DNA of 64,000 nucleotides, taken from Trichormus variabilis 0441 (GTDB taxonomy: Bacteria; Cyanobacteriota; Cyanobacteriia; Cyanobacteriales; Nostocaceae). The notes beneath the pieces are model-generated. The model worked only from the letters and a program-made list of their open reading frames with translations, did not search any database and had not been told where the DNA came from. The stretch spans positions 3,974,001-4,038,000 of the forward strand of contig NZ_CP047242.1 of NCBI RefSeq assembly GCF_009856605.1, in the 5' to 3' direction. Shown one piece after another: positions 1 to 64,000 of this stretch. Made by a program: the position numbers and the translations under genes. The stretch's first letter is position 1; every line of letters begins with the position of its first letter.

Positions 1-470
1 GCCGCCTCAGTATGCAGAGGTCGTGGTTGTTGCAGACTAAATCCTAGCCTTTTGAGGTAATCCCAAGCTGTAGTGACATGGAGTGTAATTCCAAACTGTA
101 CTCGGATCAATTCCCCTACTTTTGGCGCACTCCATAACCCCCCATCTTCTGGTGGTGAAGCTAACCTTTGGCGCAACCACTGTTGTTGCTCGTTTGTGAG
201 TGCAAGTTTTTTTCCTCCTGGTTTCAGTTTCTGTTGATTGATGATTCCGTTTGCTCCTAGCTTGTTGTATCGCCGCACGATTTTTCTCACCCAGTCCCCT
301 GAGAATCCCACAATCTCTGCTACCTTTTGCGCTGACAACTGTGGTTGTTGATTGAGCAATTTAATCACTAACCATCGGGTTTTCTCTTGTGCATCTTCAC
401 ATCGGCGATAACTTTGTTCTATTTCTTCTGTTGATAGATGCTCTGTTAGTTTTATCCTGGGACGTACCAT
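1..470 (-). CDS. IS630-family transposase, N-terminal part (cut by window edge)
   Basis: My own translation of the minus strand from the ATG at 470 is open to the window edge (about 156 residues). It begins MVRPRIKLTEHLSTEEIEQS and has two helix-turn-helix-like segments: one around residues 45-65 (QKVAEIVGFSGDWVRKIVRR) and a winged-helix segment at about 100-150 (WSAPKVGELIRVQFGITLH, then TTAWDYLKRLGFSLQ). This matches the DNA-binding half of IS630/Tc1-mariner transposases. The DDE catalytic part would lie left of the window, so intactness cannot be judged. The IS terminus should fall between 470 and about 499, just before the next gene, and the insertion may have removed that gene's original promoter. 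Family assignment is from recognised motif style, not a search. Confidence 0.8.
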   Translation of the reverse strand, partial: MVRPRIKLTEHLSTEEIEQSYRRCEDAQEKTRWLVIKLLNQQPQLSAQKVAEIVGFSGDWVRKIVRRYNKLGANGIINQQKLKPGGKKLALTNEQQQWLRQRLASPPEDGGLWSAPKVGELIRVQFGITLHVTTAWDYLKRLGFSLQQPRPLHTEA

Positions 471-498
471 TTTTCTAGCCTTTTTCCCTCTGCTTCAA

Positions 499-696
499 AT
501 GATACTACCTTTCCCTATTCAGTATAAGCAGCAGGTATCAAAAGGTTTTCAGCCACTTCCAGGTCAAGGCCAAGCATTATCTGCTCAAAAGTATATATGT
601 CCTCAAGGGGACTACGTTTGGTATCGTCGGGTTGTTGGAGCGACAATCCCAACCTGTCCTACTCATGGTGTCCTGCTAATACCTGCTGATCAGTAA
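499..696 (+). CDS. Small Cys-containing protein (zinc-ribbon-like), unknown function
   Basis: A 65-residue protein. The C-terminal half carries two Cys-Pro motifs (ICPQGDYVWYRR and TCPTHGVLL) separated by about 20 residues. This resembles half of a zinc ribbon, with a possible His in the second knuckle. It is followed after 7 bp by the membrane-protein gene, and the two giant caspase-STAND genes lie downstream on the same strand, so it is probably the first gene of that cluster. I do not recognise a named family. Small Cys-rich proteins beside caspase/STAND proteins are usual in cyanobacterial conflict loci, so a regulatory or adaptor role is possible but is only inference. The N-terminus may have been altered by the IS630 insertion immediately upstream. 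Confidence 0.5.
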   Translation: MILPFPIQYKQQVSKGFQPLPGQGQALSAQKYICPQGDYVWYRRVVGATIPTCPTHGVLLIPADQ

Positions 697-703
697 TAAA
701 AAT

Positions 704-1609
704 ATGCCAACCAAATTTTTGGAAAGTCTGGGTGGAAAACTTGCAGAAAACTGGGCTGCAAACATACTGACACCAGCCTTTGTCTTTTGGATGGGGGGAC
801 TATTAGCTTGGGTCTGGCGTTTTGGTCGAAAACCTTTGGAAGATTGGCTCAAGCAGCAACCAGAATCTTTGCTAATTGCTGTTACGGTAACTGGTTTGCT
901 GGTGATTGCTGTCTCAGCTTTTGTGGTTCAAAGGTTTGATTTATCTGTTTTAAGATTTTTAGAAGGCTATTGGTCTCGGTGGTTGCAACCTTTTCGACGC
1001 TGGATGATACAGCAACAAGAGCAAGATTTTAAACGAAAAGATAAGCGTTGGCAAACTCTGGCTGATGAAAAAGATATAACTAATGAGGAATTGGAGGAAT
1101 ATGTGATGTTAGATGGACAACTTATGCAGTTTCCATCTCAAATTAATAGATTCATGCCTACAAAGTTAGGCAACATTCTTAGAGCGGCTGAAAGCCGTCC
1201 TTATGATAAGTATGGCTTGGATGCTGTAATTTGCTGGTCTCGCCTCTGGCTAATATTACCAGATGGGGTAAAGAAAGAATTACAGGAAGCACGGTCAAGT
1301 TTGAACACAGCAGCCCGTTTTTGGCTCTGGAGTTTGCTGTTTATCGTATGGGCTGTTTGGGCTTGGTGGGCTGTTCTTGCTGGGTTGCTGGGGATGGCAT
1401 TTGCTTATAACTGGGCTGTTGATGCAGCAGGAGTCTACTGTAGCTTGTTGGAGTCCGCTTTTGATTTGTACCGCTTAGAACTTTATAAATCCCTTCGTTG
1501 GCCAATACCTATTAATCCTAAGCAAGAGCGAGAGTTAGGTAAGCAATTGACAAATTATTTATGGCGAGGTTCTGATGACGACAGACCAATATTTAAGCCT
1601 CTACAGTGA
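704..1609 (+). CDS. Multi-pass membrane protein of unknown function
   Basis: A 301-residue protein with hydrophobic segments near residues 22-40, 57-76 and 207-240 (the last is long, Trp-rich and could cross twice), so about four transmembrane passes. A charged cytoplasmic-looking stretch at about 95-140 (rich in K, E, Q) separates them. It starts 7 bp after the small Cys protein and ends about 100 bp before the first caspase gene, suggesting one transcription unit. No family was recognised. A membrane protein next to caspase-STAND genes could be a pore or membrane target of an abortive response, but nothing in the sequence proves this. Confidence 0.6.
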   Translation: MPTKFLESLGGKLAENWAANILTPAFVFWMGGLLAWVWRFGRKPLEDWLKQQPESLLIAVTVTGLLVIAVSAFVVQRFDLSVLRFLEGYWSRWLQPFRRWMIQQQEQDFKRKDKRWQTLADEKDITNEELEEYVMLDGQLMQFPSQINRFMPTKLGNILRAAESRPYDKYGLDAVICWSRLWLILPDGVKKELQEARSSLNTAARFWLWSLLFIVWAVWAWWAVLAGLLGMAFAYNWAVDAAGVYCSLLESAFDLYRLELYKSLRWPIPINPKQERELGKQLTNYLWRGSDDDRPIFKPLQ

Positions 1610-1713
1610 AAGTGACTGTATTATGGGCAATGTCTCTAAAAAATCTCAGTAAAATTAAACACTCGCTAAAATTTTGATAAATTTTCCCAATTTCACCAAA
1701 AAGTCCCATATTA

Positions 1714-4700
1714 ATGAGTAGAGATGCTTTAGTTGTTGGCATTAATAAGTATAGTTTTGCAGGCTTGTCAGGTTTAAAATCGCCTGCTAAGGATGCAGAA
1801 GCGATCGCCAAGCGACTTAGTGAAGCTGGAAATTTTCATGTCAAGCGATCGCCACAATTCTTAGATCCGTTTGAAGATCATGCACCACGGGTAGCAGCAA
1901 ATCAAGAACTCAAGCTGGCAGACTTAGAAAAGGCTTTAGAAGAATTATTTTATCCTGAAGGCAGGAGCATCCCAGATACCGCGCTGTTTTATTTCTCTGG
2001 GCATGGTCTTCGTAAAGAGGGACGCATTAAGGAAGGATATCTGGCAACCAGTGATACAAATCCTGATGTGGGCAACTGGGGACTGCGATTAAAGTGGCTG
2101 CGGGAATTATTGCAAGAAAGCCCAGTAAGACAGCAGATTATCTGGTTGGACTGTTGTTACAGTGGTGAACTACTCAATTTTACAGAAGCTGACCCAGGCG
2201 ATCGCGGCAATACACGCGATCGCTGTTTTATTGCTGCTTCCAGAGAATTTGAGCCAGCCTATGAAAATGTTGGTGGAGCCAGTAGCCTACTGACAAGCGC
2301 AATTTTGCGCGGATTTGATTTGGCTGATGTATCTAACCAATGGGTGACGAACGAAACATTAGTGGCATTCTTGCGAGAAGAATTAAAAACAGCACCCCAA
2401 AAATTCATTTCTAATAACCTGGGGTGTATTAATATTATTTTCAGAGCAGAAACAACAAAAAAACAAGCTGTTCAACCTGTTACACCAACTGCCAATCAAC
2501 CAAACCAAACGGCTAAATTAGCAGAACAGTTACGAGCTTGGTTTACTGCCTTACGTTATGACTTTGAACAGTATGAAATTAACAATGAAACTTATTTTGA
2601 GTGGATTATTAATGTAATTAATCCTGTAGGACGCAAGCGGTATAACCGAATTTTGGTACGCGGCATCACTGGAGAAGCCGAAATGAAAGATGTTGCCGCC
2701 TTGCGACAGTCAGTCAATGCTCAAAGAACCGATATAGGTTGGCTCATTACAAACCGCCGTGTCAGTCGGGCTGCTAAAGATGAGGTGAGCAAGCAAGAAA
2801 ACCAGGATTTGTTCTGCTACACCCTTGATGAGTTGCTGGATCGAGATGCAGATTTTAGTTGCTATCTCAACTGGTTGGAAGATGAAATTAAGCAACGGGG
2901 AATTGACCGCACCTATGTACCCCTAGCTTGTACCAAAGAGGAATTTGATCCCATCTCAAAGCAGAAAATGGGGATGAGCCGTTACGCCCAAGCTGATGGT
3001 TGGATTGATGGTTATGTTGATCGCTGGCTTGATGATCCTGCTAAAGAACACCTTTCCATTCTGGGTGAATTTGGTACTGGTAAAACTTGGTTTGGGTTGC
3101 ATTATGCCTGGACTACCCTGCAACGCTATCGTGATGCTCAACGCCGGGGTGTAGAACGTCCACGTCTGCCGTTAGTGATTCCTTTACGGGATTATGCCAA
3201 AGCAGTGAGTGTAGAATCACTGTTTTCGGAGTTTTTTTTTCGTAAGCATGAAATCCCTCTGCCTGGTTATTCTGCTTTTGAACAACTCAACCGCATGGGT
3301 AAAGTGCTGTTGATTTTCGATGGCTTTGATGAAATGGCAGCTAGGGTAAATCGCCAAGAGATGATCAACAACTTCTGGGAACTAGCCAAAGTAGTAGTAC
3401 CAGGAGCAAAGGTAATTCTGACTTGTCGAACTGAACATTTCCCCGAAGCAAAAGAAGGCAGAGCTTTGCTAAGTGCCGAGTTGCAAGCTTCTACTATTAA
3501 CTTGCCTCTAGAAACACCGCGCTTTGAAGTGCTGGAATTAGAAAAATTTGATGACGAGCAAATTCGGCAGGTATTTGGGTTTCGTGCTGAAGCAGAGACT
3601 GTGGAACAGGTAATGAATAATTCGACACTGCGGGATTTGGCACGTCGTCCCGTAATGACAGAACTGATTATAGAAGCTTTGCCAGAAATTGAGGCGGGTA
3701 AGCCAGTTGATATATCACGGGTATATTTATATGCTGTGCGCCACAAGATGGAAAGGGATATCAAAGCCGAGCGTACCTTTACCTCATTAGCAGATAAACT
3801 CTATTTTTTGTGTGAACTGTCGTGGGAAATGCTCTCACAAGACCAGATGAGCATGAACTACAAAGAATTTCCAGACCAGATTCGGCGTTTATTTGGTTCT
3901 GTAGTCGAGGAAGAAAAGGATTTAGACCACTGGCATTATGACATGATGGGGCAGACAATGCTGATTCGTAATGCGGAAGGTGACTACAGCCCAGCCCATC
4001 GTTCATTATTAGAGTTTTTTGCCGCCTATAAGCTGGTGGCAGAGTTAGGTGTTTTAGCCCCCGACTTCACAGAACTGGCTCAAGCACAGTCTTGTTTAGA
4101 CAAAACTGTTCCAGCAAGAGATTACACTTGGTCAGAATACTTTCAGCGACAGTGCCAAGAAGATGGACAACTGCTACCCATAGCACCCATAAAGTCATTT
4201 ACCAACGCATCTTTAGAGAGGTTATGTAATTATTTGGGTACGTCGCCTTTGGCAAAAGCTTTGCTGGATTTAGCTGTGCCAATGTTAGATGAGCAGGTTT
4301 TTCAACAAATTTTATTGAGGCTGATTCAAGCAACCCGTGGTAAAACTCAGGCTCAGGTGGGTTATATAGGCGGCAACTTAGTGAAATTACTAATAGAAAG
4401 AAATCCTTACAGCCTGGAAAATTGTGATCTCAGTAATACTGTAATTCCGGATGTAAACTTTGCAAATGCCAGCTTCCGGTGGGTAAATTTGATGGGAACG
4501 AATCTCACAAACTCTGTTTTTGCACCAGTTCTGGGAGTGGTCTATTCAGTGGCATTTAGTCCAGATGGCAAAAAATTGGTGATTGGAGATAGTAAGGGTA
4601 CTATACAGGTCTGGGAAACATTTTCTGGCAGGGTTTTGTTGTTTCTTCAAGGACATGAAAATGGGGTCAAATCAGTGGCGTTTTCCCCCGACGGTGGGCG

Positions 4701-6387
4701 CATTGTCAGTGGCAGTAATGACAACACAATCCGGTTGTGGGATGTGAATGGTCAGCCCATTGGTCAACCCTTCCGGGGGCATGAAGGAGGGGTCAATTCA
4801 GTAGCGTTTTCCCCCGACGGTGGGCGCATTGTCAGTGGCAGTAATGACAACACAATCCGGTTGTGGGATGTGAATGGTCAGCCCATTGGTCAACCCTTCC
4901 GGGGGCATGAAGGAGGGGTCAATTCAGTAGCGTTTTCCCCCGACGGTGGGCGCATTGTCAGTGGCAGTAATGACAACACAATCCGGTTGTGGGATGTGAA
5001 TGGTCAGCCCATTGGTCAACCCTTCCGGGGGCATGAAGGAGGGGTCAATTCAGTAGCGTTTTCCCCCGACGGTGGGCGCATTGTCAGTGGCAGTTATGAC
5101 AACACAGTACGGTTGTGGGATGTGAATGGTCAGCCCATTGGTCAACCCTTCCGGGGGCATGAAGGAGGGGTCAATTCAGTGGCGTTTTCCCCCGACGGTG
5201 GGCGCATTGTCAGTGGCAGTAATGACAACACAATCCGGTTGTGGGATATGAATGGTCAGCCCATTGGTCAACCCTTCCGGGGGCATGAAGATATGGTCTA
5301 TTCAGTGGCGTTTTCCCCCGACGGTGGGCGCATTGTCAGTGGCAGTTATGACAAGACAATACGGTTGTGGGATATGAATGGTCAGCCCATTGGTCAACCC
5401 TTCCGGGGGCATGAAGATATGGTCTTATCAGTGGCGTTTTCCCCCGACGGTGGGCGCATTGTCAGTGGCAGTTATGACAACACAGTACGGTTGTGGGAGG
5501 CGAATGGTCAGTCCATTGGTCAACCCTTCCGGGGGCATGAAAATTTGGTCAATTCAGTAGCGTTTTCCCCCGACGGTGGGCGCATTGTCAGTGGCAGTAA
5601 TGACAACACAATCCGGTTGTGGGATGTGAATGGTCAGCCCATTGGTCAACCCTTCCGGGGGCATGAAGGAAGGGTCTATTCAGTGGCGTTTTCCCCCGAC
5701 GGTGGGCGCATTGTCAGTGGCAGTAATGACAACACAATCCGGTTGTGGGATGTGAATGGTCAGCCCATTGGTCAACCCTTCCGGGGGCATGAAAATTTGG
5801 TCTATTCAGTGGCGTTTTCCCCCGACGGTGGGCGCATTGTCAGTGGCAGTTGGGACAACACAATACGGTTGTGGGATGTGAATGGTCAGCCCATTGGTCG
5901 ACCCTTCCGGGGTCATGAAAATGTGGTCTATTCAGTGGCGTTTTCCCCGGATGGTGGGCGCATTGTCAGTGGCAGTTGGGACAACACAATACGGTTGTGG
6001 GATGTGAATGGTCAGTCCATTGGTCAACCCTTCCGGGGGCATGAAGATTGGGTCAGATCAGTGGCGTTTTCCCCCGACGGTGGGCGTATTGTCAGTGGCA
6101 GTGATGACAAGACACTCAGGTTGTGGGATGTGAATGGTCAGCCCATTGGTCAACCCTTCCGGGGGCATGAAGATTTGGTCAGATCAGTGGCGTTTTCCCC
6201 CGACGGTGAGCGCATTGTCAGTGGCAGTTATGATGAAACCATCCGTATTTGGGATGCAGCTACTGGTGATTGTCTGCGGGTAATCAGCTATAAACTTTGT
6301 GCAGGGCTGAATATTACAGGTGTAACAGGGCTAACGTCAGCACAGCGCGTAGCATTAAAACTAATGGGAGCGATTGATAATTTATGA
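1714..6387 (+). CDS. Caspase-like / NACHT NTPase / WD40 signalling protein
   Basis: A 1557-residue NLR-like protein. Residues about 1-250 are a caspase (C14) fold with both catalytic motifs: YFSGHG (His) and WLDCCYSGE (Cys). Residues about 265-395 resemble a degenerate restriction-endonuclease-like domain (ILVRGITGEAEMKDV, then IGWLITNRRVS). A NACHT-type P-loop follows (GEFGTGKTWF, about 450-460) with Walker B (LLIFDGFDEM, about 535). After helical regions and a short pentapeptide-like stretch (about 915-940) come 14 WD40 repeats of about 42 residues (about 942-1515), enough for two seven-bladed propellers, and a short tail. Known logic for such proteins: the propeller senses a ligand, the NTPase oligomerises and the caspase is the effector. 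The ligand is unknown. The stop overlaps the next ATG by 4 bp, which implies translational coupling. Confidence 0.88.
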   Translation: MSRDALVVGINKYSFAGLSGLKSPAKDAEAIAKRLSEAGNFHVKRSPQFLDPFEDHAPRVAANQELKLADLEKALEELFYPEGRSIPDTALFYFSGHGLRKEGRIKEGYLATSDTNPDVGNWGLRLKWLRELLQESPVRQQIIWLDCCYSGELLNFTEADPGDRGNTRDRCFIAASREFEPAYENVGGASSLLTSAILRGFDLADVSNQWVTNETLVAFLREELKTAPQKFISNNLGCINIIFRAETTKKQAVQPVTPTANQPNQTAKLAEQLRAWFTALRYDFEQYEINNETYFEWIINVINPVGRKRYNRILVRGITGEAEMKDVAALRQSVNAQRTDIGWLITNRRVSRAAKDEVSKQENQDLFCYTLDELLDRDADFSCYLNWLEDEIKQRGIDRTYVPLACTKEEFDPISKQKMGMSRYAQADGWIDGYVDRWLDDPAKEHLSILGEFGTGKTWFGLHYAWTTLQRYRDAQRRGVERPRLPLVIPLRDYAKAVSVESLFSEFFFRKHEIPLPGYSAFEQLNRMGKVLLIFDGFDEMAARVNRQEMINNFWELAKVVVPGAKVILTCRTEHFPEAKEGRALLSAELQASTINLPLETPRFEVLELEKFDDEQIRQVFGFRAEAETVEQVMNNSTLRDLARRPVMTELIIEALPEIEAGKPVDISRVYLYAVRHKMERDIKAERTFTSLADKLYFLCELSWEMLSQDQMSMNYKEFPDQIRRLFGSVVEEEKDLDHWHYDMMGQTMLIRNAEGDYSPAHRSLLEFFAAYKLVAELGVLAPDFTELAQAQSCLDKTVPARDYTWSEYFQRQCQEDGQLLPIAPIKSFTNASLERLCNYLGTSPLAKALLDLAVPMLDEQVFQQILLRLIQATRGKTQAQVGYIGGNLVKLLIERNPYSLENCDLSNTVIPDVNFANASFRWVNLMGTNLTNSVFAPVLGVVYSVAFSPDGKKLVIGDSKGTIQVWETFSGRVLLFLQGHENGVKSVAFSPDGGRIVSGSNDNTIRLWDVNGQPIGQPFRGHEGGVNSVAFSPDGGRIVSGSNDNTIRLWDVNGQPIGQPFRGHEGGVNSVAFSPDGGRIVSGSNDNTIRLWDVNGQPIGQPFRGHEGGVNSVAFSPDGGRIVSGSYDNTVRLWDVNGQPIGQPFRGHEGGVNSVAFSPDGGRIVSGSNDNTIRLWDMNGQPIGQPFRGHEDMVYSVAFSPDGGRIVSGSYDKTIRLWDMNGQPIGQPFRGHEDMVLSVAFSPDGGRIVSGSYDNTVRLWEANGQSIGQPFRGHENLVNSVAFSPDGGRIVSGSNDNTIRLWDVNGQPIGQPFRGHEGRVYSVAFSPDGGRIVSGSNDNTIRLWDVNGQPIGQPFRGHENLVYSVAFSPDGGRIVSGSWDNTIRLWDVNGQPIGRPFRGHENVVYSVAFSPDGGRIVSGSWDNTIRLWDVNGQSIGQPFRGHEDWVRSVAFSPDGGRIVSGSDDKTLRLWDVNGQPIGQPFRGHEDLVRSVAFSPDGERIVSGSYDETIRIWDAATGDCLRVISYKLCAGLNITGVTGLTSAQRVALKLMGAIDNL
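4540..6270 (+). repeat. Tandem 126-bp WD40-coding repeats (14 units)
   Basis: Each unit encodes about 42 residues built on VAFSPDGGRIVSGS, then DNT, RLWD.NGQ.IGQPFRGHE. Units 2-13 are nearly identical at the DNA level, with silent sites matching too. Variation is concentrated at a few codons: the residues after GHE, the residue before SVAFS, and N/Y/W/D before D(N/K)T. The first and last units are diverged. This pattern implies recent unit duplication or gene conversion, with selection for change only at the exposed positions. Confidence 0.95.
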
Positions 6388-9300
6388 GTCGAGATGCTTT
6401 AGTTGTTGGCATTAATACTTATAATTTTCCCCAATTGCCCCGCTTGCGATCGCCTGCCAAGGACGCGGAAGGTATTGCTCAACGACTAAGTGAAGGAGAT
6501 TATTTCCGAGTTTGGCGGCTTCCAGAATACCTTGACCCATTTGAAAATAATGCCCCTCGTGTAGCTCAGAATCAAGAAGTTATCTTGAGGGACTTAAAAA
6601 CTGCATTAGAACGACTATTTCTCCCTGAAGGCAATAATTATCCAGACACAGCCCTGTTTTATTTCTCTGGACATGGTATTCGCAGTACAGGACGCATTAA
6701 AGAAGGATTTTTGGCAACTAGCGACACCAACCCAGATGATGATAAATGGGGATTATCCTTACAGTGGTTACGGCGGGTGTTGGAAGAAAGCCCAATTCGC
6801 CAGCAGGTAATTTGGTTAGACTGTTGTTACAGTGGCGAATTGTTGAACTTTGATGAAGCAAATCCAGGTGATAAAGGAAAAGCACGCGATCGCTGTTTTA
6901 TTGCAGCTAGTAGAGAATTTGAAGAATCCTGGACAGATCCCAACAGTGACTACAGTGTACTGACGAAGGTATTACTCAAAGGGCTTGAGCCGCAAAGACA
7001 ACAAGACGGATTAGTAGATAATTACAGACTAATAGATTTTATCAATCAGAACTTAAAGCAAGAAAAGCAACGTCCGGTATTTTATAATTCTGGCTTGCCC
7101 ATCACGTTGGTTAAAAGTAAAACAACTGTAACCCAAAATACTGATAATTCTTTGCAACCGAACAAAAATCCCTATCGGGGTTTAGCCGCCTTTGACTTTA
7201 AACCAGAAGACATTCAGTTTTTTTATGGACGAACAGCATTAACAGATGAACTTTTAGAGAAACTCTGGCAGCAGAATTTTCTGGCAGTATTAGGAGCATC
7301 TGGTAGCGGCAAATCTTCAGTTGTAAGGGCAGGCCTGCTAAATGCAATTCAGCAAGGGGAGCGACGAGACACAGCCAATTGGCATATTCTGCCAGTAATT
7401 ACCCCAGGAAATGATCCTTTAGCAAGTCTTGCAGCAGCGTTTATTAATCCCAATGAACCAGATGGGCGTAAATCTCGCCTTTGCCAAACTTATAGCCGTG
7501 AGTTACAGGAGGAGGGAGCAAAAGCCTTAGCAAAGTTAGTTGCTGATTACCAGCCAAACCCAGTGGTATTGGTTATTGACCAGTTCGAGGAGGTATTTAC
7601 ACTCTGCAACGACAGCCAAGAAAGACAGAAGTTTTTTGCTTGTCTCATGGATGTGCTGACTTCGCCTAATGAAACTGAAAACAATACTGCTGCCTTACGA
7701 GTTGTGATCACCATGCGGGCAGATTTCTTGGGCAAATGCCTAGAACAAGATTATGCCGGACTTGCCGAAAATATCAAAAATCATATTGCAACAGTAACAC
7801 CTCTGAACCAAGAGGAGTTGCGAGATGCCATTATCAAACCTGCTGAACTGGTGGGACTAAGTGTTGAGGAAGCACTGGTAAGGAAAATGATTGCCGATGT
7901 CCAGGGTTCTCCTGCTAGTTTGCCACTACTACAGTATGCCCTGACAGAACTGTGGGAACTTTGGCATCAAGACTGGCAGCAGCGTGGGACGACAGCAGGT
8001 AAGACATTAACACTGACAAACTATGTTCAAATTGGTGAAGTCAAAGGCGCTTTAGAAAAACAGGCAGATAAAGTTTACAATACCCTTTCCGAGAAAGAAC
8101 AAGCAGTTGCCAAACGAATCTTTTTAGAGTTAACGCAGTTAGGAGAGGGTACTGAGGATACCCGTAGACGAGTTCTTAAAAGTGAGTTGATTAATGACCA
8201 GCATCCAGAGGAATTGTTAGATCAGGTAATTTGCAAGCTGGCAGATGCTCGATTAGTGGTCACGAACAATATTGTGCTAAATGTAACCACAGTAGTACGA
8301 ACCGAGAAAATGGGAGATACGACATCCCAACCCGTTGAGGTGGTAATAGATGTAGCCCATGAAGCACTAATTCGTCACTGGACAAGTCTGCGGTTGTGGC
8401 TTGATGAAAACCGTGATGCTTTAAGAACGGAGAGAAAATTGCAGACTGCCGCTAAAGATTGGCAGGATCACCAACAAGATAGTGCTTATTTGTGGTTAGG
8501 TGCAAGGTTGGCAGAAGCACAAGAGTATGAGCAGAAATACTTCAGATTGGGGCGACTAGTTCCCCTGAGCAAAAAATTTATTGAAGCTAGCAAAACAGAA
8601 CAACAGCGATTAGAACGAGAAAAAGATGAACAAATTCAGGCATTAAACCAGGCACTAACTGAATCTCAACTACGAGAGCAAGCTATAAGGATACTTGAGT
8701 TATTACAAATTCAACCACAGGATGGCGTGGAGTCAGCTATTCAGGCAATAGAAGAAAATTTGAAACAACTGCCAGCAAATATATTGACAGTAGTGCAGAA
8801 TAACCTGCTGCAAGCTATGGCTATTGTCAATTTACCTAATATTATCCAAGGGCATGAATCTGGGGTCAATTCAGTGGCGTTTTCCCCGGACGGTCAGCGC
8901 ATTGTCAGTGGCAGTGGGGACAAGACACTCAGGTTGTGGGATGTGAATGGTCAGCCGATTGGTCAACCCTTGATTGGGCATGAAGGAGCGGTCAAATCAG
9001 TGGCGTTTTCCCCGGACGGTCAGCGCATTGTCAGTGGCAGTGGGGACAAGACACTCAGGTTGTGGAATGTGAATGGTCAGCCGATTGGTCAACCCTTGAT
9101 TGGGCATGAAGGAGAGGTCAAATCAGTGGCGTTTTCCCCGGACGGTCAGCGCATTGTCAGTGGCAGTTGGGACAACACACTCAGGTTGTGGAATGTGAAT
9201 GGTCAGCCGATTGGTCAACCCTTGATTGGGCATGAAGGAGCGGTCAATTCAGTGGCGTTTTCCCCGGACGGTCAGTGCATTGTCAGTGGCAGTTGGGACA

Positions 9301-10106
9301 ACACACTCAGGTTGTGGGATGTGAATGGTCAGCCGATTGGTCAACCCTTGATTGGGCATGAATCTGGGGTCTATTCAGTGGCGTTTTCCCCAGACGGTCA
9401 GCGCATTGTCAGTGGCAGTGGGGACAACACACTCAGGTTGTGGGATGTGAATGGTCAGTCGATTGGTCAACCCTTAATCGGGCATGAATCTGGGGTCTAT
9501 TCAGTGGCGTTTTCCCCAGACGGTCAGCGCATTGTCAGTGGCAGTTGGGACAACACACTCAGGTTGTGGGATGTGAATGGTCAGTCGATTGGTCAACCCT
9601 TAATCGGGCATGAATCTGGGGTCTATTCAGTGGCGTTTTCCCCCGATGGCCAGCGTATTGTCAGTGGCAGTTGGGATAACACACTCAGGTTGTGGGATGT
9701 GAATGGTCAGCCGATTGGTCAACCCTTGATGGGGCATAAAGCTGCGGTCATATCAGTGGCGTTTTCCCCGGACGGTCAGCGCATTGTCAGTGGCAGTGCT
9801 GACAACAAACTCAAGTTGTGGCGTGGTAGCTGGCAATCATGGCTGAAGGTCTGCTGTGACCGATTAGCTTACTACCTCATCTCTCACAACCCTGAGAACA
9901 ATATTATGGAAGGATCTTGCGCTGTCTGTGCAAAATATGCTTGGAGTAGTGCAGAAATAGCAAAAATTTTGCAGCGACAAGCTTATGATTTAGCTTTTCA
10001 GGGCAAGGTAGAGCTTGCAATCACTAAATTCCAGCAAGCAATCGAGTACGATCCCAGCCTAAAGTTAGACCCGGAAACAGAAGCTCATAAGTGGAGCAGA
10101 CGTTAG
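6384..10106 (+). CDS. Caspase-like / nSTAND NTPase / WD40 / TPR-like protein
   Basis: A 1240-residue paralogue of the preceding gene in its N- and C-terminal modules. The caspase domain (about 1-245) has YFSGHG and WLDCCYSGEL. The middle is a different NTPase: after the linker NPYRGLAAFDFKPED comes the P-loop GASGSGKSS (about 304-312) and Walker B LVIDQFEE (about 395), typical of the novel-STAND (nSTAND1) type rather than NACHT. A helical coiled region (about 745-820) leads to 8 WD40 repeats (about 826-1150), then a helical tail ending in a TPR-like segment (AFQGKVELAITKFQQAIEYD). Its ATG overlaps the previous stop (ATGA), so the two proteins are probably made together. The ligand and caspase substrate are unknown. 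Confidence 0.88.
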   Translation: MSRDALVVGINTYNFPQLPRLRSPAKDAEGIAQRLSEGDYFRVWRLPEYLDPFENNAPRVAQNQEVILRDLKTALERLFLPEGNNYPDTALFYFSGHGIRSTGRIKEGFLATSDTNPDDDKWGLSLQWLRRVLEESPIRQQVIWLDCCYSGELLNFDEANPGDKGKARDRCFIAASREFEESWTDPNSDYSVLTKVLLKGLEPQRQQDGLVDNYRLIDFINQNLKQEKQRPVFYNSGLPITLVKSKTTVTQNTDNSLQPNKNPYRGLAAFDFKPEDIQFFYGRTALTDELLEKLWQQNFLAVLGASGSGKSSVVRAGLLNAIQQGERRDTANWHILPVITPGNDPLASLAAAFINPNEPDGRKSRLCQTYSRELQEEGAKALAKLVADYQPNPVVLVIDQFEEVFTLCNDSQERQKFFACLMDVLTSPNETENNTAALRVVITMRADFLGKCLEQDYAGLAENIKNHIATVTPLNQEELRDAIIKPAELVGLSVEEALVRKMIADVQGSPASLPLLQYALTELWELWHQDWQQRGTTAGKTLTLTNYVQIGEVKGALEKQADKVYNTLSEKEQAVAKRIFLELTQLGEGTEDTRRRVLKSELINDQHPEELLDQVICKLADARLVVTNNIVLNVTTVVRTEKMGDTTSQPVEVVIDVAHEALIRHWTSLRLWLDENRDALRTERKLQTAAKDWQDHQQDSAYLWLGARLAEAQEYEQKYFRLGRLVPLSKKFIEASKTEQQRLEREKDEQIQALNQALTESQLREQAIRILELLQIQPQDGVESAIQAIEENLKQLPANILTVVQNNLLQAMAIVNLPNIIQGHESGVNSVAFSPDGQRIVSGSGDKTLRLWDVNGQPIGQPLIGHEGAVKSVAFSPDGQRIVSGSGDKTLRLWNVNGQPIGQPLIGHEGEVKSVAFSPDGQRIVSGSWDNTLRLWNVNGQPIGQPLIGHEGAVNSVAFSPDGQCIVSGSWDNTLRLWDVNGQPIGQPLIGHESGVYSVAFSPDGQRIVSGSGDNTLRLWDVNGQSIGQPLIGHESGVYSVAFSPDGQRIVSGSWDNTLRLWDVNGQSIGQPLIGHESGVYSVAFSPDGQRIVSGSWDNTLRLWDVNGQPIGQPLMGHKAAVISVAFSPDGQRIVSGSADNKLKLWRGSWQSWLKVCCDRLAYYLISHNPENNIMEGSCAVCAKYAWSSAEIAKILQRQAYDLAFQGKVELAITKFQQAIEYDPSLKLDPETEAHKWSRR
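8860..9830 (+). repeat. Tandem 126-bp WD40-coding repeats (8 units)
   Basis: Eight units share the frame VAFSPDGQRIVSGS, then D(N/K)T, LRLWDVNGQ.IGQPLIGHE. Nucleotide identity between units is very high and the framework is nearly the same DNA as in the upstream gene (for example ATTGTCAGTGGCAGT). The two arrays differ systematically at GGR/GQR, IRLW/LRLW and PFRGHE/PLIGHE. So homogenisation works mainly within each gene. Confidence 0.93.
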
Positions 10107-10413
10107 AAGTAAATAGTGAGCAATCTAACTCCAGACTTCTCTCCCCCTGAATTGGAAAACGTCATAGTTTTTTAATCGTAATCAATCTTCATCTGGTTGT
10201 AACATCTCAAAGTATTTTGAGAGGTCATTGATAAATAACTTTACACACGATAAGTTTAGTTTTGCACACTATATGTTAGTGTAACGATATTCGTACAATG
10301 TAATTCACAAGATAAATTGAGTCAATCCTCTGACCATAATCTCCAAGCTCAGAAGATATTTGATGCTTTACCTAATTAGCCCAAACTGCAAAATCGATTT
10401 TTGGTGAAAAATT
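10107..10413 (+). promoter_or_regulatory. Upstream region of the transposase operon with a putative Xre operator
   Basis: This 307-bp stretch holds no gene. At 10240-10283 lies TTACACACGATAAGTTTAG, immediately followed by TTTTGCACACTATA (10260-10273) and ATGTTAGTGTAA. The whole is bounded by the inverted arms TTACAC and GTGTAA. The 14-bp core is identical to 26497-26510 upstream of cas12k, and the flanking TACACA..ATAA element is shared as well. TTGCAC (10262-10267) could serve as a -35 box, so a bound repressor would block the promoter. I see no transposon-end repeats here: neither TGTACA nor the GCGACA-TAAT-GTGAA units found at the other end. Confidence 0.6.
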
Positions 10414-11088
10414 ATGGTTTCCCAACTTCAGCAACGAAACGATTATTCATTTGCAGACTATAGCAACTCGTGTTGGTTCATTGACTTTGCTTTATTGGAT
10501 ATAAATATTGCTGACACAAATGGTTCATTGATTGGAAGACCCTATTTAACTACAGCTATAGATATTTATTCTCAATGCTGTATGGGTTTATTTTTGAGTT
10601 TAAAATCACCAAATCATCAAGCGATAACTCAAGCCTTGCGTCACGCAATTTTACCGAAAAGTTACGATTCAGAATATAACTTACGTCATGAGTGGATAAC
10701 CTACGGCATCCCGGCAGGCTTACAACTCAATAATAGCAGTCTTACAAATTCCTATTTATTACAAGATAAATTGTCTCAACTAGGAATTAGTATATATTCT
10801 CCCAAGTCTGGCTCAAGATTGAATGATTCTTTTACTGAAAAATTATTTTCTGAGATAAATAGATACCTAAGTTCAGATGCACTATCAAATCAAATATCTA
10901 CTGACAATAATTCTTTCCTGACTTTGGGAGTTTTAGAAAAAATATTAGTGCTTTACTTCGTTGACAATTTTAATCAACAAATTCATAATGATTCCTCGCA
11001 TCAAACACGTCAAGAACGGTGGGAATCAGGCTTAGGTTCTGCGTCTAAGATGATTGAAGAAAACTTTATCCACACATTGTTAACTTAA
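10414..11088 (+). CDS. TnsB-like protein with broken DDE triad, catalytic-domain only
   Basis: A 224-residue protein aligning to the integrase-core region of the full TnsB encoded 2 bp downstream. The shared block is RHAILPKSYDSEYNLRHEW against HHAILPKSYSSEYTLRHEW, and homology continues to TLGVLEKILVLYFVDNFNQ and QERWESGL. It lacks the N-terminal DNA-binding helices and the C-terminal beta-barrel and tail of TnsB. The first Asp (D24 in WFIDFALLD) and a plausible Glu (E142 in FTEKLFSEIN) are kept. The second Asp, in TnsB's FYTDGGKDF, is replaced (LQLNNSSLT, N106). So it should not catalyse strand transfer. The frame is open and not obviously decaying. It could be a regulator or assembly partner of TnsB, or a relic. 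Confidence 0.8.
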   Translation: MVSQLQQRNDYSFADYSNSCWFIDFALLDINIADTNGSLIGRPYLTTAIDIYSQCCMGLFLSLKSPNHQAITQALRHAILPKSYDSEYNLRHEWITYGIPAGLQLNNSSLTNSYLLQDKLSQLGISIYSPKSGSRLNDSFTEKLFSEINRYLSSDALSNQISTDNNSFLTLGVLEKILVLYFVDNFNQQIHNDSSHQTRQERWESGLGSASKMIEENFIHTLLT

Positions 11089-11090
11089 CA

Positions 11091-12836
11091 ATGTACCAAC
11101 AATTACAAGATTCTTATCCTGCAAACGACGATGGTGCTGTTGAATTACAAAAGCACCAAAATTCTACGAAAACCTCTTCTAAACTGCCGTCAGAAAAGTT
11201 AATTACCGACGACGTAAAGCTGAGGATGGAGGTAATTCAAAGCTTAACTGAACCTTGCGATCGCAAAACATACAGCGAGAAAAAGAAAGAAGCTGCCGAA
11301 AAATTGGGCGTAACAATTCGTCAGGTAGAGCGATTGCTGAAAAAATGGCGGGAAGAAGGGTTAGTTGGGCTAGCAACGACACGCGCAGATAAAGGAAAAT
11401 ACCGCCTTGAACAAGAATGGGTAGATTTTATAATTAATACTTACACCAATGGTAACAAGAAGGGTAAACAAATGACCCGCCATCAGGTGTTTTTAAAGGT
11501 TAAAGGTGAAGCCAAGGAAAAAGGTCTTAAAAAAGGTGAGTATCCTAGTCACCAGTCAATTTATAGAATTTTAGATAAACACATTGAGGGAAAAGAAAGA
11601 AAAGATAATGCACGTAGTCCTGGTTATTCAGGAGAGAAACTCACCCACATGACCCGTGATGGTCGAGAGTTGGAAGTTGAGGGCAGTAATGATGTCTGGC
11701 AATGTGACCATACTCGCTTAGATGTAATGTTGGTAGATGAGTATGGAGTTTTAGACCGTCCTTGGTTAACTATTGTGATTGACTCCTACTCTCGTTGTGT
11801 AATGGGTTTTTATTTGGGATTTGATCACCCTAGTTCTCAAATTGATGCCCTAGCTTTGCATCATGCGATTTTGCCCAAGTCCTATAGTTCTGAGTACACA
11901 TTGCGTCACGAATGGGTAGCTTATGGCAAGCCTAACTACTTCTACACTGATGGTGGTAAAGATTTTACTTCTATCCACACAACAGAACAGGTTGCAGTGC
12001 AAATAGGTTTTTCTTGCGCTTTGAGAAGACGACCATCTGATGGTGGAATTGTTGAACGCTTCTTCAAAACACTTAACGAGCAAGTATTAAATACTCTCCC
12101 CGGATATACAGGCTCAAATGTTCAACAACGCCCAGAAAATGTTGATAAAAATGCTTGTCTCACTCTCAAGAATTTAGAGATGGTATTAGTACGCTACATC
12201 GTTGATGAGTACAACCAGCACACGGATGCCAGGATGAAAGACCAATCTCGAATTGGGCGTTGGGAAGCTGGATCGATGGTAGAACCATATCTTTATAATG
12301 AATTGGACTTAGCTATTTGTTTAATGAAACAAGAACGGCGCAAAGTTCAAAAGTATGGCTGTATTCAATTTGAAAATTTGACCTATCGGGCAGACCATTT
12401 GAGAGGTCGAGATGGAGAAACTGTAGCACTAAGATATGACCCTGCCGATGTAACTACGCTTCTTGTATACGAAATTAATGCAGACGGCACAGAAGAATTT
12501 CTCGATTATGCCCATGCTCAAAGTTTAGAAACAGAACACCTATCTTTAAGAGAACTCAAGGCAATTAATAAGCGGTTAAAAGAAGCAAGCGAAGAAATTA
12601 ATAATGACTCGATTTTAGAGGCAATGCTTGACCGTCAAGCTTTTGTAGAGCAAACAGTTAAACAAAACCGCAAACAACGCAGACAAGCAGCAAGTGAGCA
12701 AGTTAATCCTGTAGAGCCAGTGGCTAAAAAATTTGCTGTCCCTGAGCCTAAAGAAGTCGAGACTGACAGCGAACCAGATATGGAATTACCTAATTACGAG
12801 GTTCGTTACATGGATGAATTTTTTGAAGAGGATTAG
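11091..12836 (+). CDS. tnsB: CAST transposase TnsB (DDE integrase)
   Basis: 581 residues, the size usual for V-K TnsB. N-terminal helix-turn-helix domains (about 45-170, including VTIRQVERLLKKWREEGLVG) bind the end repeats. The RNase-H-like core has the full triad: D206 (WQCDHTRLD), D287 (FYTDGGKDF) and E322 (GGIVERFFKTLNE). A Mu-type beta-barrel follows (about 410-490) and a charged C-terminal tail (ending YEVRYMDEFFEED) that in this family contacts TnsC. It cuts and joins the 3' ends. With no TnsA, the family tends to form cointegrates. It begins 2 bp after the TnsB-like gene and is followed 9 bp later by tnsC, so the four genes read as one operon. Confidence 0.97.
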   Translation: MYQQLQDSYPANDDGAVELQKHQNSTKTSSKLPSEKLITDDVKLRMEVIQSLTEPCDRKTYSEKKKEAAEKLGVTIRQVERLLKKWREEGLVGLATTRADKGKYRLEQEWVDFIINTYTNGNKKGKQMTRHQVFLKVKGEAKEKGLKKGEYPSHQSIYRILDKHIEGKERKDNARSPGYSGEKLTHMTRDGRELEVEGSNDVWQCDHTRLDVMLVDEYGVLDRPWLTIVIDSYSRCVMGFYLGFDHPSSQIDALALHHAILPKSYSSEYTLRHEWVAYGKPNYFYTDGGKDFTSIHTTEQVAVQIGFSCALRRRPSDGGIVERFFKTLNEQVLNTLPGYTGSNVQQRPENVDKNACLTLKNLEMVLVRYIVDEYNQHTDARMKDQSRIGRWEAGSMVEPYLYNELDLAICLMKQERRKVQKYGCIQFENLTYRADHLRGRDGETVALRYDPADVTTLLVYEINADGTEEFLDYAHAQSLETEHLSLRELKAINKRLKEASEEINNDSILEAMLDRQAFVEQTVKQNRKQRRQAASEQVNPVEPVAKKFAVPEPKEVETDSEPDMELPNYEVRYMDEFFEED

Positions 12837-12845
12837 GTAGAGAAT

Positions 12846-13673
12846 ATGACGGATGCAAAACCATTAGACTTTATTCAGGAACCCACGCGAGAAATCCAAG
12901 CTCACATTGAACGTTTAAGCCGCGCTCCTTACTTAGAATTAAACCAAGTTAAAAGTTGCCACACTTGGATGTATGAGTTAGTTATTTCTAGGATGACTGG
13001 TCTCTTGGTAGGAGAATCACGCTCCGGAAAGACAGTTACTTGTAAAGCTTTTAGAAATAACTATAATAACTTACGACAAGGGCAAGAACAACGTATAAAG
13101 CCTGTGGTTTATATTCAAATTTCCAAAAACTGTGGCTCAAGAGAGCTTTTCGTTAAAATTCTCAAGGCCTTGAATAAACCATCAAATGGAACAATTGCTG
13201 ATCTGAGAGAGCGAACACTAGATAGCCTTGAAATACATCAAGTGGAGATGCTAATTATTGATGAAGCAAATCACTTAAAAATTGAAACATTTTCAGATGT
13301 ACGGCATATTTATGATGAAGATAGTTTAAAAATTTCGGTGCTACTTGTAGGTACTACAAGTCGGCTATTGGCAGTAGTAAAACGTGATGAACAAGTTGTT
13401 AACCGTTTTTTAGAAAAGTTTGAGATAGATAAATTAGAGGAAAATCAATTTAAGCAAATGATTCAAGTTTGGGAACGAGATGTGCTTAGATTGCCCGAAG
13501 AATCAAAATTAGCAAGCGGAGAGAGCTTTAAACTTTTGAAGCAGTCAACGAATAAATTAATTGGTAGGCTGGATATGATTCTTCGTAAAGCAGCTATTCG
13601 TTCGTTACTGAGGGGTTATAAAAAAGTAGACCAGGGTGTTTTAAAAGAAATTATTACAGCAACAAAATTTTAA
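12846..13673 (+). CDS. tnsC: CAST AAA+ regulator TnsC
   Basis: 275 residues, the usual length of V-K TnsC. Walker A is GESRSGKT (about 56-63) and Walker B is MLIIDEAN (about 133-140), with sensor-like VLLVGTTSRL (about 173). The protein polymerises on target DNA with ATP, couples the Cas12k/TniQ target complex to TnsB and contributes target immunity (family knowledge). It lies 9 bp after tnsB and 1 bp before tniQ. No missing residues are evident. Confidence 0.96.
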   Translation: MTDAKPLDFIQEPTREIQAHIERLSRAPYLELNQVKSCHTWMYELVISRMTGLLVGESRSGKTVTCKAFRNNYNNLRQGQEQRIKPVVYIQISKNCGSRELFVKILKALNKPSNGTIADLRERTLDSLEIHQVEMLIIDEANHLKIETFSDVRHIYDEDSLKISVLLVGTTSRLLAVVKRDEQVVNRFLEKFEIDKLEENQFKQMIQVWERDVLRLPEESKLASGESFKLLKQSTNKLIGRLDMILRKAAIRSLLRGYKKVDQGVLKEIITATKF

Positions 13674-13674
13674 A

Positions 13675-14196
13675 ATGAGAGAAAGTATAAATGAAAATAA
13701 GCAGTTTTGGTTAATCAGAGTTGAGCCGCTAGAAGGGGAAAGCATCAGCCACTTCTTAGGTAGATTTAGACGAGAGAAAGGAAATAAATTTTCTGCTCCT
13801 AGTGGATTAGGTGATGTAGCAGGGCTTGGGGCTGTGTTAGCCCGTTGGGAGAAGTTTTACTTTAATCCCTTTCCTACTCATCAGGAGTTAGAAGCACTAG
13901 CATCTGTAGTACAAGTTGATGTAGATAGATTGCGACAGATGTTGCCACCACTTGGTGTCAGCATGAAACACAGTCCAATTCGATTGTGTGGAGCCTGTTA
14001 CGCAGAGTCACCTTGTCATAAAATCGAGTGGCAGTTTAAAAAGACTGTGGGATGCGATCGCCATCAGCTACGCTTGTTATCAAAATGCCCTGTCTGCGAA
14101 AAGCCATTTCCAGTCCCCGCCTTATGGGTAGATGGAATTTGCAATAGATGTTTTACGCCTTTTGCAGAGATGGCACAATATCAAAAGCATTACTAA
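13675..14196 (+). CDS. tniQ: CAST target adaptor TniQ (short form)
   Basis: 173 residues, the short TniQ typical of V-K elements. The N-terminal TniQ motif is VEPLEGESISHFLGRFRRE (about 16-34). Cys/His zinc-binding motifs are RLCGACYAE, GCDRHQLRLLSKCPVC and ICNRCF (about 102-160). It bridges Cas12k and TnsC at the target. No longer TnsD-like TniQ is present in the window, so homing must rely on a guide RNA, in line with the tRNA-matching spacer at 29373. Confidence 0.94.
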   Translation: MRESINENKQFWLIRVEPLEGESISHFLGRFRREKGNKFSAPSGLGDVAGLGAVLARWEKFYFNPFPTHQELEALASVVQVDVDRLRQMLPPLGVSMKHSPIRLCGACYAESPCHKIEWQFKKTVGCDRHQLRLLSKCPVCEKPFPVPALWVDGICNRCFTPFAEMAQYQKHY

Positions 14197-14502
14197 ATAA
14201 AAACTTTGGCTTTACAATAACAAGTCAACTTATTTGAAATATTGCGATCGCACAGCTTAGTCCATTTCTACAACAGGTCACTTCAACGCCCAAAGTAGTT
14301 AGAATGCGATCGCCTAATCCAAGCATTGATGCAGCAGCAATGTCATAACCTTAAAATCTATGACTATCAAGGCCAAAAGTAGTAGATATACTGACTCATA
14401 ATCAGCTTAGTTTCTCTTATGGTCGTAAGATGCAATATCTGGCTATCAAAAGCTGTAGAAATTTATTGCTAGAAAAATCTGCCATCTGGGAAACACTTCA
14501 AT
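14197..14502. other. Intergenic stretch between tniQ and cargo
   Basis: 306 bp with two HIP1-like GCGATCGC octamers and no convincing ORF, RNA gene or repeat. It probably holds the promoter of the helicase gene, but I see no clear consensus elements. Confidence 0.4.
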
Positions 14503-17500
14503 ATGGTTGTTAGGCTTGAGAATCTGACAAAAGGCACACAAGTACAAGGGATTTTGCCCAACAATATTGTTACCATCGTTGATGCTCAGTGGCATGGCTC
14601 TGATGTTGTTGAACTTACTTATAAAGATGCTAGTGGCACGCTAGGGAATGAGTTGGTATTTCGAGATAAAGAAATTACCCTAGAAATTATCACTTCTGGC
14701 GGTGCTTGGAGTTTTACTGCTGATGGTGCTAACTTTCGTTTAGTATCAGAAGCCCACCGTATTCGCCTAGCTTATCTGTTTGACCCTTTACTAGCTGTTC
14801 ACACCTCTCTAGTCGAACCGCTACCGCACCAAATTACTGCCGTTTACGGAGAAATGTTGACTCGTCAACCTCTGCGCTTTCTGTTAGCAGATGACCCAGG
14901 TGCAGGTAAAACTATTATGGCTGGGTTGCTGATTCGAGAATTGCTCATCCGTGGGGATTTACATCGCTGTCTTGTGGTTTGTCCTGGCAGTTTAGCCCCA
15001 CAATGGCAAGATGAACTATCACAAAAGTTTCATTTGCGCTTTGAAATTCTCACTAATGACCGTATTGAATCAGCAGTCAGTGGAAATGCTTTTTCAGAAA
15101 TACCATTACTGATTACACGATTAGATCAACTTAGTCGCAACCAAAACTTACAAGCGAAACTAGGGCAGACAGACTGGGATTTGGTGATTTGTGATGAAGC
15201 TCATAAAATGTCAGCTTCATTTTTTGGCGGAGAAATCCAAGAGACAAAGCGCTACAAGCTGGGCAAGCTATTATCGAGTTTAACCAGACATTTTTTATTA
15301 ATGTCAGCAACGCCGCATAACGGTAAAGAAGAAGACTTTCAGTTGTTTATAGCGTTGTTAGATGGTGATAGATTTGAAGGACGTTTCCGCGATGGTGTCC
15401 ACGTTGTAGATACTTCCGACTTGATGCGGCGTTTGGTTAAAGAAGATTTGCTCAAATTTGATGGCAAGCCATTATTTCCAGAACGTCAAGCCAGCACTAT
15501 AGAATACGAACTCTCCGATTTAGAAGCAGTACTTTATAAGCGAGTTACTGAGTACGTCCGTGAGGAGTTCAATCGTGCTGATGCTTTAGAAAATGAAGGA
15601 CGCAAAGGTACAGTGGGCTTTGCTTTAACTATTTTGCAACGCCGACTTGCTTCATCTCCAGAAGCTATTTATCAATCACTGCTACGCCGTCGAGAAAGGT
15701 TGCAAAAACGGTTGCGAGAAGAAGAATCGTTGAAGCGAGGAACTAATGCAACTATTGCATTTAAACAGGTTCTGGATTTAGAAGACATAGAAGATGATTT
15801 AGAAGATATTTCTATTGAAGAACGAGAAGCAACAGAACAAGAAGTAGTTGATTTAGCTACAGCATCACGCACGATCGCAGAATTGCAAACAGAAATTAAG
15901 CTTTTACAAGAATTAGAACAACTGGCTTTGCGTGTCCGGCGTAGTGGCAAAGATAAGAAATGGGAAGAACTCTCCAATCTGCTACAAAACAATGCCGAAA
16001 TGTTTAATGCTGAGGGACATCGGCGCAAACTGGTAATTTTTACCGAGCATCGGGACACATTAAATTATTTAACAGACAGGATTCGGACGCTACTGGGACG
16101 TAATGAAGCGGTGGTGACGATTCATGGCGCAATGGGACGCGAAGAACGTCGTAAAGCACAGGACGCATTTACCCAAGATATTGAAGTGCAAGTCTTAATC
16201 GCTACTGATGCTGCGGGTGAGGGGATTAACTTGCAAAGGGCGCACTTGATGGTTAATTACGATTTACCTTGGAATCCTAACCGCCTCGAACAACGCTTCG
16301 GACGAATTCACAGGATTGGGCAAACAGAGGTTTGTCACTTATGGAATTTATTGGCAAAAGATACCCGTGAAGGCGATGTGTATTTAGCATTATTAAAAAA
16401 GGTGGAAGCAGAGCAGAAAGCACTGGGGGGTAAAGTATTTGATGTATTAGGGAAAGCGATCGCAGGCAAGGAACTGAGAGAATTGCTCATAGAAGCAATT
16501 CGTTATGGTGATCAACCAGAGGTACGAGACAAACTTAACCAAGTTGTCAACGATAAACTTGACCAACAACGATTGCGGGAACTTCTAGAAGAACAAGCTT
16601 TAGCCCATGATGCAATGGATTTTGCCAAAGTTCAACAAATCCGAGAGGAAATGGAAAGGGCAGAGGCAAGGCGGTTGCAACCGCACTTTATAGCTTCATT
16701 CTTCTTAGAAGCATTTGTCCAGCTTGGTGGAACAGTACGTCAGCGAGAACCCCAACGCTATGAAATTACTCATGTTCCATCTGTCATCCGCAACCGAGGG
16801 CGGCAAATTGGAGTAGGAGAACCATTACTACAGCGTTACGAACGTATTTGCTTTGAAAAAGATTTGATTAGTATTGCTGGCAAACCTCTAGCAGCTTTTA
16901 TCTGTTCCGGTCATCCTTTGTTGGATGTCACAATTGACCTGACTTTGGAACGACATAGAGATTTGTTGAAACAGGGCAGTATTTTGGTGGATGAGAATGA
17001 TTCTAGCGAAGAAACCCGCACGCTAATTTATCTAGAACATTCTATACAAGATGCAAGAACCAATCTCAATGGTGCTAGGCGTGTAGTCTCACGGCGAATG
17101 CAATATGTGGAAATTAACCCGGAGGGAAATGCCTACAATGCTGGACACGCACCTTACCTCAATTACCGTCCACTCAGGGATGAAGAAAAAGATATTTTGG
17201 CAGCAGTTCTAGAAGAATCTTGGCTACGAGAAGATTTAGAAGCAAAAGCCAAGAGTCACGCGATCGCTCACCTTGTTCCCCAACATCTTCAAGAACTCAG
17301 GCAGCGCAAAGAAGAACTAATTGCTAAGACGATGACAGCAGTAAAAGATAGATTGACCAAGGAGATTAATTACTGGGATCATCGCGCAGAAGAATTAAAA
17401 ATACAAGAAGAAGCTGGTAAACCCAATGCCAAAATTAACTCAGCTAAAGCACGTCAACGAGCAGATGATTTGCAAGGGCGATTAATGCAACGTTTGGAGG

Positions 17501-18021
17501 AGTTGGAACAAGAACGTAAGTTATCTCCATTACCGCCTGTAATAGTTGGAGGTGCGTTGATAGTATCAGTGGGTTTGCTGGAACGACTGCAAGGCAAATC
17601 ACAGCCTACAAAGGATATGTTTGCCAAGGATACAGAACGGGTAGAAAAGGCTGCAATGGCTGCTGTAATGACCGCAGAATGCACGTTAGGGTATGAACCA
17701 ATAGATGTCAGTAACCAGAAGTGTGGTTACGATATTGAATCGCGCATTCCAGACACAGGACAGTTGCGATTTATTGAAGTTAAAGGGCGAATTACAGGGG
17801 CTAAAACTGTGACAGTAACGAAGAATGAAATTATTACGGCTCTCAACAAGCCAGACAATTTCATTTTGGCATTGGTACAAGTACCTTTAACAGCAGGATT
17901 GGATAGTAATGATTCTATTCGTTATTTACAGCGTCCGTTCCATAAAGAGCCAGATTTTGCAGTAACCAGTGTTAATTATGATTGGCTGGAGTTGTGGCAA
18001 CAAGGAACTGAGCCAGTTTAG
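14503..18021 (+). CDS. SNF2-family helicase with C-terminal DUF3883-like domain (defence cargo)
   Basis: 1172 residues. The SNF2/superfamily-2 core has Walker A DDPGAGKTIMAG (about 130), DEAH (VICDEAHKM, about 230), SATPHNGKEEDF (about 268) and the C-terminal helicase motifs ATDAAGEGINLQ and RFGRIHRIGQ (about 570-605). Charged helical regions follow. The C-terminus (about 1045-1172) carries GYDIES, then RFIEVKGRI, which fits the DUF3883 nuclease-like fold (D plus ExK). Such helicases (DrmD-like) pair with DUF1156 methylases and DUF499 ATPases in anti-phage loci, exactly the neighbours found here. The likely job is phage-DNA recognition or processing. The named system type is uncertain. Confidence 0.85.
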   Translation: MVVRLENLTKGTQVQGILPNNIVTIVDAQWHGSDVVELTYKDASGTLGNELVFRDKEITLEIITSGGAWSFTADGANFRLVSEAHRIRLAYLFDPLLAVHTSLVEPLPHQITAVYGEMLTRQPLRFLLADDPGAGKTIMAGLLIRELLIRGDLHRCLVVCPGSLAPQWQDELSQKFHLRFEILTNDRIESAVSGNAFSEIPLLITRLDQLSRNQNLQAKLGQTDWDLVICDEAHKMSASFFGGEIQETKRYKLGKLLSSLTRHFLLMSATPHNGKEEDFQLFIALLDGDRFEGRFRDGVHVVDTSDLMRRLVKEDLLKFDGKPLFPERQASTIEYELSDLEAVLYKRVTEYVREEFNRADALENEGRKGTVGFALTILQRRLASSPEAIYQSLLRRRERLQKRLREEESLKRGTNATIAFKQVLDLEDIEDDLEDISIEEREATEQEVVDLATASRTIAELQTEIKLLQELEQLALRVRRSGKDKKWEELSNLLQNNAEMFNAEGHRRKLVIFTEHRDTLNYLTDRIRTLLGRNEAVVTIHGAMGREERRKAQDAFTQDIEVQVLIATDAAGEGINLQRAHLMVNYDLPWNPNRLEQRFGRIHRIGQTEVCHLWNLLAKDTREGDVYLALLKKVEAEQKALGGKVFDVLGKAIAGKELRELLIEAIRYGDQPEVRDKLNQVVNDKLDQQRLRELLEEQALAHDAMDFAKVQQIREEMERAEARRLQPHFIASFFLEAFVQLGGTVRQREPQRYEITHVPSVIRNRGRQIGVGEPLLQRYERICFEKDLISIAGKPLAAFICSGHPLLDVTIDLTLERHRDLLKQGSILVDENDSSEETRTLIYLEHSIQDARTNLNGARRVVSRRMQYVEINPEGNAYNAGHAPYLNYRPLRDEEKDILAAVLEESWLREDLEAKAKSHAIAHLVPQHLQELRQRKEELIAKTMTAVKDRLTKEINYWDHRAEELKIQEEAGKPNAKINSAKARQRADDLQGRLMQRLEELEQERKLSPLPPVIVGGALIVSVGLLERLQGKSQPTKDMFAKDTERVEKAAMAAVMTAECTLGYEPIDVSNQKCGYDIESRIPDTGQLRFIEVKGRITGAKTVTVTKNEIITALNKPDNFILALVQVPLTAGLDSNDSIRYLQRPFHKEPDFAVTSVNYDWLELWQQGTEPV

Positions 18022-18277
18022 ATTTTATTGTTTGGTGCGATCGCAATTTTGAAACAATAAGTCAGACAGGACAATCTAGTAATTCTACTGGCACAAAAAG
18101 TTAATAAAAAGACTATAAATACTAGATGAAGCTTTGTCATCTAGTTAAGCAATTTTTAGTTAAAAAAGGCTAATTAGCCCATCAAGACCCTATATAAATA
18201 ATACGTGATTTCACATAAAAAAATATTTATTACGCTTAACAAGTACAAGTTTCGATTAAATCTGTCTGGTACGAAAA

Positions 18278-20656
18278 ATGACATACCGCAAGAAGCTAAT
18301 CGAAGTTGCATTACCACTGGAAGTAATTAATCAAGAATCCGCTAGAGAAAAATCAATTAGGCATGGACACCCTTCAACGCTACATTTGTGGTGGGCGCGG
18401 CGACCTTTAGCAGCTTGTCGAGCAGTTTTATTTGCATCATTAGTAGATGACCCATCAAGTCATCCCGATCAATTTCCTACGGAAGAGGCGCAGAAGCAAG
18501 AGAGAGAACGCCTGTTTGAGATTATTGAGCAATTAGTGAAGTGGGAAAATGTCAATAATCAGGAAGTACTAGAGAAAGCCAAAGCAGAAATTCTCAAATC
18601 TACAAATAATAATCCGCCACCTGTCCTAGACCCATTTTGCGGTGGGGGTTCGATACCTTTGGAAGCCCAAAGATTGGGGTTAGAAGCGCATGGTAGTGAT
18701 ATTAATCCGGTGGCGGTTTTGATTACTAAGGCTTTGATTGAAATTCCGCCAAAGTTTGCAAATCAGCCTCCGGTGAACCCTGAATCTCGAAAAAAATCTT
18801 TGAAGACGCAAAAATGGTTTGGGGCGCAGGGTTTAGCTGAAGATGTGCGTTATTACGGGCAATGGATGCGAGATGAGGCTTTTAAGAGAATTGGGCATCT
18901 TTACCCAAAAGTAGATTTACCGCAGGAGTATGGTGGCGGGGAGGCGACTGTTATTGCTTGGTTGTGGGCAAGAACAGTGAAATGTCCTAACCCTGCTTGT
19001 GGTGCAAAAATGCCTTTGGTGCGATCTTTTGCACTTTCGACGAAGAAGGGAAAGGAAGCTTGGGTTGAACCTATTGTTGATAACACTCAGCAACCTCCTG
19101 TTATAAGTTTTCATGTAAAAACTGGCAAAGGTAAGCCACCAGAAGGAACAGTTAGCCGTAAAGGAGCAGTTTGTGTTTGTTGTGCTACACCTGTATCTTT
19201 GGACTACATTCGCAGTGAAGGGAAAGCAGGACGGATGAGTGCAAAGCTAATGGCAATTGTTGCAGAAGGCGATCATGGGCGTGTATATCTATCAGCAAAT
19301 GAGAAACATGAGGCAATTGCTGCAAAATCTCTGCCAGAGTGGAAGCCTGAAGCATCTTTACCAGATAACACACGCGATATCAGGCCACAAATTTATGGAA
19401 TGCCAACATATGGTGATTTATTTACTCAACGTCAATTAGTTGCATTAAATGTCTTTAGTGAGTTGATATATGAAGTAAGGAAAAAGGTAATAACTGATGT
19501 TCTATCTACTGGGGGAGTAAATGATGGATTAACATTGTGCGAAGGTGGTATTGGTGCCACAGCTTATGGTGATGTAATAGCTACTTATTTAGCATTTGCA
19601 ATTGATAAACTTGCTGATTATTGTTCTAGTATATGTACTTGGAATTCAGGAAGAGATAATATTAGAGATACTTTTGCCCGTCAAGCAATTCCTATGTCCT
19701 GGGATTTTGCTGAAACTAATCCCTTTAGCAATTCTAGTGGTAACTTTACTTTAGGTATTGAACAGTCTGCACAAGTACTCAATAAGGTTCCCGCTTGTAA
19801 AAAAGCTAAAATTGCTCAAAAAGATGCAACTACAAACAAAATTGAAGCTCCTCTAGTTCTTTGCACAGATCCACCTTACTATGACAATATTGGATATGCA
19901 GATTTATCAGACTTTTTCTACGTTTGGTTGCGTCGTTCATTAGGCTCAATATATCCTGATATTTTCAAGACATTACTGGTTCCAAAAGAAAAAGAACTAG
20001 TGGCTACACCTTATCGCTTTAACGGAAATAAAGAAAAGGCTAAAGTTTTTTTTGAACAAAATTTGAGCAATGCTTTTACAAGAATGCGTGAAGCGGCACA
20101 TTGTGATTATCCACTTTCTATCTTTTACGCATTTAAACAAACGGAGGTAGATGAGGATAATGAATTAGACGGGAATGGAGTAAAAGCAATTGCATCTACA
20201 GGGTGGGAAACAATGCTTGAAGGATTAATTAAAGCAGGTTTTACTATCACTGGTACTTTACCTATGCGGACAGAACGTAGCTCCCGTACAGTTAGTCTGA
20301 ATAGTAATGCTCTTGCCACGTCTATCGTCCTTATCTGCCGCCCTCGTCCAGAAACCGCCCCATCAACTACCCGCCGCCAATTTGTCAATTATCTCAAACG
20401 CGAACTCCCCGACGCGCTGCAAAAACTCCAACAAGGCAACATTGCTCCGGTAGACTTGGCACAAGCCAGCATAGGCCCTGGTATGGCAATCTACTCCCGC
20501 TACAGCAAAGTCTTAGAATCAGACGGTACATCAATGTCCGTCCGCACCGCCTTACAACTCATTAACCAAACCTTAGATGAATTTCTCGCCGAACAAGAAG
20601 GCGAATTTGACGCTGAAACCCGCTTTGCCTTGATTTGGTTTGAACATGTCCATTAA
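18278..20656 (+). CDS. DUF1156 DNA adenine-methylase-like protein, truncated by an inserted element
   Basis: 792 residues. The N-terminal DUF1156 signature is SIRHGHPSTLHLWWARRPLA (about 27-46). The SAM-binding motif DPFCGGGSIPLEAQ (about 117) and the N6-adenine/N4-cytosine catalytic motif DPPYYDNIGYADLSDFFYVW (about 529) are both present, so the catalytic part is complete. The reading frame runs into a 487-bp miniature element: the last three residues (HVH) and the stop are partly element-encoded. The missing C-terminus of about 145 residues lies at 21134-21577, in frame if the element and one copy of GAACA are removed. It is flanked by its usual helicase and DUF499 partners. The truncated protein may or may not be active. 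Confidence 0.88.
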   Translation: MTYRKKLIEVALPLEVINQESAREKSIRHGHPSTLHLWWARRPLAACRAVLFASLVDDPSSHPDQFPTEEAQKQERERLFEIIEQLVKWENVNNQEVLEKAKAEILKSTNNNPPPVLDPFCGGGSIPLEAQRLGLEAHGSDINPVAVLITKALIEIPPKFANQPPVNPESRKKSLKTQKWFGAQGLAEDVRYYGQWMRDEAFKRIGHLYPKVDLPQEYGGGEATVIAWLWARTVKCPNPACGAKMPLVRSFALSTKKGKEAWVEPIVDNTQQPPVISFHVKTGKGKPPEGTVSRKGAVCVCCATPVSLDYIRSEGKAGRMSAKLMAIVAEGDHGRVYLSANEKHEAIAAKSLPEWKPEASLPDNTRDIRPQIYGMPTYGDLFTQRQLVALNVFSELIYEVRKKVITDVLSTGGVNDGLTLCEGGIGATAYGDVIATYLAFAIDKLADYCSSICTWNSGRDNIRDTFARQAIPMSWDFAETNPFSNSSGNFTLGIEQSAQVLNKVPACKKAKIAQKDATTNKIEAPLVLCTDPPYYDNIGYADLSDFFYVWLRRSLGSIYPDIFKTLLVPKEKELVATPYRFNGNKEKAKVFFEQNLSNAFTRMREAAHCDYPLSIFYAFKQTEVDEDNELDGNGVKAIASTGWETMLEGLIKAGFTITGTLPMRTERSSRTVSLNSNALATSIVLICRPRPETAPSTTRRQFVNYLKRELPDALQKLQQGNIAPVDLAQASIGPGMAIYSRYSKVLESDGTSMSVRTALQLINQTLDEFLAEQEGEFDAETRFALIWFEHVH

Positions 20657-21133
20657 AGAATTATTTGTCAATTTTAAAAAATTAATGTCAGGCAGTGTCA
20701 GAGGCTAAAAAGCTTATACATCAAGGAAGTTACGCTTTTCACCGCTCTTATATTCTTTGAAGGCTTTTAAATAATTAAATGCCTTTTCTTTAAAAACCGA
20801 CTCCTCAAAATTTAAACAATTAAATGCCTTTTGTTATGTTCGTCTCAACAGACTACTGACTTTTACTGTTATTCAGGGGAGCGATCGCTCTATTAAGTGG
20901 GGTGGAGCATCGTCGCTTATTATCTGCCTACCTCAATGTTATTGTGTCCTTTCATCATCTAGCACCACTCGTGAAAATCGATAACCACAAGTATATTTAT
21001 CAGTAAAAGTGACACTAATTCTTTAAAACTGAAATATACAAGGCTAAAGTATTAGCCTAATTGCATAGGGCTAGAAAAATCGAACGTCTGGACATTAATT
21101 ATTTAAAACTGACAAATAATTCCTTAATGGACA
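20647..21133. mobile_element. 487-bp miniature inverted-repeat element with Tn7/Tn5053-type ends
   Basis: The left terminus reads TGTCCATTAAAGAATTATTT and the reverse complement of the right terminus reads TGTCCATTAAGGAATTATTT. The match continues to 43 bp with 3 mismatches. It is flanked by a perfect 5-bp duplication GAACA (20642-20646 and 21134-21138). TGT...ACA termini, a 5-bp duplication and subterminal TTTGTCA / TTAATGTC repeats (also GTGACACTAATTCTTTAAAA at about 21010) are features of TnsB/TniA-type transposons. No ORF of note lies inside, so it must be moved in trans. It contains one HIP1 site. Precise removal would restore the methylase gene. Confidence 0.88.
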
Positions 21134-21577
21134 GAACAGCACGCATTTAATGAGGGTTTATTTGGCGAAGCGGAAACCCTCTCCAAAGCTAAAAATACAG
21201 CAGTACAAGGCATGGTAGACGCTGGTATCCTCACGGCCAAGGCAGGTAAAGTACGACTGCTACGCCGCAACGAACTACCTACAGACTGGAATCCCCAAAC
21301 TGATAATCGTCTACCTGTTTGGGAAGCGACACAGCACATGATTCGAGAATTACAAGATGGTGCTGGAAATCAAGGTGCTGCGAATTTGCTCTGTCAACTG
21401 GGAACAATAGGAGAAGCAGCAAGGGAATTAGCTTATCGGCTGTATAACATTTGCGACAGAAAAGGCTGGGCTGCTGAAGGTGTCGCTTATAACAGCTTAG
21501 TAATTTCCTGGCCAGAAATTTCTCGCCTCTCTGCTGAAACCCAAGAAAAAACTCCCGTACAAATGGCTTTACTTTAA
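21134..21577 (+). pseudogene. Detached C-terminal fragment of the DUF1156 methylase
   Basis: Reading in the frame that continues the methylase gives QHAFNEGLFGEAETLSKA, then KNTAVQGMVDAGILTAKAGK and a helical C-terminus ending EKTPVQMALL. The junction FALIWFE (upstream) plus QHAFNEGLFGEAE (here) is the expected uninterrupted sequence. An internal ATG at 21212 could start a 121-residue product, so a split two-part protein is conceivable, but the simplest reading is a gene broken by the miniature element. Confidence 0.85.
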
Positions 21578-21692
21578 TACTCTCTTTTTTAGCCTCAGCT
21601 AAAAACACATTATGGCTGGCTCTAAACATAGAGTCAGCTGCTTCCTCATGGTAAAAGCCAGGATTTATGAAAATTTAGTATAAAAAATAACT

Positions 21693-24600
21693 ATGTCAAT
21701 TAGTAACCGTGAAAGAGTTGGCAGGGCGTTAGAACTTTTGAGAGATGGCTTATATCCCTTTGTAGAACGTGAGATGCGTTCGGTTTTTGGTGATAAATGG
21801 CTAGTTGCCGCTACATCTTTTGTTCCAGAAGACCATACCCTACGGCGTACTGTTCAACAAATTCTCAAGCAGGATGAATCAGCCATCCTGAAGCTAATGT
21901 CTGGTCAATGGCGTGATGTCTTTAAAAAGACACTGGGAAATGCAGAAAGAAGCTTAGTTGGAGAACTCATTGACACTCGCAACTCTTGGGCGCATAACAA
22001 ACCATTTTCTACAGATGATGCCTATCGCGCTCTTGATAGCGTTTCACGGTTACTTTCATCCATTTCTGCACCAGAAGCAGATGAAGTTGACAAGCAAAAA
22101 CAAGAACTTTTACGAGTACGCTTTACAGAACAAGCCCGTCGGGAAACTCGCCGCGCTACTCTCCAACCAGTAGAAGGCAATCCCACAGGTGGTTTAAAAC
22201 CCTGGCGAGAAATTGTCACACCTCACCCAGATGTTGCTAGTGGTCGTTACCAAGAAGCAGAATTTGCTGCTGACCTCTGGCAAGTTTATTTAGACGAAGG
22301 TTCTGATGAATACCGTATACCTACAGAGTTTTTCAGCCGCACTTTCCTCACTGAAGGGCTGAAGCAACTGCTGACAAATGCCTTAGTGCGCCTTGCTGGT
22401 AATGGAGGCGACCCTGTTATCGAACTGCAAACTAATTTTGGTGGCGGCAAAACTCACGCGATGCTGGCACTATACCATCTATTTATGGGAGTCCCAGTAT
22501 CCAAATTACCTGGATTGGAGCCAGTACTAGCAGCAGCGAATGTTTCACCACCTGCAAAAGTAAACACAGCTGTACTGGTAGGCAACAAAATTTCTCCTGG
22601 TGAGGCTCAAACTAAAAAAGATGGTACTGTTATTCGCACACTTTGGGGCGAACTAGCTTGGCAATTGGGTGGTAGAGAAGCCTATGAAATGATTCGCCAA
22701 GCGGATGAAACCTCAACTAACCCAGGCGATAACTTACGGTTGTTATTCAACCGTTATGCGCCCTGTTTGATTCTCATTGATGAATGGGTAGCTTACGCCC
22801 GACAACTACACGAAATTAATGACCTACCAGGGGGGAGTTTTGATACTCACTTTACCTTTGCTCAAACTTTGAGCGAGTCAGCCAAAAATGCTAAAAAAAC
22901 TCTGTTGGTAGTGAGTATTCCGGCATCAGATAATGAAATTGGTGGCGATCGCGGTAAAGCAGCCTTAAGTAGACTCAAAAATGCTATCGGTAGAGTTGAA
23001 TCTCCTTGGCGACCAGCAAGTGCCGATGAAAGTTTTGAAATTGTGCGACGACGCTTGTTTCAACCCATCATCGAAGAAAGTGGCTTTGTTGCCCGTGATG
23101 CGGTCATCCGCGCTTTTGGGGAAATGTACCAAAACCAATCTCAAGAATTTCCCAGTGAGTGCCGAGAAGCCAGTTACAAGCGACGGCTAGAAAATGCCTA
23201 TCCCATCCATCCAGAACTTTTTGACCGACTTTATAACGACTGGTCAACTCTCGACAAATTTCAACGCACACGGGGTGTCCTGCGATTAATGGCCAAAGTG
23301 ATTCACTCCTTATGGGAGGGTCAGGACAAGAGCTTGTTAATCATGCCTGCCAGCGTGCCAATGGATGACGGACAGGTACAAACAGAATTAACTCGCTACC
23401 TCGAAGATCACTGGGTGCCAGTAATTGAAAAAGATGTCGATGGTGATAATTCTCTACCTTTAGCGTGCGATCGCCAAAACCCGAATTTAGGACGTTACTC
23501 TGCCTGTCGCCGCGTCGCCCGAACCATTTACCTTGGTTCCGCCCCCACACTCAGGGCAGCTAATCGGGGTGTAGAAGACAATCGGATCAAGTTGGGATGT
23601 GTCCAGCCTGGAGAAAGTGTAGCTACCTTTGGAGACGCACTACGCCGACTGACTGACCAAGCCACCCACCTTTATATTGATAACACTCGCTACTGGTTCT
23701 CAACTCAACCCAGTGTCACCAGACTTGCCCAAGACCGAGCCGAGCAAGTTCAACAGGATCAGGATAAAGTTTGGGATGAAATCATTCGCAGACTGAGGGC
23801 TGACAAGCAACGAGGAGAGTTTACGGCAGTGCATATTGCCCCTGATTCTTCTGCCGATGTGCCTGATGAAATGAATGCGAGGTTAGTTGTCTTAGGGCCA
23901 CAGCATCCTCATAAAAATAAGGAAAACAATACCCCAGCCTTAACCAGAGGAAACGAAATACTTCACAACAAGGGAGCCAGCCCTCGGTACAGCAAAAATA
24001 TGTTGTTGTTTTTAGCACCAGATAAAGCCAAACTGGAGTTATTAGAGCAATCTGTTTGTCAGTACCTGGCTTGGAATTCAATTGTCAGCGATAAAGAAGC
24101 TTTGAACTTAGATGTTTTTCAAAGCAATCAGGCAACAACTAAGCAACAGCAAACAGATAAAGATGTCAAAAGTTTAATCCAAGAAGCTTACATCTGGCTT
24201 ATCGTGCCAAGTCAACCCGACCCTCAAGGGGAAATTGAATGGCAGGAAATCAGGTTGCAAAAACAAGACTCTCCAATTCTACAAGCCAGCCGCAAAGCAG
24301 TACACGAAGAACACTTGATCCCTAATTATGCTGCTAGTCGCCTACGCTTGGAAGCCCTTGACCCTTATCTTTGGCGAGATGTAAATCACCTCGACCTTAA
24401 GAAACTTTGGGAATACCTCGCATACTACTTGTACTTGCCACGCCTGAAAAATCAACAGGTATTATTACAAGCGATCGCAGAAGGTGTGGCATCCTTACTA
24501 TTAAATGACAACTTTGCTTATGCCACGGGCTACGATGAATCCAAAGGACGCTATCTGGGTTTGAAAGCAGCTGAACACATTACTGTAACCCTTAGCAGTC

Positions 24601-25022
24601 AAAATTTAATAGTTAAACCAGAAATAGCGCAACGCCAGATGGAAGCAGATGCTGCTGCCATAACTAAACTTCCAATTCCAGGTGTTAAAGAAGGAACAGG
24701 AAGCTATAAGACTGAAAGAGAAAAAACTATTGATACTGTAATAACACCAGATGACTCATCTAATGGCAAAGTAACTGTCATCATTCCACCAAAACGCTTT
24801 TATGGTTCAGTCAAATTAGATGCTTTACGGTTACAACGTGATGTGCCACAGCTTGCTAACGAGGTAATTCAGCATTTTAGCAGTTTGATGGATGCAGAAG
24901 TAGAAATTACTTTGGAAATTCAAGTAAAAGCTCCTGAAGGAATACCAGAGAATGTGATTCGTACAGTTACAGAGAACTGTCGAGTTCTCAAATTTAGCCA
25001 TCAGGAGTTTGAGCCAGAATAA
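21693..25022 (+). CDS. DUF499 ATPase with N-terminal Swt1-like HEPN domain (defence cargo)
   Basis: 1109 residues. The N-terminus (about 1-130) is a Swt1-like HEPN domain, with GELIDTRNSWAHNKPFSTDD giving the Rx4-6H-type segment RNSWAH. The P-loop is QTNFGGGKTHAMLALYH (about 248-264) and Walker B is LILIDEWVAYARQL (about 358). The rest is DUF499, ending in a beta-rich C-terminus. DUF499 proteins accompany DUF1156 methylases and SNF2 helicases in anti-phage clusters. HEPN suggests RNase or RNA-binding activity, which is inference here. Its predecessor is the interrupted methylase, and a strong terminator follows about 190 bp downstream. Confidence 0.88.
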   Translation: MSISNRERVGRALELLRDGLYPFVEREMRSVFGDKWLVAATSFVPEDHTLRRTVQQILKQDESAILKLMSGQWRDVFKKTLGNAERSLVGELIDTRNSWAHNKPFSTDDAYRALDSVSRLLSSISAPEADEVDKQKQELLRVRFTEQARRETRRATLQPVEGNPTGGLKPWREIVTPHPDVASGRYQEAEFAADLWQVYLDEGSDEYRIPTEFFSRTFLTEGLKQLLTNALVRLAGNGGDPVIELQTNFGGGKTHAMLALYHLFMGVPVSKLPGLEPVLAAANVSPPAKVNTAVLVGNKISPGEAQTKKDGTVIRTLWGELAWQLGGREAYEMIRQADETSTNPGDNLRLLFNRYAPCLILIDEWVAYARQLHEINDLPGGSFDTHFTFAQTLSESAKNAKKTLLVVSIPASDNEIGGDRGKAALSRLKNAIGRVESPWRPASADESFEIVRRRLFQPIIEESGFVARDAVIRAFGEMYQNQSQEFPSECREASYKRRLENAYPIHPELFDRLYNDWSTLDKFQRTRGVLRLMAKVIHSLWEGQDKSLLIMPASVPMDDGQVQTELTRYLEDHWVPVIEKDVDGDNSLPLACDRQNPNLGRYSACRRVARTIYLGSAPTLRAANRGVEDNRIKLGCVQPGESVATFGDALRRLTDQATHLYIDNTRYWFSTQPSVTRLAQDRAEQVQQDQDKVWDEIIRRLRADKQRGEFTAVHIAPDSSADVPDEMNARLVVLGPQHPHKNKENNTPALTRGNEILHNKGASPRYSKNMLLFLAPDKAKLELLEQSVCQYLAWNSIVSDKEALNLDVFQSNQATTKQQQTDKDVKSLIQEAYIWLIVPSQPDPQGEIEWQEIRLQKQDSPILQASRKAVHEEHLIPNYAASRLRLEALDPYLWRDVNHLDLKKLWEYLAYYLYLPRLKNQQVLLQAIAEGVASLLLNDNFAYATGYDESKGRYLGLKAAEHITVTLSSQNLIVKPEIAQRQMEADAAAITKLPIPGVKEGTGSYKTEREKTIDTVITPDDSSNGKVTVIIPPKRFYGSVKLDALRLQRDVPQLANEVIQHFSSLMDAEVEITLEIQVKAPEGIPENVIRTVTENCRVLKFSHQEFEPE

Positions 25023-25216
25023 GGTGAAACGTATTACGTCCTTAAAGGTATGGGGAGTCTTGTGGATAAATTGATGCTACTGCGATCGCCACCAGCTGTA
25101 CTTTGTGTAATGACAATAGCAAAGTACAGCCCATCCTCATTTTATTTAGTTACTACTAAATAATTACAAGTAATAATCAAAGAGCTTAGAATAGCCAACT
25201 CTTCTTTATAAGACTA

Positions 25217-25244
25217 AACCCGTCAGGTATCTGACGGGTTTTTT
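25217..25244 (+). terminator. Intrinsic terminator after the defence cargo
   Basis: Perfect 10-bp stem AACCCGTCAG / CTGACGGGTT with loop GTAT, running into TTTTTT. It ends the DUF499 transcript and lies before the convergent ribbon-helix-helix gene. Confidence 0.9.
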
Positions 25245-25308
25245 GGAATTTTAGGAGCAGAATTGATAATTTCATCTATCCATCGCCTGAGAGAATCGTT
25301 CTCTTCTC

Positions 25309-25566
25309 TCAGGCTGCTAATTTTCCCAAGTATTCATTCTGGAGTACAGCCACCTGTTGTTTCAACGTCTCCAAGTCTGTTTGCATTTTAGCTAAATCTG
25401 GTGTTCCAGTGGATTCTTCAGCTAGGTAAGAACGAATCCAACCCATGATTAATTCGGAGGCTGTCTTACCCTCAGTTTTAGCTTTGTTCATAAAAGCTTC
25501 CTTAGTTTCATCGTCCATTCTGACAATGATTTGATTGCTTAATTTTGTCGTTTGCCGCTTTACCAT
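25309..25566 (-). CDS. Ribbon-helix-helix DNA-binding protein with C-terminal coiled coil
   Basis: 85 residues. The N-terminal strand TTKLSNQIIVRMDDETKEAF is followed by a two-helix unit (KAKTEGKTASELIMGWI), the plan of MetJ/Arc/CopG repressors. Residues 55-80 form a heptad-type coil (LAKMQTDLETLKQQVAVLQ). It is divergent from the 101-aa gene at 25764, and the interval between them contains repeated GTAAC sites, so autoregulation is likely. RHH proteins are known as plasmid or transposon regulators. A role in CAST control is possible, but the Xre gene at 26194 is better placed for cas12k. Confidence 0.8.
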   Translation of the reverse strand: MVKRQTTKLSNQIIVRMDDETKEAFMNKAKTEGKTASELIMGWIRSYLAEESTGTPDLAKMQTDLETLKQQVAVLQNEYLGKLAA

Positions 25567-25641
25567 ATTCCTTTGTACTTGAAACTATTAATCTGTAATA
25601 ACTCTATTTACCTTAATTGTGACGAATTTTAAAAATTTTGT

Positions 25642-25690
25642 AGTAACGCTATTGTTTTAGTAGTAACAGGTAGTTACAATAGAGTAACAA
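25642..25690. promoter_or_regulatory. Nested GTAAC repeats, putative RHH operator
   Basis: GTAAC occurs at 25643, 25663 and 25684 (spacing 20-21 bp, about two helical turns) and inverted as GTTAC at 25673. This gives the palindrome GTAAC-AGGTA-GTTAC. TATTG (25649) and CAATA (25677) form a second inverted pair around it. Helically phased half-sites between a divergent RHH gene and its neighbour are typical of RHH repressors. Confidence 0.55.
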
Positions 25691-25693
25691 AAC

Positions 25694-25734
25694 AAAGGCG
25701 ATCGCTTGTCTCTGGCCGGAGGGCGATCGCCTTT
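25694..25734. repeat. Paired HIP1 octamers forming a hairpin
   Basis: AAAGGCGATCGC (25694-25705) and GCGATCGCCTTT (25723-25734) form a perfect 12-bp stem with a 17-nt loop, 30 bp before the ATG of the next gene. It may be a transcript-end hairpin or a 5'-UTR structure. It is also simply two HIP1 sites in inverted context. Confidence 0.6.
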
Positions 25735-25763
25735 TGTAAAACCCCAACAGTGAGGTTACTCAA

Positions 25764-26069
25764 ATGATTGTACAAGAAGAGCTTGATAGCCAAGCCTCGG
25801 CTAAATCAGACTTTGAGGAATATATCACCCAGCTTGCTGACCCAGTTGCACCAGAAATTGAAATTGACTCAGTTTCAGAGGTGTTTGGTGAACTTTATCG
25901 AGTTTGGAATGGTTCTCAACTTCTCGGAACTTTTTATCAAAATCTGGAAGGTAAATGGATAGCCCAACCCTGTAATAGTGATGACAGACCATGTTGTGAC
26001 ACAGCTTTTGCAGCACAGATAATGATAATTGCTATCAATGGCTTACTGGTAGCAGATGTAGCCGCTTAA
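25764..26069 (+). CDS. Hypothetical 101-aa protein
   Basis: A small acidic protein. The N-terminal half (EELDSQASAKSDFEEY) is charged. The middle has an aromatic strand pattern (ELYRVWNGSQLLGTFYQNLE) followed by GKWIAQPCNSDDRPCCDTAF, and the C-terminus is hydrophobic (IMIIAINGLLV). The three Cys could bind metal. It lies in the CAST between the RHH and Xre regulator genes. No family was recognised. The aromatic Y-x-V-W pattern recalls small cyanobacterial DNA-mimic or plasmid-borne proteins, but that is only a resemblance. Confidence 0.55.
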   Translation: MIVQEELDSQASAKSDFEEYITQLADPVAPEIEIDSVSEVFGELYRVWNGSQLLGTFYQNLEGKWIAQPCNSDDRPCCDTAFAAQIMIIAINGLLVADVAA

Positions 26070-26193
26070 TAGTTTTTCTCCTATCACCTAAAGACGTGGC
26101 TAGCTGCACGTCTTTTCCTTGCTTTTACTGTGTTTCTATTGTCTTCTGCTAATGGTAGAAACAATTTGCGTCGTACTCAAAATACGAAAGAAA

Positions 26194-26445
26194 CTAATAC
26201 TCAGTATCTTCTGCTTCAATACCGTAGTTGGTAAAAAGATCAGAAATAGAGATGTTCAGCGCTTTTGCCAGCTTTTCAATATTTTTGAGAGAAGGATTAC
26301 GAGTTCCTGTCTCAATACTTGAGATGTAATTACGGTGAAGCCCAGCTTTTTCAGCCAGTTCTTCTTGAGAGTAATCCAGTTCTCGCCGTCTTCGTCTTAT
26401 CGCTTTTCCGAAACGATATTCAATGTTGATGTTATTTTGCCTCAC
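26194..26445 (-). CDS. Xre-type repressor, candidate cas12k/transposase regulator
   Basis: 83 residues with a canonical Xre/Cro helix-turn-helix: FGKAIRRRRRELDYSQEELA, then EKAGLHRNYISSIETGTRNP and SLKNIEKLAKALNISISDLF. There is almost no extra domain, so it probably acts as a dimer without a ligand-binding module. It is divergent from cas12k with 121 bp between starts. This is the position where V-K CASTs encode their dedicated regulator (the MerR-type CvkR of Anabaena is the known case; other HTH classes occupy the slot in other elements). Paired palindromes in the shared intergenic region, repeated before the transposase operon, make it the likely repressor of both units. Confidence 0.85.
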   Translation of the reverse strand: MRQNNINIEYRFGKAIRRRRRELDYSQEELAEKAGLHRNYISSIETGTRNPSLKNIEKLAKALNISISDLFTNYGIEAEDTEY

Positions 26446-26478
26446 AGCCTAATAGTGAGGTAGTACCGATAATAAATC

Positions 26479-26526
26479 TACACATAATAAATGTGATTTT
26501 GCACACTATAAGTGTTAATTTAAGAA
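26479..26526 (+). promoter_or_regulatory. cas12k promoter with two tandem palindromic operators
   Basis: CACATAATAAATGTG (26481-26495) and ACACTATAAGTGT (26503-26515) are near-palindromes of the form ACAC-AT-rich-GTGT spaced about two helical turns apart. TTGCAC (26499-26504) and TAAGAA (26521-26526) form a plausible -35/-10 pair with a 16-bp gap, so the second operator overlaps the promoter. TTTTGCACACTATA (26497-26510) recurs exactly at 10260-10273. Confidence 0.65.
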
Positions 26527-26566
26527 TACTGGTGTATTTAGTACAGTTCAGGGAGCAGAAAACGCT

Positions 26567-28498
26567 ATGAGTGTTATTACTATCCAATGTCGATTAATAG
26601 CCAGCGAAGCTACCCGCAGCTATCTGTGGCAATTGATGGCACAGAAAAATACACCTTTGATTAACGAACTAATTGAACAGCTAGGAATACATCCTGAGAT
26701 AGAGCAGTGGTTGAAAAAGGGCAAGCTACCAGATGGAGTAGTCAAACCACTGTGCGACTCACTCATTACGCAAGAATCTTTTGCTAATCAACCCAAACGT
26801 TTTAATAAATCTGCTATTGAGGTAGTTGAGTATATTTACAAGTCATGGCTAGCTTTACAGAAAGAGCGACAACAAACAATAGATAGAAAAGAACATTGGC
26901 TCAAGATGCTCAAAAGCGATGTGGAATTGGAGCAAGAGAGTAAATGTACTTTAGATGCTATTCGCTCTCAAGCTACTAAAATTCTGCCGAAATATCTTGC
27001 TCAATCCGAACAAAATAATAATCAGACTCAGAGTCAAAACAAGAAAAAGAGTAAAAAAAGTAAAACTAAAAACGAGAACTCTACATTATTTGATATTTTA
27101 TTCAAAGCTTATGACAAAGCGAAAAATCCCCTTAATCGATGCACTCTTGCGTATTTGCTCAAAAATAACTGTCAGGTTAGCCAAAAAGACGAAGACCCAA
27201 ATCAGTATGCTCTACGCCGCAGTAAGAAAGAGAAAGAAATTGAACGTCTCAAAAAACAACTACAATCTAGGAAACCCAATGGTCGTGATTTGACAGGAAG
27301 AGAGTGGCAACAAACTCTCATAATGGCAACTTCATCTGTTCCTGAAAGTAACGATGAAGCTAATATTTGGCAGAAACGTCTTTTAAAAAAAGATATTTCA
27401 CTCCCATTCCCAATTCGATTCAGAACTAACGAAGACCTAATTTGGTCAAAAAATGAAGAAGGACGTATTTGTGTTAGCTTCTCAGGTGAAGGATTGAATG
27501 ATCACATCTTTGAAATATACTGCGGCAATAGACAAATTCACTGGTTTCAAAGATTTTTAGAAGATCAGAACATCAAAAACGATAATAATGACCAGCATTC
27601 ATCTGCTCTGTTCACTTTACGTTCGGCAATTTTAGCGTGGCAAGAAAATAAACAACATAAAGAAAATAGCCTCCCTTGGAATACTCGTCGTTTAACTCTT
27701 TATTGCACCCTTGATACACGCTTGTGGACAACTGACGGTACTGAGAAGGTAAAGCAAGAGAAAGTAGACGAATTTACTCAACAATTGGCCAACATGGAAC
27801 AGAAAGAAAACCTCAATCAGAATCAGCAAAATTATGTCAAACGCCTGCAATCAACATTAAATAAACTCAACAATGCTTACCCACGTCATAATCATGATTT
27901 GTATCAGGGTAAACCATCAATTCTAGTTGGTGTGAGTTTAGGTTTAGAAAAGCCTGCAACATTAGCTATTGTGGACAGTTCCACAAATATAGTTCTTGCA
28001 TATCGTAGTATCAAACAGCTACTTGGCGATAATTACAAGTTGCTGAACCGCCAGCGACAGCAGCAGCAACGTAACTCTCATGAACGCCACAAAGCTCAAA
28101 AAAGCAATATGCCAAATAAGTTATCAGAATCTGATTTAGGAAAGTACATTGATAACTTACTAGCACAAGCAATTATCGCATTAGCTAAAAATTACCAAGC
28201 TGGCAGTATTGTTCTACCGACAATGAAAAATGTACGGGAGAGCATTCAAAGTGAAATAGAAGCTAGGGCAGTTAAAAGATGTCCTAATTACAAGGAAGGT
28301 CAGCAACAGTATGCTAAACAGTACCGCCAGAGCATTCATCGTTGGAGTTACAACAGATTGATGCAGTTTATTCAGAGTCAAGCAGTTAAGGCAAACATTT
28401 CTATAGAGCAAGGGCCACAACCGATTCGAGGTAGTTCTCAAGAAAAAGCGCGAGATTTAGCGATCGCAGCTTACTATTTACGCCAAAATAAATCTTAA
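26567..28498 (+). CDS. cas12k: Cas12k, nuclease-dead type V-K CRISPR effector
   Basis: 643 residues, the short length typical of Cas12k. Recognised segments include NTPLINELIEQLGIHPEIEQ near the N-terminus, LPFPIRFRTNEDLIWSKNEE (about 281), FEIYCGNRQIHWFQRFLEDQ (about 320), VGVSLGLEKPATLAIVDS (RuvC-like strand, about 453), YRSIKQLLGDNYKLLNRQRQ and the C-terminal QPIRGSSQEKARDLAIAAYY. The RuvC catalytic acidic residues are not in place, as in all Cas12k, so it binds but does not cut DNA. With tracrRNA and crRNA it marks the insertion site for TniQ/TnsC/TnsB. The Lys-rich linker at 143-165 is within family variation. Confidence 0.97.
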   Translation: MSVITIQCRLIASEATRSYLWQLMAQKNTPLINELIEQLGIHPEIEQWLKKGKLPDGVVKPLCDSLITQESFANQPKRFNKSAIEVVEYIYKSWLALQKERQQTIDRKEHWLKMLKSDVELEQESKCTLDAIRSQATKILPKYLAQSEQNNNQTQSQNKKKSKKSKTKNENSTLFDILFKAYDKAKNPLNRCTLAYLLKNNCQVSQKDEDPNQYALRRSKKEKEIERLKKQLQSRKPNGRDLTGREWQQTLIMATSSVPESNDEANIWQKRLLKKDISLPFPIRFRTNEDLIWSKNEEGRICVSFSGEGLNDHIFEIYCGNRQIHWFQRFLEDQNIKNDNNDQHSSALFTLRSAILAWQENKQHKENSLPWNTRRLTLYCTLDTRLWTTDGTEKVKQEKVDEFTQQLANMEQKENLNQNQQNYVKRLQSTLNKLNNAYPRHNHDLYQGKPSILVGVSLGLEKPATLAIVDSSTNIVLAYRSIKQLLGDNYKLLNRQRQQQQRNSHERHKAQKSNMPNKLSESDLGKYIDNLLAQAIIALAKNYQAGSIVLPTMKNVRESIQSEIEARAVKRCPNYKEGQQQYAKQYRQSIHRWSYNRLMQFIQSQAVKANISIEQGPQPIRGSSQEKARDLAIAAYYLRQNKS

Positions 28499-28537
28499 TT
28501 TTTGATTAAGCAAATATACTGAACCTTGACAATAAAA

Positions 28538-28760
28538 TAAGTAATAGCGCCGCAGTTCATGTTAAACCTCTGAACTGTGAAAAATCTGGGTTAGGTTGAC
28601 TATTGGAAAATAGTCCTGCTTTCTGACCCTGGTAGCTGCTCACCCCGATGCTGCTGTTTCCGAACAGGAATTAGGTGCGCTCCCAGCAATAAGGGCGCGG
28701 ATATACTGCTGTAGTGGCTACCGAATCACCTCCGATCAAGGAGGAACCCATACCAATCCT
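28538..28760 (+). ncRNA. tracrRNA of the V-K CAST
   Basis: About 40 bp after cas12k begins a conserved stretch that I recognise from V-K tracrRNAs. Its landmarks are AATAGCGCCGCAGTTCATG, ACTGTGAAAAATCTGGGTTA, TGACTATTGGAAAATAGTC, CTTTCTGACCCTGGTAGCTG, GGAATTAGGTGCGCTCCCAG, GTGGCTACCGAATCACCTCC and GGAGGAACCC. Several hairpins are visible (GACTATTGGAAAATAGTC; CCTCC..GGAGG). TTGACA at 28526-28531 may be part of its promoter. The GGAACCC near the 3' end can pair with the GGGTT of the CRISPR repeat. Exact ends cannot be fixed by eye. Confidence 0.9.
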
Positions 28761-28837
28761 TGTTTCCAGGCATTAGAAGAGATTAAAAATTTTCAGTCGA
28801 TTCGCGCTTGCTTGCTGTGAAAGGATTTTAGCGTTTA

Positions 28838-28948
28838 ATGGCACAAAAATTGCTCATTCAAACGGCAGTTGAAGAAGCTAGGAATATAGATCCGCGCTAT
28901 CAACTCTGGAATCCTCCACAAAACAAGGATTCTATACAGGAAGGGTGA
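28838..28948 (+). CDS. Possible 36-aa ORF ending inside the first CRISPR repeat
   Basis: ATG at 28838 opens MAQKLLIQTAVEEARNID, continues PRYQLWNPPQNKDSIQEG and stops at TGA (28946-28948), inside the GTGA of repeat 1. Codon use looks coding-like, but it may be chance or a relic in the leader. No family was recognised. Confidence 0.25.
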   Translation: MAQKLLIQTAVEEARNIDPRYQLWNPPQNKDSIQEG

Positions 28949-29372
28949 CAATAGCCCTTCCCGTGTTGAGCGGGTTGAAAGGCTTCACACATTGCCAAAG
29001 ACAATAGACGTAGCAGTGACAATAGCCCTTCCCGTGTTGAGCGGGTTGAAAGCGATATGCTAATAAATACAACCTATGCCATAGAAGGTGACAATAGCCC
29101 TTCCCGTGTTGAGCGGGTTGAAAGGTGTTACTCCTTAAATCTGGATTTAAGCCACAGGTGACAATGACCCTTCCCATATTGAGGCGGGTTGAAATAATTA
29201 TGTATGTATTCATCTCCATTAGGATGGGTGAGAGTGATAATAACCATTCACGAAAGAATGGATTGAAAATGTAATACCTAACGATAAACAGAAATAGGCA
29301 AGTTATATAAATCTTTCCGGTGCAGGACTGGTTGAAATATAAAGATTACAAGATGTGGGTATGGGTTGAAAG
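28945..29372 (+). CRISPR. Type V-K CRISPR array with three good and several decaying repeats
   Basis: The 37-nt repeat starts GTGACAATAGCCCTTCCCGT and ends GAGCGGGTTGAAAG. Identical copies lie at 28945-28981, 29016-29052 and 29088-29124, with spacers of 34, 35 and 33 nt. A diverged copy (29158-29195) has an extra G in the stem region (GAGGCGGG). A further copy (29234-29269) keeps the ends but has a new stem CCATTC/GAATGG. A truncated copy ends at 29338 (GGACTGGTTGAAAT). A final minimal copy, GTGGGTATGGGTTGAAAG (29355-29372), precedes the tRNA-matching spacer. No cas1/cas2 is present, as usual for V-K. Confidence 0.95.
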
Positions 29373-29394
29373 GGTTCAAATCCGTCTGCTTAAC
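29373..29394 (+). other. Homing spacer matching the adjacent tRNA-Thr gene
   Basis: Directly after the last GTTGAAAG, GGTTCAAATCCGTCTGCT matches the tRNA sequence GGTTCAAATCCGACTGCT at 17 of 18 positions. It diverges after that, as reported for V-K homing guides with short matches. The target on the minus strand is preceded by GTC, a valid V-K (GTN) PAM. This is the delocalised attachment-site guide. Confidence 0.88.
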
Positions 29395-29574
29395 TTTTGC
29401 TGCCAAGCATAGTGGTTAGAATAATTGTGTGCGAAATAAAGAACAAAAGTTTTTTGTTTAACCAAGGTATAGCAAAAGTTTTTAGAGCTTGAGCTAAAAT
29501 TGAGCTTATGGTCTTCTATTTGATAGGACTGATGTTGACCAATCACCCCACACAATCGATTAGTCTCAAATATT
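29393..29574. other. Stretch between homing spacer and transposon-end repeats
   Basis: About 180 bp without a gene. AACAAAA/TTTTGTT (29442-29458) could form a weak hairpin followed by T residues and might terminate the guide transcript. Nothing else is recognisable. Confidence 0.35.
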
Positions 29575-29677
29575 GCGACATTAATTTGTGAACGGTTATC
29601 TTAAATGAGCCGCGACACTAATTAGTGAAACAGCGACATTAATGTGTGAACGGCGACATCTAATGTGTGAATGTACA
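29575..29677 (+). repeat. CAST terminal end: four TnsB-site repeats and terminal TGTACA
   Basis: Units are GCGACATTAATTTGTGAA (29575), GCGACACTAATTAGTGAAAC (29612), GCGACATTAATGTGTGAA (29633) and GCGACATCTAATGTGTGAAT (29653). The last runs into TGTACA (29672-29677). Repeat spacing of 20-21 bp for the outer three, with one more inner copy, is the usual layout of Tn7-like ends. The orientation of the units places the element to the left of 29677. Confidence 0.85.
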
Positions 29678-29682
29678 ACAAG
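29678..29682. repeat. Predicted 5-bp target duplication ACAAG
   Basis: The five bases after TGTACA should be the target-site duplication of the CAST. The partner copy would abut the far end, which is not identified in the window, so this is a prediction. Confidence 0.45.
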
Positions 29683-29716
29683 CTAAGAGCTTCTTTCGGT
29701 CGGAGGTTTAACCTAA

Positions 29717-29741
29717 AGCCAGCAGTCGGATTTGAACCGAC
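29717..29741 (-). other. CAST attachment-site protospacer and PAM in tRNA-Thr
   Basis: PAM GTC occupies 29741-29739 on the minus strand. The protospacer GGTTCAAATCCGACTGCTGG starts at 29738 and runs toward the CAST. From 29738 to the junction after 29677 is 61 bp, inside the 60-66 bp window known for V-K insertion. Confidence 0.85.
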
Positions 29742-29788
29742 GACCTTCCGATTACAAGTCGGATGCACTACCACTGTGCTATGCTGGC
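29717..29788 (-). tRNA. trnT: tRNA-Thr (UGU)
   Basis: On the minus strand the sequence folds as a full cloverleaf. The acceptor pairs GCCAGCA with TGCTGGC. The D stem is GCAC/GTGC with loop AGTGGTA. The anticodon stem TCCGA/TCGGA carries loop CTTGTAA, anticodon TGT. The T stem GTCGG/CCGAC has loop TTCAAAT. No CCA is encoded. Its 3' end faces the CAST end 39 bp away, and its T-arm is the guide target, so the gene serves as attachment site and stays intact after insertion. Confidence 0.95.
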
Positions 29789-30077
29789 AACTTAGTAATT
29801 GCTTTAACGCACTCACCGATTTTTAATTATATCACAGGTAATTTATTTGTCTACCCCTAAAGCAACTTAATTTAGGTCAGTGAATACTAGGGAATTGGCA
29901 AGGGCAAGAGAAGCCATCCTTGTGGGTTTACCTACCAAAAAACACGGAAATTGGCGATTCCGCATCAACTCCTTACTGGTAGGTGAGGGGGTTCTTTTTG
30001 TTCGGGGTAACTGTATTTTTTTGCTTGACTGGGTAAAGGAAGAGAGATTTATAATTGTTATTTAACAGATCACAAGC

Positions 30078-30998
30078 ATGGCAGCATTGTTAGGACGAGA
30101 TTTGTTAAGTCTGGCAGACTTGACTCCTACAGAACTTCAGGAACTTCTGCAATTGGCAACCCAATTGAAATCACAACAGTTGAAGTTGCGGTGTAATAAG
30201 GTATTGGGTTTGTTATTTTCTAAGGCTTCAACTCGGACACGAGTCAGTTTTACTGTGGCTATGTACCAACTGGGTGGACAAGTAATTGATCTTAATCCGA
30301 ATGTGACTCAAGTTAGTCGAGGAGAACCAGTACAAGATACTGCACGAGTATTAGAGCGATATTTGGATGTTTTGGCAATTCGCACTTTTGAACAGCAGGA
30401 GTTAGCAACTTTTGCTGAGTATGCGAAAATTCCTGTAATTAATGCACTCACTGATTTAGAACATCCTTGCCAAATATTAGCGGATTTATTAACTGCACAA
30501 GAATGTTTTGACACAATTTCTGGGCTAACTTTGACCTATGTTGGTGATGGCAATAATGTCGCTAATTCTTTGATGCTTGGCTGTGCTTTGGCGGGGATGA
30601 ATGTGAGAATTGCCACACCTAGTGGATATGAACCAAATCCGCAGGTTGTCGCACAAGCACAAGCAATAGCTGATGGTAAAACCGAAATTCTCCTCACCAA
30701 TGACCCAGAATTAGCAACCAAAGGTGCATCTGTACTCTACACTGATGTTTGGGCGAGTATGGGACAGGAAGCAGAAGCAAACGATCGCTTTCCTATTTTC
30801 CAACCTTATCAAATTTCTGAGAAGCTATTGAGTCTGGCTGAACCAAACGCAATTGTTTTACATTGCTTACCCGCCCATCGTGGTGAAGAAATTACCGAAG
30901 AAGTAATCGAAGGTTCTCAATCAAGAGTTTGGCAACAAGCCGAAAATCGATTGCACGTTCAAAAAGCTTTACTAGCTAGTATCTTGGGGGCAGAGTGA
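30078..30998 (+). CDS. argF: Ornithine carbamoyltransferase
   Basis: 306 residues, the normal length. It makes citrulline from ornithine and carbamoyl phosphate in arginine synthesis. The carbamoyl-phosphate motif SKASTRTRVSF (about 49-59), DLEHPCQILADL (about 126) and the ornithine-site HCLPAHRGEEI (about 262) are all intact. It is a single gene with its own terminator, so this is core chromosome just outside the CAST. Confidence 0.97.
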   Translation: MAALLGRDLLSLADLTPTELQELLQLATQLKSQQLKLRCNKVLGLLFSKASTRTRVSFTVAMYQLGGQVIDLNPNVTQVSRGEPVQDTARVLERYLDVLAIRTFEQQELATFAEYAKIPVINALTDLEHPCQILADLLTAQECFDTISGLTLTYVGDGNNVANSLMLGCALAGMNVRIATPSGYEPNPQVVAQAQAIADGKTEILLTNDPELATKGASVLYTDVWASMGQEAEANDRFPIFQPYQISEKLLSLAEPNAIVLHCLPAHRGEEITEEVIEGSQSRVWQQAENRLHVQKALLASILGAE

Positions 30999-31019
30999 AC
31001 AGTTAAAAGTCAAAAGTAG

Positions 31020-31067
31020 AAAGGCAAAAGAAAATTAACTTATCTTTCTTTTGCCTTTTAAATTTTT
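31020..31067 (+). terminator. Intrinsic terminator after argF
   Basis: AAAGGCAAAAGAAA (31020-31033) pairs perfectly with TTTCTTTTGCCTTT (31045-31058), followed by AAATTTTT. Confidence 0.8.
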
Positions 31068-31144
31068 ATTTTTATCTTGTTATTAGAGGTTTTTTGTAGT
31101 ACTAATGTTCTAGGGACATTTATATTTATCCTCCCTATTATTTT

Positions 31145-31750
31145 ATGGAAAGCCTCACACAAGCGCAACAAGAACTTTATGAATGGCTGGCAGAATATAT
31201 CCGTATTCACCAGCATTCACCTTCGATTCGTCAAATGATGCAAGCGATGAATTTGAAATCACCTGCACCGATTCAAAGTCGTTTAGAACATTTACGCACG
31301 AAAGGATACATCGAATGGACTGAAGGTAAAGCCCGGACTATTCGGATTTTACAACCGATTAAGCAAGGTGTGCCGGTTTTAGGAGCGATCGCCGCAGGTG
31401 GTTTAATTGAACCATTCACTGATGCTGTAGAGCATATCGACTTTTCTAATTTCGCTTTACCTGCACAAACTTATGCTTTGCGGGTAACTGGTGACAGCAT
31501 GATTGAAGATTTAATTACTGATGGGGATTTGGTATTTTTGCGCCCAGTTCCCGAACCAGATCAATTAAAAAATGGTACTATCGTCGCTGCCAGAGTGGAT
31601 GGTTATGGTAATACATTAAAACGTTTTTATCGAAGTGGCGATCGCATCACTCTTAAACCAGCCAATCCCAAATACAACCCCATTGAAGTTGCAGCCATAC
31701 AGGTAGAAGTGCAAGGTTCTCTAGTTGGTGTTTGGCGCGGTTATATGTGA
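31145..31750 (+). CDS. lexA: LexA-type repressor (S24 autopeptidase)
   Basis: 201 residues. The winged-helix N-terminus contains HSPSIRQMMQAMNLKSPAPI. The Ala-Gly cleavage motif is in LGAIAAGGLIE (about 83). The catalytic Ser is in VTGDSMIEDLI (about 119) and the Lys in GNTLKRFY (about 160), so self-cleavage should be possible. In cyanobacteria LexA often controls genes other than a classical SOS set. It lies between argF and a phosphorothioation-linked helicase. The C-terminus VGVWRGYM is typical. Confidence 0.92.
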   Translation: MESLTQAQQELYEWLAEYIRIHQHSPSIRQMMQAMNLKSPAPIQSRLEHLRTKGYIEWTEGKARTIRILQPIKQGVPVLGAIAAGGLIEPFTDAVEHIDFSNFALPAQTYALRVTGDSMIEDLITDGDLVFLRPVPEPDQLKNGTIVAARVDGYGNTLKRFYRSGDRITLKPANPKYNPIEVAAIQVEVQGSLVGVWRGYM

Positions 31751-31861
31751 ATGGTTGGGGACTGGGGGGAGATGGGGAAGAATTTCACCTACCTTGTTTC
31801 CCTCATCCTTCTCATCTTGTCAATGTCCAATCCTAGAAATTTTGAATTTTGAATTGGTATT

Positions 31862-33340
31862 ATGTACCTGAAGCAAGAACCAGTGCAGCAATTTCCTGCT
31901 TTCCGGCTCAAATTACCATCTGTCAGGGAAAGCCAAGGTAGTTATCAGACTCAGCCATTACCAGGGTGTCCTAGAATGCCGTTATCTGTGCAGTTGCGCC
32001 AGTATCAACGTCAAGCTATGACTAACTGGTTTGCGAACAATGGCCGAGGAACGCTGAAGATGGCGACTGGTAGCGGGAAAACCATAACTGCACTGGCGAT
32101 TACTTGCGAGTTATACCAGCAGATTAGTTTACAGGTGTTGTTGGTGGTGTGTCCCTATCGTCATTTGGTGACACAATGGGGGCGAGAATGTGAAAAGTTT
32201 AATTTACGACCTATACTAGCCTTTGAGAATTTACGCAGTTGGCAAAGTCAACTTTCTACCCAACTTTACAATCTGCGTTCTGGTTCTCAAGGTTTTGTGA
32301 CTGTGATTACTACCAATTCCACCTTAATTGGGGATGGGTTTCAGTCACAACTCAAGTATTTTCCAGCGAAGACTTTAATTATTGGTGATGAAGCCCATAA
32401 TTTAGGCGCACCTAAGTTAGAAGAAAGTTTACCTCGGCGGGTGGGTTTACGGTTGGCTTTATCGGCGACACCAGAAAGATATTTTGATGATGGTGGTACC
32501 CAATCTTTATTTGATTACTTCGGCCCAGTGTTACAGCCGGAGTTTACTTTACGGGATGCGATCGCTCAAGGTGCTTTGGTACATTACCTATATTATCCCA
32601 TCTTAGTAGAGTTAACTGAGGCGGAAAGTATTGCTTATTTGAAACTAACTAAACGTATCGGGCGATCGCTATTATATAGAGAACGCAATAATGGCGAATC
32701 ATCTAATTTTGAAGATAACGAAGATTTAAAGCCTTTATTAATGCAACGCGCCAGATTAATTGGTGCAGCAGCAAATAAATTAAATGCTTTACGTCAATTA
32801 ATGGCTACTCGCCGAGAAACCACTCATACGCTTTTTTATTGTAGTGATGGTTCCCTAGAAACAGGACAACGTTCATCTCTGCATCAACTCAAAGCTGTGG
32901 CAAAAATTCTGGGCGGAGAATTAGGCTATAAGGTAAGTACATACACAGCCCAAACATCTTTACAAGAAAGAGAAATTTTACGTCGTCAATTTGAAAGCGG
33001 TGCATTACAAGGTTTAGTGGCAATTCGTTGTTTAGATGAAGGGGTGGATATTCCAGCAATTCAAACGGCGGTGATTTTATCCAGTTCTGGTAATCCTCGT
33101 CAGTTTATTCAGCGACGGGGTAGGGTTTTACGTCCTCATCCGAGTAAGGAAAGGGCTACTATCTACGACATGATTGTTTTACCGCCAGATTTGGATAGGG
33201 AAACTATAGAAGTTGAACGCAATCTGTTAAGAAAAGAGTTGCGGCGCTTTGTGGAGTTTGCCGATTTAGCTGATAACGCTGGTGAAGCTCGCATCAAGTT
33301 ACTGGATTTACAAAAGCGATATGGATTGTTAGATGTTTAG
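31862..33340 (+). CDS. DEAH-box helicase, probable phosphorothioation-system restriction protein
   Basis: 492 residues, superfamily 2. Motifs are QLRQYQRQAM (Q-motif-like, about 41), Walker A MATGSGKTITA (about 68), DEAH in IIGDEAHNLG (about 175), LALSATPERY (about 198), GLVAIRCLDEGVDIPAIQTA (about 385) and QFIQRRGRVLRP (about 417). Its size, style and place at the edge of a Dnd island fit the family annotated as DNA phosphorothioation system restriction enzyme in cyanobacteria. That functional label is from memory of the family and is not proven. The likely role is loading on or unwinding unmodified DNA. Confidence 0.72.
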   Translation: MYLKQEPVQQFPAFRLKLPSVRESQGSYQTQPLPGCPRMPLSVQLRQYQRQAMTNWFANNGRGTLKMATGSGKTITALAITCELYQQISLQVLLVVCPYRHLVTQWGRECEKFNLRPILAFENLRSWQSQLSTQLYNLRSGSQGFVTVITTNSTLIGDGFQSQLKYFPAKTLIIGDEAHNLGAPKLEESLPRRVGLRLALSATPERYFDDGGTQSLFDYFGPVLQPEFTLRDAIAQGALVHYLYYPILVELTEAESIAYLKLTKRIGRSLLYRERNNGESSNFEDNEDLKPLLMQRARLIGAAANKLNALRQLMATRRETTHTLFYCSDGSLETGQRSSLHQLKAVAKILGGELGYKVSTYTAQTSLQEREILRRQFESGALQGLVAIRCLDEGVDIPAIQTAVILSSSGNPRQFIQRRGRVLRPHPSKERATIYDMIVLPPDLDRETIEVERNLLRKELRRFVEFADLADNAGEARIKLLDLQKRYGLLDV

Positions 33341-33667
33341 TTATTACTCATTCTTCTATGTTTAATTTTGTAAAATTTTGTTCACTAGCTGAAAATATTT
33401 GTAGTGAATATGCGAAGATAATCTTGATCATAATAGGATGTAAGTAAAATTTTTAAAGCGACAAATACTCCATTGTGATCAAGATTGACTTTATGTAGTT
33501 AAGCATATCAGTTAACAGTACAAAAATAAAGTCATTTTTACCAAAAACATTGAGAATTTTCTGAGCATAATCCGCCTAAATTAAAGATAAGAGTAATAGT
33601 AGCTTTACTGAGGTAAAATCAACGGTGGGGAAGACTAGAATAAAGCATAACCTATTGCCGAATTAAG
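33341..33667. other. Intergenic region with an 11-bp inverted repeat
   Basis: No gene is seen. AATCTTGATCA (33420-33430) and TGATCAAGATT (33476-33486) form a perfect inverted repeat with a 45-bp gap, which could be a dimeric-regulator site pair or a hairpin. The rest is AT-rich sequence ahead of the small ORF at 33668. Confidence 0.5.
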
Positions 33668-33841
33668 ATGTCTCAAGAGCAAAATATTGATGATGTTCAG
33701 GAGCCAATTATTAATGCACCGCCGGAGGTACGGCAAATTATTGAGCGGGTATGGCATCTGGAAAAAAACAGACTAGATAAAAAAAGCAATAGCCCCATCA
33801 ATGATGATATTTTGACAATTGTGAAGGAAGCGGTGCAATGA
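33668..33841 (+). CDS. 57-aa partner of the SMC-like ATPase
   Basis: I read this ORF directly: it starts MSQEQNIDDVQEPIINAPPE and ends NDDILTIVKEAVQ. It is acidic and probably helical (VRQIIERVWHLEKNRLDKK). Its stop overlaps the ATG of the next gene by 4 bp (ATGA), strong evidence that it is translated and coupled to the ATPase. No family is known to me. Confidence 0.75.
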   Translation: MSQEQNIDDVQEPIINAPPEVRQIIERVWHLEKNRLDKKSNSPINDDILTIVKEAVQ

Positions 33842-35910
33842 AGCTGACTTCAATTAAACTATGCAATTTTCGCTCCTTTTATGGCAGAACACCAGAGATA
33901 GTTATTGCTGGAGGAGATGTTCTTAACACTACGATTATTCATGGGAATAATGGCTCAGGTAAAACTAGTTTACTGAATGCCTTTACGTGGGTATTATATG
34001 AGAAGTTTAGTGCAGCGTTTGCCTCGATAGAACAACTGGTGAATAAAAGAGCGATCGCTGAAGCTAAACTCGGACAAGCTGTAGAATGTTGGGTAGAGAT
34101 TAACTGGGAACACGAAGGTAAACGCTACAACGTCAAACGCCAATGTAAAGGCTATAAAAATAAAACCGACTTTGCTGTGGGTAAAACAGAATTACTCATG
34201 CAGGTAGCTGGGGATGATGGCAGATGGTATTACCCCAGCCAACAACCAGAAGAAATCATTGGACAGATTTTACCAGTTAGCTTACATCAATATTTTTTCT
34301 TTGACGGCGAACGCATAGAAGAAATCGTGCGTTCTGATAAAAAAGCGGAAATTGCCGAAGCGACTAAAATCTTCTTGGGTGTGGAAGTAATTAACCGTTC
34401 TATCAGACATTTAGGTGAAGCTAAAAAAAGTTTAGAAAATGAGTTAAAAGCAATTGGTGACTCCGAGATTAAACAGCTGTTGCGTGAACAAGAGAAACTA
34501 GAACAGGAAATTGAACGCATTCACACCAGACAAACAGAAATTAAGCAAGAGTTAGAATATCAACAGACCTTTAAGAAAGAAACGGGTAATCGTTTACAAG
34601 AATTAAGTGCAGCCAAGGAACTGCAACAAAGACGACAAGAACTAGAAAATCAAAAAAACTCCAATCAAGAAAGCCTCAGACAAACTAGAGAATCACTAAA
34701 GAAAATTATTTCTGCACGGGGTTACACAGTATTATTATCAGATACTACAGCCCAGTTTCGGACGATTATAAATCAACTTAAGCAACAAGGTGACTTAACC
34801 TCTGGCATTTCACGAGAATTTATTCATGAATTATTAAAGTCCCAACGCTGTATTTGTGGTGCAGAATTACATGAAGGTAATCATGCTCACACAAATGTGA
34901 GTCTCTGGTTAAATCAAGCAGGTTCCTCGGCGGTGGAAGAAACAGCAATTCGCATGAGCGCTCAAGTAGACGAAATTGATAAACAAGCGATCGTATTTTG
35001 GGAAGAAGTTGATAAGGAACAAGCGAGAATCAATCAGTTACGGCAAAATATATCTCAAGTTGAAAACGAATTAGAAACTATTCAAGAACGCTTACGCAAA
35101 GACGCTAACGAAGAAATTAGCAGTTTACAAAAGCGGTTAGATGAGATTGAAAGTAAAATTGATGAATTAAATAGAGAACAAGGTGCAAATCAGCAAGAAA
35201 TTTCTCATGTACAGGCTGATATTGATGCTTTAGTTAAACAAATTGCTAAACAAAAGCTCAATGAAGAAAAGCAGTTATTGGCACAAAGGCGGATTAACGC
35301 TACACAAGACGCAATTGAACGCTTAACAGAAGTCAGAAATCGCCAAGAAAATCAGTTTCGACTGCAATTAGAAAAGCGCTTGCAAGAGATATTTAACTCC
35401 GTATCTTTTACGCCTTATGTACCTAAAATCAGTGATAAATATGAATTGACTCTTGTAGAAAGTACATCAGGAATGGAAGCATCAGTTGCAGCCTCTACTG
35501 GTGAAAACCAAATCCTGAGCTTGTCTTTTATTGCCAGTATTATTGATAAAGTTAGAGATTGGAGCGAAAAACGCAAAATCTTAACAGTACCCGATAGCAG
35601 TACTTTTCCCATCGTCATGGATTCCCCATTTGGAAGTTTAGATGAAACCTATCGCCGACGCATTGCTCAAACATTACCGGAGTTAGCTAATCAGTTAATA
35701 GTGTTAGTCACAAAAACTCAATGGCGGGGAGAAGTGGAAACAGAGATGACAGATAGAATTGGTAGGGAATATGTGCTGACTTACTACTCTTCTAAGCCAG
35801 ATTGTGAACAAGATTATATTGAATTGGGTGGGGGAAGATATCCTTTGGTGAAACAAAGCCCGAATGAATTTGAATATACCGAGGTGATAGTGGTAGAGAG
35901 GGAGTGGTGA
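33838..35910 (+). CDS. DndD-like SMC/Rad50-type ATPase (second copy in the island)
   Basis: 690 residues. The N-terminus is MKLTSIKLCNFRSFYG with Walker A HGNNGSGKTSLLNAF (about 40-54). A long coiled coil (about 195-560) is interrupted near 335-345 by a Cys pair (RCICGAELHEG) that resembles a zinc hook. The ABC signature is STGENQILSLSF (about 555) and Walker B is VMDSPFGSLDETYR (about 595). It is related to but distinct from the DndD at 44218. It is coupled to the 57-aa gene and lies downstream of the DEAH helicase, so helicase, small protein and ATPase may form the restriction arm of the phosphorothioation system. This is inference from context. Confidence 0.8.
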   Translation: MKLTSIKLCNFRSFYGRTPEIVIAGGDVLNTTIIHGNNGSGKTSLLNAFTWVLYEKFSAAFASIEQLVNKRAIAEAKLGQAVECWVEINWEHEGKRYNVKRQCKGYKNKTDFAVGKTELLMQVAGDDGRWYYPSQQPEEIIGQILPVSLHQYFFFDGERIEEIVRSDKKAEIAEATKIFLGVEVINRSIRHLGEAKKSLENELKAIGDSEIKQLLREQEKLEQEIERIHTRQTEIKQELEYQQTFKKETGNRLQELSAAKELQQRRQELENQKNSNQESLRQTRESLKKIISARGYTVLLSDTTAQFRTIINQLKQQGDLTSGISREFIHELLKSQRCICGAELHEGNHAHTNVSLWLNQAGSSAVEETAIRMSAQVDEIDKQAIVFWEEVDKEQARINQLRQNISQVENELETIQERLRKDANEEISSLQKRLDEIESKIDELNREQGANQQEISHVQADIDALVKQIAKQKLNEEKQLLAQRRINATQDAIERLTEVRNRQENQFRLQLEKRLQEIFNSVSFTPYVPKISDKYELTLVESTSGMEASVAASTGENQILSLSFIASIIDKVRDWSEKRKILTVPDSSTFPIVMDSPFGSLDETYRRRIAQTLPELANQLIVLVTKTQWRGEVETEMTDRIGREYVLTYYSSKPDCEQDYIELGGGRYPLVKQSPNEFEYTEVIVVEREW

Positions 35911-35993
35911 TATTCGCAGATAAAACATACATAAATTTGAGAGGTTATTTATAGCGATTCCTCGTGAAGTTGGGTGCAGAATTAATGTTTTTA

Positions 35994-36040
35994 AACGCAG
36001 AGGGGCGCGGAGGGAAACGCGGAGGGGCGCGGAGAGTTTT
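35994..36040. repeat. Short tandem repeat of the Nostoc type
   Basis: Repeated CGCGGAGG / ACGCAGAGGGGCGCGGAG units ahead of the Uma2 start codon. This is a familiar dispersed short repeat of Nostocales genomes, probably untranslated. Confidence 0.6.
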
Positions 36041-36071
36041 TATTAGTGCAGTTGAGAAAAAGGAGTTGGTT

Positions 36072-36638
36072 ATGGTTGCAAGTCCAGACCGGAATTATAT
36101 GTCTCCTCAAGAATATCTGGAATGGGAAGAACGCCAAGATATTAAATATGAGTATGTCAATGGTGAAGTTTTTGCCATGACTGGGGGAACTCTTCCTCAT
36201 ACTACTATTGCTTTAAACTTAGCATCAGCATTAAAAAGCCATGTACGCGGTGGTTACTGTCGTGCTTTTATGTCTGACGCGAAAGTAGCAGTATCTGAGG
36301 GTATGTCGTTTCATTACCCTGATGTTGTTGTGAGTTGTGATGAAAGAGATAGACAAGCCATTAAATTTCTTCAGTATCCTTGTCTAATTGTCGAAGTTTT
36401 ATCTCCAAGTACAGAAGCTTATGACCGAGGTGCTAAATTTAAGCAATATCGCCGCATTCAAACCCTAAAAGAATATGTCCTAATTGATGCAGAAAAAATC
36501 AATTTAGATTGTTTTCGGTTAAATAAAAACTGTATTTGGGAGTTGTATTCTTACGAAGAGGGAAACGAGGTTTATTTGCAGAGTGTTGATTTTCGATTTC
36601 CCATATCTCTGGTTTATGAGGATGTGTTTTTGGGTTAA
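36072..36638 (+). CDS. Uma2-family endonuclease-fold protein
   Basis: 188 residues from the ATG at 36072 (MVASPDRNYMSPQEYLEWEE). This start is preferred over a GTG at 35964 that would translate the tandem repeat. PD-(D/E)xK-like residues are in YPDVVVSCDE (about 78) and CLIVEVLSPSTEAYDRGAKF (about 97-116), with YVNGEVFAM near the N-terminus. Uma2 (DUF820) genes are massively amplified in cyanobacteria. Their substrate is unknown, and location here does not by itself tie it to the Dnd system. Confidence 0.82.
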   Translation: MVASPDRNYMSPQEYLEWEERQDIKYEYVNGEVFAMTGGTLPHTTIALNLASALKSHVRGGYCRAFMSDAKVAVSEGMSFHYPDVVVSCDERDRQAIKFLQYPCLIVEVLSPSTEAYDRGAKFKQYRRIQTLKEYVLIDAEKINLDCFRLNKNCIWELYSYEEGNEVYLQSVDFRFPISLVYEDVFLG

Positions 36639-36703
36639 CTTTCACGCAGAAACGAGGAGTGATTGTTAAATTAAAATTATCTGCACTTCTTATTAGGTGG
36701 TTC

Positions 36704-37256
36704 ATGAATATCAAAACTGAGGCGACTATTGAAGATTTGTACAGATTGCCTAACAATTGTAAAGCGGAAATTGTCAATGGAAAATTAGTGCTGATGTCTC
36801 CAACTGGATTTTTACCAGGACGTGCTGGGGGTGAAATTTATGCAAGTCTGCGGGACTATGAACGTCTGACAAAAAGCGGTTATGCTTTGCCTGACAATGT
36901 TGGCTTCCTGATTAATCTTCCTCATCGACGTTCATTAAGTCCTGATGCTGCATTTTATCGTGGACAACCTACAGGTGGAAAGTTTCTGAATGGTGCGCCT
37001 GTGTTCGCGGTTGAAGTGAGAAGTGAAAATGATTATGGGGATAAAGCCGAGGAAGAAATGGCAAAAAAAACGTCGTGATTATTTTGCGGCTGGTACTTTG
37101 GTAGTGTGGGACGTAGATGTACTCAAGGAGGAAGTGATTAGAGTGTATCGTGCTGACAACCCAGAACAAATGCAGGTTGATCACCGTGGTGAAGTAGCAG
37201 AAGCTGAACCTGCATTACCAGGATGGTTTATGCCAGTAGATAATTTGTTTATGTAG
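36704..37256 (+). pseudogene. Uma2-family gene split by a frameshift in an A8 run
   Basis: The first part (from ATG 36704, MNIKTEATIEDLYRLPNN) reads through SLSPDAAFYRGQPTGG and FAVEVRSENDYGDKAEEEMA, then KKTS and stop. The other frame continues correctly with KKRRDYFAAGTLVVWDVDVL to GWFMPVDNLFM. The switch occurs at GC followed by eight A (37063-37070). One A too many explains the break. Polymerase slippage on A8 could make some full-length product, or it is a young pseudogene. A sequencing error in the homopolymer is also possible. Confidence 0.8.
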
Positions 37257-37364
37257 ACAGTGTGGGCGTAGACGCAACCCATCGCTCTTTTACTTGGTAT
37301 AAAATTATAAGAAGTGACACTTGTACCTTTCCGTTAAAATAGCAACAAAGTAGATATTCAAGTC

Positions 37365-37826
37365 ATGGCTGCAAACAGAATCAGGGTTGCTAAAGATAAG
37401 GCTGAGTTGGTGAAATCGCTTTTAGCATCAAAAGACACAACCGGGCCTTTTCAAACTTATGTAGAAGTCATTGTTTTTGCAGCCGCATTAGGCGCAAAGC
37501 ATAAGAAGCGAGTTCCTTTAGAAGTAATTTCTAAAGATTTATCTCCATTACGGCAGGATTATTTTACCAGTAGCTTTGCGCTGTTGATTAATTTATTGTC
37601 CATCACTGAAGCAAAAGACATTAAAATTCTTGATAATGATGATATGGCTGACGAGCAACGTATCCATATTCTTGAAGAATATGCTAATGGTGGGCTGGAA
37701 ATTATACAAAATGAACTTCGTGGAGCAGTAGATTATTGTGAGCGACTGCTGTTAATTCTTAGTTTTGAAAGATTTAATAATGAGGGCGAAGGAGAGGAAT
37801 TTAATCTCAGTAAATTTCTCTCCTAA
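37365..37826 (+). CDS. Dnd-system-associated protein (dnd_assoc_4 type)
   Basis: 153 residues. The N-terminus RIRVAKDKAELVKSLLAS, followed by GPFQTYVEVIVFAAALGAKH and KKRVPLEVIS, is the pattern I recall for Dnd system-associated protein 4. The C-terminal half is helical (IHILEEYANGGLEIIQNELR). The molecular role is unknown. It lies convergent to the DGQHR gene in the phosphorothioation island, which supports the assignment. Confidence 0.72.
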   Translation: MAANRIRVAKDKAELVKSLLASKDTTGPFQTYVEVIVFAAALGAKHKKRVPLEVISKDLSPLRQDYFTSSFALLINLLSITEAKDIKILDNDDMADEQRIHILEEYANGGLEIIQNELRGAVDYCERLLLILSFERFNNEGEGEEFNLSKFLS

Positions 37827-37881
37827 ATTATTTTACATAGAAAGCCTTAAAAAGCTAATTTTAGTAGACTTTATATTCTTT

Positions 37882-39876
37882 TTAAGAATCAATTTCATCA
37901 TCTGCTTCTGATTCTTGCTGAAATGAACGTTGGTCTTTTAATTCTGGTAAACCAGCAGCAAGTATAGCAGAAAATCTATCACGAACCATATCTTCTTTTT
38001 GCTCTTTCTTCATTTTTTCGTGTTCTCTACCATAAAAGGTAACAACATCAAAACCCTTATATAATGTTCTATGAGCATCAGTACAACCAGGCCATTGAGC
38101 TTTGTTTGTCTCTGCACCAAAAAAGTTTAGTAGCTTGCGTCTCGATAAAAATTGATAACCATTGGCAATGTCAAGTTCCGTTTTTCGAGAACCGAAGTAC
38201 CACAAGGATAATAAGGAAAATATTCTATCTTCTACTGCTTTATTAACTTTGATTTTTTCGTTTCCAGGGTTTGTGGCTATAAATGTCCATAGACGAAATG
38301 GATAATCTGGCAAGTTAGCATCAACTCTAAGAATATTTTTATCATATAACCTATCTAAAAATTTCAAAACATCATTAATATCACCTAAGTTTGTATCTTT
38401 ACATTTATAGTCAAATTCTACTATTTTTCCTAAACGAATCATTGCCTTTTGAAATATAGCCTTAAAAGCCCATTGATTGTCTTTAATACTAGCAATATAA
38501 TCTTGATGAGCTAGTATTTCTCGTTTATTCCAATCGCCATCTCTAGCAATCTCCTGCTCCCTAATGATACCTTTATGTTTACTGGTTTGAGCTTGAAACC
38601 TACCAAAAGTTCCCTCAATTAAATTATGCTCTCGCGCATATTTGAGTACTTCTCGATATGGTTTAAAATCTAGTAGAAGTTTAAGCATCCAGGGGCGAAA
38701 ATTTACTTTAAAGCCTTCTATTGCTGAATTAAGATAATTCTCTGGTATTCTTGTAAATGGTGTAACAGGTTCTCCATCTTCATCACAATAATCTTCCATA
38801 TAATATTCTCGGAGAGAACGTCCTTCATAATGAATCTCTCTATCATCAATACCAAGTGCAGAATCAATACTGTCAATGAAATCGAATACCTGCTTTTTTT
38901 CCATTGGATCGCGTGGTGGCTTTAAATCCAATATCGCCGAAACTAACAAATCCAAATGAACCAACGAATTTAAGTAGTAGGAACTATCAAATCGATTTAA
39001 ATTTTCTTGCCAGCGAACGAGAGACAGAGGCAGCCTATCTTTCGCATCCTGAGCAGTACTTTTTGTTAGTAATGTTCTTACACATTGTGCACTAAGACTT
39101 TTGTCATCTAGAATCAGCTCTCTAGCCTTATCCACTGTCTTAGCATTTTTGTTTAAATCGGTAAATAATTCACGAGCAATTCCTCGAATGGAATAGTCCC
39201 CTTCACTTTGAACGTTTTGGAAACCAGCATCAGAATGAAGCAAAACGAACAATACCGGAATTTTGGTTTGTTGTTCAACAGTACGGAGAGTACCACCACG
39301 AAACTTTTGATCTTCACGGAAAGTACGAAGTGCCCAAAGACGATGTTGTCCATCTACAGCTACTGCCAATACTCGATCTTCATCCCATCGGAGTCTAGCA
39401 GAGAGTCCGAAAGAAAGGAATTGGACACCACCAAAGTTAGCAATCTTTGTTTGTGGGTTATTCCATTGTGCATCATCAGGATCAGTACCATCCCAAGGGA
39501 TAGGAGGCGGCTCGATATTTATGGAATCATCGAAATTATCTTGGATTTTACCATCTGCGCCCTTCGGCATTAATACAATAGTAATTGCATTAAAAAACTT
39601 AAGCTTTTTTGGATCTAAAAGGTAGCCTTTAACAATCTCGTCTTCTACTCTCTTTTCATCTATTTCTCGTTGGAAAAGCTCTTTCAGAGACCATTTTGTG
39701 TATAAAGAAGCAGGAATTTGTTCGGCTATCTTTAGTTCATCAATAGCCCGATTAATTTCAACTAATGAAAGAAAATAGGGAAGCGCTATACCTTCTGATA
39801 ATGTGTAGTTACCTGTTAAACCATAAAGAGGTTTATTGAATCGGGCTTTTCCTTCATTTTTTGAAAATATCAACAT
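37882..39876 (-). CDS. Second DGQHR-domain protein, 664 aa
   Basis: The DGQHR signature is in AVAVDGQHRLWALRTF (about 171-186), the hallmark of DndB-related proteins with a ParB/Srx-like fold. The N-terminal region (about 1-60) and the long helical C-terminal half have no motif I recognise. It ends QQESEADDEIDS. It begins 5 bp after the stop of the GIY-YIG gene, in the order dndB-like, GIY-YIG, DGQHR, so the three are probably one operon divergent from dndCDE. It may recognise modified DNA or regulate the nuclease. The function is not established. Confidence 0.75.
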   Translation of the reverse strand: MLIFSKNEGKARFNKPLYGLTGNYTLSEGIALPYFLSLVEINRAIDELKIAEQIPASLYTKWSLKELFQREIDEKRVEDEIVKGYLLDPKKLKFFNAITIVLMPKGADGKIQDNFDDSINIEPPPIPWDGTDPDDAQWNNPQTKIANFGGVQFLSFGLSARLRWDEDRVLAVAVDGQHRLWALRTFREDQKFRGGTLRTVEQQTKIPVLFVLLHSDAGFQNVQSEGDYSIRGIARELFTDLNKNAKTVDKARELILDDKSLSAQCVRTLLTKSTAQDAKDRLPLSLVRWQENLNRFDSSYYLNSLVHLDLLVSAILDLKPPRDPMEKKQVFDFIDSIDSALGIDDREIHYEGRSLREYYMEDYCDEDGEPVTPFTRIPENYLNSAIEGFKVNFRPWMLKLLLDFKPYREVLKYAREHNLIEGTFGRFQAQTSKHKGIIREQEIARDGDWNKREILAHQDYIASIKDNQWAFKAIFQKAMIRLGKIVEFDYKCKDTNLGDINDVLKFLDRLYDKNILRVDANLPDYPFRLWTFIATNPGNEKIKVNKAVEDRIFSLLSLWYFGSRKTELDIANGYQFLSRRKLLNFFGAETNKAQWPGCTDAHRTLYKGFDVVTFYGREHEKMKKEQKEDMVRDRFSAILAAGLPELKDQRSFQQESEADDEIDS

Positions 39877-39881
39877 ATTTG

Positions 39882-40568
39882 TTACCCATACCTAAGAGTA
39901 AATGATGGAAGAAATAGTCTAGATAATATATCTTCAACTAGTTTTTCTGTAGCAAGTTCAGAGTATTCAGACTCTTCAGTAAATTCATTCTCTAAGTCGT
40001 TGTTTTCATTCAGATTATTTGGAACACTACTTGAAGTGCTATATGATGTGTGAATGATTAAAAGTCTACATTTATTAATGTTATGTCCAGCAGTAGCTAG
40101 ACGTTCACGTAAAATGCTACCTTCACTAAGATGACTACGAATTCGAGAGTAGAAATTATTTGCTTTTCCTATATATAGTGGCTGCTGAAATATCAGTGAA
40201 TTCCTTAAAAGGATAAAAAGCATTTCCCGAAAGGAAGAATCAATCGCTAACTCTTTAAGTAAAGACTCTTTAGAAAAGCAAGTGTCTGGTTCTAGTTTGA
40301 TTTTATGTATAGGCGGAAGTCTTGTTTCTCTTGAAGCCGAATGCTCCTTATTAAGTTCTTTAAGAATATAGTTAACGAAGATGTCAGGATCGTTTACTGC
40401 ATTCGGTTCAATCTCAAAACGACGATACCAAGCATACACACCACCAATATTATTTGGGATGCGACTTAGAATAGAAACATTTCCGCGCATCTGCGCTAAA
40501 TCGTACAAAACAACATTTTCACTCAGATGATGCACAGCAGTATCGCCGTGTAACCATGCCACAAACAA
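39882..40568 (-). CDS. GIY-YIG nuclease-like protein in the Dnd operon
   Basis: 228 residues. GGVYAWYRRF (about 42-51) supplies the GIY-like strand and QQPLYIGKANNFYSRIRSHL (about 129-148) the YIG strand with the conserved Arg and His. A Glu in the C-terminal helix (ELATEKLVEDIL, about 205) could be the metal ligand. The N-terminus MFVAWLHGDTAVHH is unusual. Set between two DGQHR genes, it is a candidate restriction nuclease or phosphorothioate-reading component. GIY-YIG enzymes also act in repair, so restriction is inference. Confidence 0.7.
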   Translation of the reverse strand: MFVAWLHGDTAVHHLSENVVLYDLAQMRGNVSILSRIPNNIGGVYAWYRRFEIEPNAVNDPDIFVNYILKELNKEHSASRETRLPPIHKIKLEPDTCFSKESLLKELAIDSSFREMLFILLRNSLIFQQPLYIGKANNFYSRIRSHLSEGSILRERLATAGHNINKCRLLIIHTSYSTSSSVPNNLNENNDLENEFTEESEYSELATEKLVEDILSRLFLPSFTLRYG

Positions 40569-40642
40569 GACTCCTTTTATACTTTCATGTATCAGTGTAA
40601 CAGAAAAATTTCATAGATGTGAGAAAATTAAAATATTTATCG

Positions 40643-42241
40643 TTAGAGAGTAGCTGGAAGTCCTACTTCTTTTGGTTCAACAAACTCACCATCAAACCCA
40701 ATTGTTTTATTTTCTACAGTCCTAGCATTAGCCAAAGCTTTACGGAGTTCAGCACGTTCCATAGAATCTTGAATTCCGCCAAGGATATAAATTAATAACT
40801 TCGTCGCTAATTCCTTTCCTGAAACCTGCACTCGCTTTTTATTAGGGTCATACAATACTCCATACCACAGAGATTGAGGGTATTCCATACCAGTAAAACC
40901 CCCTTGTTGGTCAAACTTGCGTAACTTCTTAAAAATGCTGGCTACAGACAAACCTTTTTTAAAAACTAAAAATCCTAAAGCTTGCGCCAAAGCCACTTGT
41001 GCTACAGGACGAAAAAGTATGTTTGCTTCACCGCCTCCTTTTTCAAAACTGAAACGTCGTAAGATAGGTGTATCTTCATGTTCCAAAATTTTATAACTAG
41101 GTAAGCTTGCCAAGTTATCAAAGAGTTTGGTGAATTCTGCAATTCCCTCTTCAATTTCTTCATCTTCTGGACGCATGGGAATTAAACCTTTCTCAAAAGG
41201 TTTCCAATGCGGGAATTTTTGACCCAAGTATCTTTCTGACATATCTTGCAATGCTTGCAAAGTTGTCAAAACTGTAGAATTTGCTGCGACTGTTGCACTA
41301 TTCCAATTAACGCGGGGCTTACGATTTGGTTTTTGTTCTAAAAGCGGATGAGTAACTGCAATTTTTCGCGCCACAATTGCAAAACCATCATCTTCATTTA
41401 ACTGCGCCAACTGACCTTTAGTTAACGGTGCAGCCATCAAGTTCACATGAACAAAAATTGACCTCACCCGTCGTCTTGCTTCGGTGCGAGTCTCTCCAAC
41501 ATTCACCGCACAAATGAACTCAATACCTATTTTTTCTTTGGGTAAGCTTTGTAAATAATCGGGGTCTACTTGATACTGCTCTAGCAAATCTGAGACCGTA
41601 ATAAAACTATCATCAGCAGTTTTATCCTTTTTATATCGTTGGAGTTTGCCAGTTTTGATTAACTCTATCAACCCCTGCACTCCCATCAGCCGATGTTGTC
41701 CATCTAATGCGTAAATGCTGACGTTATCCTCAGACACATTAAGCAAGCCGACCTTACCATCTTGATCTAGGGGTGTAAAATCAGTAGTAGATTTTCTCGC
41801 ACGTCCTTCACTATCCCATTCATCAGCTTTGTGCTTATCTACCCAAGACTGATTAATTACCACTAGGACTGGTGGAAACTTATGATTTTTTCTAGCTGCT
41901 AAATACTGAACAAGGGGTGCTTGACGTGACCAGTCAAGGGGACGCTGTTGAATTTCTTCAATACTATCTGCGTCAATTTCGATGTTATCAGTCTCTGCAT
42001 TATACTTTTTTTGCAGCAGAGGTAAACCAGAGGCAAACTGAACCCTACCTGCAAACCATTCCAGAGTGACAGACCCTACATAAGTTTCTACACCACCCAT
42101 CTCAGTTTTTTGAACGAGAATTTGGTCTTTTTTTCCTAAAAATTTCTCTAAAAGAGAAGATAGTAGCTGTTTTTCCTGGATTTCTTGCTCTAGGTAGTCT
42201 TTAGCAATATCAGCAGTCAGATCAGATGTAGTATCTCTCAT
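40643..42241 (-). CDS. dndB: DndB-like DGQHR protein
   Basis: 532 residues with YALDGQHRLMGVQGL (about 175-189). DndB proteins regulate phosphorothioation and in at least one enterobacterium repress the dnd operon. It is divergent from dndC with 157 bp between starts, and that gap holds inverted and direct repeats. Unusual for dndB, it is the first gene of a separate minus-strand operon with a GIY-YIG gene and a larger DGQHR paralogue, rather than lying in dndBCDE. It is longer than many enterobacterial DndB proteins. Confidence 0.82.
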   Translation of the reverse strand: MRDTTSDLTADIAKDYLEQEIQEKQLLSSLLEKFLGKKDQILVQKTEMGGVETYVGSVTLEWFAGRVQFASGLPLLQKKYNAETDNIEIDADSIEEIQQRPLDWSRQAPLVQYLAARKNHKFPPVLVVINQSWVDKHKADEWDSEGRARKSTTDFTPLDQDGKVGLLNVSEDNVSIYALDGQHRLMGVQGLIELIKTGKLQRYKKDKTADDSFITVSDLLEQYQVDPDYLQSLPKEKIGIEFICAVNVGETRTEARRRVRSIFVHVNLMAAPLTKGQLAQLNEDDGFAIVARKIAVTHPLLEQKPNRKPRVNWNSATVAANSTVLTTLQALQDMSERYLGQKFPHWKPFEKGLIPMRPEDEEIEEGIAEFTKLFDNLASLPSYKILEHEDTPILRRFSFEKGGGEANILFRPVAQVALAQALGFLVFKKGLSVASIFKKLRKFDQQGGFTGMEYPQSLWYGVLYDPNKKRVQVSGKELATKLLIYILGGIQDSMERAELRKALANARTVENKTIGFDGEFVEPKEVGLPATL

Positions 42242-42247
42242 AATTAA

Positions 42248-42329
42248 TTTTTAAAAACTTAGTCCCCTAATGTAGCTATCTTGTCCAAAAAGTTAGATAC
42301 TAATAAATTAGTTTTTAAAAACTTTTTGG
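42248..42329. promoter_or_regulatory. Repeats in the dndB-dndC divergent promoter region
   Basis: CCAAAAAGTT (42285-42294) and AACTTTTTGG (42320-42329) form a perfect 10-bp inverted repeat. TTTTTAAAAACTT occurs directly repeated at 42248-42260 and 42312-42324, once close to each gene. This is a candidate operator for DndB-type autoregulation. Confidence 0.5.
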
Positions 42330-42398
42330 CAACCCGCGCATTCCATACGCTGGGGTTAAAAAAAGCGGTAACGCCCAAATGTCCAGAGGTAGGAAGCA

Positions 42399-44099
42399 AT
42401 GACAGAAGCACAACAAGCAGAAAATAAAGGTCAGCAGACACGTACTCTAGCAGAGTTAGTGGAAGAGATCCAAGTCCTGACTACTGAAATTCAAGAATTG
42501 TATTGTTTAGATGAAATACCCTGGATTATAGGCGTATCTTGGGGCAAAGACTCTAGTACAGTTTTGCAGCTTGTTTGGAATGCGATCGCGGCTCTCCCGC
42601 CTGACAAAAGAACTAAGACTATCCACGTTATTACAACGGACACTAAGGTAGAAAACCCTATTGTTTCTGCTTGGGTTCGTCAATCAATGAAGCAGCTAGA
42701 GTCTGCTGCACAAGAGAAAGGAATGCCAATTAGTCCACATTTGCTGCAACCAGTAATTGAGGACACGTTTTGGGTAAATCTCATTGGTAAAGGGTATCCA
42801 GCACCACGTAACCAGTTTCGCTGGTGTACACCACGCTTGAAAATCAATCCTGCTAATCAATTTATACGTCAAATAGTTAGAACTAATGGTGAAACAATTC
42901 TTGTCTTGGGTACTCGTAAAGCAGAAAGTACTAAACGTGCTGCCACAATGAAAAAGCATCAAGCAGGTAGGGTACGAGATAGACTTAGCCCTAACGCTAG
43001 TCTGCCTAATTCTCTCATCTATACTCCTATTGAAGATTGGAGCAATAATGAAGTGTGGATTTACTTAAATCAGTGTGAAAACCCCTGGGGAAAAAGCAAT
43101 AAAGAATTATTCAATTTGTATCGAGGTGCAACAGCAGATAACGAATGTCCACTAGTTATTGATACTTCAACTCCTAGCTGTGGTGATTCTCGGTTTGGCT
43201 GTTGGGTTTGCACACTAGTTAGTCAAGATAAATCGATGCAGGCAATGATCCAGAATGACGAAGAAAAACAATGGATGCAGCCTCTATTAGACCTTCGTAA
43301 TAAACTGGATGCTAAAGATGATAGGGATAAACGAGACTTCAGAAGAATTTGGGGAGATGTCCAATTATTTGAACGCAATAAGAATGGAAAAACTTCTGTC
43401 GAACCAATACCAGGCCCATATACTAAATATTGGCGGGAATCCTGGTTAAAAGAATTACTAGAAGCGCAGACAAAAATACGCCGCACAGCACCAGAAGATA
43501 TGCGTGATATTACTCTGATATCTCTGGAAGAACTGAGCGAAATTCGTCGTATTTGGTTAGAAGAAAAACACGAATTTGATGATAGCTTACCCCGCATTTA
43601 TCAAGAAGTCACTGGTGAAGAATTTAAAGACCCACGTCCTGGCGCTGACCTGAGTCTATTAGGTAGCGATGAATGGTCTGTGTTAGAAGAAATTTGTGCA
43701 GGCGATGGTATGCACTTGGAACTAGTGGCAAAACTTTTAGACACAGAACGCCAATACCGAAAAATGTCTCGTCGTATAGGAATCTACGAAACTTTAGAAC
43801 AATGCTTTACTACAAGTTCCCGTTCTAAAAAAGAAGCTGTTGACAATGCTCATTTGAAACGGGATTTGAAAAAAGCAGTTGAACAAGGTGATATCCAAAA
43901 AGTCAAGCAGCTAACTTTAGCTGACTTTGCCGTACCTAATGAACAAGCGATGACCGACTGTCGGTCGGAGACCATCGCATCTGCTCCAATTACGAATGCA
44001 CCCGATACCCAAGGTGATGCAAAGAATACTACAAAACCTGTGGCTAAGGCGAAGGCTTGGGGGAATAAGAAATTCAAAAATAAAGAGACAAAGTCTTAA
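42399..44099 (+). CDS. dndC: DNA phosphorothioation ATP-pyrophosphatase DndC
   Basis: 566 residues. The PAPS-reductase-like PP-loop is GVSWGKDSSTVL (about 44-55). RWCTPRLKINP (about 142) and a later Cys cluster (CGDSRFGCWVC, about 262-272) can hold the Fe-S cluster. In the known pathway DndC activates the DNA backbone with ATP and transfers sulfur from the desulfurase. AGGAAG precedes the ATG. It heads a dndC-dndD-dndE operon. No dndA desulfurase lies in the window, so a chromosomal IscS/SufS probably supplies sulfur, as known for other dndA-less systems. Confidence 0.95.
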   Translation: MTEAQQAENKGQQTRTLAELVEEIQVLTTEIQELYCLDEIPWIIGVSWGKDSSTVLQLVWNAIAALPPDKRTKTIHVITTDTKVENPIVSAWVRQSMKQLESAAQEKGMPISPHLLQPVIEDTFWVNLIGKGYPAPRNQFRWCTPRLKINPANQFIRQIVRTNGETILVLGTRKAESTKRAATMKKHQAGRVRDRLSPNASLPNSLIYTPIEDWSNNEVWIYLNQCENPWGKSNKELFNLYRGATADNECPLVIDTSTPSCGDSRFGCWVCTLVSQDKSMQAMIQNDEEKQWMQPLLDLRNKLDAKDDRDKRDFRRIWGDVQLFERNKNGKTSVEPIPGPYTKYWRESWLKELLEAQTKIRRTAPEDMRDITLISLEELSEIRRIWLEEKHEFDDSLPRIYQEVTGEEFKDPRPGADLSLLGSDEWSVLEEICAGDGMHLELVAKLLDTERQYRKMSRRIGIYETLEQCFTTSSRSKKEAVDNAHLKRDLKKAVEQGDIQKVKQLTLADFAVPNEQAMTDCRSETIASAPITNAPDTQGDAKNTTKPVAKAKAWGNKKFKNKETKS

Positions 44100-44217
44100 G
44101 CTGGTTCTTCATCATCGTCACCATCTCCTAAATAAAGGCTGATAAACACCTTTGTTACGGCTGGATTAATTTTTTTTCAACATATTAAACCCATCTATAT
44201 GGGTTGAACATAGATTA

Positions 44218-46206
44218 ATGATATTTCTTGAACTCGTTCTACAAAACTTTGGCCCCTACGTCGGTAGACAGGTAATCAATCTTGACCCAAGAACTGAAGA
44301 CAATCCTCACCCAATTATTCTATTAGGAGGGATGAATGGAGGCGGAAAAACTACACTCATGGATTCCATACGCCTTGCTTTATATGGACAACGCGCCCAA
44401 TGTTCTACCCGTGGAAATTTAAGTTATGGTGATTTTTTAACTCAATGCGTTAATAGTCAAGCTAACCCTACGGAAAAAACGCGGGTTGAGTTGCTTTTTG
44501 AACATATTGAAGATGATAAACCAATAAAATATCGGATTGTCAGAACTTGGGAAAAAAACCCTAAAGATGGTAAAGATGCACTAGGAATTTTAGGTGATGA
44601 TGATACCTGGCCTGTGGATTCTCTGGTGAATATCTGGGATGATTATATAGAAAATCTTCTCCCTTTGGGTATTTCTAATTTATTTTTATTTGATGGGGAA
44701 CAAGTTAAAGAACTGGCGGAACAGGACACACCACCACAAATTGTGATTGAAGCTATTCGTGGATTGTTGGGTTTAGAATTGGCGGATAGATTAGCTGTTG
44801 ACTTAGAGATTTTAGTCAATCGCAAACGTAAGGAACTGGCTGAAAATAAAGATTTAGAGGAACTGGAAGAAATTGAGAAGAGGTTAAAATCACAGCAAGA
44901 AGATTATCAAGTTATAGCGGAAAAGTTAGCAGCTTTTAAAAATGAAATTGAAGAATTAGAAACTATACAGCGAGAAGCTTTAGATAAATTCGTTTCTGAA
45001 GGTGGTAAAATTGCTGCCGAACGCAATCAGCTAGAACAACAACAAAAGGAAAAATCCACCGCCGCCGAGAATATTAGACAGTCAATGTGTGAATTAGCTG
45101 CTGAGGTTTTACCGTTGGCGTTAATTCCTAATTTATTGAGTCAAGTACAAACTCAGGGAGCAAAAGAATTTCGCTATCAACAGATACAATTAGCTAGAGA
45201 TGTTTTATTAGAGAGAGATAAACGCTTATTGCAATGGTTAAATAAATTAGCGATTGGTTCTGAACAGGTCGATAAAATCCAATCTTTTTTAGTGGAAGAT
45301 GTGGATAATTTGTATACAGGTTATGCTCAGAAAGAATTACCTTGGTTATTAGCTGATGAAGAAAGTTTGAGTCAGTTAGATAATTCTATATATCACTTAA
45401 AAAATGCTAAAGTTTTAGCAAAGCAGCAATTAGCTAATCTTAAAAGTATAGAAGAAGAATTGATTGTGTTAGCTAGACAAGTGCAGACAGCAGCAGAACC
45501 AGAAGCTTATCAAAAGCTACGCGAGACTGTAGAAGAAGCGCAAAATCAGGTGGTTCAATCTAAGGCTAATTATGAAACAACTCGCCGTACTTTATCAGAA
45601 TTAGCAGACTCTATTGAACAAACAAAGAAGGAATTGAAAGAATATACTGATAAAAATATTGACACTAAAAATAGAGGACATATTATTACTTCTGCTGCTA
45701 AAGTGCAAGAAACTCTTAAGATTTTTCGGGAAAAATTAACTCTGCGAAAACTCAATAAACTAGAGGAAGAAGTGAAGAATTGTTTCCTCTACCTACTGCA
45801 TAAATCAGATTTAGTATATCGCCTGACTATTGATACTAAAACCTTTGCTTTATCTCTGTTTGATTTTGATGGTAAACGAGTCCCCAAGCATCGTTTATCA
45901 GCAGGGGAAAAACAACTATTAGCGATCGCCTTTCTCTGGGGATTAGCCAAAGTCTCTGGTCTGCGTTTACCCGTAGCTATCGATACACCCCTCGGTAGAC
46001 TAGATTCATCCCACCGCCAAAACCTAGTAGAGAAGTACTTTCCCTCCGCCAGCCATCAAGTAATTCTCCTATCTACGGATACGGAGATTGGGAAAAAGGA
46101 AGTAGAAACCCTGAGAAGTAATGAGGCGATCGCCCGTGAATATCTCCTGCAATACAACTCCAAAACCCGCCAAACAACGGTTATAGAAAATAAATATTTT
46201 TGGTAA
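44218..46206 (+). CDS. dndD: DNA sulfur-modification ATPase DndD
   Basis: 662 residues, SMC-like. Walker A is GGMNGGGKTTLMDS (about 38-51), followed by NLFLFDGEQVKELAEQ (about 154), a coiled coil at about 200-520, signature LSAGEKQLLAIAFLWG (about 560) and Walker B VAIDTPLGRLDSSHR (about 588). It works with DndC and DndE in phosphorothioation, possibly by opening or nicking DNA with ATP. It starts 118 bp after dndC and is followed 11 bp later by dndE. Confidence 0.94.
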   Translation: MIFLELVLQNFGPYVGRQVINLDPRTEDNPHPIILLGGMNGGGKTTLMDSIRLALYGQRAQCSTRGNLSYGDFLTQCVNSQANPTEKTRVELLFEHIEDDKPIKYRIVRTWEKNPKDGKDALGILGDDDTWPVDSLVNIWDDYIENLLPLGISNLFLFDGEQVKELAEQDTPPQIVIEAIRGLLGLELADRLAVDLEILVNRKRKELAENKDLEELEEIEKRLKSQQEDYQVIAEKLAAFKNEIEELETIQREALDKFVSEGGKIAAERNQLEQQQKEKSTAAENIRQSMCELAAEVLPLALIPNLLSQVQTQGAKEFRYQQIQLARDVLLERDKRLLQWLNKLAIGSEQVDKIQSFLVEDVDNLYTGYAQKELPWLLADEESLSQLDNSIYHLKNAKVLAKQQLANLKSIEEELIVLARQVQTAAEPEAYQKLRETVEEAQNQVVQSKANYETTRRTLSELADSIEQTKKELKEYTDKNIDTKNRGHIITSAAKVQETLKIFREKLTLRKLNKLEEEVKNCFLYLLHKSDLVYRLTIDTKTFALSLFDFDGKRVPKHRLSAGEKQLLAIAFLWGLAKVSGLRLPVAIDTPLGRLDSSHRQNLVEKYFPSASHQVILLSTDTEIGKKEVETLRSNEAIAREYLLQYNSKTRQTTVIENKYFW

Positions 46207-46217
46207 TACAAATTATT

Positions 46218-46619
46218 ATGGAATCGCCAATCGAAAGAATTAAACTCTCGCAAACTGCTAAAGACCAATTATTAAAACTCCGCCGCAATACCAAAATTGA
46301 CCAATGGAATATCCTCTGTCGTTGGGCTTTTTGTCGTTCCCTCGCCGAAACAACTCCACCTTCTCCCGTCCCCATTCCCCAAGATAGCAACGTCGAAATG
46401 ACATGGCGCGTTTTTGGCGGTGAAATCTCAGATGTTCTCCTCCTCGCCCTTAAGCAGCGCTGTCACAATGACGGTTACCCCACAGATAAAGAAACCCTAG
46501 CAACTCAATTCCGCCTACATTTACATCGTGGTATCGGTTATTTAGCAGGCGACCCAAATATCAAGAAAATTGAAGATTTAATTGAGCTAGCAATCAAAGA
46601 TAGAAATAATATGAGTTAG
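46218..46619 (+). CDS. dndE: DNA sulfur-modification protein DndE
   Basis: 133 residues from ATG 46218 (MESPIERIKLSQTAKDQLLK). I prefer this start to a TTG at 46200 that would overlap dndD. KLRRNTKIDQWNILCRWAFC and RLHLHRGIGYLAGDP are typical of DndE, a small DNA-binding protein thought to act on nicked DNA. It completes the modification genes dndCDE. Confidence 0.93.
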   Translation: MESPIERIKLSQTAKDQLLKLRRNTKIDQWNILCRWAFCRSLAETTPPSPVPIPQDSNVEMTWRVFGGEISDVLLLALKQRCHNDGYPTDKETLATQFRLHLHRGIGYLAGDPNIKKIEDLIELAIKDRNNMS

Positions 46620-46718
46620 CTATGCAATGCGATCGCAGGTTGATACATTTGAGTTGGGGTAAAACATCCCCGACTCCAACTGTCTTTAATTTTGTTGGCG
46701 CAGCCTTGCCGTAGGCTA

Positions 46719-46755
46719 TTTTGAATTTTGAATTTTGAATTTTGAATTTTGAATT
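46719..46755. repeat. TTTTGAA short tandem repeat
   Basis: About five TTTTGAA-type heptamer units just beyond the stop of the CHAT gene. The same motif occurs near 31841 and, inverted, at 61384. It is a common Nostocales repeat and probably not functional. Confidence 0.75.
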
Positions 46756-46756
46756 G

Positions 46757-49700
46757 TTACCTTGTTGTATTCGGCTTACCTGTAACTGTAAAAGCTGCCC
46801 AATAATAAGGATGAGAATATAGATTTTTATCAGCAGGCATTTTGCTAATTCTATACAAATGTGTTGCTAAATAAGCTCTGAGCTTTAACTCATCCGGGTC
46901 AAGGTTATTGAGTAAATTTTCATACCATTGTGTTAGTTCTGATGCCGTTAATTCCCGTAGCCAAGTTGTAGCTTCCGCTAAAGCCGTACTTGCTGATTGT
47001 ACTAACTGTAGTCGTCGGTAAAATTCAATGATGACTAAAGCACTGGCTGATGATTCTACAGTCCAGAGAGTGCTGACGACTTGAGAAACACCTTTGTAGA
47101 AAAATGCACTCACTAAATCTACATATTCGCTGGTAGTTACTTGGTTAGTATTAGTTGCAGTTTCACAAGTAGAGAGAGTTACTAAGTTATAAGTTGATAA
47201 ATTTGTTTCACAGATTTCTGCCAAGGTAAATTTATCTTCACCTGCTAGGGCTAATTCTGATCTTTGAGGATCTGTTAACCTATTAATTGCCTGACCTGTG
47301 AAATGCAACACATTATAATTACTAAAGAAAGCATCTTCAAAGTTATTTTTAGTAGCTTCTCCACCTTGGAGCCGTTGACGATTGTTAAACATCTGACTAA
47401 CAACTTCGGCTTCTAGGTTAGCAAATCTCAAGGTCGGGTAAGCTGTACTATCAGGATATTCAACACTCAATAGTGTTTGATTGACAAATTGGCTAATATT
47501 GGCATTTTTTGCGGATAAAGCTATTTGAATATTTGGCAGATAGGCGATATCTGCATTTGGTATTGCTTCTGAGGATTCAGACATTTGAAACAAGCTATGA
47601 AGAGGCACTCTAAATAAATCACGGTGAGGGACTAAAATCAGTTGAGTAATATCTTCAAGTTCTTGTTGAATGGTGTCAATTTCTAGAATCTCCTTTAGCT
47701 GCAATAGCTTGTGTTCCATCTCCAACCGCCAAGGATGATTACTTTTGCTTTGTTGGTCTTGGGCTTGTTGATGATAATCTTGATAGTTTTGCTGCCAATC
47801 TTCTAACCAATTTTCAAAGGCAATTAGTCGCCTCATAGCTTCGGGTAGAGGTAAATCTTGTAGAGGTGTGGCGTTAATTGCCCCTAAATCTTGGACGGGT
47901 GTGAAAACAAGAATTGGTGACGGAGCTTGGTCTTTGACAATAAAGGTGTGTAAAGCGACTGGGCTAATATGCCAGTAAATAATTGCGGTGTGGGGATTAA
48001 GTAATTGTTGAACTGCACGATAATTTAGTGGTTGAATATCTGCGTTCCAGCCGCATAACAGCCAGGTTAAACAAGCATTTTTTCCCTGTTCTGCTATTTC
48101 CCAAGCTTCTACCAAATCACCATATTCTACAGCTACATCAACGGCTAATTGTCCGAATCCCGCAAATTTGAGTGCTAGTTGTTTTTTAATTTCTGCGGTG
48201 CGAGTTGGTTCATTCAGTAGTTGTTGTAATAATCTGGAGCCGCGTTGCTGAAATTCTTGGGCTTGTGTTGTTTGTCCTAGTCCTAGCAATGCTTTAACAA
48301 GAGACTGGAGAACTTCTAAATGTAACTGAGGAAAACCTGCGCTTGTGAGGGTTAATAGGGCTTGATTGTACTCGGTTACAGCTTTGCGCCAATAGTTACG
48401 GGATGTAGAATATTTTTTACCTTGTTCGTAATAAGTATTAGCGATCGCCAGATGTAATCTTCCCCAACCTTCTGGGTGGGTGTCTGGGCGGATATGTTTT
48501 AAACCTTCCTGATAGCTAGCTAATTTACCTTCATAGCCGGCCTGCTTTAAGGTGGAATTATTTGCAGCTATGGTAGTTAATAAATTTAGCGGTGTTTCCG
48601 TCTCATTTAAATTACCGATAGCCGTCCCGCGACCAATCCAAGCTTCCCAGTAGTCCAGCTTGATTTGTAAAGCATTGTCATAACAAACGATCGCTTCTAA
48701 AAATCGTTCTAAGTAAAATAGCGCTACAGCTTGGTTATACCAGGCGAGGTGAAAATCTGGCTTAATGGCTATCGCCTGCTTATAAGACGCGATCGCTTCT
48801 TCACGATGACCTAAATTTTCTAAAGCTACACCCCGGTTATACCAAGCTAAGTAAAAATCTGCCTGAATTGATAAAGCTTGATCCCAAGAGGCGATCGCTT
48901 CCGACCATTGTTTTAAATTAAATAAGACCACACCCCGATCAATCCACACCTCATGGAAGTCTGGTTGAATCTCCAAGGCTTTGTCGTAGGAGTCTATGGC
49001 CGCTTCGTATTGTTCATCTACACCTAAAGCAATACCTCGGTAATACCAATTTTCTTGGTCTTCCGGTGATAAAAGTAGGGCTTCATCGTAACTCGCAATA
49101 GCTTCCCCAATTTGTCCCAACTTCAATTCTGCCCAACCCTTACTAGACCAGGCCCCTGGCATATCAGGCTGAATCGTAATCGCTTGTTTGAGTGAGGCCA
49201 CTGCTTCCTCATACAGTCCTAACTGCCCCAAAGTCCCGCCCCGATTATACCAAGCCTTGTAGTAATCGGGTTTAATTTCAATAGCTTGGTCATAGGAGGC
49301 GATCGCTTCCACAAACCTTTCTAAATGGAATAAAGTTAAACCACGATTAAACCAGTATTCATAGGAATTGGGGTTTAATTGAATTGCTTGCTCATAATTA
49401 GCGATCGCCCCTGACAAATCACCAGTCTTAGCTAACTGCAACCCTTGGTAAAATAATTCTTGGGCTTTGACAAAAGCATTAGAATGCTCATTGATAATAG
49501 CTGGCGGTTGGTTGTTCTGTACTATCAAATTAGCCGCCAATTGCTGGACTAAATTAGTACTTTGATCCAAGCGCACCATTAACTCATCCAAAGTGTAAGC
49601 AACATTGGGGTCTAAATTGACTAAAGACTGATCCCAATTACTTTGGGTGGATACTATGGCTGCTGAGTTTTGTTCTCGATAATCTAATACCAGTTCACTT

Positions 49701-50587
49701 AAGTTACTAATGACATCTTCTTGCGCCGGCATCAGTAAAGGCGGTGCTGTAAATTCGGCTTGTTGATATTCCCAAGTTAGTTCTTGTAAGTTTGTCGTGG
49801 CATCAACTACATCAGTTGGGGCTATTGGCTCTTGCCAACTAAGTTCTGGAGGATTTTCGATAATGTGATCATCCACTAATTCACTGGGAGTTATGTGATA
49901 TTCCCAACTCAGTTCCTGCAAATTTTTGATTGTATCCTCATCAACTGAGCCAGTGGGGACTGCGTGATATTCCCAACTCAGTTCTTGCAAGCTGGTGATT
50001 GTATCTTCATCAAGATGATCAATTTCTGATTGTGTCTGGTGAGTAGCTGTTTCTGGTTCAGTGGAGTCCCATAATAAATCTCCGAGATTGCGGATTAATT
50101 CCTGTCCTGGCGAATCTGGGAGATGATCGCTAGTTTGGGAAACTGTAGTTGATGATACTTCTATCTCCTCATTCACTTCATTTATTTCTATAAATTCCCT
50201 ATCTAGTAAACGGATGCCAATATCATAAGAAAGCTCTCCTACCTTGCCAATCCCCAGTTCACCCAGAGTCACCATTTGTCTACCTAAATGATGATTTGGT
50301 GCAGGTGACATGAGTAATTTTTCCCCAAACACCAACAGCCAATCTATCCAGCGCTCAACACTAATGCGGTCTTCCATCCGTTGCAAATACCTAATTGCCC
50401 ACTGCTGACCGCGCCCTTGATTCACACCTTGCAGCAACTGATTAAACAACAGTTCCAAATCCGCATTAGTTAGCTCAGGTGGTTCTTCTGCCACCTGTTC
50501 CTTGACACCCTTGAAATAATCAGTTTGTGGATCATCAACAGGGTGCTTGTCAAAAGTTTTAAGCCACTGAAATAGCCGAGTGAGCAT
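46757..50587 (-). CDS. TPR-CHAT protein with altered protease site
   Basis: 1276 residues. The N-terminal domain (about 35-130; LLFNQLLQGVNQGRGQQWAI) is shared with the 225-aa protein at 51275. An acidic linker with repeated LQELSWEY motifs (about 195-275) follows, then about nine TPRs (about 385-690; for example GDLSGAIANYEQAIQLNP). A helical region leads to a C-terminal CHAT caspase-like domain. Its Cys is kept (VTLSTCETATN) but the His motif usually reading HFxxHG is HFTGQA. So the protease is probably inactive or uses another residue. TPR-CHAT proteins are known as effectors or sensors, and this one may be a scaffold or sensor. Confidence 0.85.
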   Translation of the reverse strand: MLTRLFQWLKTFDKHPVDDPQTDYFKGVKEQVAEEPPELTNADLELLFNQLLQGVNQGRGQQWAIRYLQRMEDRISVERWIDWLLVFGEKLLMSPAPNHHLGRQMVTLGELGIGKVGELSYDIGIRLLDREFIEINEVNEEIEVSSTTVSQTSDHLPDSPGQELIRNLGDLLWDSTEPETATHQTQSEIDHLDEDTITSLQELSWEYHAVPTGSVDEDTIKNLQELSWEYHITPSELVDDHIIENPPELSWQEPIAPTDVVDATTNLQELTWEYQQAEFTAPPLLMPAQEDVISNLSELVLDYREQNSAAIVSTQSNWDQSLVNLDPNVAYTLDELMVRLDQSTNLVQQLAANLIVQNNQPPAIINEHSNAFVKAQELFYQGLQLAKTGDLSGAIANYEQAIQLNPNSYEYWFNRGLTLFHLERFVEAIASYDQAIEIKPDYYKAWYNRGGTLGQLGLYEEAVASLKQAITIQPDMPGAWSSKGWAELKLGQIGEAIASYDEALLLSPEDQENWYYRGIALGVDEQYEAAIDSYDKALEIQPDFHEVWIDRGVVLFNLKQWSEAIASWDQALSIQADFYLAWYNRGVALENLGHREEAIASYKQAIAIKPDFHLAWYNQAVALFYLERFLEAIVCYDNALQIKLDYWEAWIGRGTAIGNLNETETPLNLLTTIAANNSTLKQAGYEGKLASYQEGLKHIRPDTHPEGWGRLHLAIANTYYEQGKKYSTSRNYWRKAVTEYNQALLTLTSAGFPQLHLEVLQSLVKALLGLGQTTQAQEFQQRGSRLLQQLLNEPTRTAEIKKQLALKFAGFGQLAVDVAVEYGDLVEAWEIAEQGKNACLTWLLCGWNADIQPLNYRAVQQLLNPHTAIIYWHISPVALHTFIVKDQAPSPILVFTPVQDLGAINATPLQDLPLPEAMRRLIAFENWLEDWQQNYQDYHQQAQDQQSKSNHPWRLEMEHKLLQLKEILEIDTIQQELEDITQLILVPHRDLFRVPLHSLFQMSESSEAIPNADIAYLPNIQIALSAKNANISQFVNQTLLSVEYPDSTAYPTLRFANLEAEVVSQMFNNRQRLQGGEATKNNFEDAFFSNYNVLHFTGQAINRLTDPQRSELALAGEDKFTLAEICETNLSTYNLVTLSTCETATNTNQVTTSEYVDLVSAFFYKGVSQVVSTLWTVESSASALVIIEFYRRLQLVQSASTALAEATTWLRELTASELTQWYENLLNNLDPDELKLRAYLATHLYRISKMPADKNLYSHPYYWAAFTVTGKPNTTR

Positions 50588-50848
50588 TTGCCATACTCTT
50601 AAATTTTATTTACCCTAGATTGTAGCGATCGCTGTGTTGAACAACTCATGATAATTCATGATTTACGTGAAATCCACTAAAATTAATAGAGTTTTTCATA
50701 TTTATGTGTAGTGGGCTGGCCTATAAGAACCTATGCCAACGCCTAGTCTCTGTCTACAAAAGGCTTATAGCTTCAATTTTGCATCCCCGCAGCGCGGTTG
50801 ATATTAACTAAATCGCGCCTTCGTCCGCCGCTAAATTTGGTAGTTCAC

Positions 50849-51094
50849 CTAGATAAATAAAAATACAGCTATTAAAACAGCACTGAGAACAAAAGCTAAT
50901 ATCAGTGCATATTCCAATCTACGACTGAAAAATCCCACAGCAGCAATCACAATAATTGCTAAACCGAAAATAGCAACGTACTGTTCTTTTTGTAGACCCC
51001 TAGCAATCAGAGGGTCTTTACCTGGTGGTGGCGTTTCCTGGATTGTTTGAGGAGCAAGTTCTGACGCTGGGATTTCCTGTAACAATAAATTCAT
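50849..51094 (-). CDS. Small two-helix membrane protein
   Basis: 81 residues. A hydrophilic Pro-rich N-terminus (QETPPPGKDPLIARGL) precedes two transmembrane helices (YVAIFGLAIIVIAAVGFF and ALILAFVLSAVLIAVFLFI). It lies between the TPR-CHAT gene and its N-domain paralogue on the same strand. The function is unknown, and it may simply be a conserved cyanobacterial small membrane protein. Confidence 0.6.
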   Translation of the reverse strand: MNLLLQEIPASELAPQTIQETPPPGKDPLIARGLQKEQYVAIFGLAIIVIAAVGFFSRRLEYALILAFVLSAVLIAVFLFI

Positions 51095-51274
51095 AAGATT
51101 ATTCCTCAGACGATTTCGTCAATAAAGATTTTTTAGCCTTTAACCCTCTTTCCTCCCCTGTCTCCCCGTTCGCGTAGCGTCCCGTAGGGAAGTTCGCCCG
51201 GAGGGAAACCCTCCTTGCGACTTCTCTTCCTGCTTCCCCTGCCTACCTAAACTGTGTTGAATTATATGCAGTGA

Positions 51275-51952
51275 TTATTCTGTTGCTTGTTGACTGGCAG
51301 CATAATATTGATTCATCAATGCCTCGACAATCACCTGGGGATCATCGGTTTCAATCGCTAGCTGTTCGGCAATCTGTTGGCGTAGGTTTTCATCCTCTTG
51401 CAGCATCTCAAATAACTGTTCAAGAGTAACTGTTTGATATTCTCCTTCTGGGTTTTCCTCAGTTGCGGAAACGCTTTCCTCTGGATATAATACATCAGTA
51501 CTATCTAAGTCTGGGCCATCATATTCCCAAATCGGTTCGCCTTGATTGCGGCTCAAGACCTGCATCCCAATATCGTAGGCGACATCTCCCAGTTCCCCCA
51601 CGCCCAATTCTCCGAGTTGGACTAATCGAGCCGCTAATTCATTATTTGGTGAGGAGGATGCTAGTAATTTTTCGCCAAAACGCCTTAACCACTCTACCCA
51701 TTGTGCAGTTGTCACACGATGCTCAATTTTTTGCAGCCACTTTACAGCCCAAGCCTGGCCCCGCGCCTGATGCACTCCTTCGAGAAGTTCGGTGAACAGA
51801 AATTCTAAATCTGTATCACCCAGGGGTGGAGCTGGTTGTTTTGTCACGTTAGGACTAGTTTTCACCGCAGTCTGTTTCCTACCCCCACCAAACAAGCCTT
51901 GAAAAAAGCTTTTAAGCCATTGGACTAGCCGCCTGAGCATTTGCTGTACCAT
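51275..51952 (-). CDS. Paralogue of the TPR-CHAT N-terminal domain, 225 aa
   Basis: Residues about 45-135 (DLEFLFTELLEGVHQARGQA, then WLRRFGEKLLAS and ARLVQLGELGVGELGDVAYD) match the N-terminus of the 1276-aa protein. Even the membrane-proximal start (LRRLVQWLKSF against LTRLFQWLKTF) corresponds. The C-terminal third is acidic and ends with TLEQLFEMLQEDENLRQQIA, comparable to the YTLDELMVRLDQSTNLVQQL region of the larger protein, so it looks like that protein with linker, TPRs and CHAT removed. The role is unknown; regulation of or co-assembly with the larger protein is plausible. Confidence 0.75.
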   Translation of the reverse strand: MVQQMLRRLVQWLKSFFQGLFGGGRKQTAVKTSPNVTKQPAPPLGDTDLEFLFTELLEGVHQARGQAWAVKWLQKIEHRVTTAQWVEWLRRFGEKLLASSSPNNELAARLVQLGELGVGELGDVAYDIGMQVLSRNQGEPIWEYDGPDLDSTDVLYPEESVSATEENPEGEYQTVTLEQLFEMLQEDENLRQQIAEQLAIETDDPQVIVEALMNQYYAASQQATE

Positions 51953-52229
51953 TTACTATTGTGTCCCCTAAGATTGTAGCCGCCTAAAGCGGGCGCAAAG
52001 CGCACTGTTGCCTTAGCCAAGTAAATATATGTAAGTGAATTTCACAGTCTCTTCTAGGGTATGTCACAGCTCACAAGATGAGTGGCAAAGTTTAAAATGG
52101 TTTAACTTCATTCACGATTCAAAATGGTCAGACTCTTTGGGGGCAAAAATTCTCATGATTGGGTGTAAGTAAATTTAAAGCACAACAACTTAGCAAATCA
52201 ACCCTAGAAGGTATTGACTTTTTTCACCC
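51953..52229. other. Intergenic region before dnaX
   Basis: 277 bp between divergent genes. It contains short cyanobacterial repeat-like sequence (AAAGCGGGCGCAAAGCGCAC at about 51985) and no clear gene. Confidence 0.4.
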
Positions 52230-54182
52230 ATGTCTTATGTACCCCTGCACCACAAGTATCGCCCAAAGAGTTTTGCTGAACTGGTGGGGCAAGAGGCGAT
52301 CGCTACCACACTCACAAATGCTATCCGTACGGCTAAAATAGCCCCAGCGTATTTATTTACTGGCCCCAGAGGTACAGGTAAAACCTCCAGCGCCCGGATT
52401 CTGGCTAAATCCCTCAACTGTCTCAACAGTGACAAACCCACAGCCGAACCCTGTGGCGTTTGTGATGTTTGTCAGGGAATCACCAAAGGCTACTCCCTGG
52501 ACGTAATCGAAATTGATGCCGCCAGTAACACTGGTGTAGATAACATCCGCGAATTAATTGAAAAAGCCCAATTCGCCCCCGTGCAGTGTCGGTATAAAGT
52601 TTATGTAATCGACGAATGTCATATGCTCAGTAGTGCGGCATTCAATGCGTTACTGAAAACACTGGAAGAACCACCTAAGCACGTAGTTTTTGTTTTAGCG
52701 ACAACCGACCCCCAACGAGTGTTACCCACGATTATTTCTCGTTGTCAAAGATTTGATTTTCGGCGCATTCAACTAGAGGCGATGGTGAAGCACTTAAGTG
52801 CGATCGCCTCAAAGGAAAATATTAACATTTCCCTAGAAGCTGTCACCTTAGTAGCTCAGTTATCCCAAGGCGGATTACGAGATGCAGAAAGTTTACTCGA
52901 CCAATTAGCCTTATTACCTAACGAAGTCACACCAGAGCAAGTATGGGATTTAGTCGGTTCAGTCAGCGAACAAGATTTGTTAGTTTTATTGGCAGCGATC
53001 GCCCAAGATAACCCAGAATTAGTATTAGACTCTACCAGACAAATCTTAGATCGTGGTCGAGAACCCTTAACCATCCTGCAAAACCTAGCCGCCTTCTACC
53101 GCGATTTACTCATAGCCAAAACCGCACCCAATCGCCATAATTTAGTTGCTTGTACTCAGCAGACATGGAACGCACTAGTTGAATCTGCCCAATCTTTGCC
53201 CATAAGTACCATCTTGCTAGGGCAGAAACATTTACAAGAAGCAGAACTGCAAATTAAACACACCACTCAACCACGTTTATGGTTGGAAGTGACATTACTA
53301 GGATTATTACCAAGCGCCAGTATTCAACCCGCAGCTATAGCCCTGACACCAAGCAACCATCGCCCAGCACCACAGCAAGTTTCCCCAAAAGCACCCCCAC
53401 AAAACCCATCTCCACAACCCCCTCCTCCACCCCCACCAGAAGCCTCCACCCGCCAAGAAACCCCAGACACACCCCCATCCATCCCATCCCCCATCGTGGA
53501 GGAAGTTAAAGCTACATCTTCCCCTGCTCCCCAGTCCTCAATCCCCAGTCCCTCAGAAGATGACTTTGCTCAAATTTGGCAGCAAGTCCTCAGTAATATT
53601 CAACAAATCCCCAGACGCGCCTTACTGGGTCAAATGTGTTACCTCATCGATTTTGCAGGTACTGTGGCTCGTATTGGTGTCAAAGCTGCGTGGTATGACA
53701 AAGTCAAGTCAGACTTACCTATGATTACGAGTGCTTTCCAGCAGACTTTTAATCGTGAAGTTCAGGTAACCTTAGAAAGGGGTAACCCATCAAACGCTAC
53801 TACAGTCAGGAAAGTAGCACCAGCCAACGGTAATGGTAACAGCAACGGTAACGGTCATAACGGTACTTCCAGCGTACAACAGCCACCGTCACCAACCTAC
53901 AGCAACCAAAAGCCGACTACACCTCTCCCACAACCTACCGCAACCGCCCCAACTCCAAAAACTACACCAATAGCCCCAAGTACGGGAGGAGCAAAAACAC
54001 CGCCCCCAAAAGAGAACCAAGCACCTCTACTGGAGTGGGAAACTGATGAAGTGGCGATCGCTGCCCAACGTCTGGCAAAATTCTTTGATGGGCAAATCAT
54101 CCGATTTACTGACGATGGCGAAGCATTATCAGAAATGGGTACATCTGAGTGGACGGATGAGTCAGATTTAGACGATGAATAA
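52230..54182 (+). CDS. dnaX: DNA polymerase III subunits gamma/tau
   Basis: 650 residues, the clamp-loader ATPase. It opens SYVPLHHKYRPKSFAELVGQ. Walker A is GPRGTGKTSSARILA (about 45), and the zinc module has CGVCDVC (about 75). Walker B is VIDECHMLSSAAF (about 126) and the SRC motif is ISRCQRFDFRR (about 169). The C-terminal tau-like half has a very Pro-rich linker (about 370-440) and Asn/Gly-rich spacers (about 535-555). There is no intein in this copy, although some cyanobacterial dnaX genes carry one. Confidence 0.96.
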   Translation: MSYVPLHHKYRPKSFAELVGQEAIATTLTNAIRTAKIAPAYLFTGPRGTGKTSSARILAKSLNCLNSDKPTAEPCGVCDVCQGITKGYSLDVIEIDAASNTGVDNIRELIEKAQFAPVQCRYKVYVIDECHMLSSAAFNALLKTLEEPPKHVVFVLATTDPQRVLPTIISRCQRFDFRRIQLEAMVKHLSAIASKENINISLEAVTLVAQLSQGGLRDAESLLDQLALLPNEVTPEQVWDLVGSVSEQDLLVLLAAIAQDNPELVLDSTRQILDRGREPLTILQNLAAFYRDLLIAKTAPNRHNLVACTQQTWNALVESAQSLPISTILLGQKHLQEAELQIKHTTQPRLWLEVTLLGLLPSASIQPAAIALTPSNHRPAPQQVSPKAPPQNPSPQPPPPPPPEASTRQETPDTPPSIPSPIVEEVKATSSPAPQSSIPSPSEDDFAQIWQQVLSNIQQIPRRALLGQMCYLIDFAGTVARIGVKAAWYDKVKSDLPMITSAFQQTFNREVQVTLERGNPSNATTVRKVAPANGNGNSNGNGHNGTSSVQQPPSPTYSNQKPTTPLPQPTATAPTPKTTPIAPSTGGAKTPPPKENQAPLLEWETDEVAIAAQRLAKFFDGQIIRFTDDGEALSEMGTSEWTDESDLDDE

Positions 54183-54338
54183 TGCAGGGGCAAGAATTAA
54201 TGTACAGAGGTTGTAGACAATATCTCTAGGACTTACTCATGAAAACGAAAAATCAATGGTTTAAGGAACTAAAACCATCAGTCAATAACTCTGTTCCGGT
54301 GCATCGGGATTGTTATGCTCGACCTTGAGTTGTAACAA

Positions 54339-54662
54339 TTACCCTCTGGGAGCATACATTATGACTAGAACACCTAGTAACACAATCCAACCACCCAACA
54401 AATCAAATTTATCAGGTCTAATACGATCAACTAACCAGCCCCACAGAACAGATAACGCAACAAAAACGCCACCGTATGCTGCATAAGCACGCCCGAAATG
54501 AGTAGGTTGTAGAGTTGGAACCGCGCCATATAGACCAAGTATCACAACCCCAATCAAAGCTAACCAGAGACTCTTTCCTTCCCGAAGTGCCAGCCAAACC
54601 AAATAACCACCCCCAATCTCACAAAGCCCTGCTAAGACGAAAAATAGCATTGACTGAATCAC
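54339..54662 (-). CDS. YnfA/UPF0060 family membrane protein
   Basis: 107 residues with four transmembrane helices. It shows the family pattern [20 protein letters not shown], then [20 protein letters not shown] and [19 protein letters not shown]. It is a small-multidrug-resistance-like fold. The transport substrate is unknown. Length and motifs are as usual. Confidence 0.93.
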
Positions 54663-54770
54663 TGTTGTTTCTCTTAATCATCAGCCTTAATATTCTCCCC
54701 TGATTGATGTGCTTCTTCATCAACACAAGAGGTGCGATTCGTTCAGCCAAAACTGCGGAACTCCTTGGGA

Positions 54771-54821
54771 AATGAAAAAAAAATGCAAAATCCCAAAATA
54801 CGCTTTCGGATTTTGCATTTT
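54771..54821 (-). terminator. Terminator of the glycosyltransferase gene
   Basis: AAAATGCAAAATCC (54780-54793) and GGATTTTGCATTTT (54808-54821) form a perfect 14-bp stem. In minus-strand reading it is followed by a run of T residues. Confidence 0.85.
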
Positions 54822-54837
54822 GAATTTCCTGTAGGGA

Positions 54838-56244
54838 TTATTCCCCACTCCCTGTATGCACGGTTTTCACCCACTTCAAGCGCTTGGGTCGGAATGACAT
54901 CCGCGCTGTGGTGCTGCTCATCACTACTAACCAGTGCAACATATATAACGTGCCACGCATTGTTTGTAGTAACAAGACAAAGGGGGTATGAACTTGGAAT
55001 TTTTGTTCTTGTCGTATGCGCCGTAAACCAGCAAACATTCCGACGACGGACATAGTTACAGACAAGCCTGTTACGGGGCCTAGCATTGGCGGACGATGGC
55101 GGACAACAGCCATGAGTAAATCGGGAATTGCTGCTGTCGGCAAGATATACATCGTCAGCATGAACATCAACATATCCCAAGTTTTCCGCGTACCCATGCG
55201 GTTTTTGAGAATCAAATCCCAATAGTCCAAATAGCGCTGATAGCCACCTTCCGCCCAGCGATTGCGCTGATGCCAAAGAGCGATCGCCGTCGTTACGCCT
55301 TCTTCCTGCACGGCTGGATAGAATAAGCATTCAATATCCCATTTGTCAAGATGCAGACGGAAAGTCAGATCCAAATCATCAGTGATTGTTTCTTCATTCC
55401 AACCGCCGCAGCTATCCAAGGCTTGGCGGCGCACAAATTGACCGTTCCCCCGCAGTTCACCGATGCCTCCCAGGGCGGTACGCTGTTGCTGGAACCAAAT
55501 ATCCAGCGACATTTCCGCCATTTGCCCCTTTGTCCAGAAATTTTCTTTGGCGTTGGCGATCGCTTTTCGCACCTGCACCGCCCCCACCTTTTCCCGTTGA
55601 AACAAAGGTACTACATGGAGTAGCATATCTGACGCTACTTGAGCATCAGCATCAAACACGGCGATGATTTCACCCTGAGTTAATGGTAAAACCTGATTTA
55701 ATGCCCCTGATTTACCACCAGTAGCTTGGGCTGAACGTCTGAGGACTTTTAGTTTGTCGTACTCTTTTGCCAGTTCTGCTAGGATATGGGGCGTTTTATC
55801 GCTACTATTATCATCAATTATCCAAACTTCGTATTGCCCGTTGGGATATTCCAGATTACAAAGATTTCTCGCTAATTTAGCAATGACAGCTTCCTCATTT
55901 TTCGCCGCTACCAATATAGATACAAAAGGTAAACTACCCTGCATCTCTTTTTGATAGTGGCGGGGTCGAGCAAAAACTACTCCTAAAGCATGAATACCTA
56001 AAACGGTAGTCAACCCTAGTATAAAAATAGAACCCCAGGAAACCAAATGTAGAGCGATCGTGCCACTCCAGACGATTGTTAAAACTAGAGCAGCTTTCCC
56101 TCTACGTCCTTGAAACCGGGATGGTAGAGACAAATCCCGTGTTTCCACTACTGATTCCTCTGTTGTTGATACTTCAGACAACAAGGAATTGAGTGGATCA
56201 AGCTCTTTGTAGGAATCGTTGTCGGGCCAGGAATTCGCTGGCAT
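54838..56244 (-). CDS. Family-2 glycosyltransferase, membrane-bound
   Basis: 468 residues. Transmembrane helices lie at about 50-90. The GT-A domain has VSILVAAKNEEAVIAKL (about 102), WIIDDNSSD (about 137), AVFDADAQ (DxD, about 195), TDDLDLTFR (about 281) and HQRNRWAEGGYQRYLDYW (Q..RW, about 318). C-terminal membrane helices lie at about 350-440. This is the plan of processive beta-glycan synthases (cellulose/hyaluronan type), probably for an exopolysaccharide or envelope glycan. The product cannot be predicted. Confidence 0.88.
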   Translation of the reverse strand: MPANSWPDNDSYKELDPLNSLLSEVSTTEESVVETRDLSLPSRFQGRRGKAALVLTIVWSGTIALHLVSWGSIFILGLTTVLGIHALGVVFARPRHYQKEMQGSLPFVSILVAAKNEEAVIAKLARNLCNLEYPNGQYEVWIIDDNSSDKTPHILAELAKEYDKLKVLRRSAQATGGKSGALNQVLPLTQGEIIAVFDADAQVASDMLLHVVPLFQREKVGAVQVRKAIANAKENFWTKGQMAEMSLDIWFQQQRTALGGIGELRGNGQFVRRQALDSCGGWNEETITDDLDLTFRLHLDKWDIECLFYPAVQEEGVTTAIALWHQRNRWAEGGYQRYLDYWDLILKNRMGTRKTWDMLMFMLTMYILPTAAIPDLLMAVVRHRPPMLGPVTGLSVTMSVVGMFAGLRRIRQEQKFQVHTPFVLLLQTMRGTLYMLHWLVVMSSTTARMSFRPKRLKWVKTVHTGSGE

Positions 56245-56449
56245 AAGTTACTTGATCCAAAAAAAGCTAATGCAGCCCTATTTTAACCGAGATTTTAATA
56301 TTTCTTAGCAGTAACTTCTGTTATCACTATCATTCTTGGGTTAGTTGTTGGTCAGTGGTCAGTATATCCTTATCCGTCTGCTTCCCTGCTCATAACCATG
56401 AGATAACGATAGACTGGGAAAATCACCCACCTTATCTACCTAAGCCGTA

Positions 56450-57667
56450 ATGGTTTCCACCTTTCCCAATTCCGCATCTGTTGACTTATCCCGTGTGCGG
56501 CTAGCAATCCGTTCATTGCAACCCCAATTGGTTGAATGGCGACGACGACTGCATCAAAAACCAGAGCTAGCTTTTCAAGAAAAAATCACGGCTGCGTTTG
56601 TCTCAAGTAAGTTACAAGCATGGGGAATTGAGCACCAAACAAGTATTGCTCAAACTGGAATAGTGGCTACCATTAAAGGCGAAAAACCCAGCACTCAAGT
56701 CTTGGCAATTCGAGCAGATATGGATGCTTTGCCAATCCAAGAACTTAACGAAGTGCCTTACTGCTCACAGCATAATGGTGTGATGCACGCCTGTGGACAT
56801 GACGGACATACAGCGATCGCACTTGGCACAGCTTACTATTTACAACAGCATCGTCAAAATTTTGCTGGGACTGTAAAAATCATCTTCCAGCCGGCTGAGG
56901 AAGGGCCAGGGGGAGCAAAACCCATGATTGAGGCTGGAGTACTGAAAAACCCTGATGTTGATGCAATTATCGGGTTGCACCTATGGAATAACTTACCTTT
57001 GGGAACAGTAGGTGTCCGCAGTGGCCCATTGATGGCGGCGGTAGAATTATTTGACTGTACAATTTTCGGCAAAGGTGGACATGGTGCAATACCCCATCAA
57101 ACTGTAGATTCTGTAGTAGTTGCTGCCCAAATTGTCACTGCTCTACAAACCATCGTCGCGCGTAATGTCAACCCCATCGATTCCGCAGTGGTGACTGTCG
57201 GCGCACTCCATGGAGGGACAACCCATAATGTTATTGCCGATACAGCCACTATGAAAGGAACTGTCAGGTATTTTAACCCTGCTTTCCAAGGCTTTTTCCC
57301 ACAAAGAATTGAGCAAGTTATTGCTGGCATTTGTCAAAGTCATGGCGCAAAATATGACTTTAAATATACTGAATTATATCCCCCAGTCATTAATGATCAG
57401 GCGATCGCTCAATTAGTGCGTTCTGTAGCAGCAGAAGTGATCGAAACTCCCATTGGTATCGTGCCAGAATGTCAAACTATGGGCGGTGAAGATATGTCTT
57501 TCTTTCTACAAGAAGTTTCAGGTTGTTATTTCTTCCTTGGTTCTGCTAACCCAGACAAAGATTTAGCCTATCCCCATCATCACCCCCGCTTCGACTTTGA
57601 TGAAACTGCCCTAGCAATGGGGGTAGAGATATTTGTGCGGTGTGTAGAGAAATTTTTTAATGAATAA
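56450..57667 (+). CDS. M20 family amidohydrolase (N-acyl-amino-acid hydrolase type)
   Basis: 405 residues. The metal-ligand motifs are HACGHDGHTAIALG (about 105-118), FQPAEEGPGGAKPMIEAG (catalytic EE, about 146), a dimerisation domain with GKGGHGAIPH (about 207) and GGEDMSFFLQ (about 346). The family cleaves N-acyl or hippurate-like amides, or auxin conjugates. The exact substrate is unknown. It is a single gene divergent from the glycosyltransferase. Confidence 0.93.
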   Translation: MVSTFPNSASVDLSRVRLAIRSLQPQLVEWRRRLHQKPELAFQEKITAAFVSSKLQAWGIEHQTSIAQTGIVATIKGEKPSTQVLAIRADMDALPIQELNEVPYCSQHNGVMHACGHDGHTAIALGTAYYLQQHRQNFAGTVKIIFQPAEEGPGGAKPMIEAGVLKNPDVDAIIGLHLWNNLPLGTVGVRSGPLMAAVELFDCTIFGKGGHGAIPHQTVDSVVVAAQIVTALQTIVARNVNPIDSAVVTVGALHGGTTHNVIADTATMKGTVRYFNPAFQGFFPQRIEQVIAGICQSHGAKYDFKYTELYPPVINDQAIAQLVRSVAAEVIETPIGIVPECQTMGGEDMSFFLQEVSGCYFFLGSANPDKDLAYPHHHPRFDFDETALAMGVEIFVRCVEKFFNE

Positions 57668-57827
57668 AAACTCCACCCACAAGGGGATAGAGTTTTGTCA
57701 GTAGTCAGTGGGAAAGATATGTAAAAACCACGCCAGATGAGGGTTGGGGTATTAGACCAGATCCTTTCAACAAATGACAACTGACCCTCCGGGTGACGCT
57801 CCTTACGTCGCTACCGCTACGCTAACG

Positions 57828-57864
57828 CCAGTTACTCATGGGGGTTTCCCCCATGAGTAACTGG
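57828..57864. repeat. 37-bp palindrome
   Basis: CCAGTTACTCATGGGGG and CCCCCATGAGTAACTGG pair perfectly around TTT. This is probably a dispersed palindromic repeat of Nostocales rather than a gene-specific terminator. Confidence 0.8.
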
Positions 57865-57899
57865 CTCACAACTAACAACTGACACGCGCTCGCGCAATA

Positions 57900-57939
57900 A
57901 AAATAAGCAACAAGCCAGAGTTTCAACTCGCTTGCTGCT
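57900..57939 (-). terminator. Terminator of the DUF4114 gene
   Basis: AGCAACAAGC (57906-57915) and GCTTGCTGCT (57930-57939) form a stem with one mismatch. In minus reading TTATTTTTATT follows. Confidence 0.65.
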
Positions 57940-57974
57940 CATCATCAAAAATTATTTTTTTAACTCTGTCAAAC

Positions 57975-60128
57975 TTATTTGTTTTTGCGCCGGGAACGTA
58001 CCTTGAACATACCGAATGCTCCCAAAGCCATAATCACAGGTGTGGCTGAAGGTTCTGGTACTCGTCTTGTTGTGAAGTTATCCTTACCAAAATCCACAAC
58101 AATCATCACATCGTTATAATCTTTGTCTCCACCGTTAAATAAATCTTCAAAACCCATCATTAAATAATCACCAACTTTCCAAGCCATTATGTGTTGTAGG
58201 CTATCTGGGTTGAGCGATGAATTTGCACCATAAATATTCCCATTGGGGTTATTATATCCATCTGCCTTGAGCAAAAAGTTGAGTTGTGTACCACCTCTGA
58301 TTGTACCCAAGTCTACAAAGTCACCAATATCTAGAACACCATCGGAATTCCCTAAGGCACATTGATTTCGTGTACTGAGACAAGAAACGTCTTCAAAAAC
58401 CATTCCACTGCTGTATTGACTACCTTTAACAGCTTCATAAGCCAATTGGTTTCTGTAGCCAGCACCTTCGTTGAGAAACCAAACTCGCACATTATGAGTA
58501 TTTTTTAAATATAACTCTGAAAAGTCTAGTTTTTGAGCTTGAATTTGTTCTGCGGGAATTTCTACACCTTCCCGTTGCACTAATGCTTGAAACTGGGGAA
58601 GCAAAGACTGAAAATTTTGGTCTTGTGATCTATCTTGAAGGGTACTTTTTGTTAATTTACTCCAATCATTAGCTTTTTTAGCTGCTTCCTGTGCTTGTTG
58701 GGAAATGCTAGCAGCAGTATCGGCCTCTAACTTCGCCTGATCTCTCAAGACTTGAGCATCTCTAACCATGTTGTCAGCGTTCTCGATGGTTAATCTAGTT
58801 TCTTCTCTGACTTGATTTCTAGTTTGTTCAGCCGTGTTGCGTCTGCTACTCGCGTTATTGAAATTGGTAGTTGCTGTATTAAAAGTATTATTTGCTGTAT
58901 TGAAGTTATTAGTAGCTGTATTCAACTCATTCCCAGTTCTAGTAAAGTTGCTATTAGCTGTGTTGAAATCATTTGTAGCTGTACTTAATCTAGTATTAGC
59001 TTGAGTAAGTTCAGTATTGGCTGTATTCAGGTTGTTGGTTGCGGTGTTAAATGCAGTATTGGCTGTATTAAAGTTGTTGGTTGCGGTGTTAAATGCAGTA
59101 TTGGTTGTATTGAAGTTGGTAGTTGCAGTGTTAAATGCAGTATTGGTTGTATTAAAGGTGTTGGTTGCAGTGTCAAATGCAGTCTTGGCTGTATTAAAGT
59201 TTGTAGTTGCGGTGTTAAATGCAGTATTGGTTGTATTGAAGTTGGTAGTTGCAGTGTTAAATGCAGTATTGGCTGTACTTAATCTATTATTCGCTTCGTT
59301 TAGAGCGTTGGTAGCATTTTGAATGGCTTTTTGTGAATTTCCTTTTCGAGCTTGAGCTAGATTTCTAGTAGCAGTGTCAACCTCTGTTTGAGCATTATTG
59401 CGATTAGTCGTTGCGGTATTTAATGCGTTTTGAGCATTATCACGATTAGTCGTTGCAGTATTTAGTACGTTTTGAGCATTATTACGATTAGTCGTTGCAG
59501 TATTTAATGCGTTTTGAGCATTATCACGATTAGTCGTTGCAGTATTTAATGCGTTTTGAGCATTATTACGATTAGTAGTTGCAGTATTTAGTGCGTTTTG
59601 AGCATTATTACGATTAGTAGTTGCGGTATTTAGTGCGGTTTGAGCATTATTACGATTAGTAGTTGCGGTATTTAGTGCGGTTTGAGCATTATTACGATTA
59701 GTGGTTGCAGTATTTAGTGCGGTTTGAGCATTATTACGATTAGTGGTTGCAGTATTTAGTGCGGTTTGAGCATTATTACGATTAGTAGTTGCAGTATTTA
59801 GTGCGGTTTGAGCTGTTTGGAAACTTGCATCCACCTGGGTAAAATCTTGTTCGGCTCTATTAAGGCGACTATTCGCGTCACTTTTCGCTCTGTTTGTGGA
59901 TCGTATAATACCACTGAGATCATCTTCTGCTTTTTTGAGTGCATTAGCAGTTTCCTGAGCTTTTTTTATAGCCTCAGGAGCCTGTTTAATAGCCATTTGA
60001 ATAGGTTTTGCTGTGGCAGAAGTTGTGGTTTGTGTGGTGGCGGTTGCTGGTTTTATGGAGGCAAGAGTACTAGTCAACGCAGCCGTGGTAATTAATCCCA
60101 GAACAGCTTTTTGAGTTACAAGATTCAT
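57975..60128 (-). CDS. Secreted coiled-coil repeat protein with DUF4114 domain and PEP-CTERM
   Basis: 717 residues. The signal peptide is MNLVTQKAVLGLITTAALTS, up to about residue 31. Ten tandem 14-residue units ALNTATTNRNNAQT (about 105-245) follow, then a second 14-residue family, NTAFNTATTNFNT (about 285-425). Further helix (about 425-490) leads to DUF4114 (about 545-690; VWFLNEGAGYRNQLAYEA, then GGDKDYNDVMIVVDFG with a Ca-binding-like DxDxND). The PEP-CTERM tail is VPEPSATPVIMALGAFGMF, then RSRRKNK. It should be exported and held at the outer surface by the exosortase route. Heptad-incompatible 14-mers predict an extended helical stalk. Confidence 0.85.
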   Translation of the reverse strand: MNLVTQKAVLGLITTAALTSTLASIKPATATTQTTTSATAKPIQMAIKQAPEAIKKAQETANALKKAEDDLSGIIRSTNRAKSDANSRLNRAEQDFTQVDASFQTAQTALNTATTNRNNAQTALNTATTNRNNAQTALNTATTNRNNAQTALNTATTNRNNAQTALNTATTNRNNAQNALNTATTNRNNAQNALNTATTNRDNAQNALNTATTNRNNAQNVLNTATTNRDNAQNALNTATTNRNNAQTEVDTATRNLAQARKGNSQKAIQNATNALNEANNRLSTANTAFNTATTNFNTTNTAFNTATTNFNTAKTAFDTATNTFNTTNTAFNTATTNFNTTNTAFNTATNNFNTANTAFNTATNNLNTANTELTQANTRLSTATNDFNTANSNFTRTGNELNTATNNFNTANNTFNTATTNFNNASSRRNTAEQTRNQVREETRLTIENADNMVRDAQVLRDQAKLEADTAASISQQAQEAAKKANDWSKLTKSTLQDRSQDQNFQSLLPQFQALVQREGVEIPAEQIQAQKLDFSELYLKNTHNVRVWFLNEGAGYRNQLAYEAVKGSQYSSGMVFEDVSCLSTRNQCALGNSDGVLDIGDFVDLGTIRGGTQLNFLLKADGYNNPNGNIYGANSSLNPDSLQHIMAWKVGDYLMMGFEDLFNGGDKDYNDVMIVVDFGKDNFTTRRVPEPSATPVIMALGAFGMFKVRSRRKNK
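59000..59810 (-). repeat. 42-bp tandem repeats coding 14-residue units
   Basis: Two DNA families occur. One at about 59390-59810 has the unit GCATTATTACGATTAGT plus GTTGCAGTATTTAGTGCG on the plus strand. The other at about 59000-59280 has the unit GTATTGAAGTTGGTAGTTGC. Near identity within each family points to recent slippage or unequal crossing-over, so length is probably polymorphic. Confidence 0.9.
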
Positions 60129-60845
60129 GATTTATCAGCCTAAGGTACAGATATTTTTGTTAGGTGAACAAAATAATTAATCTCTGAGGTTAGAAGTATT
60201 ATTCAGTTCAAAAATGTTTAACTCAATCAATTTGTAACTCAAGCCCTGTCTGAGTAGCTAGGTTTTGCAGATATTTTCGTTCACTCTTTAAAAATCTAGT
60301 ATTTGATTAGCAAAATATCTCTTGTTTAGTAGAGTGTGGTAATTTTTAGACGCAATAAAAACAAGAAATCTAGTAATAACACACAGCATTATGTGAGATT
60401 CATGGAACGGTTTATATATTGGTAGGTATTTCTAAGAATAAATTAGGCTGGGTAAGAATTAAGCTATTTAATTGCTGGACGTAGTTCTACTATAAGATTC
60501 ATACTTAATTTTTGAAATATACGTAGGGAAGCCCCTGTGTTCTTACGCTTTTCACGGCAGTCACGCAAGTGGAACTGGGTATTGCCCGACCCACAGATAT
60601 TTAGATTTTTTCTGATGGTTAAATCTGATTACTATATCAATCCCTAGAGAAGAATATTTATGAGGGATGAATAAATGATATGTTTACTGACGCAGAGTAA
60701 GCTATATCTCAGTTTATTCTTTACTAATTCTTGGTATTTATGCCTTGAATGATGATTTTCTATAAAAATTAATATTCTTGATAAGATTTTATTAAAGAAT
60801 TTTTGGTGATACCAATTCTCTATGAAGTTGCGCCCAATAAATAAT

Positions 60846-60873
60846 GTAGAGACGTTGCATGCAACGTCTCTAC
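60846..60873. repeat. 28-bp perfect palindrome
   Basis: GTAGAGACGTTGCA followed by its reverse complement TGCAACGTCTCTAC with no loop. This sequence is a familiar dispersed palindrome in Nostocales intergenic regions. Confidence 0.85.
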
Positions 60874-61055
60874 AGTACAGAATAAAGTGCATCTTCATCA
60901 ATAAACGGTATGAGAAGCTATACTATGCGGGACTATTTATAAAGTAAATCTTATGTAGGGGAGGCAAAAAGCGATGTAGATGTTCTTCCCGCTTTATCGC
61001 CGTTGTGTTACGGCTATGAAGGAATTTAGAACTGAGAGACGAGACAATTTAGCTG

Positions 61056-61084
61056 TAACGCACCATCCCTGAGGTGGTGCGTTA
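61056..61084 (-). terminator. Hairpin after the YciI-like gene
   Basis: TAACGCACCA (61056-61065) and TGGTGCGTTA (61075-61084) form a perfect 10-bp stem 19 bp beyond the stop of the minus-strand gene. There is no clear T run, so it is terminator-like only. Confidence 0.55.
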
Positions 61085-61102
61085 GGTGCGAGGTACGTTG
61101 TG

Positions 61103-61372
61103 TTAGATAGCCTGAATCCACTCCTTAACAGCATATTCAGTCCAAATATTATGTTGCCAATAGGGGTCATTTTCAATTAGCTGACGTACTGTGGCTTCAT
61201 CTTCCGCCTCGTAAATACCAAAGACTTTTGTCACATCTTTGGTCGGGCCGATGGTAATCAGCACACCAGATTCTTTTTGTTTTGCTAATCCATCCAAGTG
61301 TGCTTGACGGTAAGGTGTGCGTTTTTCGAGAACGTCTTCGCAGTATGTTCCCCAAACAATGTATTTAGGCAT
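61103..61372 (-). CDS. YciI-like (YCII domain) protein
   Basis: 89 residues, the usual length. It shows the ferredoxin-like YCII pattern: a YIVWGTYCEDVLEKRTPYRQ strand and loop, the conserved RQAHLDGL (His of the putative active site), GVLITIGPTKD and IYEAEDEATVRQLIENDPYW. The family may be a small dehydrochlorinase or enzyme accessory; the reaction is unknown. It lies just beyond pheT on the same strand, with a terminator between them. Confidence 0.88.
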   Translation of the reverse strand: MPKYIVWGTYCEDVLEKRTPYRQAHLDGLAKQKESGVLITIGPTKDVTKVFGIYEAEDEATVRQLIENDPYWQHNIWTEYAVKEWIQAI

Positions 61373-61404
61373 AGTGACTCAATTCAAAATTCAAAATTAA
61401 TCAT

Positions 61405-61435
61405 AAGTGATGAGTTGACACATCACTCATCACTT
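61405..61435 (-). terminator. Terminator of pheT
   Basis: AAGTGATGAGT (61405-61415) and ACTCATCACTT (61425-61435) form a perfect 11-bp stem 8 bp after the pheT stop. The minus-strand sequence beyond it is T-rich. Confidence 0.75.
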
Positions 61436-61443
61436 ATTTTTAG

Positions 61444-63876
61444 TTAACTGCGGAGATTAACACCAAATTTTTCTACCAAAGCTTCTCGGACTTTGTTGTG
61501 TACTGGTTCGACCTCGGTATCTGTGAGAGTGCGATCGCTTGCCCGGTACACTAGTCTAAATGCTAAACTCCGTTGGCCTTGGGGGACGTTCTCACCGCGA
61601 TATTCATCAAACAGTTCTACCGACTCTAGTAAACCTTTACCAGCCTTGTTAATGGCTTTTTCGATTTCCGAGACGGAGATTTTTACAGGTGCAAAAAAGG
61701 CAATATCGCGATCGCTTGCGGGATATGTGGAGTAAGGTTTGAATGCAGGTACAAGAATTTCATCTTTATCTAAAGCATCCAACAACACATCCAAATCCAG
61801 TTGGAACACATAGACTGATTCTGGTAAGTCTTTGTCACGCCGTAGTTGGGGGTGGAGTTGTCCAAAAATACCTAATCTATTACCACCAATCCATAATGAG
61901 GCGGTGCGTCCTGGGTGTAAGCGTTCGTCACGACAATCAGGCTGATATTCTACCAGGATGCCGAGTTGCTGAAATACGCTTTCTAGAATGCCCTTGGCTT
62001 CAAACCAAGTCAGGGGTTGGTCTTTACTACCTTTTGACCATTTGCCGAGGCTTGTATCTCCTCCTATGATACCAGCGATCGCATCTTTTTCTTGTAACCC
62101 ATCTTCTTCTTGCCAGAAAATGCGCCCAATTTCAAAACCATTCAGGGAACCATTCCCTTGTTCTAGGTTGTATTGGAAAGCGTCAATTAAGCCAGCGAGT
62201 AAATCAGTCCGCAAGGCTGAATATTCGACAAATAAGGGATTACTCAAGACTATTTGTCTATCTTCCCCTGGTTTCACTAAGGAGTAATGAATTAATTCTG
62301 TTAAACCTTCCGCCCGTAGCGCAGCGCGTAACTTGCGTACCAGTTCTTGATCTACAGGTAAATAACCAGCTTCTGCTTTGTCTGGTAAGGTATCACAGAA
62401 ATTATCATAACCATAGAGACGGGCAACTTCTTCAATTAAATCAATTTCTCGTTCCAAATCGCGGTAACGATAGGGTGGTACGGAAACATTCCAAGTCCCT
62501 TCTCCGGCTGGAGTTAACTCACATCCCAATGCAGTCAAGGTACGTTCTACATCTTTGGCTTCCAGTTCTCCAGTTTCTCCCACGTTGATGGGGCCGAGTA
62601 CTTCATTCACCCGGTCTAAACGTAGAAAAATTGAACGACTCCAAGTAGTAGGATCGGGACGAGTATCAGCAATTTCCTGATGAACAATCACGCCATCAGC
62701 TAATTCACTAATTAAAGATAAAGCACGGCGATTAGCTATTTCCAACTCTGCCCGATTCACTCCTCGTTCGTATCTACCAGACGCTTCACTGCGTAACCCC
62801 ACACTACGAGAAGAACGACGAATCGCCACAGAATCAAATAATGCTGCTTCTAAAATTAGGCTTTGTGTACCCTCGTGGACTTCGGTTTCTTCACCACCCA
62901 TAACTCCCGCTAAAGCCACAGGTTGATCATTAGCCGTAATTAATAAATTTTGTGTTGTCAGGTTGCGAGTTTGTCCATCCAGGGTTTTTAGTGTTTCCCC
63001 TTGATTGGCACAGCGCACACCAATAGTTAAGTTATCAGCATTGGCAACAGATTTTAATCGCTCTTGGTCAAAGGCGTGTAATGGTTGCCCCCATTCCAAC
63101 AACACATAATTAGTAATATCAACTACATTACTAATCGGTCGTACCCCAGCCGAACGCAAACGCTGTTGCAACCATTCAGGGGATGAAGCAATTTTTACCT
63201 GTTCAATGACTGTGCCAATATAAGCGGGACAAGCTTGGGTGTCGGCAATTTTTAAGCCTAACTTCCCCACACTCTCAGATACAAATGCTTCCCCAGGTTT
63301 CGGGATGCTCAATTTGGCATCAGTCAACGCAGCCACTTCTCGCGCTATACCCACCATACTTAAGGCATCTGCACGGTTAGCAGTAGCGGTGACATCTAAA
63401 ATCACATCATCCAAACCCAACAATGGGCGCACATCACTACCCAAGGGTAAGTTTTCTTGGGGGAAAATATAAATGCCGTCTACCTCACTGGGTAAACCGA
63501 GTTCTTTCAAAGAGCAAATCATCCCTTGGGAAGGAACACCACGCAATTTTGCGGGTTTAATTTTCAAATCAATGTTAGGCAAATAAGCGCCTACAGTTGC
63601 CACAGGCACATAAATATCGGCTCGGACATTAGGTGCGCCACAGACAATATTTAAAGTTTCCGTTGCACCGACATCTACTTGGCAAACGCTCAATTTATCA
63701 GCGTTGGGGTGGGGTTGACGCTCAAGCACTCTCCCCACAACAACGCCATTTGCCCAAGTGCGGCGGTCTTCAATATCTTCGACTTCAAACCCAGCCATTG
63801 TAAGAATATGGGCTAATTCTTCTGGGCTAAGTTTTATCTCTACTAGTTCCCGCAGCCAGTTCAAAGAAATACGCAT
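61444..63876 (-). CDS. pheT: Phenylalanyl-tRNA synthetase beta subunit
   Basis: 810 residues, a full-length bacterial beta chain. The N-terminal [20 protein letters not shown] is followed by the EMAP/tRNA-binding domain (about 39-150; [20 protein letters not shown]). B3/B4 is at about 210-390 ([20 protein letters not shown], then [10 protein letters not shown]) and B5 at about 410-500. A catalytic-core-like domain follows, and the C-terminal FDX-ACB domain (about 715-808) has [19 protein letters not shown]. It charges tRNA-Phe together with PheS, which is not in the window. It is core chromosome. Confidence 0.97.
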
Positions 63877-64000
63877 TGGAGTGTGCTTGTTTGAGGAATC
63901 GTCTTTTGCTCTAATTTTAGGTTGCCTAATTGTGAACGAGTCACCTCTCTAGGCATACCTGAACAATCCTACTACGTACGTTAACTTTGGAGAAACAGAG

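Follow-up and report, generated by a model that had tools for sequence, protein, structure and literature searches.

The open reading frame at positions 10414 to 11088 (+ strand) of the window, by which we mean the whole 64,000-nucleotide stretch of Trichormus variabilis 0441 DNA that was analysed, is a member of an uncommon group of CAST-associated proteins made up solely of domain IIalpha of TnsB (the RNase H-like domain, hereafter the core). Since it recurs in several elements, often with the active site worn down and the shape retained, the core seems closer to an integral accessory part of the element, or a brake on it, than to debris.

The core gene and the element that carries it

The core ORF starts with ATG, runs through 224 uninterrupted codons to a TAA stop, and is followed after a gap of 2 bp by the ATG of tnsB at 11091, just as the first-pass annotation had described it; the broken frame that is expected of a pseudogene is absent. 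The likeness to the TnsB core that had been read from the sequence was upheld, since BLASTP against the neighbouring TnsB gave 37% identity over 197 aligned positions and matched TnsB residues 199-394 (E 2e-38, single comparison), which places the RNase H-like domain IIalpha in the window core. The loss of the N-terminal and C-terminal domains was also confirmed, as Pfam found HTH and Mu-transpos_C in TnsB and did not find them in the core, where the rve match was only below the cut-off (E 0.013); the NCBIfam search of the ORF gave no meaningful match. The model of the core spans ShTnsB 187-411, and IIbeta of ShTnsB starts at 410 according to an excerpt of PMC9876797. Because tnsB begins 2 bp after the core stop, there is no room downstream for the missing TnsB domains. 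The proposed reading of the catalytic triad stood for its first two members, D24 and N106, whose counterparts in the window TnsB are D206 and D287, but the pairing of E142 with E322 depends on the alignment (one alignment gives it and four do not) because the GGxxER motif is missing in the window core, and thus the third acid is uncertain. The GGKDF and RPSxGGxxER motifs are lost and the window core has no complete DDE triad.

The core gene lies inside a CAST of 30.9 kb whose type V-K gene set is complete in the window: tnsB (11091..12836, +; 581 aa, full-length, with HTH, rve and Mu-transpos_C domains, 604 bits against ShTnsB 7svw), tnsC (12846..13673, +; AAA, TniB family, PF05621 and PF13401), a short V-K type tniQ (13675..14196, +; 173 aa, PF06527) and cas12k (26567..28498, +; 643 aa, NF038191 V_Cas12k, 902 bits). 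The terminal sequence has only two matches with up to 2 mismatches in the 7.1-Mb genome, G000:C1:3972755 and 4003677, and these are inverted. The left-end terminus is at 29654..29677 (-), an inverted match to the right end, which was not found when searched for within the window and is situated 1.2 kb outside it at the former position. ACAAGC flanks both ends and a tRNA-Thr at 29717-29788 adjoins the left end. On the right-end side, the cargo at 1714-10106 has two large caspase/WD40-type genes (names by sequence reading); these genes separate the right end from the transposase operon, a distance that is only about 1.2 kb in the related element of G471. The cargo at 14503-25022 resembles a defence gene cluster: it includes a DUF1156-like methyltransferase and two large proteins, one an SNF2-type helicase and the other ATPase-like. 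The genome of the window (G000) has further TnsBs and two further Cas12ks. A TnsB with a 619-aa frame is present there in two copies on different contigs (G000:C1:4317715 and G000:C3:242260) with identical core sequences, which looks like recent movement within this genome. V-K CASTs occur only in cyanobacteria, according to the review PMC11406308.

A block at 10229..10296 (+; coordinates via the G471 alignment), about 120-185 bp before the core ATG, is homologous to the block upstream of cas12k at 26467..26534 (+). The 185 bp upstream of the window core ATG align with G471, and the block upstream of the G471 core, which is homologous to the window from 10230 on, matches window 26467-26534 at 81% over 69 bp (E 5e-10). 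The earlier proposal of an operator-bearing promoter is supported in so far as a regulatory block is common to the core and cas12k; from the match between the two blocks, one regulator probably serves both genes. SD-like sequences are found upstream of several core copies, with none obvious for the G471 copy. Divergent from cas12k is an ORF for a small Xre/HTH-type protein (26194..26445, -; 83 aa), whose homologue in the corresponding position of G471 is 90% identical, and behind it an ORF for a small Arc/RHH-like protein (25309..25566, -; 85 aa) that is 87% identical in G471; the Xre and RHH names are by sequence reading. The CvkR paper gives MerR, Arc_1 and Arc_2 as regulator types, and the word Xre is absent from its main text (PMC9938897). 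Possibly, the Xre-like and RHH/Arc-like genes represent a further regulator type.

Relatives, positions and origin

Relatives of the core were surveyed in 99 relatives, an order-level set of 388 genomes (queried with the G003 core and with a nine-core profile), 217 genomes of the family (with two profiles) and 386 genomes of the phylum. These sets overlap and candidates per genome were scored in part, and all core counts are lower bounds. Including the window copy, there are at least 10 stand-alone cores in nine genomes. In the family set, cores are present in at least 8 of 217 genomes (G000, G003, G405, G468, G471, G472, G476 with two copies, and G019), in the order draw in at least 3 of 388 (G000, G405 and G198), and in the phylum draw in at least 1 of 386 (G000). 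A Cas12k match at E 1e-20 was obtained in 124 of the 217 family genomes and, set against the number of cores in the same set, this means that most CASTs are without a core gene.

Nine of the ten cores adjoin transposition or regulator genes and the tenth, in G019, is 0.5 kb from a contig end, with its frame ending at a TGA in place of the expected W of RW. Conservation before tnsB, which the first-pass annotation had suggested checking, was found in G471, whose core (L050:6966-7637, 61% identical to the window core) is directly before tnsB with a 35-bp gap in a V-K element that has Cas12k and homologues of both small regulators. The position before tnsB thus holds for the window and G471, but it is one of several, as other cores are elsewhere. 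The cores of G003 (L038:7551-8255, with Cas12k and a CvkR-like gene on the same contig), G472 (L049:7407-8096) and G198 (L041:9484-10161, with Cas12k on the same contig) come after tniQ, and that of G405 (L039:9195-9842) follows, in the same orientation, a CvkR-like MerR gene that is itself divergent from cas12k. The cores of G468 (L051:7520-8185) and the first copy of G476 (L052:7144-7809) are directly before tnsAB-tnsC-tnsD operons (tnsC and tnsD names by reading), which are Tn7-like and not V-K, with a transposase of about 27% identity to the window TnsB, whereas the cores themselves are V-K-derived. In G468 a tblastn of 7476000-7528000 around the core found no other V-K gene; in G476 a V-K tniQ and Cas12k are within about 10 kb of the first core. 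The second G476 core (L067) comes after tnsC of a divergent element. As for the G471 element (L050, L061), frame breaks, which are decay or assembly errors, interrupt tnsB, tniQ and cas12k. Its core, its tnsC and the two small regulators have uninterrupted frames, and the flanks of its two ends do not match.

In G498, whose TnsB is 74% identical to that of the window, no stand-alone core was found in the 16 kb that was examined. Octamer-pattern scans for close relatives matched 32 stretches in genome contigs and 9 in viral contigs, and none in either group encoded a relative. A match was present in 1038 plasmid records, all at less than 60% identity, and among the 40 listed only distant TnsB-type proteins were seen. 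Matches in G264, G024, G190, G016, G019:C301, G054, G427, G426, G355, G443 and G498 were taken to be ordinary fragments of TnsB or broken TnsBs and left uncounted, as was the G409 match, where the core piece runs into Cas12k. Kept apart was a 309-aa frame in G553 (L057:7054-7980, -), located after tniQ, that is TnsB core plus IIbeta with no N-terminus; it has Asn at the first catalytic Asp, is followed by another TnsB piece, and is possibly an intermediate or a relic.

Five of the ten cores (G471, G472, G198, G468 and the first of G476) stop exactly at L(D/E)I, which is TnsB 407-409, and those of the window, G003 and G405 stop within a few residues of it. The G019 and second G476 cores have other boundaries, and thus the boundaries are similar in eight of ten. 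When whole TnsB was used in tblastn at the core loci, the matches covered only the core or a few residues beyond, and hence no remnants of other TnsB domains were seen beside the cores. In a tree built from 33 different rows, covering the ten cores together with 25 cores of TnsBs, the second G476 core is sister to the TnsB of its own neighbourhood (support 100/99), the window, G471, G468 and first G476 cores form one supported clade (100/99), and nine cores group with TnsBs other than those of their own element. A single origin of all ten was rejected (p-AU 7.3e-29), from which it follows that cores arose at least twice. Constraining the other nine cores together was not rejected (p-AU 0.161), which does not establish a single origin for them, as long branches meet in this tree; nor was placing the four window-type cores (p-AU 0.198) or the G198 core (p-AU 0.174) with the TnsBs of the window CAST clade.

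When G003 is compared with G472, tnsB shows a nucleotide identity of 0.51-0.85 and tnsC one of 0.70-0.80. Identity then increases along tniQ, going from about 0.75 to 0.86-0.97 over 3' tniQ and the core; the core itself reaches 0.93-0.97, the next 0.35 kb or so 0.84-0.92, and past this point the value drops to about 0.4. The dS of the core is 0.10 compared to 2.0 for tnsB and 1.7 for tnsC. By these sequence comparisons, a cassette of 3' tniQ and core was exchanged between the two elements separately from tnsBC. The CAST is a mosaic here (L038:7200-8600 against L049), with tnsB and tnsC nearly saturated at silent sites.

Selection, retention and a possible role

In the window/G471 pair the core has dN 0.258, dS 0.548 and omega 0.47 (bootstrap 0.32-0.71, Fisher p 6.7e-5), whereas omega of the same pair is 0.14 for TnsC and about 0.10 for TnsB pieces, so that the core value is about three to five times higher. 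The window-type core is therefore under purifying selection, less tightly than its neighbours. For G003/G472 omega is 0.49 (0.25-1.05, Fisher p 0.045), which is borderline, and for G468/G476 it is 0.71 (0.27-2.70), which is not distinguishable from 1. In simulated neutral drift with substitutions only, the frame remained open in 5 of 400 runs per lineage at 78% identity, 1 of 400 at 61% and 0 of 400 at 45%, and likewise in 0 of 400 runs from the TnsB core to 38% identity. An open frame at the observed divergence is very unlikely under neutrality. It had been proposed that absence from all related elements together with neutral dN/dS would make the ORF a simple relic; neither holds, given the G471 orthologue at the equivalent site, the more distant stand-alone cores of seven further genomes and the omega of 0.47.

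Retention was scored in nine cores at the 83 positions that are invariant in 20 V-K TnsB rows (19 distinct), with segments drawn after the alignment was viewed and the near-twins G003/G472 and G468/G476 counted apart. It was 64% for 199-212, 72% for 214-245 and 97% for 255-282, fell to 38% for 284-294 (the D287 motif), 39% for 310-326 (RPSxGGxxER) and 44% for 327-350, and was 67% for 356-385 and 75% for 386-409. Folding alone could be the cause of the retention of 255-282. The OD helix of ShTnsB is lodged between NTD2 and the DDE domain, and the partner OD helix contacts H272, R367 and E360 on the DDE domain (PMC9527255, in excerpt); helix IIIalpha wraps domain IIalpha (PMC9371665, in excerpt). 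Among the 9 cores, 2 retain H272, which is within segment 255-282, 7 retain R367 and 4 retain E360; the window core, with R91, V173 and L180 at H272, E360 and R367, has none of the three. The active site varies, being D-D-E in G003, G472 and G405, D-D in G471 and E-G-E in G198, with His at the first position in G468 and the first G476 core, and Glu lost in the second. The first description of the window core as a TnsB paralogue, stripped of its other domains and heading the operon, stands. The label 'catalytically dead' does not fit the set as a whole, and a dead enzyme was rejected as its definition.

The reading that we favour, tentatively and at somewhat less than an even chance, is that the core is an operon-encoded modulator, most likely a brake, that would bind TnsB via domain IIalpha and temper assembly. 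Upon derepression of the CAST the core would be made together with TnsB and would bind it at the IIalpha face that receives the C-terminal helix (OD / IIIalpha) of the neighbouring protomer. Being without DNA-binding domains and without the TnsC-contacting IIbeta or hook, it would occupy the helix and supply no full protomer, and in this way transpososome assembly may be limited or timed. We favour a brake because segment 255-282 and, in most cores, R367 are kept whereas the active-site motifs are eroded, because single-domain cores with similar boundaries recur at several positions, and because of the omega of the window-type core, the rarity of open frames in the neutral simulation, the upstream block common with cas12k and the SD-like sequences. 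The loss of most of the published contact residues, with none of them in the window core, slightly lowers the odds of a brake and raises those of a relic. The brake reading is further weakened because omega is several-fold above that of TnsB and TnsC and the other two pairs are weak, because most CASTs do without the gene, and because the G468 core and one G476 copy precede TnsAB and not a V-K TnsB; the DDE-intact cores are unexpected for a pure decoy.

That the core is a relic or a slowly decaying duplicate, in a process by which single-domain TnsB fragments would form time and again and linger for a period with no function, we consider unlikely. TnsB fragments are indeed common in the surveyed genomes, the core is rare and patchy with an eroded active site, an independent case stands beside its own parent gene (L067), the G471 element has broken frames, and the elevated omega in two pairs and the indistinct one in the third would all suit a relic. 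The open frame, the omega below 1 in the window/G471 pair, the shared boundaries, the concentration of retention in segments and the confinement of whole-TnsB matches to the core or a few residues beyond speak against it. Rather unlikely, too, is interference between elements, whereby the core would be a decoy that poisons the TnsB tetramer of a rival CAST or Tn7-like element and so protects or favours the resident one. The additional TnsBs and Cas12ks in the window genome indicate that rivals coexist, V-K-derived cores are found beside TnsAB operons with a distant transposase, and the G003/G472 cassette moved apart from tnsBC like a traded module. However, the window core belongs to the tnsB operon and follows a promoter of the type that the element itself uses, an arrangement that fits self-regulation better. 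The least probable reading is that the core is a positive subunit, which replaces or adds a catalytic-domain protomer or, where DDE is intact, supplies the extra cut in elements that have no TnsA. V-K elements are without TnsA and resolvase, and the handling of cointegrates in their hosts is unknown according to PMC11406308; three cores keep D-D-E, and the duplicated ACAAGC flanks the window element as after a simple insertion. Nevertheless, triad residues are lost in the window, G198, G468 and both G476 copies, most of nine cores have degraded GGKDF and RPSxGGxxER motifs, and most surveyed V-K CASTs manage without a core.

Significance and comparison with known systems

A broader proposal, which we put only a little short of an even chance, is that V-K CASTs carry a tradeable stand-alone gene for the TnsB catalytic domain that exerts protein-level control over RNA-guided transposition, as a brake or a rival-exclusion factor, and that it arose at least twice, moves as a cassette and can accompany a TnsAB transposon. 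The regulators described for V-K CASTs (CvkR and the Arc types) act on transcription; if the proposal is true, a native protein acting on TnsB would be a second control layer. It would also be relevant to the way in which a cell copes with more than one CAST and would provide programmable insertion with a natural on/off part. Ready comparisons are the orthologue in G471, the DDE-intact copies and L067 as the independent case. In the excerpts of open-licence PMC literature that were covered there is no description of a truncated TnsB accompanying Cas12k and TnsB, and the match for Cas12k with a tnsB paralog was a paper on the MultiCAST platform. Such a protein is also not described in the passages covered of PMC9938897, PMC9527255, PMC9876797, PMC9371665, PMC11406308 and PMC10293859.

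Compared to V-K TnsB (ShTnsB, PDB 7svw, 8aa5 and 8ea3), the core is without the N-terminal DNA-binding domains, IIbeta, IIIalpha and the TnsC hook, and in the window copy the second catalytic Asp is Asn. CvkR, Arc_1 and Arc_2 are CAST-encoded DNA-binding repressors of V-K CASTs (PMC9938897, in excerpt). The core is likewise CAST-encoded, and the G405 copy lies behind a CvkR-like MerR gene, but unlike these regulators it has no DNA-binding domain that Pfam could find. TnsF of Tn6022 is a catalytically inactive recombinase derivative of the tyrosine type that is discussed as a target selector (PMC10293859, in excerpt). Like TnsF, the core would be a derivative of a recombinase that a Tn7-like element keeps as an accessory, with an eroded triad in the window copy. 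The fold of TnsF, that of a tyrosine recombinase, is unrelated to that of the TnsB core. Truncated transposase inhibitors such as Inh of Tn5/IS50 are shortened transposases from the same element that act via mixed oligomers. The core is likewise a shortened transposase in an element that encodes a full-length one. It may derive from the transposase of its own element, and it may also act in mixed oligomers. Unlike Inh, it is a separate gene and not an alternative start of tnsB, both ends have been removed, and it is 37% identical and not identical to the neighbouring transposase.
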